Assembly: GCA_013414765.1 (NCBI GenBank)
Contig: CP058708.1
Location: forward strand, 3,591,553 to 3,655,552
Direction: 5' to 3'
Origin: Candidatus Accumulibacter cognatus
GTDB lineage: Bacteria; Pseudomonadota; Gammaproteobacteria; Burkholderiales; Rhodocyclaceae
Length of the DNA stretch: 64,000 nucleotides
Shown here: positions 1 to 64,000 of the stretch, one piece after another
Layout: each line of letters opens with the position of its first letter
Numbering within the stretch: position 1 is the stretch's first letter
Translations under genes and position numbers: made by a program
Notes under the pieces: model-generated
The model's database searches: none
Told to the model about the DNA's origin: nothing
What the model saw: only the letters and a program-made list of their open reading frames with translations

Positions 1-2
1 AA

Positions 3-1121
3 GGGGGCACGACCGCAGAGGTTGCGACTCTGATCAGCAAGGCAGTGACGGCGAATCCGACCAATCCGGTACCGAGACTGGCGCTGATCAGCCTGTATTT
101 GGGCAAGAAGGAGGTCAAAAGCGCGCTTGCTGCGGCCCAGGAGGCTGTTGCCGCATTGCCGGAACGGCCAGAGATCCTGGACGCTGCCGGACGTGCTCAA
201 CAGGCCGCTGAGGACTACAATCAGGCACTCGTCACCTATCAGAAACTGTCGGCCTTGAAACCGGATTCTCCGCTTCCCTATCTGCGGATGGCCGAAATTC
301 AGATGGCGTCGAAGAACAAGGACGCCGCGCTGGAGAATCTGCAAAAGGCGCTCAAGATCAAGCCGGACTCGCTGGATGCACAGCGCGGAATCATCCTCCT
401 TGATCTCGATGCCGGTCGTAGCAAGGAAGCGCTCGCAGTCGCTCGCGAAGTGCAGAAACAGAGACCCAAGGAAGCCATTGGCTACATCTTCGAGGGGGAC
501 GCACACGCGTCGCAGAAAGCCTGGGGGGATGCCATAACCGCCTATCGGACTGGGCTCAAGGAAGCCCCGACGACCGATCTGGCGGTCAAGCTGCATGTGG
601 CGCTGCTGGCTAGTGGTAACCCCGCCGAGGCCGACAAGTACGCTGAAACTTGGATCAAGGAACATGCCAAGGACAACCGTTTTCGCCTTTATCTGGCCGA
701 GACCGCGAGCATGCGCAAGGACTATGCGGGCGCTGCCCGGCAGTACCGCATTCTGCTCGAGGCACAGCCGGACAGCCCAACCGTACTCAACAATATGGCC
801 TGGGTTTCCGGGCAGCTCAAAGACCCGAAGGCGGTCGAGTATGCCGAGAAGGCCAACAAGCTGGCACCTGATCAACCGGCTCTGCTGGATACTTTGGCGG
901 TCTTGCTGGCGGACAAAGGCGATTACGCTCGCGCCATGGGACTTTTCAAGAAAGCCCTGGAACTGGCTCCGCAGGCGTCACTGATTCGCCTCAACTACGC
1001 CAAAGCGCTGATCAAAGCCGGGCAGAACAGCGAGGCCAAAAGAGAACTGGATCAGCTCGCAAAGCTGGGCGACAAGTTCCCGGCGCAGGCAGAAGTCGCG
1101 CAGTTGCTCAAAGGACTCTAG
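3..1121 (+). CDS. PrsT-like TPR-repeat protein, 3' part (N-terminus outside window)
   Basis: The reading frame is open to the left edge of the window, so this is the C-terminal part of a longer protein. About 370 residues are visible and nearly all consist of degenerate 34-residue TPR helices, for example the segments around ALENLQKALKIKPDS and AMGLFKKALELAP. TPR scaffolds of this composition are typical of PrsT, the TPR protein linked to PEP-CTERM/exosortase and exopolysaccharide loci in Rhodocyclaceae; PrsT is normally about 900 residues with a lipoprotein signal, which cannot be checked here. The nucleotide-sugar genes directly downstream on the same strand agree with an exopolysaccharide context. 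The family call rests on repeat style and neighbours; another TPR scaffold is possible. Confidence 0.72.
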   Translation, partial: GGTTAEVATLISKAVTANPTNPVPRLALISLYLGKKEVKSALAAAQEAVAALPERPEILDAAGRAQQAAEDYNQALVTYQKLSALKPDSPLPYLRMAEIQMASKNKDAALENLQKALKIKPDSLDAQRGIILLDLDAGRSKEALAVAREVQKQRPKEAIGYIFEGDAHASQKAWGDAITAYRTGLKEAPTTDLAVKLHVALLASGNPAEADKYAETWIKEHAKDNRFRLYLAETASMRKDYAGAARQYRILLEAQPDSPTVLNNMAWVSGQLKDPKAVEYAEKANKLAPDQPALLDTLAVLLADKGDYARAMGLFKKALELAPQASLIRLNYAKALIKAGQNSEAKRELDQLAKLGDKFPAQAEVAQLLKGL

Positions 1122-1168
1122 AAGCCGATGTGGCTGAAAACGAATAGCACTCAGAGAATGGAGAATTG

Positions 1169-2449
1169 ATGACTATTGTTGCAGTGGTGGGTTTGGGTTA
1201 CGTCGGTTTGCCGCTGGCTGTCGAATTCGGCAAGAAGCATCGAACGATCGGTTTCGATCTGTCGGCAAACAAGGTGGCGCATTATCGGCAGCATGTCGAT
1301 CCTACCGGCGAGGTAAGCAGCGCTGATCTCAAGGCGGCAGTCCATCTGGAAGTCGGCACAGATGCGGCCGCCTTGAAAGAGGCTGATTTCGTCATCGTTG
1401 CGGTGCCGACGCCCGTCGATCAGGCACATCAGCCGGATTTCGGACCATTGATCGGTGCTTCGGAAGCCGTCGGCAGGAACCTCAAGCGCGGCGCGACGGT
1501 GGTCTTCGAATCGACGGTTTATCCCGGTGCAACCGAGGAAGTCTGCATCCCGATCATTGAGAAATATTCCTTGATGAAGTGGAAAGACGATTTTTTCGTC
1601 GGTTATTCGCCGGAGCGGATCAACCCTGGTGACAAGGAGCGGACGCTGACGAAAATCGTCAAAGTAGTTTCGGGTGATACCCCGGAAACGCTGCTGCAGG
1701 TCAGGAAGATCTATGGCAGCGTGATCACTGCTGGCGTATATCCGGCTTCAAGCATCAAGGTGGCGGAAGCCGCCAAGGTCATCGAGAACACGCAGCGGGA
1801 CTTGAATATTGCCTTGATGAACGAGTTGGCCATCATTTTCGATCGCATTGGCATCGATACCCTGGAGGTGCTGGAAGCGGCCGGCAGCAAGTGGAATTTC
1901 CTGCCTTTCCGTCCAGGTCTCGTTGGCGGTCACTGTATTGGGGTCGATCCGTATTATCTGACGCACAAGGCGGAGATGCTCGGATATCACCCGGAGGTGA
2001 TCAACGCCGGACGCAGAATCAATGACGGGATGGGCAAGTTCATTGCCGAACAGACGATCAAGCAGATGATCCGTAATGGCTGGCAGGTCAAGGGTGCGCC
2101 GATCATCGTGCTCGGACTGACCTTCAAGGAAGACTGCCCGGATCTCCGCAACTCCCGGGTTATCGACGTGATCCGGGAACTCGAATCCTATGGAGCGCAG
2201 GTACTGGTGCATGAACCGGTTGCCGACGCCGACGAGGCCCGGCATGAATATGGCGTCGAGCTGACGGCGTGGGAGCAGCTCCCGGTAGCCGGAGCGATTG
2301 TTGCGGCGGTTGCCCATCGCCAGTTCAAGGAGCGGCCACTCGCGGACTATGTCGGTAAACTGCAGCAGGGTGGCGTTCTGGCCGATGTGAAAAGCATGTT
2401 CAGTGAGGCCGAGCTGGTAGCGCAAGGAGTGACCGTGTGGCGTCTCTGA
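1169..2449 (+). CDS. tviB: UDP-N-acetyl-D-hexosamine (galactosamine/glucosamine) dehydrogenase, TviB/WbpA type
   Basis: NAD-dependent oxidation of a UDP-N-acetylhexosamine to the uronic acid, a precursor step for Vi-like or other acidic exopolysaccharides; cytoplasmic. The N-terminal Rossmann motif is [10 protein letters not shown] (about residues 8-17). The family signature around the catalytic cysteine, [15 protein letters not shown], lies near residue 255, and the C-terminal nucleotide-binding domain contains [15 protein letters not shown] near residue 315. The length of 426 residues is normal for the family. An ATG at 1169 with GGAG five bases upstream is preferred over the in-frame TTG at 1166. 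The gene overlaps the following epimerase by 13 bases, so the two are translationally coupled. Confidence 0.93.
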
Positions 2450-3504
2450 TATTCCCTTCCTTGCCGGCTGCGCTGGTCGATCGGTTGTTGACAGAGCCAG
2501 CCTGTTGGCTGGTGACCGGCAGTGCCGGCTTCATCGGCTCACATCTGGTCGAGACCTTGCTCAAACTCGACCAGACGGTGATCGGCCTCGATAACTTCGC
2601 TACCGGTCATCGTCGCAATCTCGACGAGGTTCACTCGCAAGTGACGTCTGAGCAGTGGCTGCGTCACCGCTTCATCGAGGCGGACATCTGCGATCTGGAT
2701 GCCTGCCGCGAGGCTTGCAGTACGGTCGATTTCGTGTTGCATCAGGCAGCATTGGGGTCGGTGCCACGATCGCTGGCCGATCCAGTGGTTACCAACGCGG
2801 CCAATGTCGACGGCTTTCTCAATATGTTGGTGGCGGCACGCGATGCTGGTGTCAAGCGATTCGTCTATGCCGCGTCGAGTTCGACCTACGGCGATCATCC
2901 GGCGCTGCCCAAAGTAGAAGACTGTATCGGTCGACCTTTGTCACCGTATGCCGTCAGCAAACTGGTGAATGAGCTTTATGCCGAGGTCTTTGCACGTTGT
3001 TATGGGTTTGCCTCAATCGGTTTGCGCTATTTCAACGTGTTTGGCGCCCGTCAGGACCCGGAAGGCGCTTATGCTGCGGTGATTCCACGCTGGACGCGCG
3101 CACTGTTGCGCGGCGAACAGGTGACCATCAATGGTGATGGTGAGACCAGCCGTGATTTCTGTTTTGTGGACAATGCCGTTCAGGCCAATCTCCTGGCCGC
3201 GACGACTGCAGATCCGGCGGCGCTGAATCAGGTCTATAACGTCGCGGTGGATGATCAGACCACGCTGAATCAGCTGTTCGAGATTCTGCGTGACGCCCTC
3301 CTGACTTTTCGGCCGGAGGTGCAGCAAATCCAGCCGGTGTACGCCGACTTTCGGCAAGGTGATGTACGCCATTCGCGGGCCGACATTACCAAAGCAGGGC
3401 GCCTGCTCCGTTACCTTCCCAGCCATCGGCTGGCAGAGGGCATCCAGGTGGCGATCCCGTGGTATGTATCACGCTTTGGAGTCGCTGACGGAGTCCATGG
3501 ATGA
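2437..3504 (+). CDS. tviC: UDP-N-acetylglucosamine 4-epimerase, TviC/WbpP type (SDR family)
   Basis: Interconverts UDP-GlcNAc and UDP-GalNAc or their uronic acids, acting with the upstream dehydrogenase to supply an acidic sugar nucleotide for an exported polysaccharide. It is an extended short-chain dehydrogenase. The NAD-binding motif is [10 protein letters not shown] (about residues 27-36), the active-site Ser region is ASSSTYGD, and the catalytic Tyr-Lys pair is in [11 protein letters not shown] (YxxxK). The sugar-binding segment [18 protein letters not shown] is characteristic of WbpP-like epimerases. The start is GTG inside the end of tviB. The stop overlaps the start of the next gene by four bases. 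Substrate specificity (Glc/Gal series) is inferred from the family. Confidence 0.92.
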
Positions 3505-4412
3505 GGTCTGTCTGGCAATGTCTGTCACTGCTGCATCGTGGCATTCTGGTTCACTGCGGCCTGCTGAGTCTCTTTGTCTCCGCTGCTGCAGCGGACGTTC
3601 CGAGCGAGGCGGCTGCCGAGCGTCTGCTGGCTTTGCGCAAGGAAGCGCAGGCGCATGAACATGGAGAGGGGGTACCCAGGGATTATGCGCGGGCGGTCAA
3701 ACTGTATTGCGATGGTGCCCGCATGGGTGATTCCGAGGCTCAATTCAGTCTTGGCTGGATGTACGCCAACGGGCGAGGTGTCGATCGAAACGATGCACTG
3801 GCGGCATACTTTTTCAGCCTGGCTGCCAAGCAGGGACATCTGCAGTCGCAGAAAATGCAGCGTTTTGTCGGCGACCCGACGTCAGATGTGCCGGATTGCA
3901 TGCGCCTGCTGCCGCCTTTCGACGAGGGCACCGATGACATGCTGCCGCGCAACGAAGCGCAGAAAATGATCGTCGGTCTGGTGCACCAGTTGGCTCCCGA
4001 ATACGGTGTCAGTCCGCGTCTGGCTCTGGCGGTGATTCGGACCGAATCCAACTTCAACGCCGGAGCTCTGTCGAGCAAGAATGCACAAGGACTGATGCAG
4101 TTGATTCCCGATACTTCGGCACGCTTCAACGTCAAGAATCCCTTTAATCCTGAGCAGAACCTGCGCGGCGGTCTGGCCTATTTACGGTGGTTGCTGGCCT
4201 ATTTTGAAGGCGATGTCAGTCTGGTAGCGGCTGCCTATAATGCCGGTGAAGGAGCGGTCAACCGTTACCGAGGCGTTCCCCCTTATGCCGAGACACGAGG
4301 TTACGTGCAGCGGATCATCAGCCTCTTCAAACGCGACGACCATCCCTATGATGCCAGGATTACGACGCCTTCGCCGGAGTTGCCGCGGATTCGCCTGAGC
4401 AAGGGAGCTTAG
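3501..4412 (+). CDS. Lytic transglycosylase with Sel1-like repeats
   Basis: Predicted periplasmic peptidoglycan lytic transglycosylase. The N-terminus has a hydrophobic signal-like segment ([18 protein letters not shown], about residues 14-31). Next comes a Sel1/TPR-like pair ([20 protein letters not shown] and [20 protein letters not shown]). The C-terminal SLT domain spans roughly residues 155-280. The catalytic glutamate is the E of IRTESNFN, followed by the SLT motifs [13 protein letters not shown] and [15 protein letters not shown]. The ATG overlaps the tviC stop (ATGA), placing it in the same operon. Such enzymes are often found beside polysaccharide export machinery, where they may open the wall for envelope assembly; that role is inferred. 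Confidence 0.9.
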
Positions 4413-4471
4413 GGATGAGAGTCTGCTCCTGGCCGATCTGTGGGGGCGCTTACCGGCGTACTGCGGACGTT

Positions 4472-5236
4472 ATGCGGTGGCTGGTAACTTGTGTGCTAAT
4501 CCCTGGCTTGCTGTGGGGTGCCGGACCCGCCTTGGCAGATTTGCCCGAGCTGATCGAACGGGTCAAGCCTTCCGTGGTGGTCATTGGTACCCTTCAGCGC
4601 ACGCGTAGTCCGCAATTCGTGATGCGCGGTACCGGTTTTGTTGTCGGGGACGGTTACGAGGTGGCGACCAATGCGCATGTGATTCAGGAAGAACTCAATG
4701 AGGCCGCAGGCGAAACGTTGGCGATCGTCTTCCGTTCGGCTACCGCCGCAGCCCAGCAACGCTTGGCGAAGGTGATCCGAGTCGACAAGGCGCACGATCT
4801 GGCCCTGTTGCGTATCGAAGGTCAGGCCTTGCCGGCGCTCATCCTGCACGATTCGGAGTCGGTCAGGGAAGGGCAGTCGGTTGCTTTTACCGGTTTTCCG
4901 ATCGGCGGGGCATTGGGGCTGTCGCCAGTCACCCACCGCGGCATCATCTCGTCGATTACTCCGATTGTGCTGCCCAGTGCGAATGCACGACAGCTCAACG
5001 CCAGGGTCGTGCAGCAGATTAGGAGCGGCAGCTTTGACATTTATCAGCTTGACGCAACCGCCTATCCCGGCAACAGTGGTGGCCCGCTGTATGAAACGAG
5101 TCGGGGCGAGGTGATCGGCATCATCAACATGGTATTCGTCAAGGAAAGCAAGGAGTCGGTCCTCAGCAAACCGTCGGGAATCAGCTTCGCCATCCCAGTG
5201 CGCTACCTGCGCGAGTTGATGGCGCAGAATCACTGA
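4472..5236 (+). CDS. Trypsin-like (S1C/DegP-like) serine protease, periplasmic
   Basis: Secreted serine protease without a visible PDZ domain. The catalytic triad can be read: His in VATNAHVI, Asp in AHDLALLRI and Ser in YPGNSGGPLYE. I chose the ATG at 4472 because the protein then begins with a clean signal peptide (MRWLVTCVLIPGLLWG followed by an AxA cleavage motif); a longer frame reaches back to 4415, which touches the previous stop but adds a non-signal-like leader. The mature part is about 230 residues, one protease domain only. It is the last gene of the tvi-type operon and ends 60 bases before the convergent cyclase gene. Substrate unknown; quality control of exported envelope proteins is a reasonable guess. 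Confidence 0.88.
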   Translation: MRWLVTCVLIPGLLWGAGPALADLPELIERVKPSVVVIGTLQRTRSPQFVMRGTGFVVGDGYEVATNAHVIQEELNEAAGETLAIVFRSATAAAQQRLAKVIRVDKAHDLALLRIEGQALPALILHDSESVREGQSVAFTGFPIGGALGLSPVTHRGIISSITPIVLPSANARQLNARVVQQIRSGSFDIYQLDATAYPGNSGGPLYETSRGEVIGIINMVFVKESKESVLSKPSGISFAIPVRYLRELMAQNH

Positions 5237-5296
5237 TCTTCGACTGTTCGTGTCATTGGCGTGCATGGCGATAGATATCCATGATCAGCAAATTGA

Positions 5297-6526
5297 CTAT
5301 GAAGAGATCAGTGTCTCGCAACCTTTGAGTAGATATACGCGCATCCGGCCTTTGCCCTTGACTGCAATTTCGCCACGATCTTCACAGATAAAGTTACTTG
5401 GCAGCAAGGCGTGCGTCGCGTCGCTGATCTGGATCTCGCCGGATATCCCCTGCGATTCCATGCGGGCGGCGATATTGACCGTATCTCCCCAGAGGTCGTA
5501 GATGAAGCGCTTCTTCCCGATCACGCCAGCCACGACTGCTCCCGAATTGATGCCGATACGGATCTCCAGCCCAGGGAATTCCTTAATTGCCGTCTGCATT
5601 CTCAAAGCCAGCTTTGCGGCTGCGATGGCGTGATCGGGGCGCGCAACGGGAATACCCGCTGCGACCATGTACGCATCGCCAATCGTCTTGATCTTTTCCA
5701 GCCCGCTTTGCTCGGTCAGATCATCGAAGCGTGTAAAGATGGCGTCCAGGAGACCAACGACGTTGGGCACTGATTCGGACAACGCAGTGTAGCCCACGAT
5801 GTCCGCAAAGAGCACGCTGCATTCCCCGAAGGCATCGGCGAAGGTGCGTCCCTCGCGGCGCAAGCGCTGGCTGATCGTCAGTGGCAGCATGTTTTCAAGA
5901 AGTGCTTCCATACGCGCATTGGCACCCGCGAGTTGCTTCTCGGCTTCGGCCAGATCGGCCACAAAAAGCCGGGCTACCCAGATCAGCGAAGCAAAATTCG
6001 CCAGCGAGAGAATCCAGCGGCCCGTCCCCTGAGCGTCGGGCGGGTAGGCAAGGCCCAGTGCTGGCCAGGTCAGCAAACCCAGTTCGACGGAAACGAAGAT
6101 CATTAAACAGGTGCTTACATACACCCGTCGCCCACGCTTCCCGTGCTCGAAGAACAACAGATAGGCGCCGCCGATCAGTGGAAGCAAGTGGTAGTGGCTC
6201 ATGCTGAGAAATGGACCCGTCACGCCCTCGAGTGCAATCATGCCGGCAACGACCGGAATGACGATGCAGAAATAACTGTGGCCGGCAAGTCCGAGTTGAC
6301 CTCGGCAGAGACAGAACCACACCCAGGCCCCCCCGCAGACTGAAACTCCCTGCAGGATCAACGTTAACCAGTCGCCCCGCGTCAGTGCAACAACACTCCA
6401 TGCCATTGCATAGGCAAGCAGGAATCCGACTCCGGTATGCAACAAGCGCAGCGCCCGGCGGCGGCGATACTGGCGAAATTCGACGTCGGTGTAGACGTAT
6501 TCACCCAAGGCACTGCGGTTACTCAT
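5297..6526 (-). CDS. Membrane-anchored class III adenylate cyclase
   Basis: Makes cAMP from ATP at the inner membrane. The N-terminal half (about residues 25-195) is strongly hydrophobic, with about six membrane segments. A short helical linker (VADLAEAEKQLAGANARMEALLENMLP) leads into the catalytic domain. The domain has the metal-binding VLFADIVGYT, the ATP-type lysine in EKIKTIGDAYM and the aspartate in IYDLWGDTVNIAARME. The Lys/Asp pair points to adenine rather than guanine. The length of 409 residues is normal. It is convergent with the protease gene upstream and reads from the direction of the metalloprotease gene. Start ATG at 6526. What the membrane domain senses cannot be told. Confidence 0.9.
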   Translation of the reverse strand: MSNRSALGEYVYTDVEFRQYRRRRALRLLHTGVGFLLAYAMAWSVVALTRGDWLTLILQGVSVCGGAWVWFCLCRGQLGLAGHSYFCIVIPVVAGMIALEGVTGPFLSMSHYHLLPLIGGAYLLFFEHGKRGRRVYVSTCLMIFVSVELGLLTWPALGLAYPPDAQGTGRWILSLANFASLIWVARLFVADLAEAEKQLAGANARMEALLENMLPLTISQRLRREGRTFADAFGECSVLFADIVGYTALSESVPNVVGLLDAIFTRFDDLTEQSGLEKIKTIGDAYMVAAGIPVARPDHAIAAAKLALRMQTAIKEFPGLEIRIGINSGAVVAGVIGKKRFIYDLWGDTVNIAARMESQGISGEIQISDATHALLPSNFICEDRGEIAVKGKGRMRVYLLKGCETLISS

Positions 6527-6591
6527 CTCGCCTCCTGATTCCTGTCGGCCGACCTCGGGAAAACGGGTGCATGCAGGCAGGATGGCGGATC

Positions 6592-7230
6592 TCAGGCGAA
6601 AAGATCAATGGCCGACCCCGACGATTGCTCGCTCGCAACAGCATCGGTATAAGCAGCCAGCGTCGGCTGGCCTGTCGTGCCGGATGTGTCGTTCCGGCTG
6701 ACACTGGTGTTGCCCTGGGTTGCCAGCTCCATTCTGGCCTGCATCGCCATGCGCGTAGCCATGGCGGCAACCTGCCGGTCTTGACCAGAGGGGTCGGTGG
6801 GAGCCAGCGCAGCAGCCCTGATCTGGTCTGCCTTGGCCAGAGTTTCAACGGGTGTGCGTCCGGGCGACGTATCAATCCCGACTTCACCACCCATTGCATA
6901 ACGTTGCCCGTCCGGGCCGACTTCGTAGGTAAAACTGGCGCCACCGCGGACCAGGCTGCCGCCGGCGGCGACATGCGCCATTTCGTGAGCGCGTACTTCG
7001 CGGTCGCGTTGCCGCAAGACCTGTAACTTTTGCAGATCGGCTTCGGAGAGTTGGCCGTCTCCTTGGCCCCTGGATGGCATGCCGGGTTTCCTGTGTTCGC
7101 TCGTGCCGTCCGCTTCGGCACGCGATGCGGCATCGCCATCGGATGCCGTATCCCGACCCGATAGTGATGCATCAGGACGCTCTTGACGTACGGCGGTGAA
7201 TGTACTGCTTGGCGACAGGCTGGCGATCAT
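6592..7230 (-). CDS. Putative metalloprotease of the SprA/CJM1_0395-like family
   Basis: Small protein (212 residues from the chosen ATG at 7230) with one clear zinc-metalloprotease-type motif, HEMAH (HExxH), inside VRAHEMAHVAAGG near residue 105. This is followed by a Gly-rich stretch with YEVGPDGQRYAMGGEVGID, typical of the SprA-related family of uncharacterised bacterial proteins. The N-terminal 80 residues are low-complexity and charged. The frame extends to 7278, but a purine-rich site (AGGGG) precedes the ATG at 7230 and the extra residues look like leader. No signal peptide is visible. Catalytic activity has not been established for most members, so function is tentative. Confidence 0.78.
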   Translation of the reverse strand: MIASLSPSSTFTAVRQERPDASLSGRDTASDGDAASRAEADGTSEHRKPGMPSRGQGDGQLSEADLQKLQVLRQRDREVRAHEMAHVAAGGSLVRGGASFTYEVGPDGQRYAMGGEVGIDTSPGRTPVETLAKADQIRAAALAPTDPSGQDRQVAAMATRMAMQARMELATQGNTSVSRNDTSGTTGQPTLAAYTDAVASEQSSGSAIDLFA

Positions 7231-7869
7231 TTCTCGACCCCTGCTCTCTGTGGTCAAACGCCCACAAGTTTGAAACAAGATATTGACCGAACCCGCGGCA
7301 GTTCATACGGATCCAGATCAAGGCTTCGAGTCCAAACGACATATAAAGTATATACGCCTTGCGGGCCTTGATCGTCCAAGTTCGACAGATCGAAGATAAC
7401 AATCTGATTCCTTGAGCTTTTGTTGTGTCACTACAGAACCCGCCAACGTACAGAAATCAATGAGTGAAAGGCCAAAGTGTCGAACTCGGGTGATCATCGT
7501 TCCGGCCATTCCCGCTACGCCGCAACCTGCATCAGATAGGGTTGCTTGGGCGGTCTGGTCGTCAGCGCCCTGGTCGTGGGGCAGTGACATGCGCTGGAGT
7601 AGCTACACGAACAGCGTTTCGTGGGCACAACCAAAGAAGCGCTCGGTGGCGGCCGTGCTGCCGGCGCAGCCGATGGGTAACCGTTCACGCCCCCCAGCAG
7701 ATGGGTGGCCAGCCCCCACGGCGGTGCCTGCGGACGCACGAAGCGGCTCTTGAGCTCTTTGTGCCGGAGCACAGTCCCTCCAGAAGCGAGTAGGCAATTG
7801 GTCTAAGGTGATTTCCTCATTTTTCTATACCTTTGTGTGCGATACTTAGAGTAGATTCTGAGTGGAGGG
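7231..7869. other. Intergenic region with no recognisable gene
   Basis: About 640 bases between the metalloprotease gene and the ISAzo13-type transposase. Several frames are open for 60-110 codons, but none has a recognisable product, and base order in 7510-7790 suggests decayed coding or mobile-element sequence on the - strand. The AT-richer stretch 7805-7865, just before the transposase start, probably holds the left end of the ISAzo13-type element, but its terminus cannot be fixed because the right end has been lost. Confidence 0.4.
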
Positions 7870-8564
7870 ATGTTAGGGATGAAGCTCGGTACTGATGAAG
7901 GAAGTCACGTTCGTCTCGAGGCCAGTCACCTGGAAGATATCCAACTTGCTTCGAGCAAGATGACGGGTGCGGATCGCCGGGCGTTTCAGGCGGAGATGGC
8001 GTTGAAGTACTGTGGCGGCAATCCTCGACGCGCGGAGGACGTCTTCGGATGGAGCCGGAAGGCGGTGCAGCTTGGCTTGCACGAGAAGCGTAGCGGGATG
8101 GTTTGTTTGGGGCATCACCAGTTCTGCTGCGGAGCCAAATTGTGGGAAGAGAAGCACCCGGAGGTGGCACAGGCCCTCTGGGCAGTGGCAGGCAGCCATT
8201 CCCAACAGGATCCGACCTTTCGCACGACGCTGTCGTTCACCCGCTTGACGGCCGAGGAAGCGATCAAGCAGTTGCGGGCGCAAGGATTTGCCGAGGACGT
8301 GCTGCCCTCCAGGAGCTGCATGTCGGAAGTGTTGAACCGTAATGGGTACCGGCTGCGTCCGGTGATCAAGGCCAAACCCCAAAAAAAGTCCCCGAAACCG
8401 ACGCCATCTTTACCAACATCCAGCGACAGGACCGGGCTTGCGAAGGCAAAGCCGTGATGCGCTTGAGCATCGACTGCAAGGCGACGGTGAAGATTGGCGA
8501 GTACTCGCGAGGCGGCCAGACGCGGGGCGACCCTAAAGCGGCCGACCACGATATGGGATGCGAG
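7870..8564 (+). pseudogene. ISAzo13-family transposase, N-terminal part (frameshifted, interrupted)
   Basis: Codons 1-195 (7870-8457) give the N-terminal half of an ISAzo13-type transposase (EMALKYCGGNPRRAEDVFGW, later SFTRLTAEEAIKQLRAQGF). The family sequence then continues in the -1 frame from about 8388 (ETDAIFTNIQRQ, RLSIDCKATVKIGEYSRGG, AADHDMGCE) until the IS1182 insertion at 8565. The switch falls at a run of seven A followed by G (8381-8388) in which A AAA AAG is in the zero frame, so it may be a programmed -1 shift rather than damage. The downstream part resumes at 10110. As it stands the gene cannot make a full transposase. Confidence 0.85.
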
Positions 8565-8639
8565 CAGCCTGTCGGACTTTACCCTTGCCGCCCGCTGAAT
8601 ATGCTACAATCATAGCTGTTCCAGGAACGGAGGTCCGGC

Positions 8640-9998
8640 ATGTCCCATTTCATCGTCACCGATCGCAAGACCGACTACCTGCTGCCGCCGTCACTCGACG
8701 ATTGGTTGAACGAGGATCATTTGGCGCGATTCATTGTGGAGGTGATCGACTCGCTTGATTTGTCGAAGCTGACGCGGCAGTACGCTGGACGGGGATCGAA
8801 GGCGTACCATCCGGCGACGCTGCTGGCCATTCTGGTCTATGGCTACGCGACGGGTATTTTCTCCAGCCGCAGGCTGGAGCAGGCGACCTACGATTCGGTC
8901 GCCTTTCGCTACATTGCCGCCGGCAGCCATCCCGATCACGACAGCCTGGCGACGTTCCGCCGGCGTTTTCTGGAGGAACTGAGCGACTTGTTCGTGCAGG
9001 TTCTGGAGATGGCCCGGGAGATGAAGCTGCTGAAACTGGGCAATGTCTGTCTTGACGGCACGAAGATTCAGGCCAACGCCTCCCGCCACCGTGCGCTTTC
9101 GCACGGCCACATTGAAAAGCTGGAAGCGCAACTCAAGGCGGAGGTGCAGGAACTGTTCGCGCTGGCCGAACAGGCGGATCAGGCGGAGGTTCCGGACGGC
9201 GTCAGCCTGCCGGAAGAAATCAAGCGCCGCGAAGATCGGCTGGTGGCGATGGCGGCGGCCAAGGCGAAGATTGCGGCGCGGGCCGAGGAGCGCTATCAGC
9301 GAGAGAAGGCGCAGTACGACGAGAAGATGGCGCGGCGCAAGGCGAAAGAAGAAGAGACCGGCAGGAAGTGGGGGGGCAGAGTGCCCAAAGCCCCCGAGCC
9401 CGGCGTACGGGACAGTGACCAGATCAATCTGACCGACGAAGAATCGCGCATCATGCCGGTGGCCGGTGGCGGCTTCGAGCAGGCGTACAACGCCCAGGCG
9501 GCGGTTGATCCCGCGACCCTGCTGGTGGTGGCGGTCGGCGTGACGCAAGCCCCCAACGACAAGGAGCAGGTCGAGCCGATGCTGGCGACGCTCCAGGCGC
9601 AGGCCGATGGGCTGGGTTCCGTGCACGGGATGATCGCCGACACGGGCTTCTACAGCGAGAAGAACATCAAGGCGTGCGAGGCGGCCGGCATCGTCCCCTT
9701 GATCGCGGTGGCGCGCGACGAGCACCATCCTGACTGGCGGGAGCGGCATAGCGAACCGGCCGCGCTACCGGAGAATGCGACACCCGTGCAGGCCATGTCG
9801 CATCGTTTGAAGACCAGAGCGGGGCGAGCGCTCTATGCGTTGCGCAAGCAGACCGTCGAGCCGGTCTTCGGCATCATCAAGTCGGTCATGGGCTTTCGCC
9901 AGTTTTCCTTGCGGGGTTGGCAGAAGGTCACCGGGGAATGGACGCTGGTCTGCCTGGCGTGGAATTTGAAGCGCATGGCCAAGTTGCGCCCGCAGTAG
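8640..9998 (+). CDS. IS1182-family transposase
   Basis: DDE transposase of 452 residues. The N-terminus MSHFIVTDRKTDYLLPPSLD and the DUF772-like block HPATLLAILVYGYATGIFSS are typical of the family. The acidic residues are the D of CLDGTKIQANAS, the D of IADTGFYSE and the E of TVEPVFGIIKSVMGF. A charged coiled region (about residues 155-245, rich in KRRED/AKAKIAARAEERYQ) lies between the first two. GGAGG sits six bases before the ATG. The protein matches the copy at 61294-62652 at most positions, with scattered substitutions, so the two copies are related but not a recent duplication. Confidence 0.95.
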   Translation: MSHFIVTDRKTDYLLPPSLDDWLNEDHLARFIVEVIDSLDLSKLTRQYAGRGSKAYHPATLLAILVYGYATGIFSSRRLEQATYDSVAFRYIAAGSHPDHDSLATFRRRFLEELSDLFVQVLEMAREMKLLKLGNVCLDGTKIQANASRHRALSHGHIEKLEAQLKAEVQELFALAEQADQAEVPDGVSLPEEIKRREDRLVAMAAAKAKIAARAEERYQREKAQYDEKMARRKAKEEETGRKWGGRVPKAPEPGVRDSDQINLTDEESRIMPVAGGGFEQAYNAQAAVDPATLLVVAVGVTQAPNDKEQVEPMLATLQAQADGLGSVHGMIADTGFYSEKNIKACEAAGIVPLIAVARDEHHPDWRERHSEPAALPENATPVQAMSHRLKTRAGRALYALRKQTVEPVFGIIKSVMGFRQFSLRGWQKVTGEWTLVCLAWNLKRMAKLRPQ

Positions 9999-10020
9999 AG
10001 AAAAACGAGGAAAAAACCTC

Positions 10021-10056
10021 AAAAAGGCCGGAAAATCGACAAATTCCGGCCTTTTT
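10021..10056. terminator. Bidirectional intrinsic terminator inside IS1182 copy 1
   Basis: AAAAAGGCCGGAA (10021-10033) and TTCCGGCCTTTTT (10044-10056) form a 13-bp perfect stem with a 10-base loop, flanked by A and T runs, 22 bases after the transposase stop. It should stop transcription in both directions. The other IS1182 copy lacks this hairpin. Confidence 0.8.
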
Positions 10057-10109
10057 CATGCCGAAAAGTAAAATTTGTCGGTTTCCCGGGCGCCAAGTCC
10101 GACAGGCTG

Positions 10110-10428
10110 CGAGGAAAAACACCCCCCGTTTGGCGTGGTCAACGAAGACAGCGGACAACTGCACCTGTCCTTCGGAAGCTCGGCCAAGACCAGCGATTTC
10201 CTCGTCGACAGCCTCTACGCCTGGTGGAAGTGTCAATCGCCGGAGGAGCAGGCTCGTGTCACGGACCTGCAGATCAAGACCGATAACGGGCCGGAGAGCA
10301 GCGGCCGACGCACCCAATTCCTCAAGCGAATGGTCGAGTTTGCCGATCACACCGGCAAGTCCATCCACCTTCTGTACTATCCGCCCTACCACAGCAAATA
10401 CAATCCCGTCGAGCGTTGCTGGGGAATC
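10110..10428 (+). pseudogene. ISAzo13-family transposase, C-terminal fragment
   Basis: Continuation of the transposase broken at 8564, read in the same frame after removing the IS1182 element. Family blocks seen are FGVVNEDSGQLHLSFGSS, KTSDFLVDSLYAWW, DLQIKTDNGPESSGRRTQF and YYPPYHSKYNPVERCWG. The last includes the region of the catalytic glutamate. The fragment is cut at 10428/10429 by the left end of the IS4-family element. The final part of the transposase and the right end of the ISAzo13 element are not found beyond the IS4 element, so they were deleted. Confidence 0.88.
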
Positions 10429-10441
10429 CCCTTACCACCTA

Positions 10442-11557
10442 TCAGGTTTCTGCCCCCTGGAAGAACTTGGGTAGAGGCAGTGCGCTGACAGCGCGCCTCA
10501 ACAGGAGACGGAGGCCGCGTTTGAACCAGGATAGCGCGCTGCGATAGGCTTTGCGGACGCTCCAGTGGTTGGGATCGGTCTGCTCACGGGCTTTCTTTTC
10601 AGTGGCAGTGGGGTTGCATCGGGCGTCCTCTTGGCCGGATTGAACACACCAGTACATGGCCAGCGCCATGATCAAAATCAGGCAATCGAGACGCTTGGGT
10701 GCTTCGAGCTTGGTATCCTCCAAACGAAAGCCGCGGCTCTTGAAGTCCGAGAACATGGGTTCGATGGCCCAGCGCGAGCCGTAGTCCCGGACCGCAGCCC
10801 GGTTGGGCGGACAATCCATGGCGATTATCCAGGGCTCGGGGTGTTCAGGCTCATGCAGCACCCCAATGGCCGTTGGGATACCCGCTTCGAACAGACGCGC
10901 ATTCCCCTCATAGCGCTCTCGCACACCGGCGGCTAGCTCGCCGGTGGTCCCGATGTCAGCGCAACCGATATCGACCAACAGGTTCCCCTTCAGGCGCAGC
11001 CGATACTGCCAGCCCGCCGCGATGAGCCACTCGAACAGGGCCACAGAGGGGTAAAATCGATCCGCCAGCAGCATCACCGCCACGCCTTCCGACAACCCGG
11101 CCCGTACCTGCTCCAGCAGCACCTGCTGCCCGGCAAAGCCAATATTGGCCTCGCCTTCCTCGATCCGCCACACCAACGGCAGAGAGCGATCACCGCAGCG
11201 CACACTGATCGTCAGCACCGCGAAACGATCGCCCAAGTCGGTCTGATCCATCGACAGCAGAATCGTCTGCCCTCCCGCCGCCGCTTGCTCAAGCGCTCGA
11301 CGACCGAAGGGTTCGAGCACCTCACTACTGTCGATCAGCCGGTTCGTCAGCAACCTACGCAGCCACTGCTCGCGCATGTCCGCACGTTCCGTCTCGAGCG
11401 GCAGCAGCGTCGACAACTCCATCGTGTTCGGCGTGCGCGCCTCGATCATCGCAGCCACCGCCAACGGCAACTTTTTCAGGATCGTCTTGCGCATCCCAGG
11501 GAGGGCCTCTTCCAGACCAAGCCGTACCTCGTCCGCTAATTTGTTCGTCTTGCCCAT
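10442..11557 (-). CDS. IS4-family transposase (DDE, YREK motif)
   Basis: 371 residues. The DDE residues are visible: D of LLSMDQTDLGDRF, D of MLLADRFYPS and the E of the canonical IS4 C1 signature YGSRWAIEPMFSDFK, which fits Y-x2-R-x3-E-x6-K exactly. The N-terminal region (ILKKLPLAVAAMIEARTPNT) resembles the usual IS4 helical domain. The stop codon lies inside the left terminal repeat, so the whole element is coding. The gene appears intact, but its upstream region is cut by the IS5-type element at 11600. Confidence 0.93.
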   Translation of the reverse strand: MGKTNKLADEVRLGLEEALPGMRKTILKKLPLAVAAMIEARTPNTMELSTLLPLETERADMREQWLRRLLTNRLIDSSEVLEPFGRRALEQAAAGGQTILLSMDQTDLGDRFAVLTISVRCGDRSLPLVWRIEEGEANIGFAGQQVLLEQVRAGLSEGVAVMLLADRFYPSVALFEWLIAAGWQYRLRLKGNLLVDIGCADIGTTGELAAGVRERYEGNARLFEAGIPTAIGVLHEPEHPEPWIIAMDCPPNRAAVRDYGSRWAIEPMFSDFKSRGFRLEDTKLEAPKRLDCLILIMALAMYWCVQSGQEDARCNPTATEKKAREQTDPNHWSVRKAYRSALSWFKRGLRLLLRRAVSALPLPKFFQGAET

Positions 11558-11599
11558 CGTCTCTCAATGTGTTGGCCCATAGTAGTCAGAGATTACATG

Positions 11600-12734
11600 G
11601 CGTTGGTGTAGTATATTGACATGAGCCCCCTCCGGAGTTCGGGGTCTGGCGGCAAGAAGAGGTGCGAGATGGCGATGCGGGTGAACCCGGAGACGGGCGA
11701 GGTGGGGCTGAAGCAGCGGTATCGGGTGACGAACTGGTCGGAGTACGACCGAGCGCTGGTCAACCGCGGCAATCTGACGATCTGGTTCGACGATGAAAGC
11801 CTTCGGGACAAGTGGACGCCGCCGCCGCCGGTAGGGCGTGGCACCCCGGGGCGGTACTCGGACGTGGCGATCCAGACCTGCCTGACGATCAAGGGACTGT
11901 TTCAGTTGCCGTATCGGGCGACGGAAGGCTTGGTGAGGTCGCTGATGGGCCTGTGCCACCTGGATCTGCCGGTGCCCGACCACAGCGACCTGTCGCGACG
12001 GGCGGCGGAAATTTCGGTGCAGATTCCGCGGCGGCCGCGCCAGGGGCCGACGCATGGGGTGGTCGATTCGACCGGGCTGAAGATATTCGGTGAAGGCGAA
12101 TGGAAGGTGCGCCAGCACGGGGTGGGCAAGCGGCGCACCTGGCGCAAGATCCATTTGGCCGTAGACGAAACTGCCAAGGACATCATCGGCATTGAAGTGA
12201 CCACGGCCGAGTGGGGCGACAGCGAGATCCTGCCCGGTCTGCTCGACCAGGTCGAAGGCGAGATCGCCCAAGTCTCAGCCGATGGCGCCTACGACAGCCA
12301 CGGCTGCCACGCGGCCATCGCCGAGCGGGGCGCTCGTGCCACCCTTCCCCCTCGGGAAGGGGCCGTCGCTTGGGGAGACCATCATCCCCGCGATACGATC
12401 CTCCAGGAGATCGAAGCCAAGGGAAGCCGCGGCTGGAAGAACGAGAGCGGCTACCACCGGCGCAGCATCGCCGAGAACATGATGTACCGGCTGAAGCAAT
12501 TGGGTAGCAGCCTGTACTCCCGGACCTTCGAGCGGCAAGTCACTGAAGCTCATGTCCGGGCCGCGATCCTCAACACCTTTACCTATCTCGGCATGCCGGC
12601 ATCTGTCCGGGTAGGGCAAATTGCGCCTGCTGCATGACGTAGTGCGGAAAAAGAGGGCGGTCTTGCCGAAAACCAGGAATGTAACCGTATGGAATATCCC
12701 TCCGAAGTTCATGCCATTATACTACACCAACGCC
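11600..12734 (+). mobile_element. IS5-family (IS903-group) insertion sequence
   Basis: 1135 bp with perfect 16-bp terminal repeats: GGCGTTGGTGTAGTAT at 11600-11615 and ATACTACACCAACGCC at 12719-12734. A 9-bp target duplication, AGATTACAT, flanks it at 11591-11599 and 12735-12743; nine bases is the usual size for the IS903 group. The target is the promoter-side end of the IS4-family element. Confidence 0.96.
11669..12637 (+). CDS. IS5-family transposase
   Basis: 322 residues from the ATG at 11669, which has AAGAGG six bases upstream; the frame also has an ATG at 11621 without a ribosome site. The DUF4372-like N-terminus RYRVTNWSEYDRALVNRG leads into the DDE domain: D of GVVDSTGLKIFGEGEW, D of SADGAYDSHG and E of YHRRSIAENMMYRLK (Y-x2-R-x3-E-x6-K). 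A complete reading frame inside a complete element, so probably active. Confidence 0.94.
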   Translation: MAMRVNPETGEVGLKQRYRVTNWSEYDRALVNRGNLTIWFDDESLRDKWTPPPPVGRGTPGRYSDVAIQTCLTIKGLFQLPYRATEGLVRSLMGLCHLDLPVPDHSDLSRRAAEISVQIPRRPRQGPTHGVVDSTGLKIFGEGEWKVRQHGVGKRRTWRKIHLAVDETAKDIIGIEVTTAEWGDSEILPGLLDQVEGEIAQVSADGAYDSHGCHAAIAERGARATLPPREGAVAWGDHHPRDTILQEIEAKGSRGWKNESGYHRRSIAENMMYRLKQLGSSLYSRTFERQVTEAHVRAAILNTFTYLGMPASVRVGQIAPAA

Positions 12735-13015
12735 AGATTACATTAAAAGTGATGGGTGGTAAGGGCGTACTCTATAAGTCATAGCCTTATACACAACGTA
12801 AGCGTTTAGCCCCCCTACGACACCTACCCAGCAGGTTGGCGCGGAGTTGAGCAATTGAGCACAGCGCTTGCCAGCGCAGGACGGTCTGGGTATCTTATAG
12901 CGGCAGTGAGGGTGTGATCGTATCCCGTGGAGCCAATAAGTGTACCTGAGCGACTTTGATCTTCAGCAACTGGATGAGCAGAAGCTGAAGGAGTTAGCAG
13001 CGAAGCAGAAAGATA

Positions 13016-14723
13016 GTAAACGTTCACATCCCCCTCCGTTTTTTTACGCTGCTGCCGGGATAGCGGGAAGCGGGGGAAGTTCCAGGCCCTTGCGAGCCGC
13101 CCGGATGACAGTGCCGAGATAGCGCCATGAGGAGGCGCCGCGAAGACGGCAAGTTTCGATGACGCTGGCGAGGAGAGCGAAAGCACGCGTACCCGCTTCG
13201 GAGCGCGTGCCGTGGCTGATGTGGCGGGCAATGACCCAGTGGCGCAGGGCCTGTTCGGCGGCGTTGTTGGAGAGCGGCAAATGCGGCTCGCCGAGCGGAC
13301 GCATGATCACCTCCCAGTCGTAGAGGAATTCACGCGCGACGCTGCGCAGCGCCGGGTGGGCATCACTCCAGTGAGCGGTGCACAGGCTCTTCAGCCGATC
13401 GACATGGGTCGCGTAGAGGAAGGGTAGCCCTTCCGGCGGAAGATCGATCCGCGCCGCGTAGATGGCATCCTTCAGCGTGTGCATGAGGCCTTCCATCTCC
13501 TGCCCGACGCCAGATACCCGGCCATCGCTGGATTCGGCCAGGCCCCGCAGCTTCCGTATCAGATGCGGCCAGCAGCGCAGGCGATTCAGCCAGGCCCGGT
13601 AGACACGGTAACCATCGCTGATCAGGATGCCGTAATAGCCATCCTGCAGGACATTCTCCAGCATTTCCGCGTGCCGCGGGCCAATCACGAAGAGGACCGT
13701 CCAGGGGGTTACCAAGGCCCACAGCCAGAGCAGCAGGCGGTTCTCCGGCCAGGAGGTCTCATCCACATTCAGTTGCGGTTCCTGCAGGAGGTCGGCCACC
13801 AGCACGTCCTCCAGCGGAAAACTGGCGCGCCCGGCTTCCCGGAGGGTCTCGTCGATCACGCCGACACTGAGCAGCAGGCCAAACATTTCCATCAGCGCCT
13901 CCCGAATCCGCGGCCGGGACAGACGCAGGCGCAGCGCAAGGAACACGATGAGTCCGGCCAACTGCGGACCAACCAGGCGCCATTCGCCCAACTCAACCTG
14001 CTCCCACTCATGCTCTCCTGCGGACCGCCAGGGCTGCGCACGGCTGACATGGTCGCAGTGGTCGCAGTTCGTTTCGAGCAGATAGTGGCGGATGATAAGG
14101 AACATCAGCCCAATCTGGCCCTCGACCGGTGGTGCAATGTCGATCTCGTCCCAGGCGGTGTAACGCTTCGAAGGAGCGTCCGCTGAAAGCGCCTGCGCAC
14201 AAGCGGTACAGTTCTCAGGGCGGTGATCGCAGGTGCCAGTGACCGCGAGCTTTTGCGTCCGGCCGTAGCCCGGGCTGCCGGGCTGCTTGCCCGCTTTCTT
14301 GCGGGAAGCTTTCGCCGCTGTCGAAGGCTTCACGGCGGCTTTGGCCGTGTCTTCCTCGACCTCGGTGACTTCTGTCTCGGTCTCGCCGGGCAAAGTCTCG
14401 ATGACCGGAACAGTGCTCTCCTCAGGGCCTTCGGGTTTCGCCCAGGGCGCCTGACTGGTCGGCGGACGCGAGCTGTTCTCCGGGTTCCGGTGCAGCCGAT
14501 CCTGCAACTCCTTGACGTCGTGCAGCAGACGCTTCGACACTTCCAGCAATAGCTCCGCCGGCAGCCTTTTCAGCCAGTCGTCGTCCATCTGGAGAAGGTC
14601 GTGCTTACGCAGGTACATCGGGGCGGGTCGTCGTTGGGTGCCGACATCATGACATAGAAATTTTCGCTGCGGCGTAAATTTCAGGAAAATTAACGTTCAC
14701 TGAGCAGGGGGGTGAACGTTTAC
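13016..14723 (-). mobile_element. IS66-family (ISBst12-type) element B, copy 1
   Basis: 1708 bp bounded by GTAAACGTTCAC (13016-13027) and GTGAACGTTTAC (14712-14723), with a perfect 8-bp target duplication GAAAGATA at 13008-13015 and 14724-14731. The target is the transposase gene of element A. It has the same length and, as far as the encoded proteins show, the same sequence as copy 2 in the opposite orientation. Confidence 0.95.
13044..14618 (-). CDS. IS66-family transposase (TnpC-type), copy 1
   Basis: 524 residues. The N-terminal helical part (MYLRKHDLLQMDDDWLKRLP, ELQDRLHRNPENSSRPPTSQ) is the leucine-zipper-like region of TnpC. Then come a zinc-binding region with paired cysteines (CDHRPENCTACAQAL, CDHCDHVSR) and the catalytic domain: D of LNVDETSWPEN, D of ISDGYRVYRAW and E of LSNNAAEQALRHW. 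The C-terminal helix AGTRAFALLASVIETCRLRG is the IS66 C-terminal element. The protein is identical to the one at 16043-17617. Confidence 0.95.
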   Translation of the reverse strand: MYLRKHDLLQMDDDWLKRLPAELLLEVSKRLLHDVKELQDRLHRNPENSSRPPTSQAPWAKPEGPEESTVPVIETLPGETETEVTEVEEDTAKAAVKPSTAAKASRKKAGKQPGSPGYGRTQKLAVTGTCDHRPENCTACAQALSADAPSKRYTAWDEIDIAPPVEGQIGLMFLIIRHYLLETNCDHCDHVSRAQPWRSAGEHEWEQVELGEWRLVGPQLAGLIVFLALRLRLSRPRIREALMEMFGLLLSVGVIDETLREAGRASFPLEDVLVADLLQEPQLNVDETSWPENRLLLWLWALVTPWTVLFVIGPRHAEMLENVLQDGYYGILISDGYRVYRAWLNRLRCWPHLIRKLRGLAESSDGRVSGVGQEMEGLMHTLKDAIYAARIDLPPEGLPFLYATHVDRLKSLCTAHWSDAHPALRSVAREFLYDWEVIMRPLGEPHLPLSNNAAEQALRHWVIARHISHGTRSEAGTRAFALLASVIETCRLRGASSWRYLGTVIRAARKGLELPPLPAIPAAA

Positions 14724-15937
14724 GAAAGATAGCTTGCTGGTGAAGTTGCTGTGGGATTTGAAAGAGGCGCGGGAACGGCTCAAAGCGAACTCGCAGACCA
14801 GTTCTCGGCCGCCGCGCAGTGACCCCCCGTGGCACGGAGCAGTCTCCCGGGAGGCAGACTCGGAAGCCTCTGGGAACGCAGATAATCCAGAGGATCCCGA
14901 TGCAGACGAGGATCGTGCGGCAAGCGCGGTGAAGAATACCGAGCCGAAGGGCCTTGCCACCCCGGCGGAGGCAGACCTGCCGGGCGGCGCGGCGGCAGCC
15001 CCGACCAAGAAAGCGGGGCGACAGCCCGGGGCCGCGGGCCATAGCCGGCCGGTGACCTTGCCGATCAACGACACCGTGATCCACGCTCCGGAATCCTGCG
15101 TGCGCTGCGGTGAGGCTTTGGATGCGGCCGGGTTTGTCGCGCACGGCGGGCGGTACGTCCTGGATCTCGAGACCAACCTGAATGCGGAGCTCCCCGGCTT
15201 GCGGATGTGCCATGACAAACCTCTCTACGGGGAAATTTTCTGTGGCCAATGTGGGCATGTCAATCGCAGCGAGCCCGGCCGCTGCCAAGCCGAGCCCGGG
15301 TGGAGCGTCGGCCTGAGCGAATGGCACCTGGTCGGGCCGATGCTGGTCAGCCTGCTGGTGTGTTTCTCCCACCGCATGCACCTGTCGCGTCGGCGGACGC
15401 AGGAATTTCTGCGAGACTGGCTGGGCGTTGCGCTCTCCACCAGCACGATTAACCAGTGTATCCACGAAGCCGGTCGGGCGGTCGAGCCGATTGAAGAGCA
15501 GTTGGTCGAAGAACTGCAGCAGGAAGCGTTGACCCATGCCGATGAAACGCCGTGGAAGGAATGGGGCCAGTTACTGTGGCTGTGGGTGCTCGTCACGCCG
15601 ACGATCTGCCTGTACTTTATTGGCTACCGCAGCAAGGAGATCCTGGAGAACGTCCTGGGCGAAGGGTTTGTCGGCTGGCTGATGAGCGATGGCTACCCAG
15701 TCTATCGCCGGTTCCAGAAGCGGCTGCGCTGTTGGGCGCACCTGTTGCGCAAGGCCGAGGGACTCAAAGAAAGCCTGAGCACCGAGGCGCGGGCCTTTGG
15801 ACAGGCCACCCACGACCTCCTCAACGAGCTGATGATCGCGATTTATGAAGCGCGGGAAGGTCCGCCGGTGGATCTCACTCCCCGCTTCCACGAGCGCTTG
15901 GAGTCCTTCCGTGAGCTTTGCGAAAAGCACCAGGATT

Positions 15938-17645
15938 GTAAACGTTCACCCCCCTGCTCAGTGAACGTTAATTTTCCTGAAATTTACGCCGCAGCGAAAA
16001 TTTCTATGTCATGATGTCGGTACCCAACGACGACCCGCCCCGATGTACCTGCGTAAGCACGACCTTCTCCAGATGGACGACGACTGGCTGAAAAGGCTGC
16101 CGGCGGAGCTATTGCTGGAAGTGTCGAAGCGTCTGCTGCACGACGTCAAGGAGTTGCAGGATCGGCTGCACCGGAACCCGGAGAACAGCTCGCGTCCGCC
16201 GACCAGTCAGGCGCCCTGGGCGAAACCCGAAGGCCCTGAGGAGAGCACTGTTCCGGTCATCGAGACTTTGCCCGGCGAGACCGAGACAGAAGTCACCGAG
16301 GTCGAGGAAGACACGGCCAAAGCCGCCGTGAAGCCTTCGACAGCGGCGAAAGCTTCCCGCAAGAAAGCGGGCAAGCAGCCCGGCAGCCCGGGCTACGGCC
16401 GGACGCAAAAGCTCGCGGTCACTGGCACCTGCGATCACCGCCCTGAGAACTGTACCGCTTGTGCGCAGGCGCTTTCAGCGGACGCTCCTTCGAAGCGTTA
16501 CACCGCCTGGGACGAGATCGACATTGCACCACCGGTCGAGGGCCAGATTGGGCTGATGTTCCTTATCATCCGCCACTATCTGCTCGAAACGAACTGCGAC
16601 CACTGCGACCATGTCAGCCGTGCGCAGCCCTGGCGGTCCGCAGGAGAGCATGAGTGGGAGCAGGTTGAGTTGGGCGAATGGCGCCTGGTTGGTCCGCAGT
16701 TGGCCGGACTCATCGTGTTCCTTGCGCTGCGCCTGCGTCTGTCCCGGCCGCGGATTCGGGAGGCGCTGATGGAAATGTTTGGCCTGCTGCTCAGTGTCGG
16801 CGTGATCGACGAGACCCTCCGGGAAGCCGGGCGCGCCAGTTTTCCGCTGGAGGACGTGCTGGTGGCCGACCTCCTGCAGGAACCGCAACTGAATGTGGAT
16901 GAGACCTCCTGGCCGGAGAACCGCCTGCTGCTCTGGCTGTGGGCCTTGGTAACCCCCTGGACGGTCCTCTTCGTGATTGGCCCGCGGCACGCGGAAATGC
17001 TGGAGAATGTCCTGCAGGATGGCTATTACGGCATCCTGATCAGCGATGGTTACCGTGTCTACCGGGCCTGGCTGAATCGCCTGCGCTGCTGGCCGCATCT
17101 GATACGGAAGCTGCGGGGCCTGGCCGAATCCAGCGATGGCCGGGTATCTGGCGTCGGGCAGGAGATGGAAGGCCTCATGCACACGCTGAAGGATGCCATC
17201 TACGCGGCGCGGATCGATCTTCCGCCGGAAGGGCTACCCTTCCTCTACGCGACCCATGTCGATCGGCTGAAGAGCCTGTGCACCGCTCACTGGAGTGATG
17301 CCCACCCGGCGCTGCGCAGCGTCGCGCGTGAATTCCTCTACGACTGGGAGGTGATCATGCGTCCGCTCGGCGAGCCGCATTTGCCGCTCTCCAACAACGC
17401 CGCCGAACAGGCCCTGCGCCACTGGGTCATTGCCCGCCACATCAGCCACGGCACGCGCTCCGAAGCGGGTACGCGTGCTTTCGCTCTCCTCGCCAGCGTC
17501 ATCGAAACTTGCCGTCTTCGCGGCGCCTCCTCATGGCGCTATCTCGGCACTGTCATCCGGGCGGCTCGCAAGGGCCTGGAACTTCCCCCGCTTCCCGCTA
17601 TCCCGGCAGCAGCGTAAAAAAACGGAGGGGGATGTGAACGTTTAC
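15938..17645 (+). mobile_element. IS66-family (ISBst12-type) element B, copy 2 (inverted)
   Basis: 1708 bp with ends GTAAACGTTCAC (15938-15949) and GTGAACGTTTAC (17634-17645), in inverse orientation to copy 1. The flanks do not match (CCAGGATT on the left, GATTGGGG on the right), so one flank was lost after insertion together with the 3' end of element A's transposase. Just inside the promoter-side end, AACGTTCAC and GTGAACGTT form an extra small hairpin. Confidence 0.92.
16043..17617 (+). CDS. IS66-family transposase (TnpC-type), copy 2
   Basis: 524 residues, identical to the product at 13044-14618, with intact DDE residues (VDETSW, SDGYRVYR, NNAAEQALR) and zinc-binding cysteines. The two genes are divergent and flank 14724-15937. 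Identity of the copies means either a very recent transposition or ongoing gene conversion, and both look able to work. Confidence 0.95.
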   Translation: MYLRKHDLLQMDDDWLKRLPAELLLEVSKRLLHDVKELQDRLHRNPENSSRPPTSQAPWAKPEGPEESTVPVIETLPGETETEVTEVEEDTAKAAVKPSTAAKASRKKAGKQPGSPGYGRTQKLAVTGTCDHRPENCTACAQALSADAPSKRYTAWDEIDIAPPVEGQIGLMFLIIRHYLLETNCDHCDHVSRAQPWRSAGEHEWEQVELGEWRLVGPQLAGLIVFLALRLRLSRPRIREALMEMFGLLLSVGVIDETLREAGRASFPLEDVLVADLLQEPQLNVDETSWPENRLLLWLWALVTPWTVLFVIGPRHAEMLENVLQDGYYGILISDGYRVYRAWLNRLRCWPHLIRKLRGLAESSDGRVSGVGQEMEGLMHTLKDAIYAARIDLPPEGLPFLYATHVDRLKSLCTAHWSDAHPALRSVAREFLYDWEVIMRPLGEPHLPLSNNAAEQALRHWVIARHISHGTRSEAGTRAFALLASVIETCRLRGASSWRYLGTVIRAARKGLELPPLPAIPAAA

Positions 17646-17836
17646 GATTGGGGGGCTCGCAATCGGTGGGGGCTAAACGCATACTACACAACTCATCTGA
17701 TATCATAAATATCAATATGAAACAATAAGTTACCGAATTGCATAAAAACCTGCTCGTTTGAGCATGTTTCATCTAAAAACAACGAGTTAGATCGCTTTGT
17801 TGCTCATGCTGAATGAGTTGTGTATAAGGCTATGCT

Positions 17837-19525
17837 CTATAAGTACGCTCGCAATGGCCGTGCAATCTGAAACAAGGCCATGTAATTCCTGAACTGTTCA
17901 GCGCGAAAGTAAAATAAAGTGGTCGGGTCCGAGGTGAACCACTTTAATCGGAGCAGCGTATTTTCAACGCTTTCCTGGGGAACAAGCCGGGCATTGCCAA
18001 GCGTCATCTCGGAGGGTGCCAAGTATTCTACAATAGGGTTAAGAATGGGGATGGAACATTTCAGGAAGTGCAGTGCACCGGTTGTTGGCATATCGTACAT
18101 CAAACAAAGATCACAACTCTCTGCATGCTGATCCATGGTTTCGTTGGCGTTTCTAGTCAACTCTGCAGCGGAAACTCCAATATCCCTCTCCAACAAGTTT
18201 ATAATCGAGTAACTCGGTTTGCAGCGTATTTTAAGGACGATGCCGTTCTGGTTGCACCAGGAAACGATCTGTCTTATTCCTTGCATGTAGGGTTGGTAGC
18301 GCGTGAAATAAAATCCATTGAGTGACAGGGAATTAAGCAGCAGAGAGATCGTCCTAATCTCGCCAACGATACTCGAGCTTCTGAAGGTTTCCGGATAAGC
18401 AATTTTAAAATTCAGTACGCTCTTGTGGTTGGCATCAAAAATTTCCTGGCCATGTATCGGATGACTGAGAACCGTGATGTTCCTGTATTTGAACTCGATG
18501 TCATTGACGCATTTGGAGTGGGGTAGAAGAATGACGGGCAGTGAGTGCTTCTGTGCAAAAGAAATGATCGGGCCATGAAATCCGGCATCGTGATCGGATA
18601 ACACTATTCTTGATGGTTTCGAGTTTTTGAAATACCTGGAAAGCTGGTAATAGGTGACCAGCTGCGCACAGTAAGTGTTGCTGATTTGTTGGGTTTGGCG
18701 CTGGCGGTAATTCGGTATGACCAGATGTGGCTGCAATATCCGGTCCAGTTTTTCAGCTAATTTACGGGAAAAATTATTTATTTTTGTGCGGATCTCTTCC
18801 GGTAAATTGGCGAGGGTACTCTCTAATTCGGTCAGTGCCAGGGTTTTAATTGCGGGTAACGGGATGTTGAAATTCTTTGCCTCGATATTGATCAGTGTTT
18901 TCCCGGTCGAAATCATTTCCTGGAAAAAATAATTGATATCATACCAGCATGTCGGTAAATGAATCAGTAGCTGTTCAAGTTCTTCATTCTGATTTCCTTC
19001 TGGTAACTCAGGGATCAGATGGCCGTCATCATCCTTGCTTCCATAGGTAAAACCTGAAAATTCGATGTCATTGGACTTCAGGTTCCACAAGAGCAAGATC
19101 GAGGGAATGAATGAATTGAAGTAATATGAGCCAGGGGTATCACAGATGAAGAGGTGTACCTTCGTTCCGGCTAGTTGGTTACCAAAATTCTCCCATAGTG
19201 CCGTGTACCACTTGAGGGTGATGAAAATATAATACAGATTCAGATGCTGCCATCCCTCTATGGATACCTCGGGGACAATATCTCTGACTTCGAGATCAAG
19301 AGTCCTCTCCAGGTCGAACGCAGCAGAGTGGGCACTGGCGTCCAGTTCATGATAGAGCGGGCAATTATCAAAAGGTGTATAAACGATGTTCCTCAGTCCG
19401 CTCGCCGAGATCGGGTCAACCAGTATCGGGTCGAATGTGTATACGGTATACGAGGACAGGTTTCTGGCGATTTGTAGGGCTGGGGGAATATCCGCAGCAT
19501 TGATAATTATGATCGAGTTTTCCAT
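17837..19525 (-). CDS. Unknown protein of the GT41 operon, possibly glycan-related
   Basis: 562 residues, not recognised. It begins MENSIIIINAADIPPALQIA, reminiscent of the first strand of a Rossmann-like fold. Near residue 310 comes IVLSDHDAGFHGPIISFAQ, then LPVILLPHSKC and a later CDLCLMYDMPTTGALHFL, the arrangement of a GT-B-like or polysaccharide-processing enzyme. No membrane segment or signal peptide is evident. It is visibly less GC-rich than its neighbours, with many AAA, AAT and ATT codons. It is the last gene of the operon and starts 18 bases after the previous stop. Its stop codon lies at the edge of the mobile-element island, inside the 10-bp duplication of the MITE, but the same TAG would exist without the insertion, so the gene is not truncated by it. 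Confidence 0.7.
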   Translation of the reverse strand: MENSIIIINAADIPPALQIARNLSSYTVYTFDPILVDPISASGLRNIVYTPFDNCPLYHELDASAHSAAFDLERTLDLEVRDIVPEVSIEGWQHLNLYYIFITLKWYTALWENFGNQLAGTKVHLFICDTPGSYYFNSFIPSILLLWNLKSNDIEFSGFTYGSKDDDGHLIPELPEGNQNEELEQLLIHLPTCWYDINYFFQEMISTGKTLINIEAKNFNIPLPAIKTLALTELESTLANLPEEIRTKINNFSRKLAEKLDRILQPHLVIPNYRQRQTQQISNTYCAQLVTYYQLSRYFKNSKPSRIVLSDHDAGFHGPIISFAQKHSLPVILLPHSKCVNDIEFKYRNITVLSHPIHGQEIFDANHKSVLNFKIAYPETFRSSSIVGEIRTISLLLNSLSLNGFYFTRYQPYMQGIRQIVSWCNQNGIVLKIRCKPSYSIINLLERDIGVSAAELTRNANETMDQHAESCDLCLMYDMPTTGALHFLKCSIPILNPIVEYLAPSEMTLGNARLVPQESVENTLLRLKWFTSDPTTLFYFRAEQFRNYMALFQIARPLRAYL

Positions 19526-19543
19526 CGCAAGATTCTTCTTCCC

Positions 19544-20395
19544 TCATTCCCGCAACTTGTCGCGCAACTGCGAGTACGCTTCCCTGTAATCGTGGAACCC
19601 CTGCTCCCTCATCGCGATTTTCAGAGCGTCGCTCAGCACGGCTTCGAACTTGAACTGATTCAGGCGGCTACCCGACCAGGCACAATCGAAGGTATTGTAA
19701 GCGCGGACACGCCACCTGGGATCGACCGTCAGCAATATGGATGCAATACGTTCCATCAGGAAGACTTTTCTCTGCACGGAGCCTGGGTAGGATGTTTCGA
19801 AAATCAGCAACTGTTTGAGCGCGCTGTCCTCTCCTTCGCAGATGGAAAATAACTGCTCGTTGAGACTGAGCCAGGCGCGCCAGAACGCGGGACGTGCGGC
19901 AAAGAAATTGCTGAAGATGATCTGCCGAGAATCCATGACCAGCGGCGCCAAGCCGATCGGCATGCCAACTGCCGCAAAGAAGGTTTCGCTGGCCGCGATA
20001 AAACCCGGCGAAAACAGTTCCTCCTGTTCGAATACATTGAGGAAAAAGGCCCCCATGTCAGGTTGCGGGCTGAATGAAACCACATCCATGTCTGTGCCGG
20101 CTGCCTGCACGAAATTTTTCACCTGGGCATGGCTCAGTCCAGTCTTCTCCTGGAAGCGCGGTGAGAAGAAACCATAATACGCATGCTCTTCGAGATCTTC
20201 ATCGATCAGGAATCTGCGAATCGGCCAATATTCACGCCAATCATTTCTGGGGCTATTGACATTGTCCAGGATCAGGTAACCCGGAGGGGCCTCAGCAAGG
20301 GTCTTTTCAGAGTAGGCAATGTGATAGAGATGGACCGGGTGCAATGCTGGATTCATTACCTGCTGCGTCGGGCCATTAGTTTTCCCGGTTTGCAT
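19544..20395 (-). CDS. Unknown protein between methyltransferase and 17837-19525 gene
   Basis: 283 residues, not recognised. Soluble-looking and rich in aromatic residues; segments such as HLYHIAYSEKTLAEAPPGYLILDN near the start and YYGFFSPRFQEKTGL near residue 75 suggest a compact enzyme or glycan-binding fold. Its ATG shares one base with the methyltransferase stop (TGATG), so the two are translationally coupled. The position in a GT41 operon suggests a role in modification or transfer of a glycan; this is context only. Confidence 0.7.
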   Translation of the reverse strand: MQTGKTNGPTQQVMNPALHPVHLYHIAYSEKTLAEAPPGYLILDNVNSPRNDWREYWPIRRFLIDEDLEEHAYYGFFSPRFQEKTGLSHAQVKNFVQAAGTDMDVVSFSPQPDMGAFFLNVFEQEELFSPGFIAASETFFAAVGMPIGLAPLVMDSRQIIFSNFFAARPAFWRAWLSLNEQLFSICEGEDSALKQLLIFETSYPGSVQRKVFLMERIASILLTVDPRWRVRAYNTFDCAWSGSRLNQFKFEAVLSDALKIAMREQGFHDYREAYSQLRDKLRE

Positions 20396-21081
20396 CAGCC
20401 GTCCGCTAGCGCCTTGACCACATATTGAAATGGGACTGCATCCTGTAGGGCCATCTCGGGATCGTTACCGGATGCACGTGCCATCTGCCGGATCGCTGCA
20501 GCCATTTCATCAGTAGGTTGATCGAGGAGACGGGCAATCATGTTGAGCACCTGGAATCCGTGCGAATTGAACAGATCGATAATGGTCAGGCGGGTAAGCC
20601 AGCGAATATGGGTACGATCAAACAGACCGGAGTCCTGATAGATGAACAGGCCGGCGTTAAGCCGGGACTGGACGCCCCAATATTGCGCATTCGGGATGCA
20701 GGCAATCACTTCGGTGCGGCTGCGCGCATTGGCCTTGATGCGCTCCAGCAGTTGCCATGGATCGTAAAGATGCTCCAAAGCGTCAGCAAATACCCAGCAG
20801 TCGGCATCACTCAGCTGGTGAAATGTTTCGGCAGATAAATATTCGACATTGCCATGGATCACCTCCGTGCAATGCTGCCTGGAGGCTTCGGCGTAGTCCG
20901 CATCGATTTCTATGCCCACATAGCGGCAGCCGGGATTGATGCCGCGATAGGCTCGCGCCAGAGCACCACTGCTGGAGCCCACTTCCACCACGCCTGTATA
21001 GTCGCTACGCATGAAGTTGAGAACATCCGGATTGTGAATTTGATTGAGCGGGGTTTGTCGCATTGCTGGTGCTGGATGCAC
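20395..21081 (-). CDS. Class I SAM-dependent methyltransferase
   Basis: 228 residues. The SAM-binding motif I is VVEVGSSSGALARAYRG (about residues 31-47), motif II IEIDADY, and the post-motif region DADCWVFADALEHLYDPW contains the DxLEH signature common in Methyltransf_11/23 enzymes. The C-terminal part (DLFNSHGFQVLNM) is also typical. It starts 30 bases after the GT41 gene and is coupled to the next gene. The substrate is unknown; sugar or protein methylation in flagellar glycosylation islands is a known theme. Confidence 0.88.
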   Translation of the reverse strand: MHPAPAMRQTPLNQIHNPDVLNFMRSDYTGVVEVGSSSGALARAYRGINPGCRYVGIEIDADYAEASRQHCTEVIHGNVEYLSAETFHQLSDADCWVFADALEHLYDPWQLLERIKANARSRTEVIACIPNAQYWGVQSRLNAGLFIYQDSGLFDRTHIRWLTRLTIIDLFNSHGFQVLNMIARLLDQPTDEMAAAIRQMARASGNDPEMALQDAVPFQYVVKALADG

Positions 21082-21111
21082 GGGGGTCCTTTCAAGAAGG
21101 TCAGATTTGCT

Positions 21112-22962
21112 TCACAGTGGCGATGAAGTTGTCGGGAGATGCATGGTCAATTGCAACAACCGGCTTTCCAGATTGCGTACGAACAAGTGAGTATCGAACA
21201 GCACTCCCTGAGTGCGCTCTCTGATCAGGTGTGCCCGCATCCGTTCGCATTCGGTTCGACGATGACCCAGGGCAACCGCCTTTTCTTCATAGTCACTGAG
21301 CTGGTAGGTAATCAGTTCCCCGAGATTGGCTGCGGTCAGCAGCGCGCCAGCCATACGGGACGCAAAGGTACGTCCACTCCGGGTCAGTACGGGCAGGCCC
21401 ATCCATAGGGCGTCGTTCGCAGTTGTGCCGGCATTGAATGGAAAGGTGTCAAGGAACAGATCCGCAATCTGGTAGCGGGCCAGATAGTTTTCAGGAGCAA
21501 CCCGCTCGGTGAAGATCAGGCGGGAGGGTTCAATGCCCTGATTGATGGCTTCCTGACGCAGGTTTGTTTCAGCCCAGGGATTGTCGGCCAGTAACCACAA
21601 CACGCTGCCGGACACACGGCGCAGGATGTTCATCCAGACGCTGAACATTTCTGGGGTGAACTTGAAGTTGTTATTGAATGAGCAGTACACAAAGCGGTCT
21701 TCCGGTAGCCCGCAGCTCGCCCGGCTAGGGGGGGTTCCCAGCGCGCGCTTGCGGTCGCTGACCTGATAGATGTCAGGCATATAGAGGGGCTTTTCGGAAT
21801 AGTAGCGTGCTTCCTCTTCGGGGATGAGGAAGCGGTCGGCAATGACATAGTCGATGAATGGGAGGCCGGTGGTGGCAGGCAGGCCGAGATAGGTGATCTG
21901 TATTGGGGCCGGTCGGTAGGCCAGCATGTTCATTCGGGCACCAGCAGTCTGGCCCTGCAGGTCCACCAGAATATCGATCTCGTGTTCCCGAATCAGGCAA
22001 GCCGCTTCCTCGTCGCCGAGTTGATCGATACGTTGGAAGTGATCCATGGCGGCAATCACCCGCTTGCGTACCTCCGAGCCATCTTCCGGACTCCAGCAAT
22101 ACGCATAGACCTCGAATTTCTCTCGGTCATGGGATTCGAACATCTCCACCATCAGCATCGCGACCGGATGCAGGCAGAAATCCGAGGAGCAGTAGCCGAT
22201 GCGGATTTTCCGGTGTCCGTAGCCTCCTGGCTTGGCGAGGGATGGCAGATCCTTGAGTACCTTCTTGTCCGCGTAGCGTCGCGCGGCGGCCAGTTGTACC
22301 GCAGGATCATCGGTCATCGCAAGCATGGCCAGGGCGGAGGTGGAATTCTCCATCAGTTCCGGGCTGACCTTGCCGGTGGGGCGATAAACTGGCCAACAGC
22401 ATTGTTTCATGCGCAGGAATACCCAGTGGTGGAGTACATCCGACTGGGTGGGATCGATCGACAGACTCCTGTCGAGATAGTCTGTGGCATCCCGATATTC
22501 CTTTTTGATCTCCAGTACCCGGCCAAGATTGTTCAGGGCAAGCAGCAGGAAGGGCTTGTATTCATCCGTGTCGGCGGGAACATTGCGTTCAACCCATAGC
22601 CACTCTTCTACCGCCTGGTCCAGAAAGCCCCGGCGCTCAAGGACCAGCCCAAGGTTGAGTCGAGGTTGAATGAAGCCAGGAGACAGGGCGATCGCCTGCC
22701 GGTAAGCCTCTTCCGAAGCCACCAGATCCCCGAGATTCGACAGCGTTGCGCCGAGGTTGAAGTACGCCGCATGGGCGTGGGTTGAAGGGGTTCTCTTGAG
22801 CCAGGTCTGGTAGAGGATCGCTGCCAGGGGCGCGCGCCGTTCCTGCTCCAGTTTGCTGCACTGGTCGATGAGTTGCAGCAGTTCGAGTTGCCCGTTCCAT
22901 GCCTGCATCAGCAGAGAAACAATTACATCGTCGCGCACTACCACTCCCCTCAAGGCTGCCAT
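21112..22962 (-). CDS. TPR-containing GT41 glycosyltransferase (O-GlcNAc-transferase/SPINDLY-like)
   Basis: Transfers a sugar from a nucleotide sugar to Ser/Thr of protein targets. The N-terminal third (about residues 30-200) has TPRs (AAYFNLGATLSNLGDLVASE, IQPRLNLGLVLERRGFLDQ) for substrate binding. The catalytic part begins with KIRIGYCSSDFCLHPV and contains DILVDLQGQTAGARMN, PIQITYLGLPATTG, the FVYCSFNNNFKFTPEMF block and the nucleotide-sugar site DTFPFNAGTTANDALWMG, all hallmarks of GT41. The ATG at 22962 has a poor ribosome site; a GTG at 22938 follows AGGGGAG and may be the real start. A TATAAT on the - strand at 22991-22996 could be its -10 box, without a clear -35. First gene of a four-gene operon. 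Confidence 0.92.
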   Translation of the reverse strand: MAALRGVVVRDDVIVSLLMQAWNGQLELLQLIDQCSKLEQERRAPLAAILYQTWLKRTPSTHAHAAYFNLGATLSNLGDLVASEEAYRQAIALSPGFIQPRLNLGLVLERRGFLDQAVEEWLWVERNVPADTDEYKPFLLLALNNLGRVLEIKKEYRDATDYLDRSLSIDPTQSDVLHHWVFLRMKQCCWPVYRPTGKVSPELMENSTSALAMLAMTDDPAVQLAAARRYADKKVLKDLPSLAKPGGYGHRKIRIGYCSSDFCLHPVAMLMVEMFESHDREKFEVYAYCWSPEDGSEVRKRVIAAMDHFQRIDQLGDEEAACLIREHEIDILVDLQGQTAGARMNMLAYRPAPIQITYLGLPATTGLPFIDYVIADRFLIPEEEARYYSEKPLYMPDIYQVSDRKRALGTPPSRASCGLPEDRFVYCSFNNNFKFTPEMFSVWMNILRRVSGSVLWLLADNPWAETNLRQEAINQGIEPSRLIFTERVAPENYLARYQIADLFLDTFPFNAGTTANDALWMGLPVLTRSGRTFASRMAGALLTAANLGELITYQLSDYEEKAVALGHRRTECERMRAHLIRERTQGVLFDTHLFVRNLESRLLQLTMHLPTTSSPL

Positions 22963-23171
22963 CCCGAATTCATGGTTACAACGAGCCTGGATTATATCCT
23001 GAAAACGGGCCTCGGCGATCTTTGCAGGGTAATCATAACTGATTGTAATAATTGAATAAGATCATCGGTTCAGAGGGTACGCTTGCTGCAGATCAGGCGA
23101 CAGACGGATGCTGCACGCACAGCTTCCGATCAATCGGCAGACTGTCCTGGATGGCATGAGACATCTTCAGC

Positions 23172-23206
23172 CAAAAAAGGAAGCGGGGCCGAAAAAGCCC
23201 CGCTGC
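23172..23206 (-). terminator. Intrinsic terminator after the repeat-protein gene
   Basis: On the - strand AGCGGGGC and GCCCCGCT form an 8-bp stem with a short T-rich loop, followed by TTCCTTTTTT. It lies 17 bases after the stop of the 23223-27245 gene and separates it from the GT41 operon on the same strand. Confidence 0.85.
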
Positions 23207-23222
23207 ATGGCTGAACCGCTGT

Positions 23223-26200
23223 TTAACTACCTGTCGCGAGCATGCCCTTGGTGATCGCATCCAGGCTTGGCGGATTGGTCAGCGAGTTGGTCGCCACCGT
23301 CTGTGAAGCCTGGGATGGACCGAACGGATTGCCGTTCGGATCGTATTGCTGCAACAAGGCCGCAATGCTTGCCTGCGGGGCGAGTTGAGGCAGGAGGCTG
23401 GTACCAAAAGCGTTCGGGTCGGGCGCTGCCTGTCCGGTGTTGAACGAGGAGATGGCCTGCAGCATGTTGCCCACATTCGCTCTGAGATCCGCCGCCGCCG
23501 CAATGGTAGGCGGCGCTGCCTGGATTGCGGAGTTCTTGTCGGTTGCGAACCAGACGTCGGCCATCTCGTGACTTGTCCCATCGGTGGTCTGGTAACTCGA
23601 AATCAGTCCGACGATATTGCCCGCATCGACCACCGCAGTTCTCGTCGCATTCAGGTCGAGTTGAACTATTTCCAGCGACTCGAGGGAACGTAGTTCTCCC
23701 GACTGGCTGATCCCGTCCGAATTGCCGTCTACCCAGACTGCCAGATCCGACCAATGATCGTCTGCCGAACTAATGACGCCGTCGGCATTGCTGTCGATTT
23801 CGCTCAGGGCGACATAGCCGTCTGCAGCCTTTTCGCCGTTGGCCAGCGTGACCGATGATCCGAACAATTCACCGCCGTCGTTGATGGTTCCGTCGCCATT
23901 GCGGTCCATGACCAGGAGGCCGTCACCGCTGGCAACCCAGCCGGTATGAATCTTGTCGCCGGTTGCCAACAGGTCGAACTGAACGCCCGAAGAAATGCTC
24001 TGCGATAGTTTGCCATCCTCGTTGAGATCAAGAATCAGGGGCGTCGAAGCGGAGTTGACCTGAGCCGTGGTCAGGGCGGCGAGTTGTGTGGTCGTCAGGA
24101 ACATCCCCTTGAGGGCATAGGTCTGAGCGGTGCTCATGGCGGCGAGCTGGCTGAGGGTCAGGACGGGAACCTGAGCGGCGGTGAGTGCGGCGAGCTGAGT
24201 GGTACCGAGTGCTGCGACATCGGCGGCTTCCATGGCCTTTACCTGGGCAGTGGTGAGGCCGCTGGCGATCTGGGTGACCGTGAGTGCGGCAACCTGCGCG
24301 GTGGTCAGAGCGACGATCTGGCTGGTTCGCAGAGCTGCGATATCGGCAGCTTCCATCGCTCTCACTTGGGCAGTGGTGAGGCCGCTGGCAATCTGACTGG
24401 CGGTGAGCGCGCCGACCTGAGTCGTGGTCAGCGCGACCACCTGAGCGGTGCCAAGGTTGGCGATCTGACTGCTGGCAAGGGCGGCAATCTGGCTGGTCTT
24501 GAGTACCGCGACATCAGTCGCCTCGATCGCCTGCAACTGGGTGGTGGTGAGGCCGTTGACGAGCTGATTGGTGGTCAGTGCGCGGACCTGCGCCGTGGTC
24601 AGTGCGACGACCTGGGCGGTGTCGAGACTGGCCACCTGGGAGGTAGTGAGGGCGGCGATCTGCGACGTGCCGATGCCGGCGATCTGACTAGTGCGCAGGA
24701 CGATGGCGATCTGACTGGTGGTGAGCGCGGCTACCTGGCTGGTCTTGAATGCCGAGACTTCGGTGGCATCCATGGTGCTGAGCTGGTTGGTGGTGAGGCC
24801 GCCTGTGATCTGGGTGACCGTGAGTGCGCCGATCTGTGAAGAAGTCAGCGCCGCGAATTGGGAGGTGCCGAGGTTGGCGATCTGAGTAGTGCTCAGAGCG
24901 GCGATCTGGCTGCTCTTGAGTGCTGCGACATCAGTCGCCTCGATCGCTTGCAGTTGGGTGCTGGTGAGGCCGTTGACAAGTTGATTGGTGGTCAGTGCGC
25001 GGACCTGCGCCGTGGTCAGCGCGACGATCTGGGCGGTGCCGAGACTGGCGACTTGGGCGGTGGTGAGGGCGGCAACCTGCGACGTGCCGATCCCGGCGAT
25101 CTGGCTGCTGCCAAGGACGATCGCGATCTGGCTGCTTGTGAGCGCGACCAGCTGGCTGGTCTTGAGTGCCGCGACATCGCGGGTTTCCAGGGCCGTCAGC
25201 TGGTTGGTGGTAAGGCCGTTGATGAGCTGGTTGGTGGTCAGGGCGCGGACCTGCGACGAGGTCAGCGCGACGATCTGGCTGGTGCCGAGATTGGCGATCT
25301 GAGTGGTGGTCAGGGCGGCGACCTGACTGGTCTTGAGGGCCGCGACATCGGCGGTTTCCATGGCCGCCAGCTGCGCGGTGGTGAGGCCATTGACGAGCTG
25401 ATTGGAGGTGAATGCGGGAACCTGCGCCGAGGTCAGGGCGGCGATCTGGGCGGTGCCGAGAGCGGCGACCTGGGTGGTGGTCAGGGCGGCGAGCTGGGCG
25501 GTTCTGATCGCAGCGATCTGGCTGCTGCCAAACACGATGGCGATCTGGCTGCTGGTGAGCGCGGCCACCTGGACAGTCTTGAGTGCCGCCACATCACGGG
25601 TTTCCAGGACCGTCAGCTGGTTGGTGGTGAGGCCGTTGATGAGCTGATTGGTGGTGAGCGCGGCGACCTGGGACGAGGTCAGCGCGACGATCTGGCTGGT
25701 GCCGAGATTGGCGATCTGAGTGGTGGTCAGGGCGGCGACCTGGCTGGTCTTGAGGGCCGCGACATCGGCGGTTTCCATGGCCGCCAGCTGCGCGGTGGTG
25801 AGGCCATTGACGAGCTGATTGGAGGTGAATGCGGGAACCTGCGCCGAGGTCAGGGCGGCGATCTGGGCGGTGCCGAGAGCGGCGACCTGGGTGGTGGTCA
25901 GGGCGGCGAGCTGGGCGGTTCTGATCGCAGCGATCTGGCTGCTGCCAAACACGATGGCGATCTGGCTGCTGGTGAGCGCGGCCACCTGGACAGTCTTGAG
26001 TGCCGCCACATCACGGGTTTCCAGGACCGTCAGCTGGTTGGTGGTGAGGCCGTTGATGAGCTGATTGGTGGTGAGCGCGGCGACCTGCGACGAGGTCAGC
26101 GCGACGATCTGGCTGGTGCCGAGATTGGCGATCTGAGTGGTGGTCAGGGCGGCGACCTGGCTGGTCTTGAGTGCCGCGACATCGGCGGTTTCCATGGCCG

Positions 26201-27245
26201 CCAGTTGGGCGGTGGTGAGGCCATTGACGAGCTGATTGGTGGTCAGGGCGCGGGCCTGCACTGTGGTCAGCGCGGCGATCTGGGCGGCGCCAAGCGTGGC
26301 GACCTGGGCGGTGGTCAGGGCGGCGACCTGCGACGTTCTGATCGCAGCGATCTGGCTGCTGCCAAACACGATGGCGATCTGGCTGCTGGTGAGCGCGGCC
26401 ACCTGGACAGTCTTGAGTGCCGCCACATCACGGGTTTCCAGGACCGTCAGCTGGTTGGTGGTGAGGCCGTTGATGAGCTGGTTGGTGGTGAGCGCGGCGA
26501 CCTGGGACGAGGTCAGCGCGACGATCTGGCTGGTGCCGAGATTGGCGATCTGAGTGGTGCTGAGGGCGGCGACCTGGCTGGTCTTGAGGGCCGCGACATC
26601 GGCGGTTTCCATGGCCGCCAGCTGCGCGGTGGTGAGGCCATTGACGAGCTGATTGGTGGTCAGGGCGCGGGCCTGCACTGTGGTCAGCGCGGCGATCTGG
26701 GCGGCGCCAAGCGTGGCGACCTGGGCGGTGGTCAGGGCGGCGACCTGCGACGTTCTGATTGCAGCGATCTGGCTGCTGCCAAGGACGATGGCGATCTGGC
26801 TACTGGTGAGCGCGGCCACCTGGACAGTCTTGAGTGCCGCGACATCACGGGTTTCCAGGACCGTCAGCTGGTTGGTGGTGAGGCCGTTGATGAGCTGATT
26901 GGTGGTGAGCGCGGCGACCTGCGACGAGGTCAGCGCGACGATCTGGCTGGTGCCGAGATTGGCGATCTGAGTGGTGGTCAGGGCGGCGACCTGGCTGGTC
27001 TTGAGTGCCGCGACATCGGTGGTTTCCATGGCCGCCAGCTGCGCGGTGGTGAGGCCATTGACGAGCTGATCGGTGGTGAATGCGGCGACCTGCGCCGGGG
27101 TAAGCGCCACGATCTGGGTGGTGCTAAGGCCGGCGGCGATCTGGTTGGTGGAGAGTTCCCGGATCTCGCTGGTCGTCAGTGCGGCGATTTGTCCGGCATC
27201 GAGAGTACTGATCTGCGTGGTCGTAAGGGACGTAATGATTGACAT
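23223..27245 (-). CDS. Giant Thr/Ser-rich tandem-repeat protein with Ca-binding-like C-terminus
   Basis: 1340 residues. Residues 1 to about 1060 are made of an approximately 11-residue repeat of the form LTTxQIAAL/LTSSQVAAL, arranged in 139-residue super-repeats. The C-terminal 270 residues differ: LILDLNEDGKLSQ, VMDRNGDGTINDGGELFGS, SEIDSNADGVISSADD and VWVDGNSDGISQSGEL are DxDxDG-type calcium loops, as in RTX/haem-utilisation-type surface proteins. There is no N-terminal signal peptide or membrane segment, so export would need type I or flagellar secretion. The gene follows a near-consensus sigma-28 promoter and a leader hairpin, with GAGGA before the ATG, and ends at a good terminator, so it is a single-gene late-flagellar-regulon transcript. 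Repeats of this kind may form a solenoid. Function unknown. Confidence 0.85.
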   Translation of the reverse strand: MSIITSLTTTQISTLDAGQIAALTTSEIRELSTNQIAAGLSTTQIVALTPAQVAAFTTDQLVNGLTTAQLAAMETTDVAALKTSQVAALTTTQIANLGTSQIVALTSSQVAALTTNQLINGLTTNQLTVLETRDVAALKTVQVAALTSSQIAIVLGSSQIAAIRTSQVAALTTAQVATLGAAQIAALTTVQARALTTNQLVNGLTTAQLAAMETADVAALKTSQVAALSTTQIANLGTSQIVALTSSQVAALTTNQLINGLTTNQLTVLETRDVAALKTVQVAALTSSQIAIVFGSSQIAAIRTSQVAALTTAQVATLGAAQIAALTTVQARALTTNQLVNGLTTAQLAAMETADVAALKTSQVAALTTTQIANLGTSQIVALTSSQVAALTTNQLINGLTTNQLTVLETRDVAALKTVQVAALTSSQIAIVFGSSQIAAIRTAQLAALTTTQVAALGTAQIAALTSAQVPAFTSNQLVNGLTTAQLAAMETADVAALKTSQVAALTTTQIANLGTSQIVALTSSQVAALTTNQLINGLTTNQLTVLETRDVAALKTVQVAALTSSQIAIVFGSSQIAAIRTAQLAALTTTQVAALGTAQIAALTSAQVPAFTSNQLVNGLTTAQLAAMETADVAALKTSQVAALTTTQIANLGTSQIVALTSSQVRALTTNQLINGLTTNQLTALETRDVAALKTSQLVALTSSQIAIVLGSSQIAGIGTSQVAALTTAQVASLGTAQIVALTTAQVRALTTNQLVNGLTSTQLQAIEATDVAALKSSQIAALSTTQIANLGTSQFAALTSSQIGALTVTQITGGLTTNQLSTMDATEVSAFKTSQVAALTTSQIAIVLRTSQIAGIGTSQIAALTTSQVASLDTAQVVALTTAQVRALTTNQLVNGLTTTQLQAIEATDVAVLKTSQIAALASSQIANLGTAQVVALTTTQVGALTASQIASGLTTAQVRAMEAADIAALRTSQIVALTTAQVAALTVTQIASGLTTAQVKAMEAADVAALGTTQLAALTAAQVPVLTLSQLAAMSTAQTYALKGMFLTTTQLAALTTAQVNSASTPLILDLNEDGKLSQSISSGVQFDLLATGDKIHTGWVASGDGLLVMDRNGDGTINDGGELFGSSVTLANGEKAADGYVALSEIDSNADGVISSADDHWSDLAVWVDGNSDGISQSGELRSLESLEIVQLDLNATRTAVVDAGNIVGLISSYQTTDGTSHEMADVWFATDKNSAIQAAPPTIAAAADLRANVGNMLQAISSFNTGQAAPDPNAFGTSLLPQLAPQASIAALLQQYDPNGNPFGPSQASQTVATNSLTNPPSLDAITKGMLATGS
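24060..27200 (-). repeat. Coding tandem-repeat array, 417-bp period
   Basis: The same landmark (GATGAGCTG on the + strand) recurs at 25221, 25638, 26055, 26472 and 26889, exactly 417 bases apart, equal to 139 codons. Units from about 25200 to 27060 are close to identical; those from 24060 to 25200 are older and more diverged. Within each unit a short 33-base (11-codon) repeat is visible. All of it lies inside the 1340-residue protein gene and no unit changes the frame. Confidence 0.93.
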
Positions 27246-27259
27246 CTATTCATCCTCGG

Positions 27260-27286
27260 AGACTTCTTTTGCCCTGAAAGAAGTCT
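27260..27286 (-). promoter_or_regulatory. Perfect 10-bp hairpin in the repeat-protein leader
   Basis: AGACTTCTTT and AAAGAAGTCT form a perfect 10-bp stem with a 7-base loop in the 5' leader. It ends a few bases before the GAGGA ribosome site of the repeat-protein gene. There is no T run after it, so it is not a terminator; it could stabilise the mRNA or tune translation. Confidence 0.6.
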
Positions 27287-27365
27287 CGAAAGTAAATTAA
27301 ATTATTGCGCAAGGGCGTTTTTTGGGATGCCGGTCGAGCACATCGAAACGCGTCAGACGATTAGA

Positions 27366-27392
27366 TCATCGGCTTGCGTCAGGAAAACTTTA
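27366..27392 (-). promoter_or_regulatory. Sigma-28 (FliA) promoter of the repeat-protein gene
   Basis: On the - strand the -35 box TAAAGTTT (27385-27392) is followed after exactly 11 bases by the -10 box GCCGATGA (27366-27373); the consensus is TAAAGTTT-N11-GCCGATAA. The leader to the ATG at 27245 is about 115 bases. The remaining part of the 315-base gap (27393-27560) between this promoter and fliK holds no gene I recognise. Confidence 0.88.
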
Positions 27393-27560
27393 GCCAACTT
27401 TTAGCCAACTATTTCACAGATTCAGTCTTTTTTGCCTGCGCCCGAACATTGGCCGTGCAGGGTTTCCCACGCCGGCCAGCAGCAGGAGGCCGAGCCTGCC
27501 TGGTCATGATTGGCCTGCTTTCGGTTTCGCATCATGGGTTGCTGCGGCGTCTGCCGCTGC

Positions 27561-29177
27561 TCATTGAGCGGGCTGGATACTCGCTGGTGGCGCGGTAATT
27601 CCCAATGACGCGAGGTCCAGGCCGGCCTGTTCGAACTGGCTGCGCAGGGCTGCGACCTCGCTGCGCAATCGTGTGCGGGTTCCGGCGTCGGGGGCGACCA
27701 CGGCCAGCGTGATCTGCTTGCCCTGGATGTGCAGCCGGGCATCGACCTCGCCGAGCTGGGGAAGTGTTAGACGCAGCCGTGTCTGCCACTTTTCGCTGTT
27801 CTCGCCGGAATCAGCAGCGCCGTCACCCCTGCGTTCACGGTGGTTAATTTCGTTGGCAATCTCCCACCGGATTTGCTGACCGGGCCAGATTTGTCCCTGC
27901 CATGAAAAATTCTGGGTCGCAAAGGCTTCGAGTTGCTGCTGGACGATCGCCTGCGCCTGTGGGGCGACGGGCTGGGAAGGCAGTACTGATGAGGGAGGCT
28001 GAAGAGTTTGGGATGGTTGGGTTTGGGAAGATTGGGCCGACTGGCTGCTAGTAGGGTTCAGATCCACTGGCCTGGCCTGTGCCTGGGTGGTTTCCACGGC
28101 ACTGCCTGACATGGCCGGTGGTTCGGCAGCCTGGGGGAACTCCTGCAGGGTCACGACTGGGGTAGCCGGAAGCCGGGGCGCCGTGACTGGCGGTTCGGCC
28201 AACACTGGAGCCGGTCTTCCCTCTGGCACTTGCAGCAGTGATGCTGACTGGTGGGTGGCGGGACTTGGGTCTACTGGCCTGGTCTGTGCTTGCGTGGCCT
28301 CCACGGCGGGGTCTGTCATGCCGTGGGGTTCTCCTGCCAGGGACGATGCCTGTGCAGCCGTGATCTGGGGAGCCGCCTCTAGTGGTGTGGCCACCAGGGA
28401 AGCCGATTTCCCCTGCACTTCCTGCAATCCGGGTGCCGGCGCGCTGATGGAGAGGTTCAGGTTCAGGTCCACCGGCCTGACCTGTTCTGATGTGATCCCG
28501 ACGGATGCGTCTGGCATGGTGAGAGGCTCGGCAACCGGGGATGATGCCTGCGTGGTCGCAACTTGGGAAGCTGTGAGCTGTTTCGCTGCGACCAGGGGAG
28601 CCAGCTTCCCTTGTGGCTCCTGCAGCAATTGCGCCTTGCTGTAGCGGCCCCCAAGCCATTCCGCCTGATGCGATTCGTAAAACATGCCGCTCTTGCTGAT
28701 CGCCTCCTTGAGTAGCGGCAGCAGCTCCTGGGCGTTAGCCGGCGGGCTGGCGGCGATCGGCTGATTGCCGTTGAGCGGCAGCGCCACGGGGCCGGCGTTG
28801 CGTGTGCCGCCAAGCAGATCGCCGATCAATTGCCCGGTGCGGCTCAGACTGGTGGTGGCAGCTTCGATACCACCCCGACCGCCGTCGGCTCCTGCTTTTG
28901 CCAGCACCGCCAGAGTCAGCTTGCCGTTGCTCTCGGCGACCTCCAGCTCGATCGCGTCGCCGCTCCTGGCGGCAAAGGGCAAGGCAAGGGTGACGCTGCG
29001 CTGGTTAATCAGCGCACGGTACGAGCCGTTAGGCAGCAGCGACTGGATTTCAGCCAACAAGCGCTGTCCGACGACGAGGCCGGACAGTTTGTCGGTAATC
29101 TCCTGTCCCGGTGGTGTCGGCCGCGGCGCGAGATCGGCAGTCGGCTGCAGGCGGTTGGCGATGTCGGGGCGGATCAT
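27561..29177 (-). CDS. fliK: Flagellar hook-length control protein FliK, paralogue 1
   Basis: 538 residues. The C-terminal Flg_hook domain (about residues 410-525) holds WQGQIWPGQQIRWEIANEI, TRLRLTLPQLGEVDARLHI and LRSEVAALRSQFEQAGLDL, the export-switch fold of FliK. The N-terminus (LAEIQSLLPNGSYRALINQR, ALPFAARSGDAIELEV) resembles the N-terminal part of the long FliK variants of betaproteobacteria. The middle is Pro/Gln/Thr-rich with about three degenerate repeats of some 80 residues that end in RPVDLN/RPVDPS. It is the last gene of the fliC-flaG-fliD-fliS-fliT side and is preceded by a repeat element. A second, different FliK is encoded at 38599-40101. Confidence 0.85.
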   Translation of the reverse strand: MIRPDIANRLQPTADLAPRPTPPGQEITDKLSGLVVGQRLLAEIQSLLPNGSYRALINQRSVTLALPFAARSGDAIELEVAESNGKLTLAVLAKAGADGGRGGIEAATTSLSRTGQLIGDLLGGTRNAGPVALPLNGNQPIAASPPANAQELLPLLKEAISKSGMFYESHQAEWLGGRYSKAQLLQEPQGKLAPLVAAKQLTASQVATTQASSPVAEPLTMPDASVGITSEQVRPVDLNLNLSISAPAPGLQEVQGKSASLVATPLEAAPQITAAQASSLAGEPHGMTDPAVEATQAQTRPVDPSPATHQSASLLQVPEGRPAPVLAEPPVTAPRLPATPVVTLQEFPQAAEPPAMSGSAVETTQAQARPVDLNPTSSQSAQSSQTQPSQTLQPPSSVLPSQPVAPQAQAIVQQQLEAFATQNFSWQGQIWPGQQIRWEIANEINHRERRGDGAADSGENSEKWQTRLRLTLPQLGEVDARLHIQGKQITLAVVAPDAGTRTRLRSEVAALRSQFEQAGLDLASLGITAPPASIQPAQ

Positions 29178-29198
29178 GGCTTACCGTGAAAATCGCAT

Positions 29199-29304
29199 CA
29201 GCGACTCACGAATCTCCTCTCCCACTCGTGGGGGAGGGGTCGGGAGAGAGGGAAACGGTCATGACTTTCATGATCGGGGGGCGTGGAAAGTTCATGACCG
29301 TTAG
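29199..29304 (-). repeat. REP-like intergenic repeat, copy 1
   Basis: 106 bases between fliT and fliK paralogue 1, closely related to 40640-40746. It starts with CAGCGACTCACGAATCTC and ends in a large hairpin: AACGGTCATGA (29254-29264) pairs with TCATGACCGTT (29292-29302). The middle resembles the widespread CCCGACCCCTCCC...GGGAGAGG type of dispersed proteobacterial repeat. Confidence 0.8.
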
Positions 29305-29316
29305 ACGGCAATTCCC

Positions 29317-29595
29317 TCAAACCTCTCGCAGGACGACGCGCAGTTCGTTCAGGCGGGCTTCGACCAGCGGGCGGATGCGCGCATCGCAGCGCTGGCAATT
29401 CTCGATCAGCGTGCGCGCACGCACGGCCGCCGCAGGTGCGAGCTGGCTTGTCAGGTTGTTTGGCAGGCTGTCGGTCAGGGCTCGGCGGTCAGCCTCGTAC
29501 CTGGCCAGCAAGTCCCAGTCACTGTTCTCGGCGGCACTGAGCATCGCTTCGGCAAGCGCCAGCAGGTGCTCGAGCGCGCTCAGGGAGGAACTCAT
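29317..29595 (-). CDS. fliT: FliT-like flagellar export chaperone
   Basis: 92 residues, mostly helical, with the FliT pattern LEHLLALAEAMLSAAENSDWDLLARYEADRRALTDSLP in the first half and a conserved ENCQRCDARIRPLVEARL near the C-terminus. FliT binds the filament cap protein FliD and keeps it export-competent. The start overlaps the fliS stop by four bases, giving the usual fliD-fliS-fliT order on the - strand. Small size makes the call context-dependent, but order and pattern agree. Confidence 0.85.
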   Translation of the reverse strand: MSSSLSALEHLLALAEAMLSAAENSDWDLLARYEADRRALTDSLPNNLTSQLAPAAAVRARTLIENCQRCDARIRPLVEARLNELRVVLREV

Positions 29596-30005
29596 GCAAC
29601 GGCTCTTTGTCGCGCTTGGGGTGAGATTTCTCGCCAGGCGCCATGAATCTCTTCGAGCAGGGCCGCGACTTCTTCGAGCGCGCGCAAATCGTTGTCGAGG
29701 TTGGCGCGCAGCAGTCGCAGCACCATGTAGTCGTAAAGGGCATAGAGGCGCTCGGCGAGTTCGCCACCCTGTTCGAGGTCGAGGCTGACCTTGAGGCCGT
29801 TGCCGATGATGTCGATGGCCTTGGAAATGGCTTCCCCCTTGGCGGCGATCTGTTGTTGCTGCATGGCAGCGCGGGCCTTGCCGATAGCGGTCTGGGCGCC
29901 GGCGAAGAGCAGCAGAATCAGCCGGTACGGGTCGGCCACCTCGATGGCTGCATCGATACCTACTTTCTGATAGGCTGAAATCGCGTTGCGTGCATTGCCG
30001 AACAT
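29592..30005 (-). CDS. fliS: Flagellin export chaperone FliS
   Basis: 137 residues. The N-terminal AISAYQKVGIDAAIEVADPYRLILLLFAGA and the later YDYMVLRLLRANLDNDLRALEEV are the conserved FliS four-helix bundle signatures. FliS binds the disordered C-terminus of flagellin in the cytoplasm and delivers it to the export gate. It lies 20 bases after fliD and overlaps fliT. Length is normal (about 130). Confidence 0.95.
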   Translation of the reverse strand: MFGNARNAISAYQKVGIDAAIEVADPYRLILLLFAGAQTAIGKARAAMQQQQIAAKGEAISKAIDIIGNGLKVSLDLEQGGELAERLYALYDYMVLRLLRANLDNDLRALEEVAALLEEIHGAWREISPQARQRAVA

Positions 30006-30025
30006 TGCGGACTCCTGGTGAACGA

Positions 30026-31765
30026 TTAACTATTACTGTACTTGGGCAGATTGGCGAGTTGCTGCGTCAGGAAAGTGCTGGTCGTGGTCATTCCTGCGAT
30101 GAGCGTGTCGAGAGAGGTGAATTGCTTGCGATAGCGCGCTTCGATATCGATCAGCCGATTCGATATCACGGTCGATTGCTTGCCGAGGTTGACGATCGAG
30201 GAATTGAGTCCGTCGCTGCGGGCGGCAATCAGGCCACCGCTACCGACCAGTCCATCAGCAGCGCTCTTGACCGCGCTGCCGTAGGCGGCGACCAGGTTGG
30301 CGACGCCGTTGAAATCCTTGCCGATGGCCGTGCTCAGTTTGGCGGCATCGACGGTCAGCGTGCCGTCCTTCTGCAGGCTGACGCCGATGTCCGACAGACG
30401 TTGCAGGCTGGCACCGGTGAGCGCGGAGGGAATCTCGCCAAGTGCGGTGCGGAAGGAATTCTGTGCTGTCCGCAGCGTGCTGTCACCGTTGAGCGTACCA
30501 GCTTTCTTGCTGGTGGCATCGTAACTGCCGAGATTCCTGGCGGTACTCTGGAAATCGTTGATCGCCTTGACCAGCGCATTGACGCCGGTGGTCAGGCTGG
30601 TATTGTCCTTGCTGATCGTCAGCGTGGTGCTGAGCGAGGTCGCGGGCGCTTCCGGGCCTTTCAACAGATTCAGGGTGATGCCGTCGATCGCCGTCGTCAC
30701 GGTGTTGGTGGCGGACGACACCGCAACGCCATTCAGCGTGAAGGTGGCGCCGAGTGCGGCGTGCGTCTGGGTAAAGGTATCTGCCGGCTCGACCGGATCC
30801 GAGCGGGTGTTGGCTGGGGCGGCGCTCCCCGACAATTCGATGAACTGGTTACTACCGCTGGCGTTGCTGGTCAACACGAGCTGCTTACCTGAGGTGCCGT
30901 CTATGACCTCTGCCGTCACGCCTGCGCTCGCGCTGTTGATGGCGTCGCGCATCATTTCCGGGGTGGAGTCGGCGGCGATCGTGACATCGGTGGTCTTGTT
31001 GATATTGGAACCGTCGCTGTCACCGAGTTTGATGGTCAGCGTGCCGCTAACCGGCAGGGTGCCGCCGACCCCGGAAAATACGCCGATGTCCGTGCTGACG
31101 CTGTGGTGCCTGGCCTCTGGAGCGACGAAGGACAGGCCAGTACTTCCAGAAATCTTGATGACCTGGTTGCTGCCGGCGGTGTCGCTGGTCAACAGGAGTT
31201 GCTTGCCATCGGTCCCATTGATCACCAGCGCCGCAACGCCAGCGTTGGCGGCGTTGATCGCGTCGCGGATGGCCTCAGGCGTGGAGTCATCCGCGATGGT
31301 GATGTCGGTCGTCTTGCTCACCGTGACGCCGTCCGCCGTGCCGAGTGCAAGGGTCAGCGTACCGCCGTCCGAGAGGGTTCCGTTGGTTCCCGAGAAAGGC
31401 GAACTGGCTCCGCCCGGCGTGGTGATGCTGTGCTGAGTGGCGAGTTGGGTCACTGCCAGACTATAGGTGCCGGCTACCGCGCTCGATGTCGTGGTCGCCG
31501 AAGCGATCGTCGCGTCGGCCACCGACGTTCTCAACACCGTGAATTTCTGCGCTGCCGTCGTGCCACTGACGGGCACCAGATTCCCTGCCGCCGTTTGCAT
31601 GGCCGAAATCGTCCCCTGCAGCGATCCGAGCGCCGATATCTTGGCCTGAAAGCCGGCCTGTTTCTGTGCCAGAACGGTCAGCGGTCGTTTTTCCACCGCC
31701 ATCAACTGGCTGACGATGCTGTTCACATCAAGGTTCGAACCGAGGCCCGGTGACGAGACCGTCAT
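30026..31765 (-). CDS. fliD: Filament cap protein FliD (HAP2) with duplicated central domain
   Basis: 579 residues, longer than the typical 450-480. The N-terminal D0/D1 part is SPGLGSNLDVNSIVSQLMAVE. The C-terminal part includes the region LVAAYGSAVKSAADGLVG and ends in a helix with RLIDIEARYRKQFTSLDTLI. Between them two homologous Flagellin_IN-type domains follow each other: one around TTDITIADDSTPEAIRDAIN, the other around TTDVTIAADSTPEMMRDAIN, each continuing into a GTDGKQLLLTS/GTSGKQLVLTS block. FliD caps the growing filament and guides flagellin insertion. The duplication enlarges the exposed domain. It starts 48 bases after flaG. Confidence 0.95.
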   Translation of the reverse strand: MTVSSPGLGSNLDVNSIVSQLMAVEKRPLTVLAQKQAGFQAKISALGSLQGTISAMQTAAGNLVPVSGTTAAQKFTVLRTSVADATIASATTTSSAVAGTYSLAVTQLATQHSITTPGGASSPFSGTNGTLSDGGTLTLALGTADGVTVSKTTDITIADDSTPEAIRDAINAANAGVAALVINGTDGKQLLLTSDTAGSNQVIKISGSTGLSFVAPEARHHSVSTDIGVFSGVGGTLPVSGTLTIKLGDSDGSNINKTTDVTIAADSTPEMMRDAINSASAGVTAEVIDGTSGKQLVLTSNASGSNQFIELSGSAAPANTRSDPVEPADTFTQTHAALGATFTLNGVAVSSATNTVTTAIDGITLNLLKGPEAPATSLSTTLTISKDNTSLTTGVNALVKAINDFQSTARNLGSYDATSKKAGTLNGDSTLRTAQNSFRTALGEIPSALTGASLQRLSDIGVSLQKDGTLTVDAAKLSTAIGKDFNGVANLVAAYGSAVKSAADGLVGSGGLIAARSDGLNSSIVNLGKQSTVISNRLIDIEARYRKQFTSLDTLIAGMTTTSTFLTQQLANLPKYSNS

Positions 31766-31813
31766 GATTTTCTCCTGCGGCTGTGAGCTGCGAACTGCAA
31801 GCGAGGCAACTGG

Positions 31814-32179
31814 TCAGGCCGACTGTTTGACAAATAATCCCTTGATGCTGTCGAGAGCCTTGGCGATGGCCAGCATTTCCTGCGAAGGCACCTGGCGAAT
31901 CACTTCCTTGGTGGCGCTGTCGATGATCTTGACCACCAATTGCCCGGAATCTCCGTCCACACTGAACTCCAGATTGTCGTTGATCGGCTTGACGAAATCG
32001 CGGACGCTCTGGGTGGCTGCTTCAAGCTGTGCCCGGTCGGGGGGCTGTACCGGCAGCAGGGTCAGCGTGGGGTCAATGGTTCTGCTTTCGCCCGTTGTTT
32101 TGATGTCACGTGCCGCAGAGCTGACAACAACCAGATTGCTCTGGGGAGGTAGTGAAGCGGCAGTGGATGGAATGTTCAT
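31814..32179 (-). CDS. flaG: FlaG family flagellar protein
   Basis: 121 residues. The C-terminal FlaG signature is clear: NLEFSVDGDSGQLVVKIID followed by TKEVIRQVPSQEMLAIAKAL. The N-terminal half is variable and low-complexity. FlaG proteins influence filament length and are usually encoded between fliC and fliD, as here. A GGAGT ribosome site precedes the ATG. It is 87 bases from fliC, so it could share the fliC transcript or have its own promoter. Confidence 0.93.
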   Translation of the reverse strand: MNIPSTAASLPPQSNLVVVSSAARDIKTTGESRTIDPTLTLLPVQPPDRAQLEAATQSVRDFVKPINDNLEFSVDGDSGQLVVKIIDSATKEVIRQVPSQEMLAIAKALDSIKGLFVKQSA

Positions 32180-32205
32180 CTCGGACTCCTTAGGAACAGA
32201 CGCCA

Positions 32206-32235
32206 GGGCGCGACCGCCTGATCACGACCGCGCCC
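32206..32235 (-). promoter_or_regulatory. GC-rich hairpin between fliC and flaG
   Basis: GGGCGCG (32206-32212) and CGCGCCC (32229-32235) can pair as a 7-bp stem with a 16-base loop. No T run follows, so it is at best a weak attenuator or RNA-stability element that would set different levels for flagellin and the downstream genes. Confidence 0.4.
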
Positions 32236-32265
32236 CTGATCTTAGCGCTATTTGACGGCGTTTGC

Positions 32266-34065
32266 TTAGCCGCGTAGCAGCGAGAGTACTCCTTGCGGCA
32301 GCGAGTTGGCCTGCGCCAGCATCGCCGTACCGGCCTGCTGCATGATCTGCCCGCGGCTCAGGTTGGCGGTCTCGGCAGCGAAGTCGGCGTCGAGAATGCG
32401 GCTGCGTGAGGCCGTCAGGTTTTCCGATGTGGTCGCCAGATTGCTGACGACGCTGGCAAAGCGGTTCTGCAGCGCACCGAGGTTGGCTCGACTTGAGTTG
32501 ATGTTGGCCAGCGCCGAGTCGATCGTCGCAATGGCGTTCTGCGCGCCGGTGGCGGTGGTCAGATCAACGCTGGCGATGCCGGCACCAAAGGTGGCCGTGG
32601 CAGCCGTATAGGCTGAACTCAGTCCGGAGCGTGCAATGTCGGAACCACTCAGGGTGATGCCGGCACTGTTCGTCGAGCTTAAAGTGATGTTGCCTCGCGT
32701 AATGACGGCATTGGAAGATGCCGCGTTGGCGGTCTCATCAGCACCTGCGCCGAGTTGATCTGCGCTGAAGCCGGTGGCGGTTTCCGTAGCAGTTGCGTGC
32801 GCCAGGTTGCCACTGATAGTGATGGCTTGTCCCTCGCCAGCCGACAAGGTCAGGGTGCCGCTGTTATTGGTGGCCGTAACTCCGGTCTTGCTGGTCAGTG
32901 CATTGATCGCGGCGGCCAGATTGTTCCCTGGCGTCGCGGCAGCATCGGCGGCGACTGCGCCAATATCGTAGCCATTGATCGTCAGATCTCCGGCAGCCAG
33001 GGCGGCCCCGGTACTGGCGCCGGCGGCGACGATGTCGCCACCGGCGCCGATGGTCAAACCGGTGTTCGCGATATCAGCCCCTGTACCAGCACCGATCAGG
33101 CTGATGTTGCGGCCATCGGCAGCGGTCAGCGAGACCGCGCCCGTCGAGGTACTGAAAGTGGCGGTGACGCCGCTTTGGTTGGAAACGGCATTGAATGCCG
33201 CGGCGACGTTCGCGCCCTGGGTGACGGCGTCTGCTCCTGCCGCGATAGCACCCAGCTTGACGTTATTGACGTATATGAAGTCGGTGGCATCGCCAGCGAT
33301 GGCAGCCTGTGCCGTATTCGCGATACCGGCCAGCGTAGTGGCACTCGCCTTGGCCGTGACCCCCGTCTGACCCGACACGGCATTGAAGGCGGCTGCTTTG
33401 GAGATGGCGCTATCGTTGCTTCCGGCTGCGGAAAGTCCGTCCCGCACGCTCGGTCCGATGCCAAAGCCATTGACGGTGATGCCGCCAGCGGCAATGGCCC
33501 CGGTGGCGACTGCGCCGGCGGTGGTCGAACTGAACGAGGAAGTCGTGCCGACGCCCAGCGCATCGGCTTTTGCGCTGGCGAGCGAATTGATCGTCAGCGC
33601 TTCGCCGCTGTTCGCGCCGATCTGGAAGGACTGCGCGTTGAAGGTACCGTCGAGAAGCTTGACGCCGTTGAATGCGGTCTGACTGGCGACGGTATTGATC
33701 TGCTGCACCAACGTGTCGACTTCCTGTTGCAAGGCGGCGCGGTCGGTGGCGGTGTTGGTGGCGTTGGAGGCCTGCACCGAAAGCTCGCGCATCCGCTGCA
33801 GCGAGTCGGTGATGCTTTGCAGGCCACCTTCAGCGGTCTGCGCCAGTGAAATGCCGTCGTTGGCGTTGCGCGAAGCCTGGTTGAGGCCGGTGACCTGTGA
33901 ACTCATGCGCGTCGAAATGGCGAGGCCGGCGGCGTCGTCCTTGGCGCTGTTGATGCGCAGGCCGGAGGACAAGCGCTGCAGCGAAGTGGAGAGCGAGGCT
34001 TGCGACATGTTGAGGCTGCGTTGCGAGTTCAGCGACGCGACGTTGGTGTTGATGATTTGGGGCAT
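32266..34065 (-). CDS. fliC: Flagellin FliC, with expanded central region
   Basis: 599 residues from the ATG at 34065, which is preceded by AGGAGA; the frame extends further upstream but the flagellin N-terminus MPQIINTNVASLNSQRSLNM fixes the start. The conserved D0/D1 regions are RLSSGLRINSAKDDAAGLAI at the N-terminus and FASVVSNLATTSENLTASRS plus LDADFAAETANLSRGQIMQQ at the C-terminus. The centre (about 180-490) is Ala/Thr/Gly-rich and contains several Flagellin_IN-like repeats (AAFNAVSGQTGVTAK, AAFNAVSNQSGVTAT, AAINALTSKTGVTAT). It is exposed on the filament and rich in possible O-glycosylation sites. Transcribed from a sigma-28 promoter at 34170-34196. Confidence 0.97.
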   Translation of the reverse strand: MPQIINTNVASLNSQRSLNMSQASLSTSLQRLSSGLRINSAKDDAAGLAISTRMSSQVTGLNQASRNANDGISLAQTAEGGLQSITDSLQRMRELSVQASNATNTATDRAALQQEVDTLVQQINTVASQTAFNGVKLLDGTFNAQSFQIGANSGEALTINSLASAKADALGVGTTSSFSSTTAGAVATGAIAAGGITVNGFGIGPSVRDGLSAAGSNDSAISKAAAFNAVSGQTGVTAKASATTLAGIANTAQAAIAGDATDFIYVNNVKLGAIAAGADAVTQGANVAAAFNAVSNQSGVTATFSTSTGAVSLTAADGRNISLIGAGTGADIANTGLTIGAGGDIVAAGASTGAALAAGDLTINGYDIGAVAADAAATPGNNLAAAINALTSKTGVTATNNSGTLTLSAGEGQAITISGNLAHATATETATGFSADQLGAGADETANAASSNAVITRGNITLSSTNSAGITLSGSDIARSGLSSAYTAATATFGAGIASVDLTTATGAQNAIATIDSALANINSSRANLGALQNRFASVVSNLATTSENLTASRSRILDADFAAETANLSRGQIMQQAGTAMLAQANSLPQGVLSLLRG

Positions 34066-34169
34066 TTTCTTTCTCCTGGCTTGGTCGAATAACTTCGGGT
34101 TCCCGGTGATCTGCCTCTCAGGTGTCTGCCGGCCCGTCCTGTGTGGCGATTGTTTCGCTGACAATTTTT

Positions 34170-34196
34170 CTTACGACGTGCCGCTGGAAAACTTTA
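34170..34196 (-). promoter_or_regulatory. Sigma-28 (FliA) promoter of fliC
   Basis: On the - strand TAAAGTTT (34189-34196) and GTCGTAAG (34170-34177) are separated by exactly 11 bases; the consensus is TAAAGTTT-N11-GCCGATAA. The TAA at the start of the -35 box is at the same time the stop codon of fliR. The leader to the fliC ATG is about 100 bases. Confidence 0.85.
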
Positions 34197-34976
34197 GCGG
34201 ACAATATGCAAATTTCCGAGCATCGACTCCAGGCCGTATTCGAACAATTGTTGCAGGGGGGCGCCCAGATACGACAGGCTGACCATCAGGGCAGCGAATC
34301 CGAGCGCGATGGTCAGTGGGAAGCCGATGGCCATCAGGTTGAGTTGCGGCGCGGCGCGGCTCAGCGTCGTCAGGGCCAGGTTGCTGATCATCAAGGCGAC
34401 GATGATCGGCAGCGCCAGCAGTAGCCCCGAAGAAAAGATGATCGCGCCTGCGTTCGCCAGTTTCACCCAGAAGTCCGCTGCGAAACCCTGAGTCCCGATG
34501 GGAAGTACCGTAAAACTATGCGCCAGGGTGGCAACCACCATCAGGTGGCCGTTGATGGCCAGGAACACCAGCAAGGCAAGCAGTACCATGAATTCCGAAA
34601 TGACTGCAGTCTGGCCAGCAGTCTGCGGGTCATATGAGGTGGCAAAGCCAAGACCCATTTGCAGGCTGATCAGGTGGCCTGCCATGTCCACGGCAGTGAA
34701 CACCAGGCGGATGGCAAAACCCATGGCGAATCCGACGAGCAGTTGTTGGGCCAGGATCAGCAGGCCGGTTCCCGATGCCGGGTCCAGCGGCGGCGCGCCG
34801 GGCAGTACGGGCACGATGGCCATGCTGATCGCCAGGCCGAGCAGCAATCGGACCCGCGTGCTCAGTGCAGGATGGTCGAATGGCGGAGCCGCGGCGAAGA
34901 CGGCCAGGATGCGCGCCAGCGGGAAGAAAAAGGCCACCACCCAGGCGTTGATCTCGGCTGTGCTCAGGCTGATCAT
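34194..34976 (-). CDS. fliR: Flagellar export-gate membrane protein FliR
   Basis: 260 residues with about six hydrophobic segments. Typical FliR blocks are FFFPLARILAVFAAAPPF, VRLLLGLAISMAIVP, QMGLGFATSYDPQTAGQT and LALPIIVALMISNLALTTLSRAAPQLN. FliR forms the export gate with FliP and FliQ in the inner membrane. It lies 7 bases after fliQ. It is the last gene of the fliF-to-fliR run, and its stop codon lies within the fliC promoter. Confidence 0.96.
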   Translation of the reverse strand: MISLSTAEINAWVVAFFFPLARILAVFAAAPPFDHPALSTRVRLLLGLAISMAIVPVLPGAPPLDPASGTGLLILAQQLLVGFAMGFAIRLVFTAVDMAGHLISLQMGLGFATSYDPQTAGQTAVISEFMVLLALLVFLAINGHLMVVATLAHSFTVLPIGTQGFAADFWVKLANAGAIIFSSGLLLALPIIVALMISNLALTTLSRAAPQLNLMAIGFPLTIALGFAALMVSLSYLGAPLQQLFEYGLESMLGNLHIVR

Positions 34977-34983
34977 CCGGCGT

Positions 34984-35253
34984 TCAGCCGATCAGGAGCG
35001 GGATGCTCTCGAACAGTCGCCGCACGTAATCGACCATCAGTTCGAGCATCCACGGGCCGGCCAGAAGCAGAACCAGGTACATCCCCACCAGCTTGGGAAT
35101 GAAGGAGAGAGTCTGCTCATTGATCTGGGTTGCCGCCTGAAAGATGCTGATGATCAGGCCGATTACCAGCGCAGCCAGCAGCAACGGTGCGGACATCAGC
35201 AAGGTCATCTCGACCGCCTGGCGTCCGATATCCATGACCAGTTCGGGAGTCAT
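34984..35253 (-). CDS. fliQ: Flagellar export-gate membrane protein FliQ
   Basis: 89 residues, two membrane helices ([20 protein letters not shown] and [19 protein letters not shown]). The conserved [20 protein letters not shown] lies between them and is nearly invariant in FliQ. The ATG overlaps the fliP stop (ATGA). Length matches the family exactly. Confidence 0.97.
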
Positions 35254-36005
35254 GTGGCAAAACTCGCGACCAGCGATCCGAGCAGGAGATGCCAGCCATC
35301 GACGAGCACGAACAGCATCAGTTTCAAGGGCAGCGCCACCAGTACCGGCGACATCATCATCATGCCCATCGACATCAGCACGCTGGCAACCACCATGTCG
35401 ACGACCAGGAAGGGGATGAAGATGATGAAGCCGATCTGAAAGGCCGTCTTCAGTTCGCTGGTGATGAACGCAGGGATCAGCAGGCGCATCGGAATGTCGT
35501 CGGCCGACGCAAAGTTCGCGGTCTTGGTCATGCGCGCGAAAAGAGCGATGTCAGCCTCACGGGTCTGTTTGAGCATGAACTTGCGCAGCGGCACCGCACC
35601 TCGCTCAATGGCTTCGAGGTAGCTGATCCGGTTCTCCGACAACGGGAGGTAGGCATCGGTGTAGACGGTGTCGAGAACCGGGGACATGATGAAAAAGGTC
35701 AGGAACAGCGAGAGACCGATCAGTACCTGGTTCGGTGGCGAACTCTGGGTGCCCAGCGCCTGCCGTAACAGCGAGAGGACGATGATGATGCGCGTGAAGC
35801 TGGTCATCATCAACAGCGCAGCCGGCAGAAAACTGAGCGCCGTCAGTGTCAGCAGGGTCTGGATCGACAAGGTGTAGGTCTGGCTGCCACCGGTACCCGG
35901 CGTACTGGTCAGCATCGGCAGTTCGACTGCCTGAGCCCAGGCAAACGTTGGCGCGGCGAGTGCGAGCAGAAGAAGCACCCAGGGGGTGTGTTTAACCGCC
36001 TTCAT
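35250..36005 (-). CDS. fliP: Flagellar export-gate membrane protein FliP
   Basis: 251 residues from the ATG at 36005. This start gives a signal peptide ([21 protein letters not shown]), as is normal for FliP; the longer frame to 36179 runs antisense-like through fliO. Family signatures: [60 protein letters not shown] and [15 protein letters not shown]. FliP is the main ring component of the export gate. It overlaps fliO by 14 bases and fliQ by four. Confidence 0.97.
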
Positions 36006-36468
36006 TCTTGCGCTCGGTGATCTGTTTGAGCCACTGCGCAAAATGCCGCTCGCCATCGCCGGCTGGTTTGAGGTCGCCTTTCGGCAGCGTGTGCAGGGTC
36101 CGGATCTGGCCGGGCACGAGGCCGACGACGATCCAGGTGTCGCCGATTTCAACGAGCACGATACGTTCGCGGGTGCCAATCACCAGACCACCGACGACGC
36201 GCAAGGGGCCACTGCTGCCGAATCCGCGGCCACCATTGAGCTTGCGCAACAAAAACGCGGCAAGAAACAGGATGCCGATGACCAGGATCAGAGCCAGAAC
36301 GGTCTGCAGCAGCATGCTGGTTGAAACGTTTGGCGGTTCGGCGGTCTGCGCGAAGGCGCTGCCCGCATACAGGGTGAACAGCAATAGACCCACCCTGCGG
36401 GTGCCGTGACGGCCAATGGGTTTGCAGTGTCGAATCAAGAGGGTCGGCCAGATTTGGTGACAGGTCAC
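35992..36468 (-). CDS. fliO: Flagellar biosynthesis protein FliO
   Basis: 158 residues from a GTG at 36468. A hydrophobic signal-like stretch ([16 protein letters not shown]) is followed by one membrane helix ([22 protein letters not shown]) and the FliO cytoplasmic domain with [20 protein letters not shown] and [18 protein letters not shown]. FliO helps assemble the FliP ring. The start is uncertain because no good ribosome site precedes the GTG. It lies 68 bases after fliN and overlaps fliP. Confidence 0.9.
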
Positions 36469-36536
36469 TATGTTAAAACAAGTGGAGAGAAGGTCAAAAC
36501 GTCGTGATCGGTTAGAAAGACGCTCGACAGAGACGC

Positions 36537-36968
36537 TCAGTGCCCGATTTTGCGCGCCCGTTCCGAAGGAGTCACGATATCGGTCAGACGAATGCCAAAT
36601 TTGTCGTTGACCACCACCACTTCGCCCTGCGCGATCAGCGTGCCATTGACGAAGACATTCAGTGGTTCACCTGCCATGGCGTCCAGTTCGACGACCGAAC
36701 CGTGTGCAAGTTGCAGGAGGTTCTTGATGGTGATTTTGGTGCGCCCGAGTTCGACCGAGATCTGGACAGGGATGTCCAGGATCATGTCGAGTTCGTTCAT
36801 CATCGAAGTCTTGTGGTCCGAGTCATCAAAACTCGGGAAGATGTTGGCGGGTTGTGCCCTGGCGGCTGGTGCTGCTTCAGCCATGGCCTGTTCAGCCATC
36901 GCTGCAGCCCAGTCATCTTCAGCGTCGTCGGTCGTCGGAGACTCGAAATCGTCTGTTTCTTTAGCCAT
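36537..36968 (-). CDS. fliN: Flagellar motor switch protein FliN
   Basis: 143 residues. The C-terminal SpoA domain is complete: MILDIPVQISVELGRTKITI, LAHGSVVELDAMAGEPLNVF and GTLIAQGEVVVVNDKFGIRL. The N-terminal 60 residues are an acidic, Ala-rich linker. FliN forms the C-ring with FliM and FliG. It overlaps fliM by eight bases. Confidence 0.97.
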   Translation of the reverse strand: MAKETDDFESPTTDDAEDDWAAAMAEQAMAEAAPAARAQPANIFPSFDDSDHKTSMMNELDMILDIPVQISVELGRTKITIKNLLQLAHGSVVELDAMAGEPLNVFVNGTLIAQGEVVVVNDKFGIRLTDIVTPSERARKIGH

Positions 36969-37965
36969 TGCCTTCTCTCACGGAAGCCTCCGCGATCTCG
37001 GAGGCGATGAAACGCTCGATCTTGAGCGCGTACTGCCCACCTTGCTGTCCGTAGCGGCATTCCAGCAGGGGAACTTCGTCGACCAGCGCGGCAATTTTCT
37101 CGGGGACTTCGAGAGGAATGACGTCGCCGATTTTCAACCTGAGAATCTCGCGCAGGGTCACGGTCTGCGTGGCCAGTTGAGCCGTGATTTCGACTTCAGC
37201 ATGCTTCAATTGATTGCGCAACATGATGATCCAGCGTCGATCGGTTGACAGCTGATCGCTCTGCATGGAACTGTACAGCAGATCGCGAATCGGTTCGATC
37301 ATCGAGTAAGGAAAACAGATGTGCATGTCCGCGCTTGAGCCGCCGAATTCCAGCGAGAAAGTCGTTGCGATGACAATCTCGGACGGTGTGGCAATATTCG
37401 CGAACTGCGAGTTCATTTCGGAGCGGATGTACTCGAATGTGAGATCGTAGACCGGCTTCCATGATCGGCCATACTCGCTGAATACCACTGTCAGCAGTCC
37501 ATGAATGATGCGTTGTTCGGTGGCGGTGAAATCCCGGCCCTCGACGCGCGTGTGAAAGCGGCCATCGCCGCCGAACATGTTGTCTACCACCAGAAAGACC
37601 AGACTCGGATCGAAGACAAACAGGGCCGTACCACGCAATGGTTTGGCAGCGACCAGATTCAGGTTGGTCGGTACCACCAGGTTACGGGTGAACTCGCTGT
37701 ATTTCTGCACACGTATCGAGCCAACCGAGATCTCGGCGCTGCGGTGCATGTAGTTGAAAAGGCCGATGCGGAGGTAACGGGCAAAACGCTCATTGACCAG
37801 CTCGAGCGTCGGCATGCGTCCCCGAACGATTCGTTCCTGCGTTCCGAGATTGTATAGACGGGGACCCTCGCCAGCCTCTTCAAGCTCTTCGGGTTCGTCG
37901 GCTTCGCCGCTGACGCCTTTGAGCAGGGCGTCGACCTCATCCTGGGAGAGGAAATCGGCGCTCAT
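36961..37965 (-). CDS. fliM: Flagellar motor switch protein FliM
   Basis: 334 residues. The N-terminal CheY-P-binding peptide region is FLSQDEVDALLKGV. The middle domain contains LELVNERFARYLRIGLFNYM and LFVFDPSLVFLVVDNMFGGD, and the C-terminal SpoA domain contains LKHAEVEITAQLATQTVTLR and LKIGDVIPLEVPEKI. All are canonical. It sits between fliL (6-base gap) and fliN (overlap), in the usual order. Confidence 0.98.
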   Translation of the reverse strand: MSADFLSQDEVDALLKGVSGEADEPEELEEAGEGPRLYNLGTQERIVRGRMPTLELVNERFARYLRIGLFNYMHRSAEISVGSIRVQKYSEFTRNLVVPTNLNLVAAKPLRGTALFVFDPSLVFLVVDNMFGGDGRFHTRVEGRDFTATEQRIIHGLLTVVFSEYGRSWKPVYDLTFEYIRSEMNSQFANIATPSEIVIATTFSLEFGGSSADMHICFPYSMIEPIRDLLYSSMQSDQLSTDRRWIIMLRNQLKHAEVEITAQLATQTVTLREILRLKIGDVIPLEVPEKIAALVDEVPLLECRYGQQGGQYALKIERFIASEIAEASVREGNG

Positions 37966-37971
37966 TGCGGT

Positions 37972-38523
37972 TTATTGGATGATGAACGAGGTGAATAACA
38001 CATCTCTGATGGGTCCATCGCGGTTCTTCCCTTTGCCGGCCGGGTCGAGAACACCGTTCATTTTCTCCATGATCTCCTTCGCCAGCTTCTCCTTGCCTTC
38101 GGTACTGATCAAATCCGAAGCTTTCTTGCTCGACAGCAGCAAGGTCAGGTCGTTGCGCAGCTTTGGCATGTAGGCCTTGAGCTGGTCACCGGTCTGCGGA
38201 TCGTCGACCTCGACCGACAGGACCAGTTGCAGAAACTGATCACCACGTTCGGGGACGAGATTGACGGTAAAGGCATCGAGTGCGATATAGACGGGCGGTG
38301 CATTCCTGTCAACTTTCTTTTTCTTGACCGGTTTGACTTTTTCCACGGCGACTTCGCCGTCATCGTCGCCCTGCTCCGGGGAATGCCTCAACATCAGAAA
38401 GGCGGCAACTCCGCCGATGCCGAGAACCAGCACCAGGATCGCGATGATGATGAACAGTTTCTTGTTGTTTTTTGCTGGTGGGGCGTCCACGCCCTCGGTT
38501 GCGGGCTTTGCATCCTTGGCCAT
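37972..38523 (-). CDS. fliL: Flagellar basal-body-associated protein FliL
   Basis: 183 residues with one N-terminal membrane helix (KLFIIIAILVLVLGIGGVAAFLML, about residues 23-46), a charged linker (VEKVKPVKKKKVDRN) and the periplasmic stomatin-like domain with YIALDAFTVNLVPERGDQFL and LRNDLTLLLSSKKASDL. FliL associates with stators and increases motor torque in many bacteria. It is 75 bases downstream of the second fliK. Confidence 0.94.
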   Translation of the reverse strand: MAKDAKPATEGVDAPPAKNNKKLFIIIAILVLVLGIGGVAAFLMLRHSPEQGDDDGEVAVEKVKPVKKKKVDRNAPPVYIALDAFTVNLVPERGDQFLQLVLSVEVDDPQTGDQLKAYMPKLRNDLTLLLSSKKASDLISTEGKEKLAKEIMEKMNGVLDPAGKGKNRDGPIRDVLFTSFIIQ

Positions 38524-38598
38524 GCGGCAGTTCTCTCCCTGGGTGTGCAGCCTGGTCCATGCCGTTACGCGAGCTTTGTCCCGGCTGGACGGCTATTG

Positions 38599-40101
38599 CT
38601 ACGCGAAAATATCGATCAGCCCGCGGCCACGCTGCGCGACGAAGGACTTGCCTGATAGCAGGCCGTTGGCGGAATCGCTGTCAAGTATAGCGTTATCAGC
38701 CTGTGGTCGGGGTCGGTGCGACGATTCCCGCTGCCCGTCTGGCTGCTGACGAAACGATTCGCTGCCGATACTGACCTGTCCGAGTTCGATTCCCGTACCG
38801 GCGAACATCTCGCGCAGGCGTGGCACCGCAGTTTCGATCGCGCCCCGCACGTCGGCGTGGGGCGAGACAAAGTGCGCGGTGGCCGCGTCCTTGTCCAGAT
38901 TCAGGGTGATCTCTATCGACCCGAGTTGTGGTGGATGCAGGGTCAGTTGGGCGAGCTGCTTTTCATTGCTGGCAAACCACAACAGTTTCTGACCGAGGTC
39001 GCCTGCCCAGGACGGGTCCCGCAGCGGTGTCCGAAGGTGGTCAGTGGTGCCGTCGGTGACTGTTGCACCACTCACGGCATTGCCGGGGACGGCTGCCAGC
39101 GTGCTCAGGCTGCTGGCCGGATCGCGCAGCTCGGTCGTGTTCGACCCAGGCTCAGGGAAGGGTATTGTGGAGAGCGTGTTCGGCTGGCTGGCCGGATCGC
39201 GTAGTTCGAATGTCTTCGTTCCGGACTGTGTGGGGGAAGCCATCGCTGCGAGCGTACCTGGATTGCTGGCCGGATTGCGCAGTGCAAAGGTGTTTGACCC
39301 GGACTGCGTGGGAGAGGGCATCGCCGCGAGCGTACCCGGGTTGCTGGCCGGATCGCGCAGTTCGAAGGTGTTCGTCCCGGCTTGCGCGGGGGAGGGCATC
39401 GCCGCGAGCGTACCCGGATTGCTGGCCGGATCGCGCAGTTCGAAGGTGTTCGTCCCGACTTGCGCGGGGGAGGGCTTCGCCGCGAGCGTGCCCGGATTGC
39501 TGGCCGGATCGCGCAGTTCGAAGGTGTTCGTCCCGGCTTGCGCGGGGGAGGGCATCGCCGCGAGCGTGCCCGGGTTGCTGGCCGGATCGCGCAGTTGAGG
39601 CGTATTCGTCCCGGATTGCTTGGTGGAGGGTATCGTGGATTGAGAAACGGCAAATTTTGCCGGTTTGTCGTCGGCAGCCAATAAGGTCGATGCCAATTGC
39701 TGCCGGTCATTGCTGCTCTTCGCCCTGATTTCCAGGGTGTCTGGCCCGAGTCCGGAGAACCTCGATGGCAGCGGTGCCTCGCTGCGAATTGGCAGGGAAG
39801 GGGCAATCTCAGGATTGCTTGCAACTTCTGAACGGTCTGGCGATGGCAGATAGCCAAGAGTCGCAAGGAATTGTGGGTCGGCAGCAGCGGTCACTGTGCC
39901 GGCGTCATCAATGACCTTCTCGTGGTTGGCTGGTTTGTCATCTTCGGGCAGGGGACCGGTGGCAATGACCGGCAGGCCGAGTAGGATGCTGGCAAAGTCG
40001 AGGCCGTGCTTCTGGGGGTCAGTCGCCGGAGGGTCCGTGTCCTCAACCGACTTTGCCTGGAGGGGTGGCTGGAAGGACGCTGAAACGACGGCAAGGGTCA
40101 T
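38599..40101 (-). CDS. fliK: Flagellar hook-length control protein FliK, paralogue 2, with minisatellite repeats
   Basis: 500 residues. The C-terminal Flg_hook domain (about residues 375-465) is well kept: LWFASNEKQLAQLTLHPPQL, IEITLNLDKDAATAHFVSPH and LREMFAGTGIELGQVSIGSE, so this is the canonical FliK in its usual place between fliJ and fliL. The N-terminus is disordered and Pro-rich. Residues 165-345 are seven tandem copies of a 26-residue unit (TNTFELRDPASNPGTLAA then MPSPAQAG). FliK is secreted during hook assembly and its length sets hook length, so the repeat number could matter directly. Confidence 0.95.
   Translation of the reverse strand: MTLAVVSASFQPPLQAKSVEDTDPPATDPQKHGLDFASILLGLPVIATGPLPEDDKPANHEKVIDDAGTVTAAADPQFLATLGYLPSPDRSEVASNPEIAPSLPIRSEAPLPSRFSGLGPDTLEIRAKSSNDRQQLASTLLAADDKPAKFAVSQSTIPSTKQSGTNTPQLRDPASNPGTLAAMPSPAQAGTNTFELRDPASNPGTLAAKPSPAQVGTNTFELRDPASNPGTLAAMPSPAQAGTNTFELRDPASNPGTLAAMPSPTQSGSNTFALRNPASNPGTLAAMASPTQSGTKTFELRDPASQPNTLSTIPFPEPGSNTTELRDPASSLSTLAAVPGNAVSGATVTDGTTDHLRTPLRDPSWAGDLGQKLLWFASNEKQLAQLTLHPPQLGSIEITLNLDKDAATAHFVSPHADVRGAIETAVPRLREMFAGTGIELGQVSIGSESFRQQPDGQRESSHRPRPQADNAILDSDSANGLLSGKSFVAQRGRGLIDIFA
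39067..39609 (-). repeat. 78-bp coding minisatellite in fliK (seven units)
   Basis: Seven direct repeats of 78 bases (one of 75), each encoding a 26-residue unit with the core LRDPASNPGTLAA. Units 1-4 are nearly identical; units 5-7 (towards the C-terminus) are increasingly diverged. All units are multiples of three, so gain or loss would preserve the frame. Confidence 0.95.
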
Positions 40102-40160
40102 GATCGATCACTTTCGGAAGGAGTTGCAGCGAGATAAGCAAACATCGTGCCAAAGTTTGG

Positions 40161-40607
40161 TCAGCGGTCTTCCTCGCGGTTGTTGTGGCGGGCAGCAAAC
40201 TCGTCCTGGGTCTTCTGCTCCTGGCGAGATTCCCACCGTGCTTCGCTGGCGCGATGGCGTTCGGAGAGCGCGTCGAAAGCCTTCAAGCGCTTCTGCTGCT
40301 GCCGCCACTCTGCCTGACCGGCGGCAGTATGCGCCTCTTGCAGGCTGACGGACTGATGCTGCTGAGTGATGGCCTCATCGAGCCGGTTCAGGAATTCCTG
40401 GAAATTGCGCCATTCGGGTTGCCCCAGTCCGTCCTGGGCAGCTTCCCGGAAGCGGGTGGTGTATTCTTCCCGATACTGCTGCAGCATCGCGAGCTTCTTT
40501 TTGGCGTCACGTTCGGCTGCCAGCAGACGAGCGAGCGATTGTGTTGCCTCGTCGTGACGATTGCGCATCAGATCGAGCACCATCTGTAGGGAGAAAGGTT
40601 TGGCCAC
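40161..40607 (-). CDS. fliJ: Flagellar export protein FliJ
   Basis: 148 residues, almost entirely a charged antiparallel coiled coil, as expected: FSLQMVLDLMRNRHDEATQS at the start, then LQQYREEYTTRFREAAQDG and FLNRLDEAITQQHQSVSLQE. FliJ is the central stalk of the FliI/FliH export ATPase and a chaperone-escort protein. It follows fliI after a 165-base gap that holds a repeat element and precedes fliK. Confidence 0.94.
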   Translation of the reverse strand: MAKPFSLQMVLDLMRNRHDEATQSLARLLAAERDAKKKLAMLQQYREEYTTRFREAAQDGLGQPEWRNFQEFLNRLDEAITQQHQSVSLQEAHTAAGQAEWRQQQKRLKAFDALSERHRASEARWESRQEQKTQDEFAARHNNREEDR

Positions 40608-40639
40608 GCCGAGTCCTCTGAGGAATGTGAAAGCCGCGC

Positions 40640-40746
40640 CAGCGACTCACGAATCTCATTTCGCTCGCAAGCGGGAAGGGGTCGGGGATAGGAGAAACGG
40701 GCATGACTTTCCTCATGGGGGGGCCTGGAAAAATCATGACCGTTAG
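40640..40746 (-). repeat. REP-like intergenic repeat, copy 2
   Basis: 107 bases between fliI and fliJ, sharing with 29199-29304 the start CAGCGACTCACGAATCTC, the GTCGGG-type centre and the terminal GGCATGACTTTC/ATCATGACCGTTAG block. In both cases the hairpin end lies towards the upstream gene and the element just precedes the next gene of a same-strand operon. Confidence 0.8.
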
Positions 40747-40772
40747 GTTGCTTTCAAGGTCATGTCAGCGGC

Positions 40773-42191
40773 TCACGCAGTCGGCTCGAACAAGGCGCGC
40801 AGGCGCGCGACGCTGGTGGTGAAATCCGAGCGTTGGCTGAGGTTTTGCTGCAGCAATTCCTCGAATCGCGGATAGATGGTGATCGCCTGGTCGAGCTGGG
40901 GGTCAGAACCCGCAGCATAGGCACCAACGCTGATCAGGTCGCGCGATCGCTGATAACGCGAAAAGAGGCTCTTGAATTTGCGGATGTACTGCAGATGCGC
41001 CGGACTGACGAGATTGACCATGGCGCGCGAGATCGATTGTTCGATGTCGATGGCCGGATAGTGGCCCGCATCGGCGAGCATCCGTGACAGAACGATGTGG
41101 CCGTCAAGGATGGCTCTTGCGGCATCGGCGATGGGATCCTGCTGGTCGTCACCTTCGGCGAGTACGGTGTAGAAGGCAGTGATCGAACCTCCGCCTTCGA
41201 GGCCGTTGCCGGCGCGCTCGACGAGTTGCGGCAAACGTGCGAAAACCGACGGCGGGTAGCCACGCGTGACCGGGGGTTCGCCGATGGCCAGGGCAATCTC
41301 GCGCTGTGCCATCGCGTAGCGGGTCAGAGAGTCCATGATCAGCAGCACCTGCCGGCCGCGATCCCTGAAGTATTCGGCGATACAGGTCGCATAAGCTGCG
41401 CCCTGCATGCGCATCAGCGGGCTCACGTCAGCCGGTGCGGCAATGACGACCGAACGGCGGAGGCCTTCCTCACCCAGGATCTGTTCAATGAACTCCTTGA
41501 CTTCACGTCCGCGCTCTCCGATCAGTCCGACGACAATCACCTCGGCCGCAGTATAGCGAGCCATCATGCCGAGCAGGACGCTCTTGCCGACCCCCGATCC
41601 GGCGAAGAGTCCCATCCGCTGGCCGCGGCCGATACAGAGCAAGGCATTGACTGCGCGTACTCCGACATCGAGTGGCTGGTTGATCGGTGCCCTGGACATG
41701 GGATTGAAGGGCCGACTCTGAAGCGGGCGAAGGGAGTTCGTGTGCAGGGGACCAAGCCGATCAAGCGGTCGGCCGGCGCCATCAAGGACACGTCCGAGCA
41801 GCGACTCACCGACCGGAACCAGTTTGGCACGGTCGATCCAGCGCCGGCGTGCGGGGGGTGGCCGACCGACCTGCGGGGGCGGGTTGGGTGTTTCGAGGGC
41901 GACCACCCTGGCTCCCGGCGAGAGACCGTAGACATCTTCCGATGGCATCAGGAAAAGTCGCTCGCCGTTGAAGCCAACCACTTCCGCCTCGATTGGCGAG
42001 CCGCCCGGTGGAACGATCCGGCATGAACTGCCAAGGGGTAGTTTGAGCCCCGAAGCCTCCATGACCAATCCATTGATGCGGGTCAGGTGGCCACTTGGCA
42101 GCAGCGAGTTGGCCTGGCTGGCGGTCTGACGGCAACCATTGAGGAAACCGTGCCATGCGGCAAGGTGCTGGTTTTCAGTCCGATCAGTCAT
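40773..42191 (-). CDS. fliI: Flagellum-specific export ATPase FliI
   Basis: 472 residues. Walker A is [20 protein letters not shown], Walker B is [20 protein letters not shown] and the conserved [20 protein letters not shown] follows. The ATPase energises flagellar type III export together with FliH and FliJ. The ATG at 42191 is chosen; a TTG at 42203 is also possible. The gene starts a few bases after the fliH stop. No key residue is missing. Confidence 0.98.
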
Positions 42192-42209
42192 TGTATTGTC
42201 CAACGGATT

Positions 42210-42962
42210 TCATGTCCGGGCCTTGAGCCATTCCTGATTGACGCCGATGGCTTCAATGACGCGTCGCCAGCGTGTTTCCAGGGTGGCGTCGACCTCGCTG
42301 GCACCGAGTTCAACTCGGCAACCACCAGCGCTGAGCGACTTGTCGTCAATGATTCGCCAGTTGGCATGGGCGAGCTGTTCGCCCAGATGGCTGCGAACCA
42401 GCGTTGCGTCATCCGGGTGCACGAACAACAGCGGCTGGCCATGATGCGGGTGCAGGGTAGTGACCGCCTCTTTGACCACCGGCAAGATCAGCTCCGGTTG
42501 AATGTGCAGACTCTGACGCAAGACCTGATTGGCAATCTCGATTGCCAGGACCAGCAACTGCTCGGCCACCTCCTGATCTATGGTGGCCAGTGCCTGTTGC
42601 AGGTGGTCCATCAGCGAGGCCATATCGTTTGCCACCGACTGTGCCGCCTTGATCCCTTCATCATGGCCGGTGGCGTAGCCGGTACTGTATCCCGCAGTGT
42701 ATCCCGCAGTATGCGCCTCTTGATGGATACGCTCTATTTCCTCAGCTGTTGGCAGCGCCAGCGCTAGCTCCTGCGGCAGTGTTTCGATTTCGCTCACCAC
42801 CTGCTCTATCTCGGCCTGGGGGAACTCCGGCAGAACCTCCGGCTGAACCTTCGGCGGAACCTCCGGGGGGGCCACTGGCGGCGGTTCGGGATCGAATGAG
42901 GCCAGTTCCCAGCGCTGGTAGGCGGTCATCTTCTCCTTCGGAATCGAGTGACTCATCGACAT
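42210..42962 (-). CDS. fliH: Flagellar assembly protein FliH
   Basis: 250 residues from the ATG at 42962, seven bases after the fliG stop; the longer frame to 43175 is out-of-frame fliG sequence. The N-terminal 70 residues are Pro/Glu-rich. Then comes the GxxxG-type region AGYTAGYSTGYATGHDEGIK, typical of FliH, followed by the C-terminal domain with VLAIEIANQVLRQSLHIQPE and WRIIDDKSLSAGGCRVELGA. FliH tethers and regulates the FliI ATPase. Confidence 0.96.
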   Translation of the reverse strand: MSMSHSIPKEKMTAYQRWELASFDPEPPPVAPPEVPPKVQPEVLPEFPQAEIEQVVSEIETLPQELALALPTAEEIERIHQEAHTAGYTAGYSTGYATGHDEGIKAAQSVANDMASLMDHLQQALATIDQEVAEQLLVLAIEIANQVLRQSLHIQPELILPVVKEAVTTLHPHHGQPLLFVHPDDATLVRSHLGEQLAHANWRIIDDKSLSAGGCRVELGASEVDATLETRWRRVIEAIGVNQEWLKART

Positions 42963-42969
42963 TGCAGGC

Positions 42970-43968
42970 TCACACCATTTCCTCGCCACCCGCCGAGCCA
43001 AGTACGATCTGGCCCTCATCGGCGAGGCGGCGGACGATCTTGAGGATTTCCTTCTGCTCGGCCTCGACTTCCGAGAGGCGAACCGGGCCGCGTGAATCCA
43101 GATCCTCGCGCAACATTTCCGAGGCACGCTGCGACATGTTCTTGAAGATTTTCGCACGTAGGGGCTCGCTGGCACCCTTCATGGCCAGGATCAGCGATTC
43201 CGACTGGATTTCCCGCAACAGTAGCTGGATACCCCGGTCGTCAAGATCTAGGAGGTTCTCGAAGACGAACATTTCGTCAAGAATTTTCTGCGCCAAGTCT
43301 GGATCGTACTCGCGGATCGAGTCCATGACTGCGGTTTCATTGGCGCTTCCCATGAAATTAAGCATTTCGGCCACCGTGCGTACGCCACCCATGGCTGACT
43401 TCTTGATGCTGGCTGATCCCGAGAGCAGGCGTAACATCACGTCATTCAGCTCCTTGAGCGCTTCCGGCTGAATGCCTTCGAGAGTGGCCACACGCAGCAC
43501 CACGTCATTGCGCAGCCTTTCCGAAAACTGGTTCAGGATATCGCTGGCGTGATCGTGGGCGAGATGGACGAGAATCGTGGCGATAATCTGCGGATGCTCG
43601 TTCCTGATGAGATCGGCGACCGTCGGTGCATCCATCCATTTCAGGCCTTCAATACCATTGGTGTCGCCGGGTTGCAGGATGCGGGAGATCAGGTTGGAGG
43701 CCTTGTCGTCACCCAGGGCCTTGGTGAGGACCGAACGAATATAGGAATCCGTATCGACGTGCACCGCAGCCGATTCGTCGGCAGTTTGCTTGAACTCGGT
43801 CAGAACCTCGTCGACACGCGCGCGAGGAACCGATTTCAACGCCGCCATGGCATGACCAAGTTTCTGCACCTCCTTCGGGCCGAGATGCTTGAGCACGGCT
43901 GCAGCATAATCCTCGCCAAGCGAGATCAGCAGTATGGCGCTCTTCTCGAGGCCATCGTCAGCTGCCAT
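42970..43968 (-). CDS. fliG: Flagellar motor switch protein FliG
   Basis: 332 residues, full length. N-terminal domain KSAILLISLGEDYAAAVLKH; middle domain with the EHPQ motif (IRNEHPQIIATILVHLAHDH); C-terminal torque domain with LVFENLLDLDDRGIQLLLRE preceded by ALKELNDVMLRLLSG, and ending in RGPVRLSEVEAEQKEILKIV. FliG couples the C-ring to the stator and binds FliF. It overlaps fliF by 11 bases. Confidence 0.98.
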   Translation of the reverse strand: MAADDGLEKSAILLISLGEDYAAAVLKHLGPKEVQKLGHAMAALKSVPRARVDEVLTEFKQTADESAAVHVDTDSYIRSVLTKALGDDKASNLISRILQPGDTNGIEGLKWMDAPTVADLIRNEHPQIIATILVHLAHDHASDILNQFSERLRNDVVLRVATLEGIQPEALKELNDVMLRLLSGSASIKKSAMGGVRTVAEMLNFMGSANETAVMDSIREYDPDLAQKILDEMFVFENLLDLDDRGIQLLLREIQSESLILAMKGASEPLRAKIFKNMSQRASEMLREDLDSRGPVRLSEVEAEQKEILKIVRRLADEGQIVLGSAGGEEMV

Positions 43969-45712
43969 TGCCGCCCATCCATTCCTTGATGATGTTGGCT
44001 ACCAGTTGCGGGTCCGCTTCCGCCAGTTCGCGTGTCTTAGCTAGCTTCGCCTCAAACAACTCGGCGGCGGTCGGGACGTGCTCCTGCACGGGTTCTTCGC
44101 TCTCTTCCTCATCAATCACGTCAATCTTGCTGCCGACGATGGGGGGGCTTTCGGCAGGGGGAGCGGGGAGCATGGTCTTGAGCAATGGACGCACGACGCC
44201 GAGCAGCAGATAGGCAATGATGCCGGCAAGGGCGCCGTACTTGATCAGATCCTTGATCAACGAAATCATTTCGGGGTCACGCCAGATTGGCATTCCTTCG
44301 TCCTTTTCGATGACAGTGAAAGGCGCATTGGCCACTGAAATGGTATCACCGCGATCCGTGTTGAAGCCCATGGCTTCCTTCACCAGGTCGTTGATCTGCT
44401 TCAGTTCGCCATCCGGCAGTGGCTTGTTGGCCGGCTTTCCATCCTTGCCGATTTCCTTGCGCTGATTGACCACTACCGCCGCCGACAGGCGTTTGATAGT
44501 ACCGACCGATTGCTTGACATGGCGGATGGTCTTGTCGATCTCGTAGTTGATCGTCGAGTTCTTGCTGGTGCTGATCGGCTGGCCGACATTGGCGATTGAC
44601 GCCTGCACTCCAGCTGCATTGATCTGTCCGGGCACCGGCGGGGTGGGCGTTGTGGCGGCCCCGGCACCCGCAACCGGAGGTTGTGTCAGCGGCGCGCTGG
44701 CCGGTGCCGGTGGTTGATTGCTCAGGGCGCCGGGAACGCCCTGCGCGGCCGGGTTGGTGCTGGCGGTTTCGTTGATCTGTTGGCTGCGTATGCTGATCTC
44801 CGGCGGTGTCACGTTCGGTCGATGCGTTTCGGCAGTCTGTTCCGCCTGCGAGAAGTCGATGTCGGCGGCGATCTGGACACGGGCGTTGCCGGGGCCGACG
44901 ATCGGCGCCAGAATGTCTTCAACGCGCTTGATGATGCTTGCCTCGACTTCCTGGATGTACTTGACCTGCGTCGGGTCGAGGCCGGCCTCGAGCAGCTTGC
45001 TCTTCATCTGCGACAGCAGCGTCCCGCTCTGGTCGAGCAGCGTGACGCTGGCTGGTGCCAGCTGCGGAACGCTGGCCGCGACAAGATTCTGGATGCCGGC
45101 GATCTGACCCGCATCCAGCGATCGTCCAGGGTAGAGATTGAGCATCACGGATGCCGATGGTTTCATCTCTTCGCGCATGAAAACACTCGGCTTCGGTATG
45201 GCCAGGTGCACGCGCGCGGCCTGAACCGCCGCAATCGATTGAATGGTGCGCGACAGTTCGCCTTCCAGACCGCGCTGATAGTTGACCTGTTCGGCAAACT
45301 GGCTGATGCCGAATTTCTGGCTCTCCATCAGCTCGAAACCGACCGCTCCGCCCCTGGGCAGCCCCTGTGAGGCTAGCCGCAGGCGCACATCATGAACGCG
45401 GCTGACAGGCACGAGGATGGCATTGCCCGAGTCGTTGAACTTGTAGGGAACGTTCATCTGCTCCAGCGCGGCGATGATCGCACCGCCATCCCGTTCGGAG
45501 ATGTTGGAGAAAAGTATCTTGAACTCGTTTTGTCTGAACAAGGTTCCCGCTGCAACGAGCAGGGCTATGATGGCCGCGATCGAGACCATCAGCAGTACTT
45601 TCTGCTTGTTGTCGAGGCGTCCCAGCGCCTCGCGAACGCGATCAAGCGGACTGCCCGCGGCGGCTGTCGGAGTGGTTTCGGCTGCTGACGGAGTGGTTTC
45701 GGCTGTCGCCAT
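43958..45712 (-). CDS. fliF: Flagellar MS-ring protein FliF
   Basis: 584 residues. An Ala/Thr-rich N-terminal tail precedes membrane helix 1 (VLLMVSIAAIIALLVAAGTL, about residues 40-59). The ring-building domain contains LASQGLPRGGAVGFELMESQ and NYQRGLEGELSRTIQSIAAV, and the linker VARVHLAIPKPSVF-like block follows. Membrane helix 2 (YGALAGIIAYLLLGVVRPLL) lies near residue 500, and the C-terminal FliG-binding tail ends in NIIKEWMGGNGS. FliF is the first gene of the - strand operon and is divergent from the fleS-type kinase gene. Confidence 0.97.
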   Translation of the reverse strand: MATAETTPSAAETTPTAAAGSPLDRVREALGRLDNKQKVLLMVSIAAIIALLVAAGTLFRQNEFKILFSNISERDGGAIIAALEQMNVPYKFNDSGNAILVPVSRVHDVRLRLASQGLPRGGAVGFELMESQKFGISQFAEQVNYQRGLEGELSRTIQSIAAVQAARVHLAIPKPSVFMREEMKPSASVMLNLYPGRSLDAGQIAGIQNLVAASVPQLAPASVTLLDQSGTLLSQMKSKLLEAGLDPTQVKYIQEVEASIIKRVEDILAPIVGPGNARVQIAADIDFSQAEQTAETHRPNVTPPEISIRSQQINETASTNPAAQGVPGALSNQPPAPASAPLTQPPVAGAGAATTPTPPVPGQINAAGVQASIANVGQPISTSKNSTINYEIDKTIRHVKQSVGTIKRLSAAVVVNQRKEIGKDGKPANKPLPDGELKQINDLVKEAMGFNTDRGDTISVANAPFTVIEKDEGMPIWRDPEMISLIKDLIKYGALAGIIAYLLLGVVRPLLKTMLPAPPAESPPIVGSKIDVIDEEESEEPVQEHVPTAAELFEAKLAKTRELAEADPQLVANIIKEWMGGNGS

Positions 45713-45817
45713 GCTTGTGATACGGTGATGAGCCTGCGATCAAGCAAGCAAAAAGCGAAAAAAGGCTGATAATTGCGATGCTATTGTAGCCGTTTATTGT
45801 ACGGGAGCTGCCAACCG

Positions 45818-46996
45818 ATGAGCGAAGTCGCACCAATGCCGGGTCACGAGGCACAGGAGCTGCAACGGGCTTTCGACGTCTTCAACCAGGTTTCACTGGC
45901 ATTGACGCAGGCGTATCAGGGGCTGCAGCGGCGCGTCGAGTCGCTGACGGCCGAGTTGGCAGTCGCCAATGGCGAATTGCGCCGGCAATACGAGGAGAAG
46001 GAGGCACTTTCCGAACGTCTTTCGCTGTTGCTCGATGCCTTGCCTGCCGGTGTGGTGGTGCTCGACAGCGCCGCCTGTGTCAGCGAGGCCAACCCGGCGG
46101 CTTGCGAGATGTTCGGAGCGGCAATCATCGGTGAGTTCTGGCCAGTCGTGCTGGAGGCAAGGCTGGTGGCAACCGAAGCGCCGGGAGAATGGCATTTCGA
46201 TGAGCGTCGCCTGGCCGTCGTCGAGAGTTCGCTCGATTCGGCTGGCGGGCGAATCCTGCTGATCCATGATGTGACCGCGGCGCACGGCCTGAAGGCCGAA
46301 CTGGAACGTCATCAGCGCCTAGTGGCCATGGGCGAGATGGCGGCTACGCTGGCACACCAGTTGCGAACCCCGCTGGCGACGGCCTTGCTCTACAGCGCCA
46401 ATCTCGGTCAGGCAGATCTCGCAGATGCAGCGCGCATCCGTTTTGCCAGCAAGACGACGGCACAACTGCAACGCCTCGAGCGCCTGATTCAGGAGGTGTT
46501 GCTGTTTGCCCGCGGGGAGAGCGAGAGCATCGGCTGCGATACGATGTCTGCCGAAGAACTGCTGGGTGATGCCGCGCAGACCGTGCAGCCACTGTTTATG
46601 GAAAAACAGGTTGTTTTTCGGGTGATCTGCAGCGCTGCCAGGGTAATCGTCACCGGCAGCCGAAAAGCCTTGGCCGGAGCCCTGGTGAATCTGCTCGAGA
46701 ACGCTTTGCAAGCCTGTACGGTAGGCGGACGAGTCACCCTTTGGGCCAGCGAGTGCGGCCGGCAGTTGCGAATCGGGGTGCGTGATACCGGTTCAGGGAT
46801 CGCGCCCGAGGTGCAACTGCGCGTTTTCGATCCGTTCTTTACCACACGAGCGCAGGGCACCGGACTCGGTTTGGCCATTGCCCTTGGCGTGGTGCGCGCA
46901 CACGGCGGGACGATCAGCGTCAGTTCGATTCTGGGCGAGGGTTCGGATTTCATGATCCTGTTGCCGATCGATACGGCGGCAGCGCAACGGCACTGA
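45818..46996 (+). CDS. fleS: Flagellar sensor histidine kinase, FleS type
   Basis: 392 residues from the ATG at 45818 with GGGAG upstream. No membrane segment, so cytoplasmic as FleS is. An N-terminal coiled coil (LQRRVESLTAELAVANGELR) leads to a PAS-like domain (about 80-175, with LLDALPAGVVVLDSAACVSE). The HisKA phosphoacceptor is the H of MAATLAHQLRTPLATALLYS. The ATPase domain has N in LVNLLENALQA, GVRDTGSGIAPEVQ and GTGLGLAIALGVVRAHGG. It is followed by a sigma-54 activator gene and lies within the flagellar cluster, which supports a FleS/FleR pair rather than a general NtrB/AtoS. Confidence 0.9.
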   Translation: MSEVAPMPGHEAQELQRAFDVFNQVSLALTQAYQGLQRRVESLTAELAVANGELRRQYEEKEALSERLSLLLDALPAGVVVLDSAACVSEANPAACEMFGAAIIGEFWPVVLEARLVATEAPGEWHFDERRLAVVESSLDSAGGRILLIHDVTAAHGLKAELERHQRLVAMGEMAATLAHQLRTPLATALLYSANLGQADLADAARIRFASKTTAQLQRLERLIQEVLLFARGESESIGCDTMSAEELLGDAAQTVQPLFMEKQVVFRVICSAARVIVTGSRKALAGALVNLLENALQACTVGGRVTLWASECGRQLRIGVRDTGSGIAPEVQLRVFDPFFTTRAQGTGLGLAIALGVVRAHGGTISVSSILGEGSDFMILLPIDTAAAQRH

Positions 46997-47083
46997 CGAT
47001 CATGACTTTGCAAGACACCTACGATGATGAAAGGCGACTTTCACATTAACGGCCATGCTTTTACATTAAGGAATAGGGACATC

Positions 47084-48421
47084 ATGGCTCAAGGATTGCC
47101 GATCCTGGTGGTCGAAGACGATGCCGCACTGCGTGAAGCGATCTGCGATACCCTTGAACTGGCGGGGCAGAAGGTGATCTCTGCTGGTGGAGGTGAGCAG
47201 GCGCTGCAACTGCTCATCAGGCATGCCGTGTCGCTGGTCGTCAGCGACGTGCGCATGTTGCCGGTCGATGGCATCGCCTTGCTCAAAGAAATCCGCAACC
47301 GCTTCCCGTATCTGCCGGTGGTCCTGATGACCGCTTTCGCCGACGTCGACCGCGCTGTCGAAGCCATGCGGGCAGGTGCCTGTGACTTTCTGCTCAAGCC
47401 TTTCGAGCCAAAGGCGTTGCTCGAACATGTGCTGCGCTATCGCTTGACGGAAGCACCCGATGATGGCCGGGTGATCGCCATCGATCCGATGACCAGCAAT
47501 CTCTTTGCGCTGGCCAGGCGAGTCGCACAGACCGACGCCACGGTTCTGCTGAGCGGTGAAAGTGGAGTGGGCAAGGAAGTGGTGGCGCACTATATTCACC
47601 AGCACTCGGGGCGCTGCAAGGGCCCGTTCGTTGCCATCAATTGTGCGGCGATTCCGGATAGTCTGCTGGAAGCAACGCTTTTTGGTTATGAAAAGGGAGC
47701 CTTCAGTGGTGCTCAGCACGCGCAGGCTGGAAAGTTTGAACAGGCGCAGCATGGAACATTATTGCTCGACGAAATCACCGAAATGCCGCTTGGCCTGCAG
47801 GCCAAGCTACTGCGCGTTCTCCAGGAGCGCGAAGTCGAACGTGTAGGCGGCAGCAAGCCGGTCAGCCTCGATATCCGTATCGTCGCCACCTCCAATCGGG
47901 ATATTGCCGAAAGCGTGGCGAAGGGCCTGTTTCGCGAGGATCTGTACTATCGGCTCAACGTCTTTCCGCTACTGATCCCGGCCCTGCGGCAACGAAGCCA
48001 GGACATCATTCCCCTGGCGCGTCATTTTCTGGCCACCCACGGCGGTCGATCGGGTCGTCCGCACTTGCGCTTGTCCGCCGCTGCCGAGGCCGCCCTGCAG
48101 TCTAATACCTGGCCTGGCAATGTCCGTGAACTGGAAAACATCATCCAGCGAGCGGTCATTCTTGCCCCTGGCGACCTCGTCGACGTCGATGCACTGCAAC
48201 TCGCGCTTGAACGTCGCGTCGATCAGACGCCGGTGAGCACCATACCCTGCCGGACCCAGCCAGCCGAAGACTTGCGGGACGTAGAGCGCGAGCATATCCT
48301 GCAAACGCTGGAGGCGGTGGGTGGTTCGCGCAAACTGGCCGGGCAGCGTCTCGGGATGCCTGAGAGAACCCTGCGTTACAAGTTGCGACAGTATCGCCTG
48401 GAGGGCTTTCTCAAGGACTGA
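47084..48421 (+). CDS. fleR: Sigma-54-dependent flagellar response regulator, FleR type
   Basis: 445 residues from the ATG at 47084 (AAGGA upstream; the frame opens at 47024). The receiver domain (about 5-118) has the acidic pair VVEDDAAL, the phosphorylated D in LVVSDVRMLPVDG and K in FLLKPFEP. The AAA+ domain has Walker A LLSGESGVGKEVVAHY, the sigma-54-contacting loop GYEKGAFSGAQHAQ (GAFSGA in place of the usual GAFTGA), Walker B GTLLLDEITEMP and NVRELENIIQRAVIL. The C-terminal Fis-type helix-turn-helix is GGSRKLAGQRLGMPERTLRYK. It probably activates the sigma-54 promoters of early flagellar genes, including the one before fliE. Confidence 0.92.
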   Translation: MAQGLPILVVEDDAALREAICDTLELAGQKVISAGGGEQALQLLIRHAVSLVVSDVRMLPVDGIALLKEIRNRFPYLPVVLMTAFADVDRAVEAMRAGACDFLLKPFEPKALLEHVLRYRLTEAPDDGRVIAIDPMTSNLFALARRVAQTDATVLLSGESGVGKEVVAHYIHQHSGRCKGPFVAINCAAIPDSLLEATLFGYEKGAFSGAQHAQAGKFEQAQHGTLLLDEITEMPLGLQAKLLRVLQEREVERVGGSKPVSLDIRIVATSNRDIAESVAKGLFREDLYYRLNVFPLLIPALRQRSQDIIPLARHFLATHGGRSGRPHLRLSAAAEAALQSNTWPGNVRELENIIQRAVILAPGDLVDVDALQLALERRVDQTPVSTIPCRTQPAEDLRDVEREHILQTLEAVGGSRKLAGQRLGMPERTLRYKLRQYRLEGFLKD

Positions 48422-48461
48422 TGGGGCCGGGTCGATGGCCGAGTTGAGAGGGATGAATCAG

Positions 48462-48478
48462 TTGGTACGTTTTTTGCT
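48462..48478 (+). promoter_or_regulatory. Sigma-54 promoter of fliE
   Basis: TTGGTACGTTTTTTGCT matches the consensus TTGGCACG-N4-TTGCT with one substitution. The -24 GG is at 48463-48464 and the -12 GC at 48476-48477, twelve bases later, and the fliE ATG is about 30 bases downstream. Confidence 0.85.
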
Positions 48479-48509
48479 TGGAGACCTCGGAGTGCGTTTG
48501 GAGAAGTGA

Positions 48510-48833
48510 ATGGATACCCAGGGTATTGATCAGATGTTGAGCATGTTGCGCGCGAACTCGGCGGCGGCCGGTGGGCGTGTCGCCGAGGCGCAGAGCGCCA
48601 CTGGCGGCGGGACCGACTTCGCCCAGGTATTGCAGGCTTCGATAGCCAAGGTTAATCAGACGCAGCAGAAGGCCGATGCGATAGCGGCAGATTTTGCCGC
48701 TGGCAACAGCAGCGAGAACTTGCACGATGTAATGATCGCGCTGCAAAAGGCCAACATCTCTTTCCAGGAAATGATTCAGGTCCGCAACAAGCTCGTCTCG
48801 GCCTACCACGACGTAATGAACATGCAGGTCTGA
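48510..48833 (+). CDS. fliE: Flagellar hook-basal body protein FliE
   Basis: 107 residues. The C-terminal signature LHDVMIALQKANISFQEMIQ followed by VRNKLVSAYHDVMNMQV is canonical. FliE connects the MS ring with the proximal rod and is the first exported rod component. GGAG precedes the ATG at a suitable distance and a sigma-54 promoter lies just upstream. It reads away from fliF, although fliE is often the first gene of a fliEFGHIJ operon; here it follows the regulator genes on the opposite strand. Confidence 0.96.
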   Translation: MDTQGIDQMLSMLRANSAAAGGRVAEAQSATGGGTDFAQVLQASIAKVNQTQQKADAIAADFAAGNSSENLHDVMIALQKANISFQEMIQVRNKLVSAYHDVMNMQV

Positions 48834-48856
48834 CACAAAACAGCTGCACGCAGCGC

Positions 48857-48885
48857 TTGTGTTCAAGGGTCACTGTCCCCATAAT
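48857..48885 (+). promoter_or_regulatory. Sigma-70 promoter of the permuted tmRNA gene
   Basis: TTGTGT (48857-48862), 17-base spacer, CATAAT (48880-48885). It begins about 24 bases after the fliE stop and would start transcription near 48892, at the beginning of the acceptor piece. Confidence 0.65.
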
Positions 48886-48891
48886 GGCAGG

Positions 48892-49143
48892 CATGGTTGT
48901 AATTCCGGCAACCCGGAAGCGTTCTGGACGCGGGTTCGATTCCCGCCACCTCCACCACTGCGGGGGTGTACTGGTTTCGACAGGGTGACAGATGGTGAGC
49001 AGGCAACCCGAAAGGCGACGGACGTAATCCGAGCAAAACCACAAACGCCAACGATGAGCGTTTCGCACTGGCCGCTTAGGCCTGCTGAGGACGTAGCCGT
49101 CCAATAAACAGAACGGCTATCGGCGGGGGCTTCGGCCCCCGCC
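48892..49143 (+). ncRNA. ssrA: Circularly permuted two-piece tmRNA (ssrA)
   Basis: The usual 3' end of tmRNA comes first: the T-arm region GGACGCGGGTTCGATTCCCG and acceptor CACCTCC-ACCA end at 48957. Only four bases later (CTGC, 48958-48961) the usual 5' end begins, GGGGGTGTACTGGTTTCGAC (48962-48981). GGGGGTG pairs with CACCTCC to form the acceptor stem, so the gene is permuted. The coding piece carries the resume frame GCC AAC GAT GAG CGT and onward (49047-49079), giving the tag ANDERFALAA and a TAG stop, a betaproteobacterial tag. No second 3' end follows it; the transcript ends in a strong hairpin. Processing would remove the linker to leave an acceptor RNA and a coding RNA. tmRNA with SmpB rescues stalled ribosomes. 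The 5' limit is estimated from the promoter. Confidence 0.93.
49122..49143 (+). terminator. Terminator of ssrA
   Basis: GGCGGGGGC, loop TTCG, GCCCCCGCC: a 9-bp GC stem with a tetraloop directly after the coding piece. The T run after it is poor (GTTATGTTGGTTT), but the stem is very stable. Confidence 0.75.
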
Positions 49144-49276
49144 GTTATGTTGGTTTCAGCCCTTCAGCCCCACCGCCGCCATTTGTCCGTCCGGTCATCG
49201 TCAACTTCCCTGTCTTTCCATTACATCTGCCTTGTTCAGGCGATTTCCAACGATTTCCAAGAATAGATCGTCCGTA

Positions 49277-49669
49277 TCAGGTTTCCTTCGCGGTTTGATC
49301 CGGGTGTTCGCTGAAACTAGTGAAATCGGCCAAATCGGTTAGCTGCACGGTCAAATCGGTCAGTTGCGTTTCGAGTGCGTTGAAACCTGGTGCCGGTATC
49401 TGGCCCAGGCCTGACAGGCGTCGAATGAGCCGCTGCTGGGCAAAGGTCTGTGAGGGATCGGGTTTGCCAAGCTGGTACGCAGAGCCACGCTTGGTCAGGA
49501 TGACCATCGAGTTGGCATCGATGCTGTAACCGGTGACCGGTGAGGTCCTGATGTGCGAGGAAGCCGGGAATCTTGGATTGCTGCCATACACGCGCCCCTC
49601 GACGCATACCAGAGACTCGCCGTCACGGGTGATCAGATCCAGCATCTTCCAGTTATTGAGAATGTTCAT
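49277..49669 (-). CDS. Small hypothetical protein
   Basis: 130 residues, not recognised. GGAG precedes the ATG at 49669. The N-terminal 75 residues (ILNNWKMLDLITRDGESLVC, GRVYGSNPRF, SSHIRTSPVTGYSIDANS) look like a small beta-rich fold. The C-terminus contains a 7-residue repeat (LETQLTDLTVQLTDLADF), likely a short coiled coil that could mediate oligomerisation. It stands alone between ssrA and a 411-base gap. Confidence 0.65.
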   Translation of the reverse strand: MNILNNWKMLDLITRDGESLVCVEGRVYGSNPRFPASSHIRTSPVTGYSIDANSMVILTKRGSAYQLGKPDPSQTFAQQRLIRRLSGLGQIPAPGFNALETQLTDLTVQLTDLADFTSFSEHPDQTAKET

Positions 49670-50080
49670 TACGCAGCTCCACCCTATGCGAAACGCGAAG
49701 CGCCGTAGCGTTCTTAAAAAATTCTAAGCAAAAATTTCAAGCCATCAATCGATTCTGTGGGTATGTTCGCACGGCTCTCCGACAAGAAAAGCAGATTCGG
49801 GAGAGATTCCAGCTGTGCTGAACAGTCCTCCAGAAATGGCCGCCCACGCTATAAGCAAAAATCATACCATATTTTATGTATCATATTTCTTTATTAAAAC
49901 AAAGAGTTTTTAGAGTGCTGAGGCCTTGCCAGGATCTCGGTGTAAAATTTTCCGACACTCCGCAGGCAGTGCCGGGCGTACACGTCAGGCAGTACTGAGG
50001 AACATCGCCTTGGGAAAGCGGCTGACAAGCTTAAGAGCGGGTGACACCGCATTCGCCAGGATCGGGATCGCGTTGGCTCC
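49670..50080. other. Intergenic region, AT-rich, with a palindromic motif
   Basis: No gene is recognised in these 411 bases. The part 49850-49915 is strikingly AT-rich for this genome. At 49940-49958 lies GTGTAAAATTTTCCGACAC, an interrupted palindrome (GTGT and ACAC arms around AAAATTTT). Frames that run from the neighbouring gene into this region have no recognisable product. Confidence 0.5.
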
Positions 50081-51574
50081 TTACAGCAGGTTCTTGAGTT
50101 CGTCAGCAGACAAGGGTTCGACTTGCGCCAACTGCCGCTCGAGTACTGCGAGGGTCGCTTCGGAAGCATCATGGCCCTTTTCCCGCCGGCCGGTGACGCG
50201 TGCCCGCAATTGTGCCGGCGTGGCTTGCGGTGCGACGATGAAGAACGCAACTCCCAATCGCTCGGCCAGCGCGCGAAAGGCATTACGCCGCGAGCGCTCG
50301 AGGAAAGCGGCGTCGACGATCACCGACCAGCCGGCGGCGAGCAGCTCGCTGGCCAGTGCGTGCAGCCGTTGGTAGGTGAGATCACTGGCGCCTCTGGCGT
50401 AAATGCCGCTGCCCGGCGCAGACTGGCTGTTGGCGGTGGGCGCGAGGCCGAACAGGCGCTTGCGCTCGACATCGGAGCGCAGGCGCAGTGTCGCTGCCGC
50501 CTGGTCGCCCAGCATCAGGCGTCTGGAGGCGCGGCTTTTGCCGCAGCCGGCGACGCCGTGGGTGATGATCAGCCGTGCTGGCGGCGGCGTCACCAGGCGC
50601 TCGGCGAGCGCCAGGTAGGCGATTGCCTGGCCGAGATCGGCGTTCGCCTGTCTGGCCTGGAGGGCGGCCACCTTGGCCCGTACCAGCGCGCGATAGACGG
50701 CATAGAAGCGCAATACTTGCACCGCATCGTAATCACCGCTGCAACTGAGCCACTCATTGACCAGCCAGCAGGCCAGACCGGCCTGACCCTGATCGTAAAG
50801 GTCGATGTAGGTGAAGGCGATCTCACTGCTCACGTCGATCCAGCGCAGATCCTCACTGAACTCGATGCAATCGAAGATCTGCACCTGCCCGTCGATCAAC
50901 ACCAAGTTGCCAAGATGCAGGTCGCCGTGACACTCGCGCACCCGTCCTGCGGCCTTCCGGGCGGCGAAGTGCGGTGTCAGGCGCGCGAACTCTGTGCCTG
51001 TCCATGCCGCCAGCCGCGTCAATCGCTCCTTCTCTTCGCCCCCGGGCAGCAGCTCCGGAAGTTCTTTAAAATTCTCGAGCGCTGGCAAGAGCACCTGTTC
51101 AGGTTCGCCGAAGCGTGTCGAAAGGGGGGCCGATGCCGCACGCTGGTGAAATTCGGCTACCGTGGCGGCGAGTTCGGAGATCTCTCGAGCATGTAGTCGG
51201 CCGTTTCTACAGAGGTGGTCCAGGCGGCCGGCTTCGGCAAAGCGGCGCATCCGGACCGCAAACTCGATGGCTGTGCCGGGGCCGCCGATCTGCGGGTTTT
51301 CGGGAGAACCGGTAATGCCAACGACTTCCAGGTAGATCTGCGCAGAGAAACGGCGGTTCAGACCCAGTTCGGCTTCGCAGCAGGCGCGCCGTTGCGCGAG
51401 TGTGCCGTAGTCGAGAAAAGGCAGAACGATCGGCTTCTTGATTTTGTACACGTAATCACCCGCCAGCAGCAGCCATGAGGCATGCGTCTCGATGAGCTCG
51501 ACTTGCTGCGCCGGATCGGGATAGCGTGCCGGATCGAGCAGCGCGTTGATCAGCGGTGGCAGGGGAGTGCGCAT
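50081..51574 (-). CDS. Fused aminoglycoside-phosphotransferase-like / P-loop kinase protein
   Basis: 497 residues with two parts. Residues 1 to about 320 form a phosphotransferase-like domain: YVYKIKKPIVLPFLDYGTLA near the start, the Brenner-type catalytic loop RECHGDLHLGNLVLIDGQVQ and the metal site IFDCIEFSEDLRWIDVSSEI. Residues 335-497 form a small kinase with Walker A ITHGVAGCGKSRASRRL and WSVIVDAAFLERSRRNAFRA. Proteins with this fusion are common in proteobacteria and uncharacterised. It begins a few bases after the P-type ATPase gene on the same strand, so it is probably co-transcribed. The substrate is unknown, and antibiotic resistance is not implied. Confidence 0.85.
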   Translation of the reverse strand: MRTPLPPLINALLDPARYPDPAQQVELIETHASWLLLAGDYVYKIKKPIVLPFLDYGTLAQRRACCEAELGLNRRFSAQIYLEVVGITGSPENPQIGGPGTAIEFAVRMRRFAEAGRLDHLCRNGRLHAREISELAATVAEFHQRAASAPLSTRFGEPEQVLLPALENFKELPELLPGGEEKERLTRLAAWTGTEFARLTPHFAARKAAGRVRECHGDLHLGNLVLIDGQVQIFDCIEFSEDLRWIDVSSEIAFTYIDLYDQGQAGLACWLVNEWLSCSGDYDAVQVLRFYAVYRALVRAKVAALQARQANADLGQAIAYLALAERLVTPPPARLIITHGVAGCGKSRASRRLMLGDQAAATLRLRSDVERKRLFGLAPTANSQSAPGSGIYARGASDLTYQRLHALASELLAAGWSVIVDAAFLERSRRNAFRALAERLGVAFFIVAPQATPAQLRARVTGRREKGHDASEATLAVLERQLAQVEPLSADELKNLL

Positions 51575-51577
51575 CGA

Positions 51578-54256
51578 TCAGCCCTGCACGGCCTGTCGTA
51601 GCCAGCGCTTGCGCAGCTCTTCGAGCAGGCACATGGCCGCCGCGCAGGTCGTCGCCAGCAGCCAGATGGTGCCGCTGATCGGCGCCGTGCCGAACAGCCA
51701 GTTGCCGGCCGGCGTATACAGGATGAACAGGATCACCGCCAGTTCGGCCAGGATGCCGATCTGCAGATAGCGATTGCCACCCAGGCCGTAGCTGAGCAGA
51801 GAGTGCAGCGGGTGGCGGCAGAGATAGACGTTGACCATCTGTGTGACCACGATCGTCGCCAGGCAGGCAGATGTTGCCTCCAGATAGAGTGTCTGGTGGC
51901 GGTCGAGAAAGTCACCGTAATGCCAGCTACCGGCCTCGAGGACGAAGAAGAATACACCCATCGCCGCTACTGCTTCGAGGATGCCGAGAAACAGGTAGGC
52001 ACGCGCAATCAGGCCCCACGATAGCAGTCGCTCGCTGCGCGTGCGCGGTGGCCGGGTCATCACCGCCGGGTCGGGTTTTTCGGCGCCGAGGGCCAGCGCC
52101 GGCAGCATGTCGGTGCCGAGGTCGACTGCCAGGATCTGGAGAATGGTCAGCGGTAGCGGAATCCGGAACAGGACAAAGGCGAGATAGGGGATCAGCTCGG
52201 GGATGTTGGAGCTGAGGATGTAGGTGAGGAACTTGCGGATGTTTTCGAAGACCGCGCGCCCTTCCTCGATCGCTGCGACGATGCTGGCGAAGTTGTCGTC
52301 GAGCAGGATCAGGTCAGCCGCGGCCTTGGCGACGTCGGTGCCGCCGATGCCCATGGCGATGCCGATGTCGGCGGTTTTCAAGGCTGGTGCGTCATTGACA
52401 CCGTCGCCGGTAACGGCGACGATCTCGCCCTTATTCTTCAGGGCCTCGACGATGCGCATTTTCTGCTCGGCAGCGACGCGGGCGAAAATGATTTCCGGGG
52501 CGTCGAGTGCCAGTTGCAGTTGCGTCGGTGACATCAGGCGCAGTTGCTCGCCACTCACCACCACCGGCTGCTCGCTTCTCACCATGCCGATCTGGCGGGC
52601 AATGGCGAGGGCCGTGCGCGGGTGGTCGCCAGTCACCATGATGATCCGGATACCGGCCGCGACGCAACGTGCAATGGCTTCCGGCACCTCGGCGCGGGGG
52701 GGATCTTCGAGACCGATCAGCCCGGCCAGGACCATTCCCTGTTCTTCCTCCGGCATGCCTTCCTCGCTGACGGTTCGATGTGCGAAGGCAAGAACGCGCA
52801 GTCCGGCGCCGGCCATCTCGTCCTGTGCCGCCAGCAGGCGGGTGCGTGCGGCATCGTCGAGTGGCGCCAGGCCTGCGTCGAAGTGGATGAACTGGCAGCG
52901 GGCGAGCACCGTCTCCAGGGCGCCCTTGCAATAGAGCATGCGGCCTTGCGGTGTTTCGCAAAGCACCGACATGCGTTTGCGGTCGGTGTCGAAAGGAATT
53001 TCGTCAAGGCGGCTGAAACCCTCGAGATCGCCGGCCATTTTCCGGCCGATCTCGGCCAGCGCGATTTCCATCGGATCGCCATGCAGGATGTGCCGACCCT
53101 GTTCCTCAATCTCCTTCAGATTGTGGCACAGCGCAGCATTGACGAACAGCTCGCGGTGATCATCGATCAGGTGGGCACGCATTCCCAGATCGGCGCATGG
53201 CAGGAAAGCGCCGCCGACCCATAGCTGGTGTACCGACATGCGGTTCTGGGTCAGCGTGCCGGTCTTGTCGCTACAGATCACCGTCGTCGACCCGAGTGCC
53301 TCGACCGCCGGCAGATGGCGTACCAGTGCGTTGCGCCTGGCCATCCGCTGGGTGGCCATGGCCAATGACAGGGTGACGGTTGGCAACAGTCCCTCCGGGA
53401 CGTTGGCGACGATAATGCCGATGGCGAACAGCAGGTTCTCCCAGGTCGGCAGACCGATGGCCTGACCGACCAGGAACAGCGTCACCCCCATGCCTGTGGC
53501 CAGGCCGGCAACGATGCGCGACAGGCGGGCGATCTCGCGCTGCAGCGGCGAGGAGGTTTCGCCTGCGGTCTGTGTCAGATGGGCGATGCGGCCGAACTCG
53601 GTGCGCATGCCGGTGGCGTATACCACGGCGCGCCCCTGCCCCGACACGACCGAGGTACCGGCGAGGACAATGTTCTTGGCGTGCAGCGGCAATTCTTCAG
53701 CGCTCGGCTCGATGTTGCGGGCCTGGGCCAGCGACTCGCCGGTGACCGTCGACAGGTTGACGCGCAAGCCGAAGGCATCGATGACGCGGCAGTCGGCGGC
53801 AATGAAATCCCCTTCTTCGAGGAGCACGATGTCGCCCGGCACAAGTTCGCTGGCAAGAATCTCGACGATCTCGCCGTCACGCAGCGCCTTCACTTTTTGC
53901 GGCAGCAACTGGCGCAGTGCGGCGACTGCCCGCTCTGCCTTGTACTCCTGCCAGAACGAGAAGATGCCGTTGATGATGATCACCCCGACGATGGCCACGC
54001 CCAGACGCGCCATGCCCTGGCCGGGATCGAAATGTTCGGCGGCGAACGCCAGCGCGGCACCGATCCACAGGATGATCGCAAAGAAGTGGGTGAACTCCTG
54101 CGCGAAGCGCAGCAGCAGGTGCTCGTGCGCGACCTCCTCGAGATGGTTGGGACCGTACTCGGCCAGGCGGCGTGCCGCTTCGCTGGAATGGATGCCGGCC
54201 GCCGAGGTGTTCAGGCTGGCCAGGGCCTGCTCGGCATCAAGAGCGTGAATACGCAA
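51578..54256 (-). CDS. P-type cation-transporting ATPase (P2-type)
   Basis: 892 residues, full length. Actuator region STVTGESLAQARNIEPSAEE, membrane signature GIIVANVPEGLLPTVTLSLA (PEGL), phosphorylation site VICSDKTGTLTQNRMSVHQL, nucleotide-binding KGALETV and hinge GDGVNDAPALKTADIGIAMG are all intact. About ten membrane helices are expected. The PEGLLPTVT motif suits the Ca2+/Na+,K+-like P2 types, but the ion cannot be assigned from the sequence alone. The start appears to be TTG at 54256 with AAGGA upstream. It lies 25 bases after the previous gene and just before the phosphotransferase fusion, and the three may form an operon. Confidence 0.92.
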   Translation of the reverse strand: MRIHALDAEQALASLNTSAAGIHSSEAARRLAEYGPNHLEEVAHEHLLLRFAQEFTHFFAIILWIGAALAFAAEHFDPGQGMARLGVAIVGVIIINGIFSFWQEYKAERAVAALRQLLPQKVKALRDGEIVEILASELVPGDIVLLEEGDFIAADCRVIDAFGLRVNLSTVTGESLAQARNIEPSAEELPLHAKNIVLAGTSVVSGQGRAVVYATGMRTEFGRIAHLTQTAGETSSPLQREIARLSRIVAGLATGMGVTLFLVGQAIGLPTWENLLFAIGIIVANVPEGLLPTVTLSLAMATQRMARRNALVRHLPAVEALGSTTVICSDKTGTLTQNRMSVHQLWVGGAFLPCADLGMRAHLIDDHRELFVNAALCHNLKEIEEQGRHILHGDPMEIALAEIGRKMAGDLEGFSRLDEIPFDTDRKRMSVLCETPQGRMLYCKGALETVLARCQFIHFDAGLAPLDDAARTRLLAAQDEMAGAGLRVLAFAHRTVSEEGMPEEEQGMVLAGLIGLEDPPRAEVPEAIARCVAAGIRIIMVTGDHPRTALAIARQIGMVRSEQPVVVSGEQLRLMSPTQLQLALDAPEIIFARVAAEQKMRIVEALKNKGEIVAVTGDGVNDAPALKTADIGIAMGIGGTDVAKAAADLILLDDNFASIVAAIEEGRAVFENIRKFLTYILSSNIPELIPYLAFVLFRIPLPLTILQILAVDLGTDMLPALALGAEKPDPAVMTRPPRTRSERLLSWGLIARAYLFLGILEAVAAMGVFFFVLEAGSWHYGDFLDRHQTLYLEATSACLATIVVTQMVNVYLCRHPLHSLLSYGLGGNRYLQIGILAELAVILFILYTPAGNWLFGTAPISGTIWLLATTCAAAMCLLEELRKRWLRQAVQG

Positions 54257-54281
54257 TTCGGGATGATCCTTTCAATCCACT

Positions 54282-55940
54282 CTACGCTCTCGGTGGCCGC
54301 TTCCTGCGCCAGACGGGGAGCAGGGCAGCGAGTTTGTCGCGATGCGACAGACGTTCGTCGGAGAGCGCTTCGAGAAAGTCCGAGAGTGGTTTCGACTTGA
54401 CAACCGCAAAACCCGTGAGCAGCACCGACGGGATGGCTACCAGGGCAAAGAAGAGGATCCGGTCGACCAGATCATCTTGGGCTGCGTCGATCAGATTGAT
54501 GCCGAGGAAGCCGGTGGTAATCGTCGCCACCAGACCGGCGGTGGTCACCACGGTGAGCCGGACGACCGTATTGGCCTGTCGGCGCAGACTGTCGCTGTCG
54601 AGGTACTGGCTCATGTCCTGGATCTCCTCGCGTAGCTCGGTGTAGAGATTTTCCGTGCCGAGGTGGTCGCTGGTGATCCTGAACAGAGCGCGCGCCTGCA
54701 TCTGGTCCGAGACCTCGTGGAACCAGTAGCGATGGCTGAAGCGCAGAAAGACCTCGAGGATCTGCCGGATCGCGCGCTTGAACTGTTTGACCGATTCGGC
54801 GTGACCGATTTCGAGCCGGTTGAGCGCGGCGACCAGCCGATCCGAGAGCATCAGCAGCGCTGCCTTGTGGAAGTGGGGAATAAGAAAGAGCAGGAAGAAC
54901 TGGTGGCGGAACTGTCCGAGGAGGCCGTTTTCCAGGCCGGTGAAGTAGGCCTCGCGCGCGCTGCCGACCATTACGAACGCGTGCCCGCAGGACATCAGCC
55001 GGGTTCCTGGTGGTTCGGCTTGCGGATGCCAGTAGCGGTCATAGCAATAGCGCGATTCGAAGCCTTCGAGGTGCTGGTCGGAGTAGGGCAGCGAGCCGGG
55101 CTTTCCTGGGCCGGCAACCAGCACCAGGCGGGCAAAGTCGCCGCGCGTCAGGGCGCGGGGATCATCCACGGCCAGGTAGGCGAGCAGGGGCATGCGGTGA
55201 TACTCGATCTGTCGGTAGCGCACCAGGCCCACCTCGCCCGAGTGGTGCTGCACCAGCGGGCGGAGCAGGAATTCCCAGTGCGAGGAGATGCACGGTGCCC
55301 GGCAGCGGGAAACGAACGACAGGTACTTGCTGCGCATCTCGTAGTCGGAAACGGACAGCACCTGGCCATTTGACCCGATCCACTCCGCACGCTTGAGGCA
55401 GTGGCCGCCACTGCCATCGTCGTCCCAGTACGGCGGGTAGGCGCGGCCGAAGCGGTACAGCGTATCCTGTACCTGTCGTAGCTCGAGGTCGTCGGCGGCA
55501 ATCTCGACGACCAGAATGACGACATCGATGTCGTAGAAGAAATAGAGATCGAGATGCACGATGTCGAAGTCGATCGGCTGATCGCTCTCCTTGAAGGTCA
55601 TGCGCACTTTTGCCACGTCGTGGCGACGGAAGACGCGGATTGGCGATTCGCCAGCGTGCGACGAGGCTTCTTGACCGACCCCTTCTCCGTACAGAAAACG
55701 CTGAACATAGGGCAGGAAGGTGATGAATTCACTGTAATGGCGCTCGTGGAATTGCTCCGGGTCGCCGCAGAATTCGTCCGCGAGTTCGCGCCACGGGTGG
55801 TCGGCCGAAACCTGCTCCAGCAACTGGCTGTGGCTTTGCAACGGGCCATCGTCAGGCAGGGGCATCAACTGCAGCGGCCACAGCAGGATCTGGCGGAAAT
55901 GCCTGACTCGAAGCTTGGCAGGATTCGTTGCGAATTCCAT
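54282..55940 (-). CDS. Unknown protein with C-terminal membrane hairpin, CorA-like end
   Basis: 552 residues from the ATG at 55940, which is preceded by GGAGG. The frame extends to 56033, but that part runs through an intergenic repeat and gives a PAKAGI-type artefact. The N-terminal 380 residues form a soluble domain (LDLYFFYDIDVVILVVEIAA, FRRHDVAKVRMTFKE) that I do not recognise in detail. A helical stretch (HFHKAALLMLSDRLVAALNR to YTELREEIQDMSQYLDSDSL) leads to two membrane segments (TVVTTAGLVATITTGFLGIN and ILFFALVAIPSVLLTGFAVV). A G[FM]N-like motif (GFLGIN) at the first helix resembles CorA-type channels, but the canonical GMN is absent. It directly precedes the P-type ATPase gene. Confidence 0.75.
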   Translation of the reverse strand: MEFATNPAKLRVRHFRQILLWPLQLMPLPDDGPLQSHSQLLEQVSADHPWRELADEFCGDPEQFHERHYSEFITFLPYVQRFLYGEGVGQEASSHAGESPIRVFRRHDVAKVRMTFKESDQPIDFDIVHLDLYFFYDIDVVILVVEIAADDLELRQVQDTLYRFGRAYPPYWDDDGSGGHCLKRAEWIGSNGQVLSVSDYEMRSKYLSFVSRCRAPCISSHWEFLLRPLVQHHSGEVGLVRYRQIEYHRMPLLAYLAVDDPRALTRGDFARLVLVAGPGKPGSLPYSDQHLEGFESRYCYDRYWHPQAEPPGTRLMSCGHAFVMVGSAREAYFTGLENGLLGQFRHQFFLLFLIPHFHKAALLMLSDRLVAALNRLEIGHAESVKQFKRAIRQILEVFLRFSHRYWFHEVSDQMQARALFRITSDHLGTENLYTELREEIQDMSQYLDSDSLRRQANTVVRLTVVTTAGLVATITTGFLGINLIDAAQDDLVDRILFFALVAIPSVLLTGFAVVKSKPLSDFLEALSDERLSHRDKLAALLPVWRRKRPPRA

Positions 55941-55962
55941 GGGCACCTCCGGAATCGGATCA

Positions 55963-56005
55963 ATCCGCCGGATGCCGGCTTTCGCCGGAATGACGGCAGG
56001 GATTG
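55963..56005. repeat. REP-type hairpin repeat
   Basis: GCCGGATGCCGGCTTTCGCC and GGAATGACGGC form the common CCGGC-TTTC-GCCGG hairpin (55974-55987) seen as dispersed intergenic repeats in many proteobacteria. It lies between the unknown protein gene and the fructosamine-kinase gene and is responsible for the spurious upstream frame there. Confidence 0.7.
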
Positions 56006-56057
56006 CAGTCAGCAAGGATAAATGTACAAACATCCCGGATGTACAAGCTTCCGGGTT

Positions 56058-56975
56058 TTAACCAGAGATTTCTGCCAATAGCCTGGCGATCATGCGCTCG
56101 GCCTGGCGCAGATAGCCGCCGCCAAACAGATTCAGGTGGTTGAGTACGTGGTAGAGGTTGTAGAGCGTCTTGCGCTGTTCGAAACCGTCGTCGAGTGGCC
56201 AGGCTTCGCGGTAGGCAGCGTAGAAGCTGTCCGGAAAGCCTCCGAACAGCTCGCTCATCGCCAGGTCGGCCTCGCGGTCGCCGAAATAGACCGCCGGATC
56301 GAATAATGCCAGCTTGCCCGAAGCGTCGGTGGCGGCGTTGCCATGCCACAGATCCCCATGCAGCAGACTCGGCTGCGGCTGATGATCGACGAACAGCGCC
56401 GCCAGTTTCTCGCTCAGGCGTTCGCCATCGCGGATCAGTTTGTCGTGCTGCGCGTGTCGCCTTGCCCGTTCGAGCTGCGGCAGCAGACGCTGGCGGGCGA
56501 AGAAGAATGGCCAGTTGCGATGCCATGTATTCGACTGTGGCGTACTGCCGATGAAATTGTCACGGTGCCAGCCATGTTGTGCGCCCTGGATGCGGTGCAA
56601 GGTCGCTAGCGCATGCCCGGCTGTCCGACCCTGTGTCCGTTCGCGCAAGGCTTGCAGGGGCAGGTATTCCAGCACCAGATAGGCTTGCCGGGCAGCGACG
56701 CCGTGCCCAACGATACGTGGCACCCGCACTGCCGGACAGCCGGCCAGCGCGCTCAGGCCGTCGGCTTCGGCGGCGAACATCTCGGCCAGACCAGCGTCGT
56801 TCAACTTGACGAAATAGCGCTGCCTGGCGTTCTCGACCAGGAGCGCGCGCGAGATCGAGCCTCCGCCGATGTCGCTGACAGAGTCGATGCCCGGCGACGA
56901 TCCGCTGTCGCTGCCGATCACCTCGCTCAAGGCATTTTGCAGCGCGCTATCCAGATGGCAATAAAGCGAACTCAT
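56058..56975 (-). CDS. Fructosamine kinase family protein
   Basis: 305 residues. The kinase-like fold shows RYFVKLNDAGLAEMFAAEAD (Lys and Glu of the small lobe), the hinge LVLEYLPLQALRER, the catalytic loop LLHGDLWHGNAATDASGKLA and metal site LFDPAVYFGDREADLAMSEL, followed by YNLYHVLNHLNLFGGGY. This is the bacterial YniA/FN3K-type pattern. Such enzymes phosphorylate ketoamines such as ribulosamines on proteins, allowing deglycation. It follows the diguanylate cyclase gene after 30 bases. Confidence 0.92.
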   Translation of the reverse strand: MSSLYCHLDSALQNALSEVIGSDSGSSPGIDSVSDIGGGSISRALLVENARQRYFVKLNDAGLAEMFAAEADGLSALAGCPAVRVPRIVGHGVAARQAYLVLEYLPLQALRERTQGRTAGHALATLHRIQGAQHGWHRDNFIGSTPQSNTWHRNWPFFFARQRLLPQLERARRHAQHDKLIRDGERLSEKLAALFVDHQPQPSLLHGDLWHGNAATDASGKLALFDPAVYFGDREADLAMSELFGGFPDSFYAAYREAWPLDDGFEQRKTLYNLYHVLNHLNLFGGGYLRQAERMIARLLAEISG

Positions 56976-57005
56976 GATATCCTGGCTGACGCCGGTTGGC
57001 GCGGC

Positions 57006-58055
57006 CTATTGGACTCCCGCAGACTGTGGGCGTGGCGCCAGCACGACGCGGTTGCGTCCCTGTGCCTTGGCCGTATAAAGGGCCCGATCGGCGCGGCTGA
57101 CGAACTCGGTGGCGGACTCGCCGGCAATATGGTCGGCGACCCCGATCGAGACCGAGATGTTGCCGATCATGGCTTCCTTTTTACCACTGCGCCGGACCCG
57201 GCTGGCAAAGACCGTCGCGCGCAGTGCCTCGGCCAGGCCGATGGCTCCGCCGCGAGGCGTTTGCGGCAGGATGACGGCGAACTCCTCGCCACCATAACGG
57301 GTCGCGGTATCCTTGCCCTTGACGTTTGCGCGCAGGATCTGGCCGACACTGCTCAGTACCTGATCACCGAAGACGTGTCCCAGGGTGTCGTTGAGCCGTT
57401 TGAAATGGTCCAGATCGATCATCAGCAGGCACGGCCCATGCGTCTCGGGAGTGACTTCCTTGAGGCAGGCGTCGAGTGCCAGATCAAAGCCCTTTCGATT
57501 GGTCAGTCCGGTCAGCGCATCGATCAGCGCTTCCTCACGGGCGCGGGCCACTTCCTGCCGCAGTTGCTGGACTTCGCGCCGGCTCTCCTCGAGTCGTGTC
57601 TGCAATACCCCGATCGCCGCCTGCATTTCCCGGGTACCGCGCAGGATGTCTTCAACACTGCTTGCCAACGACCCATGGCTAGTTGGCAGGTTCAGTGCAT
57701 CGCTCCAGCTCGCCAGCGAACCGCCAAAGCGGGACGCCTGCTCGTCGGCGGTGGTCGCCGACTCCGAGATCTGCTCGACAATCTGGTTGACGCTGTCGCC
57801 GATGCGCGAGGCGGTTTGTGTATCGAAGTCGGCCACATGCCTGGCGTAGAGCGCATGGGTGGTGGCCTCGTTCAGTTGCCCGTCGCGTTCGATCTGCGCG
57901 TCCACCGCTGCCTTCAGCACCGGATTGGTGCCTGCCACGTACTCGTACCAGAGGGCATAGCTTGCCGGGTGCAAGCCGGCATCCTGCTGGCTCATGCGCT
58001 TGAGTGCGAGCCGCAGGTAATCTGCGCTTTGCGCGGTGCTGTGACGATACTTCAT
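57006..58055 (-). CDS. Diguanylate cyclase (GGDEF domain)
   Basis: 349 residues from the ATG at 58055; the frame extends to 58271 through the end of the upstream gene. The N-terminal half (about 1-180) is helical and not assigned, with YALWYEYVAGTNPVLKAAVD typical of a group of cytosolic diguanylate cyclases. A coiled coil (LEESRREVQQLRQEVARARE) leads to the GGDEF domain: DALTGLTNRKGFDLAL, DLDHFKRLNDTLGHVFGDQV, and the active site RYGGEEFAVILP. The signature is GGEEF, which is usually active. The inhibitory site upstream reads KGKD instead of RxxD, so product inhibition may be weakened. Confidence 0.92.
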   Translation of the reverse strand: MKYRHSTAQSADYLRLALKRMSQQDAGLHPASYALWYEYVAGTNPVLKAAVDAQIERDGQLNEATTHALYARHVADFDTQTASRIGDSVNQIVEQISESATTADEQASRFGGSLASWSDALNLPTSHGSLASSVEDILRGTREMQAAIGVLQTRLEESRREVQQLRQEVARAREEALIDALTGLTNRKGFDLALDACLKEVTPETHGPCLLMIDLDHFKRLNDTLGHVFGDQVLSSVGQILRANVKGKDTATRYGGEEFAVILPQTPRGGAIGLAEALRATVFASRVRRSGKKEAMIGNISVSIGVADHIAGESATEFVSRADRALYTAKAQGRNRVVLAPRPQSAGVQ

Positions 58056-58107
58056 CGTGCCCTGGTCTCCTGGAATGGATTGCAGGCTCTGCCCGAGAGA
58101 GCCTGGC

Positions 58108-60234
58108 TTATTTTGCAGTATGGTCGCTAGGTGGTGTGATACTGCCACGACGCAAGAGGATTTCGACTTCGTCGGGCGGCAGCGGACGACTGAACAGATA
58201 GCCCTGTAGCTTCGTACATTTCGCCTGCTGAAGAAACTCGAATTGCTGGCGAGTTTCGACGCCTTCGGCAATCACCTCCAGACCCAGGTTGTGCGCCATG
58301 GCGATGATCGCGGTGGCGATCCCCGTATCGTTGGCGCTGTTGGGCAGTCCGCGAACGAAGCTCTGGTCGATCTTGAGCATGCCGATCGGGAAGCGCTTGA
58401 TGTATGAAAGCGACGAGTAGCCGGTGCCGAAATCGTCGATCGCGAAATGCACGCCCAGCGCACGCAGGCGACACAGTCCCTGAACCTGCCTGGACTCCGG
58501 ATCCATCAGGATGCTCTCGGTCAACTCCAGTTCGAGCTGCTCGGCGCGGATGCCGGTCTCGGAAATGATCGCCGCAACCCGGTCGAGGAAATGAGGTGAG
58601 CGCAACTGGCGTGCCGACACATTGACCGCCACCCTCGCGGTCAATACCCCGTGTAACTGCCATTCCATGATCTGGCGGCAGGCAGTATCGAGCACCCATT
58701 CCCCCATCGGCACGATCTGACCGCTTTCTTCGGCCACCGGGATGAACTGTGCCGGTGAGACCATCCCATGCTGCGGATGTTGCCAGCGAATCAGCGCTTC
58801 GATGCCGACGATCGTGCCGTCCGCGGCGCTCACCTGTGGTTGGTAGAGGAGGTGGAATTCGCCTTGTTCGAGACCCTTGCGAATATCGGTTTCGAGCGCC
58901 ATGCGCGCCGTCGTCTGCGTCGTCAGGGACTGGTGATACAACTGCCAGTTGTTGCGTCCCTGATCCTTGGCGTGGTACATCGCCGTATCGGCGTGCTTGA
59001 GCAGCGTCGCGGCATCGTCACCGTCAGCGGGGAAGAGGGCGATGCCGATGCTCGAAGTGACCACGATTTCCTGGGTGCCGATCAGGAAAGGCTGTGCGAG
59101 CAGCGCCTGCAGTCGCGTCGCGACCATGCTGACGGTATGGGTCTCGTCGACATCGGGCAGGACGACGGTGAACTCGTCACCGCCCAGACGGGCAACGTGC
59201 AGACCGGATTCATCCAGCGCCGGCCGGGCGACGAAATCACCGGCGCGCAGCTTTTCCTTCATTCGCTCGGCGACGGCCTGCAGCAGGTAGTCGCCGGCAC
59301 TGTGGCCGAGCGTATCGTTGATGCGCTTGAAGCCGTCGAGATCGAGGAACAGCAGCGCCAACTGGTGATGGTTTCGGCGCGCGCGCGCCAACTCATGGTC
59401 TAGGCGTTCGAGGAAGCTCTGGCGATTCGGCATGCCGGTCAGTGTGTCGAAGTAGGCCAGACGGCGGATTTTGTCCTCGTTGAGTTTCTGGGTAGTGATG
59501 TCACGCACCACGATCACCACCTTGTCCACCCCGTTTGGCGTGATGCGCGCTTCGTAATGGTGGCTGCCGTCCGGCATCGGCAGCTTGTAGAGCACCGTTT
59601 GCAGATGGCCTCGCAAGAGCGCCAGTTCAATACCCTGCTGGATCGGTTTTGCCACCTCGGCTGGCAGGATTGCCGCCATGTTCTTGCCGAGCAACTCGCT
59701 GGCGGGAACGAAGGCCGTTGTGGCGTAGCCCTGCTTGTAATCGAGGTAGGTGCCTTGCCAGTCCATGACGAAGATCATGTCGGGAATCGCCCGCATGATC
59801 GCCGCCTGCTTTTCCTTGAGTTCGCTCAACTGGCGCGCCGCTTGCGCCGAGCGCAACACATAGCGTGCCCGATGTCCGAGGATCGGCCAGTTGATCGGCT
59901 TGGCGACGAAATCGTTGGCGCCTGACTCGTAGGCCCGGTTGATCGACGCTAGATCATCCATGCCGGTGACCACGATCACCGGCACCCGCGCCATGTCCCA
60001 GCGCTGGCGGAGGCGACGGCAGACTTCGAATCCATCGATGCCGGGCATCTCGACATCGAGCAGCAGCAGGTCCGGCGGTGGATCGTCCAGCATGTCGAGG
60101 GCCTGTTCGCCATCCGCGGCCTCGAGCACGTCGAATCCGAACTGGGCCAGCGTCTCCCGTTCCAGCATCCGCATCACATAATCATCGTCGACGATCAGCG
60201 CCGTTGGCAGTACGTGCTCTGCATTCGAGAGCAT
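58108..60234 (-). CDS. Response regulator with PAS, GGDEF and EAL domains
   Basis: 708 residues from the ATG at 60234 (GGAG upstream). Receiver domain, about 10-130: LIVDDDYVMRMLE, phosphorylated D in LLLLDVEMPGIDG, K in DFVAKPINW. PAS-like domain, about 140-250: MRAIPDMIFVMDWQGTYLDY. GGDEF domain, about 265-430: DTLTGMPNRQSFLERL and RLGGDEFTVVLPD, with an intact GGDEF. EAL domain, about 440-690: GIEALIRWQHPQHG (EALIRW), NVSARQL, ELTESILM, FAIDDFGTGYSSLSYIKRFP and EVIAEGVETRQQ. Both active-site sets look functional, so it may make or break c-di-GMP. It is just downstream of the decayed hybrid kinase, its possible partner. Confidence 0.93.
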   Translation of the reverse strand: MLSNAEHVLPTALIVDDDYVMRMLERETLAQFGFDVLEAADGEQALDMLDDPPPDLLLLDVEMPGIDGFEVCRRLRQRWDMARVPVIVVTGMDDLASINRAYESGANDFVAKPINWPILGHRARYVLRSAQAARQLSELKEKQAAIMRAIPDMIFVMDWQGTYLDYKQGYATTAFVPASELLGKNMAAILPAEVAKPIQQGIELALLRGHLQTVLYKLPMPDGSHHYEARITPNGVDKVVIVVRDITTQKLNEDKIRRLAYFDTLTGMPNRQSFLERLDHELARARRNHHQLALLFLDLDGFKRINDTLGHSAGDYLLQAVAERMKEKLRAGDFVARPALDESGLHVARLGGDEFTVVLPDVDETHTVSMVATRLQALLAQPFLIGTQEIVVTSSIGIALFPADGDDAATLLKHADTAMYHAKDQGRNNWQLYHQSLTTQTTARMALETDIRKGLEQGEFHLLYQPQVSAADGTIVGIEALIRWQHPQHGMVSPAQFIPVAEESGQIVPMGEWVLDTACRQIMEWQLHGVLTARVAVNVSARQLRSPHFLDRVAAIISETGIRAEQLELELTESILMDPESRQVQGLCRLRALGVHFAIDDFGTGYSSLSYIKRFPIGMLKIDQSFVRGLPNSANDTGIATAIIAMAHNLGLEVIAEGVETRQQFEFLQQAKCTKLQGYLFSRPLPPDEVEILLRRGSITPPSDHTAK

Positions 60235-60345
60235 GGTCGATTCTCCGGGGGTTCGAGACGCGCAACGGGTGACATGACTGTGATCGGGCCGTCGGGTGGC
60301 AAGCAACGCAAAAGGATAGACCGAAGCTGTTCACATGGGAAGGGT

Positions 60346-61108
60346 TCAGCCAGAGAGGTCTGTCCTGAAAGATCGGGAAGTCGTTGCGTGTTCGTCCATC
60401 AGCGCCTGCAAGACGCGCAGCAGTTCCTGATCAGCGCTTTGCAGCAGGGACCTGGCGCCTTCGAGGGTGCCGCTGCAGCCGAGCATCTGCAGCACCTTGC
60501 ACAATGCCGCCAGACGCTCGGCGCCGTCGTTGGCGCTGCTCGACTTCATCCCATGCGCCGCCTTGCGCAATGCATCAGCGTTGTCGGCATCGGTTGCCGA
60601 ATGCATCCGTGCCAGGCGCATCGGCGAGGTAGGCGTCGATCACCTTGTTGACCAGCAGCGCGCCATTGGCCCCCGGTAATTGCCGGATGCTGTCGAGGGC
60701 GCGCGGATTGATGGCCGGTTCGGCATCGGCGGTCTCTGCCTGGCCGTACAGTGCTGGCGGTGGCACCGCTGCCGGGGTGGACGCCGCCGTCCCGGTGTCC
60801 GCACGCGGAAGCCAGCGCTCAAGCATCGACGACAAGCTCTGGGCGGTGCAGGGATTGCCCAGATATTCTTCCATGCCGGCGGTGAGACTACAGCGACAGA
60901 GGGTTGAAATGAATGCGCTTGATCTCGAGTTTGCTGACTTCGATCCTGAGAAGTCGAGAATGTCGTTGATCATGCCGAGCAGATGCTCACCGGACTGATC
61001 AACGGCGACAACGAAGCGCTGCTGCTGCGGGCTCAACGGGGTGCCGCGCAGCAGTTCGGTCAGGCCGAGAATGCCGTTCATTGGCGTGCTGATCTCGTGG
61101 CTATTAAG
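60346..61108 (-). pseudogene. Hybrid histidine kinase remnant (HisKA ... REC end ... HPt)
   Basis: The upstream end is the H box, SHEISTPMNGILGLTELLRG, followed by VVAVDQSGEHLLGMINDILD. After DFS the true frame continues only in another phase (RIEVSKLEIKRIHFNPLSL), so there is a one-base loss. Then the ATPase and most of the receiver are missing, and only the receiver's end (LTAGMEEYLGNPCTAQSL) remains. The HPt domain follows (LDSIRQLPGANGALLVNKVI), with a second frameshift near 60610; its end (RKAAHGMKSSSANDGAERLA) is read from 60621. Remnants of an ancestral kinase of the size expected for a hybrid with HPt. Clearly non-functional. Confidence 0.85.
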
Positions 61109-61218
61109 GGAGCCCTTAAATTCCTTCCATCCGCACGGCGCCTTCGGGCTCGTAGACAGTTACCAGGCCAACGAATTAAAGGGCCGGGTTAATAATGGTC
61201 GCCAGGAAATCGCTCTAG
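61109..61218. other. Short unassigned stretch with a TTAAGGG palindrome
   Basis: Between the kinase remnant and the second IS1182 copy. It begins near an almost perfect palindrome, TTAAGGGAGCCCTTAA (about 61107-61122), and then has no recognisable coding content. It may be the scar of another mobile element or a deletion junction. Confidence 0.35.
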
Positions 61219-62763
61219 CAGCCTGTCGGCCTTTGGGCCCGCTCGCCGCCAAATATGCTAAAATCATATGGATTAGCGCAACCGGGGTTCGGCATGTCCC
61301 AATTCATTGTCACCGACCGCAAGACAGACTACCTGCTGCCCCCGTCAGTTGACGATTGGCTGAGCCAAGATCACTTGGCCCGGTTCATCGTGGAGGTGGT
61401 GGACCAACTCGACCTGTCGAACCTGACCCGGCAGTACGCTGGGCGCGGATCGAAGGCGTACCATCCGGCGACCCTGCTGTCGATTATGGTCTATGGCTAC
61501 AGCACGGGAATCTTCTCGAGCCGCAAGCTGGAGCGGGCGACCTACGACTCGGTGGCGTTTCGCTACATTGCGGCGGGCAGCCATCCGGATCACGACAGCT
61601 TGGCGACGTTCCGGAGGCGTTTTCTTGACGAACTGAGCGACCTGTTTGTACAGGTCCTGGAGATGGCCAAGGAAATGAAGCTGCTGAAGCTGGGGACCGT
61701 TTGTCTTGATGGGACGAAGATCGAAGCGAACGCTTCGAGGCACAGCGCGCTCTCGCATGGACACCTCGAAAAGCTGGAAGCGCAGCTCAAGGCCGAGGTA
61801 CAGGAGCTCTTCGCCCTGGCGGAGCAGGCCGACCAGGCGGACGTTCCGGACGGGGTGAGCCTCCCCGAAGAAATCAAGCGTCGCGAAGACCGGCTAGCGG
61901 CGATGGCGGCGGCCAAGGGGAAGATTGCTGCTCGGGCCGAGGAGCGCTATCAGCGAGAGAAAGCCGAGTACGACGAGAAGATGGCCCGGCGTAAGGCCAA
62001 GGAAGAAGTCACGGGCAAGAAAACCGGCGGCAGGCCGCCGAAGGCGCCCAAGCCGGGAGCGCGGGACAGCGACCAGATCAACCTGACCGACGAAGAATCG
62101 CGGATCATGCCGGTGGCCGGTGGCGGCTTCGAACAGGCGTACAACGCGCAGGCTGGGGTTGATGCAGCGACGATGCTGGTCGTGGCGGTCGGCGTAACGC
62201 AAGCCCCCAATGACAAGGAGCAGGTCGAGCCGATGCTGGCGACGCTCAAGGCACAAGCCGAGGTTCTGGGGACTGTCGAAACGCTGATCGCCGACAGCGG
62301 CTTCTGCAGCGAGAAGAACGTCAACGCGTGCGCGGCGGCCGGCATTGATCCGGTGATCGCGCCGGCTCGCGACGAGCACCACCCGGACTGGCGGGAGCGA
62401 CACAGCGAACCGGCAGCGCTGCCGGAGAACGCGACCCCCGTACAAGCCCTGTCGCATCGCTTGAAGACCCAAGCGGGGCGCGCCCTCTATGCCTTGCGCA
62501 AGCAAACCGTCGAGCCGGTCTTCGGCATCATCAAATCGGTCATGGGTTTTCGCCGGTTCTCGCTGCGGGGCTTGAAAAAGGTCACCGGAGAGTGGACGCT
62601 GGTTTGCTTGGCGTGGAACTTGAAGCGTATGGCCAAGTTGCGCCCACAGTAGGGAAAAACGGCAGAAAAACCTTGCGATAGGACTGAAAACCAACCCAAT
62701 CCAGCACTTTCATTCCGTATCGTGAAGCTTGGCGGGGCTTCAGACGTCAAGTCCGACAAGCTG
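61219..62763 (+). mobile_element. IS1182-family insertion sequence, copy 2
   Basis: 1545 bp, the same length as copy 1. Ends CAGCCTGTCGGCC (61219-61231) and GTCCGACAAGCTG (62751-62763) are imperfect inverted repeats. The 4-bp duplication CTAG flanks it at 61215-61218 and 62764-62767. It splits the decayed kinase region from the PstS-like fragment. Confidence 0.95.
61294..62652 (+). CDS. IS1182-family transposase (copy 2)
   Basis: 452 residues from the ATG at 61294; the longer frame from 61255 lacks a family match. Same architecture as the copy at 8640: D of CLDGTKIEANAS, D of IADSGFCSEKN and E of TVEPVFGIIKSVMGF are intact. It differs from copy 1 at scattered positions (for example VDQLDLSNLTRQ in place of IDSLDLSKLTRQ). 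The 3' end lacks the hairpin found after copy 1. Confidence 0.95.
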   Translation: MSQFIVTDRKTDYLLPPSVDDWLSQDHLARFIVEVVDQLDLSNLTRQYAGRGSKAYHPATLLSIMVYGYSTGIFSSRKLERATYDSVAFRYIAAGSHPDHDSLATFRRRFLDELSDLFVQVLEMAKEMKLLKLGTVCLDGTKIEANASRHSALSHGHLEKLEAQLKAEVQELFALAEQADQADVPDGVSLPEEIKRREDRLAAMAAAKGKIAARAEERYQREKAEYDEKMARRKAKEEVTGKKTGGRPPKAPKPGARDSDQINLTDEESRIMPVAGGGFEQAYNAQAGVDAATMLVVAVGVTQAPNDKEQVEPMLATLKAQAEVLGTVETLIADSGFCSEKNVNACAAAGIDPVIAPARDEHHPDWRERHSEPAALPENATPVQALSHRLKTQAGRALYALRKQTVEPVFGIIKSVMGFRRFSLRGLKKVTGEWTLVCLAWNLKRMAKLRPQ

Positions 62764-62782
62764 CTAGGCGCGGCTGGGGGCT

Positions 62783-62911
62783 TCAGTGGCCTCCTTGGCT
62801 ACGCGCAAGCAACGCCACCTCGTGCTTTTCAACCTGGTCGATGGCCCGACTGACACTGGCGGCGATGCCGGTCACCAGTTGCTCCATGGTTACCTGCCCC
62901 GTGCCTTTCAT
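62783..62911 (-). pseudogene. Remnant ORF between IS1182 and PstS-like fragment
   Basis: 42 codons, MKGTGQVTMEQLVTGIAASV then SRAIDQVEKHEVALLARSQG and GH. Its ATG overlaps the TGA of the preceding fragment. No family is recognised. It is probably a leftover of the gene that once stood between the PstS-like protein and the kinase; it ends 20 bases before the IS. Confidence 0.4.
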
Positions 62912-63054
62912 CGTTTGAACGACACCCGGATCTTCATGGTGCCCAGCGCGCTAAGGGTGCCGCCAATCCGGGTGGGTTCGCCGCTGGCGCCGCCGGGCAA
63001 GACCAACAGTACCGCTACCCATGGGGCGCAATGCCTGCGTATGCCGATGCCCAT
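62908..63054 (-). pseudogene. N-terminal fragment of a PstS-like periplasmic binding protein
   Basis: 48 codons starting at ATG 63054: a signal peptide (CAPWVAVLLVLPGGASG) and then GEPTRIGGTLSALGTMKI, which resembles the mature N-terminus of phosphate-type substrate-binding proteins (IRIGGTGxALGTM). The frame ends soon after with no further match, so the rest of the gene was lost. Confidence 0.55.
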
Positions 63055-63080
63055 GCTGCGCTTGAGAGTAAGGCCAGGCA

Positions 63081-64000
63081 TCAACGTACACGCAAGTGGC
63101 CGAGCGCCTGGTCGAGGTGCGCGGCCAGGTCACGCAAGGCCTGCGCCGACTGCGCCGTGCCCTGGGAGGCCGAGTAGCTGGCTTCGGCCATCTGGGCGAT
63201 CTGCTCGACCCCCTGGGCAATCGTCTGGCTGGCGAGGCTCTGTTCCCGGATAGCGCCCGAGATGCTGCCGACCGTCGTGATGACCTCGTTGGTGCGGCCT
63301 TCGATTTCACCGATCGCCTGACCCGCCCGGTCGGCCAGGACGCCGCCCTGCTCGACCTGGGCGACGCCGTCTTCCATCTGGTGGACAGCCGCCTTGGCGC
63401 CATCCTGAATGTGGCCGATCATCTCGCTGATCGAGTGCGTGGAGGTTGCCGTCCTTTCGGCGAGTTTGCGCACTTCATCGGCAACGACCGCAAAGCCGCA
63501 GCCCTGTTCCCCCGCACGCGCCGCCTCGATGGCGGCGTTGAGGGCGAGCAGATTGGTCTGATCGGCGATCTCGCGGATCACTTGAACAACCGCCGAAATG
63601 TCCTGCGAGCGGCGTCCGAGTTCGCTCACCGTCGTCGACGCCTGGCGAACGAAACCGGTGATCTGGTTCATCGCCCCTACCGCCTGGTGAATCACCTCGG
63701 CGCCCTGGCTCGCTGCCTGCCCGGAGGAGACCGATAGCCCCTGTGCCGCGTGTGCATGTTCGGCTACCTGATCGATGCTGACGCTCATTTCCTCGACCGA
63801 AGCCGCCATTCCGGTCGCCGCATCGCGCTGCACCTGCGCGCTGCCGCTGACCTTTTCGGCCGCCGTTACCAGCGCGAGCGACTGTTCGAGCATCGTTGAC
63901 GAGGCCTTGCGGACGCTGCTGACCGTCGTTTGCAGATTCTCCGACATCTTGCCGATGGCCTGCTTCAGACGACCGACTTCGTCGGCACTGTCGCCCGTCA
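63081..64000 (-). CDS. Methyl-accepting chemotaxis protein, C-terminal part (N-terminus outside window)
   Basis: About 305 residues are visible, reading in from the right edge without a start. The first residues ([15 protein letters not shown]) are the end of a HAMP linker. Then comes the signalling domain, a long coiled coil with methylation helices ([20 protein letters not shown]) and the hairpin tip [20 protein letters not shown] followed by [20 protein letters not shown], the CheA/CheW-contact signature. It ends [10 protein letters not shown] without a CheR-binding pentapeptide. The sensory domain cannot be seen. It lies upstream of the PstS-like and kinase remnants on the same strand. 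Confidence 0.92.

Follow-up and report, generated by a model that had tools for sequence, protein, structure and literature searches.

Accumulibacter is known as a phosphate remover in sewage treatment. The window analysed here, a stretch of 64,000 nucleotides from Candidatus Accumulibacter cognatus (contig CP058708.1), contains a gene for a 1,340-residue repeat protein, which lies between a block of flagellar genes on one side and an operon with a GT41-type glycosyltransferase gene on the other (table 1). The initial annotation of this DNA had described the promoter, the repeats, the calcium-type loops and the gene order, and this overall observation was confirmed in the sequence: family matches reproduced the order fliK-fliT-fliS-fliD-flaG-fliC next to the repeat gene, and the operon indeed comprises a GT41 enzyme, a methyltransferase and two uncharacterized proteins.

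Table 1. Features of the repeat-protein locus (positions within the window).
Feature	Position	Strand	Basis or remark
P0005, 562 aa, without Pfam family	17837..19525	-	distant relatives in L064, L084
P0004, 283 aa, without Pfam family	19544..20395	-	relatives in 6/78 repeat-protein loci
SAM-dependent methyltransferase, 228 aa, GTG start	20395..21081	-	PF13489/PF08242/PF08241
TPR-GT41 glycosyltransferase P0002, OGT-like, 616 aa	21112..22962	-	PF13844 E 1e-87
ALTTAQ-repeat protein, 1,340 aa	23223..27245	-	ORF call and Pfam
Low-confidence tail, residues 1241-1340, ending ...KGMLATGS	23226..23525	-	
FrpC self-processing-module-like Ca domain, residues 1068-1237	23535..24044	-	
Repeat region, residues 1-1064, 8-aa units, 417-nt higher-order repeats	24054..27245	-	
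Sigma-28 (FliA) type promoter TAAAGTTT-N11-GCCGATGA, 120 nt before ATG	27366..27392	-	
fliK	27561..29177	-	PF02120
fliT	29317..29595	-	PF05400
fliS	29592..30005	-	TIGR00208, PF02561
fliD	30026..31765	-	PF02465/PF07195
flaG	31814..32179	-	PF03646
fliC (flagellin), start set at MPQIINTN	32266..34065	-	PF00669/PF00700

The LTTxQIAAL-type repeats described initially were borne out by the open reading frame and by a match to the ALTTAQ repeat (E 8e-209, 675 bits against a cut-off of 26.4, 36 tandem stretches), which by sequence makes the protein a member of family PF20080. Our own pattern count gave 128 units with a usual spacing of 8 residues, position 3 being Ser or Thr in 87-90% of the 8-residue units; the pattern restricted positions 2 and 3 to certain residues, and freeing both left the figures nearly unchanged. 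The repeat region contains 272 Ser/Thr in total. Short helices arranged as a helical screw are predicted for it in a model running from residue 890 onward, and residues 19-123 match the sequence of HeliScrew4 (PDB 9zem; E 9e-14). HeliScrew4 and PF20080 ALTTAQ represent the same repeat family as our protein, but HeliScrew4 mostly has Pro at position 3, where natural ALTTAQ repeats have Ser/Thr. As for the earlier proposal that the Thr/Ser repeats are a sugar acceptor, the repeats stood, but it had been overlooked that a Pfam model already exists and that part of the Thr is probably helix-capping: since unit position 2 falls at the expected helix N-cap, the Ser/Thr richness would be partly structural. 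We found no study of the fibre, and literature searches on ALTTAQ, HeliScrew and PF20080 yielded no paper on these as a repeat family. The tail, with an ending resembled by those of several relatives, is a candidate C-terminal export signal. Antisense open reading frames across the repeats (e.g. 24858-27242 on the plus strand) were taken as repeat artefacts from frame-finding.

The DxDxDG loops, initially read as calcium-binding, sit in a domain homologous to the self-processing module (SPM) of FrpC (Foldseek E 5e-15, TM-score 0.82 over the target), and the alignment retains all four EF-hand-like loops, the first with one Asp to Asn change, which is consistent with Ca binding. This homology might also suggest an RTX protein with FrpC-like clip-and-link activity, i.e. 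self-cleavage plus Asp-Lys cross-links. The FrpC SPM cuts at Asp-Pro, however, whereas the Accumulibacter domain, standing near the C-terminus behind a long repeat array, starts with Thr-Pro in place of the scissile Asp-Pro and has Ser at the position aligned to FrpC D478 (reference numbering and roles of D414, D478 and D579 according to the available parts of PMC7078468). Ser or Thr precedes the invariant Pro in 38/38 rows of the alignment and, among 60 junctions located with a pattern, in 56 (the other four being Thr-Pro in L077 and unreadable in L060, twice, and L091). With Asp-Pro replaced by Ser/Thr-Pro, clip-and-link is not expected, and we regard this reading, ruled out as an activity of the SPM, as extremely improbable for the protein as a whole.

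P0002 is, judging from its PF13844 match and N-terminal TPRs, a GT41 O-GlcNAc-transferase-like enzyme. It aligns with human OGT and XcOGT and keeps the His and Lys corresponding to OGT H498 and K842; it lacks the His found in the HTT stretch of OGT. Pfam searches of P0004 and P0005 gave zero families above cut-off. P0004 is possibly a GT-A type glycosyltransferase: its model found nothing better than E 0.38 in the PDB, and the fold search gave three viral-protein matches below 0.001, none of named function, with named glycosyltransferases from E 0.002 upward. P0005 (44% GC over positions 18000-18999) is 25-26% identical to its relatives in L064 and L084. Values of dN/dS range from 0.06 to 0.18, with 0.18 over the C-terminal 451 codons of the repeat protein (against A. 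vicinus), 0.11 for P0002, 0.06 for the methyltransferase, 0.17 for P0004 and 0.16 for P0005.

The promoter, initially called near-consensus, differs by 1 mismatch from the E. coli sigma-28 consensus. On both strands of the 64 kb it is the only site with up to 3 mismatches at a spacing of 10-12, and five Markov-1 windows contained zero sites with up to 3 mismatches at spacing 11; fliC of the same locus has a sigma-28-like box with 4 mismatches, 104 nt before its ATG. A. contiguus (L092) shares the repeat-gene box, and another Accumulibacter (L099) has one with 2 mismatches. With a FliA-type box upstream and a fliA gene in the genome (G000:C1:4225178, 271.7 bits), the repeat gene is by sequence a putative sigma-28 regulon gene.

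Boxes upstream of the relatives' repeat genes back this late-flagellar promoter type. Of 50 homologous starts, 15, from about 9 lineages, have a box with up to 3 mismatches in the 300 nt upstream, whereas shuffles predict 0.025 boxed starts and a control set of 506 other genes gave 4, all of them flagellar. The scan left out 5'-cut genes, starts less than 150 nt from a contig end and genes masked by an antisense open reading frame (e.g. L042-L044), and includes doubtful starts in L055, L082 and L112; the control genes are mechanical open reading frames, each read from its first start codon. Eight Pseudomonas have in common TAATGTTT-N11-GTCGCTAA, with a variable spacer and in one case TAAGGTTT (rows L046 and L110 were excluded as internal mis-hits); if sigma-28 reads such genes, their transcripts should begin immediately past the GTCGCTAA or GCCGTATA box. 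Not every homologue has a good box: the best one has at least 4 mismatches in 35 of the 50 starts; Oxalobacteraceae, alphaproteobacteria and several validation genomes have a weak one or none; and 2 of 10 validation starts have up to 3 mismatches and one has 4. Flagellin boxes of the same genomes, where readable (L202, L203, L207 and L208 are without a readable start), were no nearer to the consensus than the repeat-gene boxes, except in Thiobaca (2 mismatches versus 3 for the repeat gene). Some of the 15 boxed repeat genes belong to Pelomonas, Aquabacterium and Gallionella; the flagellin genes read there have 6-8 mismatches, and the consensus may therefore not describe the sigma-28 sites of these bacteria. 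FliA was found in 45 of 49 searched host genomes versus 216 of 370 in the class sample; together with GT41 genes in many loci, this means that homologues do not consistently occur without flagella and GT41, a pattern that the initial annotation had named as speaking against its proposal.

That annotation had also called for a search of related genomes for the repeat protein, the sigma-28 box and GT41, each of which recurs in part of the relatives. The pairing with GT41 was backed by 25 of 59 testable loci, in which a GT41 gene follows the Ca domain on the same strand at a distance of less than 2 kb. Most of these genes belong to a single dedicated clade (97/82 in a tree of 58 of the 63 GT41 rows, which leaves out the duplicates L155-L157 and the short rows L076 and L100). 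No GT41 was found within this distance in the other 34 loci, and none anywhere in the locus in 41 of 78, many of these loci being cut. Environmental hosts with both the repeat gene and a GT41 include Propionivibrio dicarboxylicus and Pseudomonas laurylsulfativorans, the latter also with a linked ABC gene. Among 61 genomes, P0002 relatives of at least 77% occur in repeat-protein-positive Accumulibacter only, the best match elsewhere being 43%. Pseudaminic acid as the obvious donor was not supported by the relatives' loci, two of which have CDP-glucose pathway genes and three others PseC-like aminotransferases below cut-off. N-glycosylation of the repeats was ruled out, as their 1,064 residues are free of N-x-S/T sequons; the Ca domain has one and the tail none.

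A serious alternative to the repeats as acceptor is that P0002 is mainly a flagellin O-glycosyltransferase like Caulobacter FlmG, with the repeat gene as an operon or regulon neighbour. FlmG, too, is a cytoplasmic O-glycosyltransferase in a flagellar context, and combines a GT-B domain with a flagellin-binding TPR domain at the N-terminus (according to the available parts of PMC7591256). All eight examined Accumulibacter without the repeat gene have a GT41 frame (31-36% to P0002) on the same strand within about 1.5 kb after fliK, a GT41 follows fliK in at least 13 of 24 such Accumulibacter, and the only two GT41 matches of G019 are two halves of a P0002 orthologue. Flagellin may thus be an acceptor, given this different GT41 behind fliK in some Accumulibacter that lack the repeat gene. 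FlmG modifies flagellins, however, whereas P0002 tracks the repeat protein: its orthologues are present in 4 of 28 Accumulibacter genomes, exactly the carriers, and its clade is tied to repeat-protein loci of Pseudomonas, Geobacteraceae and Dechloromonas, with no flagellin gene found in the stretch. We therefore consider flagellin as the main acceptor unlikely, though by no means negligibly so.

The repeat protein could also be a late flagellar export substrate that coats or sheathes the filament, as the sigma-28 box, the flanking filament genes and the lack of an N-terminal signal sequence discernible by eye might suggest. A flagellar association, as claimed initially, held for the locus itself with its flagellar block and box, but in the relatives flagellar structural genes are present in just 10 of 78 loci and were not found in 68 (receptor or CheY-like matches alone, in L052, L073, L090 and L102, were not scored). 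This exceeds the roughly 2.4% per locus expected from a hand estimate based on the E. coli layout (binomial P about 1e-4 for 9 lineages in 78, a rough value for non-independent loci, several from one genome), but a flagellar location as a general rule was rejected. Concerning the export route that had been inferred earlier, the export genes repeatedly seen next to the relatives belong to type I secretion (T1SS): T1SS-type ABC genes are found in 20 of 78 loci (threshold 150 bits), including distant ABC relatives of about 30% identity in L075, L081, L085 and L105. Together with relatives of 2,000-5,000 aa, very large for flagellar substrates, this makes a filament coat quite improbable. The own genome has an OEP-ABC-HlyD set whose ABC protein shares 67% identity with that of Massilia; this set lies about 82 kb away, next to an RTX protease that may be its substrate. 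A Pfam search at 0.001 found no TPS or filamentous-haemagglutinin domain in the repeat protein. If, conversely, this were an ordinary large T1SS adhesin, the box and flagellar neighbourhood in Accumulibacter would be incidental, in line with the missing flagellar linkage in most relatives and the patchy occurrence of the box. The excess of boxed starts over a control in which all boxed genes were flagellar, and the greater frequency of FliA among the host genomes, argue against such coincidence, which we hold to be distinctly improbable.

Overall, we lean slightly towards a sigma-28-controlled, T1SS-exported, Ca-folded helical-screw fibre that is O-glycosylated by its own GT41, and we infer its glycosylation, acceptor site, export and extracellular role as follows. 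The gene would encode a secreted giant fibre made when the cell makes flagella, with sigma-28 transcribing it from the box upstream. The cytoplasmic TPR-GT41 enzyme would add sugars to repeat Ser/Thr, most likely at position 3 of the 8-residue unit, and the sugar-bearing chain, unfolded at low Ca, would exit via a type I secretion system. Outside, the four EF-hand-like loops would bind Ca and the chain would fold, the repeats forming an almost uncharged screw of short helices which the sugars would keep soluble and sticky. The most likely role would be surface contact by motile cells, either as adhesion or by bridging between flagella, cells and surfaces, similar to EtpA though with a different architecture.

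EtpC and Haemophilus HMW1C are members of the GT41 family, and magnetotactic bacteria have a glycosylated Ca-dependent protein layer around their flagella, a likeness by description alone that we take as a lead. EtpA of enterotoxigenic E. coli is, according to the available parts of PMC11100705 and PMC2877744, a large secreted repeat adhesin that is glycosylated by EtpC and binds flagella. The likeness of the EtpA/EtpC and HMW1/HMW1C pairs to our locus would lie in a large secreted repeat adhesin beside a GT41-family enzyme by which it is glycosylated. EtpA and HMW1, however, use two-partner secretion and carry N-linked hexoses, and EtpA is a beta-helix, whereas the repeat protein is predicted to form short-helix screws without N-x-S/T sequons, its GT41 carries TPRs and is of the OGT/SPY-like kind, some of the loci have linked T1SS genes, and the promoter is of the sigma-28 type.

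A more far-reaching version, which we put forward tentatively as possible though rather doubtful, is that of a widely scattered, previously undescribed motility module, in which, through sigma-28, the assembly of flagella is coupled to a giant helical-screw glycoprotein with GT41 sugars at up to about 115 Ser/Thr in an 8-residue period, T1SS-secreted, Ca-locked and decorating or bridging flagella and surfaces, and which displaced the usual flagellar-locus GT41 in Accumulibacter. If so, the late flagellar regulons of several bacterial groups would hold a giant glycosylated fibre together with its own OGT-like enzyme. The 8-residue acceptor repeat would then allow the choice of repetitive acceptors by OGT-like enzymes to be tested directly, as would become possible also for the switch of motile cells to contact. 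For Accumulibacter itself, this would concern the way in which free cells become part of flocs and granules.

Re-examination of the window sequence confirmed what the initial annotation had observed, i.e. a Thr/Ser-rich repeat protein with DxDxDG loops behind a near-consensus σ28 promoter and next to a GT41 operon, and its central idea of a glycosylated, flagellum-associated or secreted fibre became stronger after tests on relatives; glycosylation, export route and function of the protein are what we infer here.

Features of the window discussed in the text
Feature	Position	Strand	Remarks
IS66-family transposase gene	13044-14618	minus	524 aa
IS66-family transposase gene	16043-17617	plus	524 aa
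P0004 (same operon as P0002)	19544-20395	minus	283 aa
P0002 (TPR-GT41 glycosyltransferase)	21112-22962	minus	
ALTTAQ-repeat protein	23223-27245	minus	1,340 aa
σ28-type box TAAAGTTT-N11-GCCGATGA	27366-27392		1 mismatch against the E. coli σ28 consensus
Betaproteobacterial tmRNA	48844-49147		

Residues 1-1064 of the repeat protein comprise 128 units by our own pattern count, usually spaced 8 aa apart, which a Pfam search assigns in 36 stretches to the known family PF20080 (ALTTAQ_rpt); our literature search found no paper on this family. A higher-order repeat of 139 aa is mirrored in antisense ORF starts every 417 nt. Residues 1069-1237 match the self-processing module of FrpC (PDB 6sjw, E 1e-32). 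An AlphaFold2 model of residues 890-1340 (38-row alignment, mean pLDDT 79) shows short helices, mostly 5-7 residues long, that recur with a period of about 8 residues and are followed by the Ca domain and a low-confidence tail; Foldseek matches it to 6sjw (E 5e-15) and 6sjx (E 1e-13), and the repeats also to HeliScrew4 (9zem, E 9e-14). Whereas FrpC cleaves itself at D414-P415 (PMC7078468), the repeat-protein family has Ser or Thr before Pro, namely in 38 of 38 rows of the alignment that includes the start of the Ca domain and in 56 of 60 pattern-found junctions, the remaining four being Thr-Pro in L077 and unreadable in L060 (two) and L091. The position of FrpC D478 is also Ser, and all four EF-hand-like loops are retained, the first with one Asp to Asn change. 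We expect Ca to drive folding once the protein is outside the cell, and no clip-and-link. Several divergent ALTTAQ genes per genome, encoding up to 3,116 aa, occur in G349 and G416 (L180-L187), where neither tblastn nor pattern found an FrpC-like domain.

A type I secretion (T1SS)-type ABC gene lies in 20 of 78 loci, with OEP-HlyD-ABC convergent to the repeat gene in Pseudomonas and ABC-HlyD immediately behind it in Massilia and Thiobaca. The own genome (5.17 Mb in one contig) carries an OEP-ABC-HlyD set at 3530920, 82 kb from the repeat gene, whose ABC protein shares 67% identity with its Massilia counterpart, the next-best match being at 36%. Together with this full set, an adjoining M10 RTX protease gene and, close by, a YcgR flagellar brake gene occupy genome positions 3524639-3535221 (L152:3140-13722).

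A search of relatives for co-occurrence of the repeat protein with a FliA (σ28) box and GT41, as proposed by the initial annotation, gave the following: a box with up to 3 mismatches within 300 nt upstream of 15 of 50 homologous gene starts (shuffles expect 0.025), a same-strand GT41 catalytic domain starting at most 2 kb after the Ca domain in 25 of the 59 loci that extend 2.5 kb or more past that domain, and FliA (TIGR02479 above cut-off) in 45 of 49 host genomes picked by us. FliA was present in 216 of 370 genomes of an even class sample with completeness ≥90% (Fisher P 1e-6), a rough comparison as the hosts lie partly outside that class and carry no completeness filter.

Scored against the E. 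coli σ28 consensus, no site in the window other than the box at the repeat gene has 3 mismatches or fewer, both strands included, and five Markov-1 windows contained none at spacing 11. Such a box precedes just four of 506 other, mechanically called ORFs of the same loci: two encode flagellin (L058, L099), one a flagellin-domain (FlgL-like) protein (L069), and one is flhB (L078). Five of the 15 starts are from Pseudomonas, two from Accumulibacter and two, with near-identical boxes, from Rubrivivax/Roseateles, while the remaining six are single loci, so the box occurs in about nine lineages; beyond these, spacing-12 boxes are found in L069 (TAAAGTTT-N12-GCCGATAG) and L182 (TAAAGTTT-N12-GCCGATAA). 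Eight Pseudomonas keep the blocks TAATGTTT (in one of them TAAGGTTT) and GTCGCTAA, separated by an 11-nt spacer that varies, with further conserved blocks upstream. Counting against the σ28 reading, 35 of the 50 starts show at least 4 mismatches, and in validation genomes only 2 of 10 starts have up to 3 and 1 of 10 has 4. Flagellin genes of the same genomes served as yardstick. In Propionivibrio, fliC (TAAAGTTT-N11-GCCGTGAG) and the repeat gene (TAAAGTTT-N11-GCCGTATA) both have the box 88 nt before the start; fliC has 4 mismatches in the window itself, 4-5 in Pseudomonas and 2 in Thiobaca (versus 3 for the repeat gene there). A further point against is that in Pelomonas, Aquabacterium and Gallionella the flagellin genes read carry 6-8 mismatches; for those groups, then, the E. 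coli consensus may be a poor fit. Tandem second copies mostly lack the box, as expected for a position within an operon. Two near-alike ALTTAQ genes on separate contigs of G424 (L178, L179) differ, one having a 3-mismatch box and the other none. Flagellar structural genes are present in 10 of 78 loci (L058, L065, L069, L072, L076, L078, L092, L094, L099, L101) and also adjoin the repeat gene in G035; flagellar linkage is thus recurrent, not the rule.

GT41 occurs anywhere in 37 of 78 loci. A tree built from 58 GT41 domains gathers most of the linked ones, 23 of 27, in one clade (97/82), whose four additional members likewise stem from loci or genomes with the repeat protein; the other four linked domains fall into a second clade (100/99) of 11 members, every one from repeat-protein loci. 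P0002 resembles human OGT, XcOGT and SPINDLY, and weakly HMW1C (E 1e-4). Among 61 relatives searched, matches of at least 77% are confined to the repeat-protein-positive Accumulibacter (the own genome G000 and G012, G019 and G026); the carrier G035 has one at 51%. Of the remaining genomes, 27 have a match at E ≤1e-60, none of them above 43%, and 29 lack any match that good. The repeat region (1,064 residues) offers 272 Ser/Thr, 68 charged residues and no N-x-S/T sequon. Ser or Thr occupies unit position 3 at a frequency of 90% both in the 128 units of this protein and in a pool of 13,527 (89% and 87%, respectively, with pattern positions 2-4 unconstrained), and position 2, which precedes each predicted helix, at 55-67%. 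In HeliScrew4 position 3 is mostly Pro, so a hydroxyl there seems dispensable for the fold, and the position 3 Ser/Thr would be the likely glycan acceptor. Some loci have sugar genes close by, namely for CDP-glucose pathway enzymes in L055 and L057 and for aminotransferases in L066, L068 and L099. P0004, whose model (pLDDT 75) weakly resembles GT-A glycosyltransferases, is possibly one itself; this conserved family without a Pfam model stands beside ALTTAQ proteins in 6 of 78 loci (48-91% identity; relatives in L040, L063, L079, L104 and L105).

P0002 may, additionally or mainly, modify flagellin, like FlmG of Caulobacter (PMC7591256). The result that points this way, and against the repeats as acceptor, is that Accumulibacter without the repeat gene have another GT41 after fliK: in at least 13 of 24 such genomes, and in 8 of 8 fetched ones as a same-strand frame within about 1.5 kb, 31-36% identical to P0002. 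These frames (L217-L224; about 500-2,700 aa, in L220 one of 2,669 aa with three GT41 domains) are unlike P0002 and are candidate flagellin glycosyltransferases. In the own genome and G012, where the contig is whole, the slot is filled by the repeat protein and P0002; G019 has, among the matches listed, no GT41 other than its P0002 orthologue. Caulobacter vibrioides gave the sole ALTTAQ match among 14 control genomes and is one of two controls with a GT41 match.

Hard by the operon end, the two IS66-family transposase genes are inverted, score identically and lie about 1.4 kb apart. Candidatus Accumulibacter species are the closest relatives with a name: best-segment identity to the repeat protein is 93% in A. 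vicinus (L036) and A. contiguus (L092). Over the partner genes GC falls to 44-58% (about 57-67% around), and the repeat family occurs in 4 of 28 Accumulibacter and 8 of 370 class genomes (the own genome counted; two of the eight weak), a drop and a patchiness that suggest horizontal movement. All five genes show dN/dS of 0.06-0.18 in comparison with A. vicinus, the value of the repeat protein covering its last 451 codons, and thus the set is maintained.
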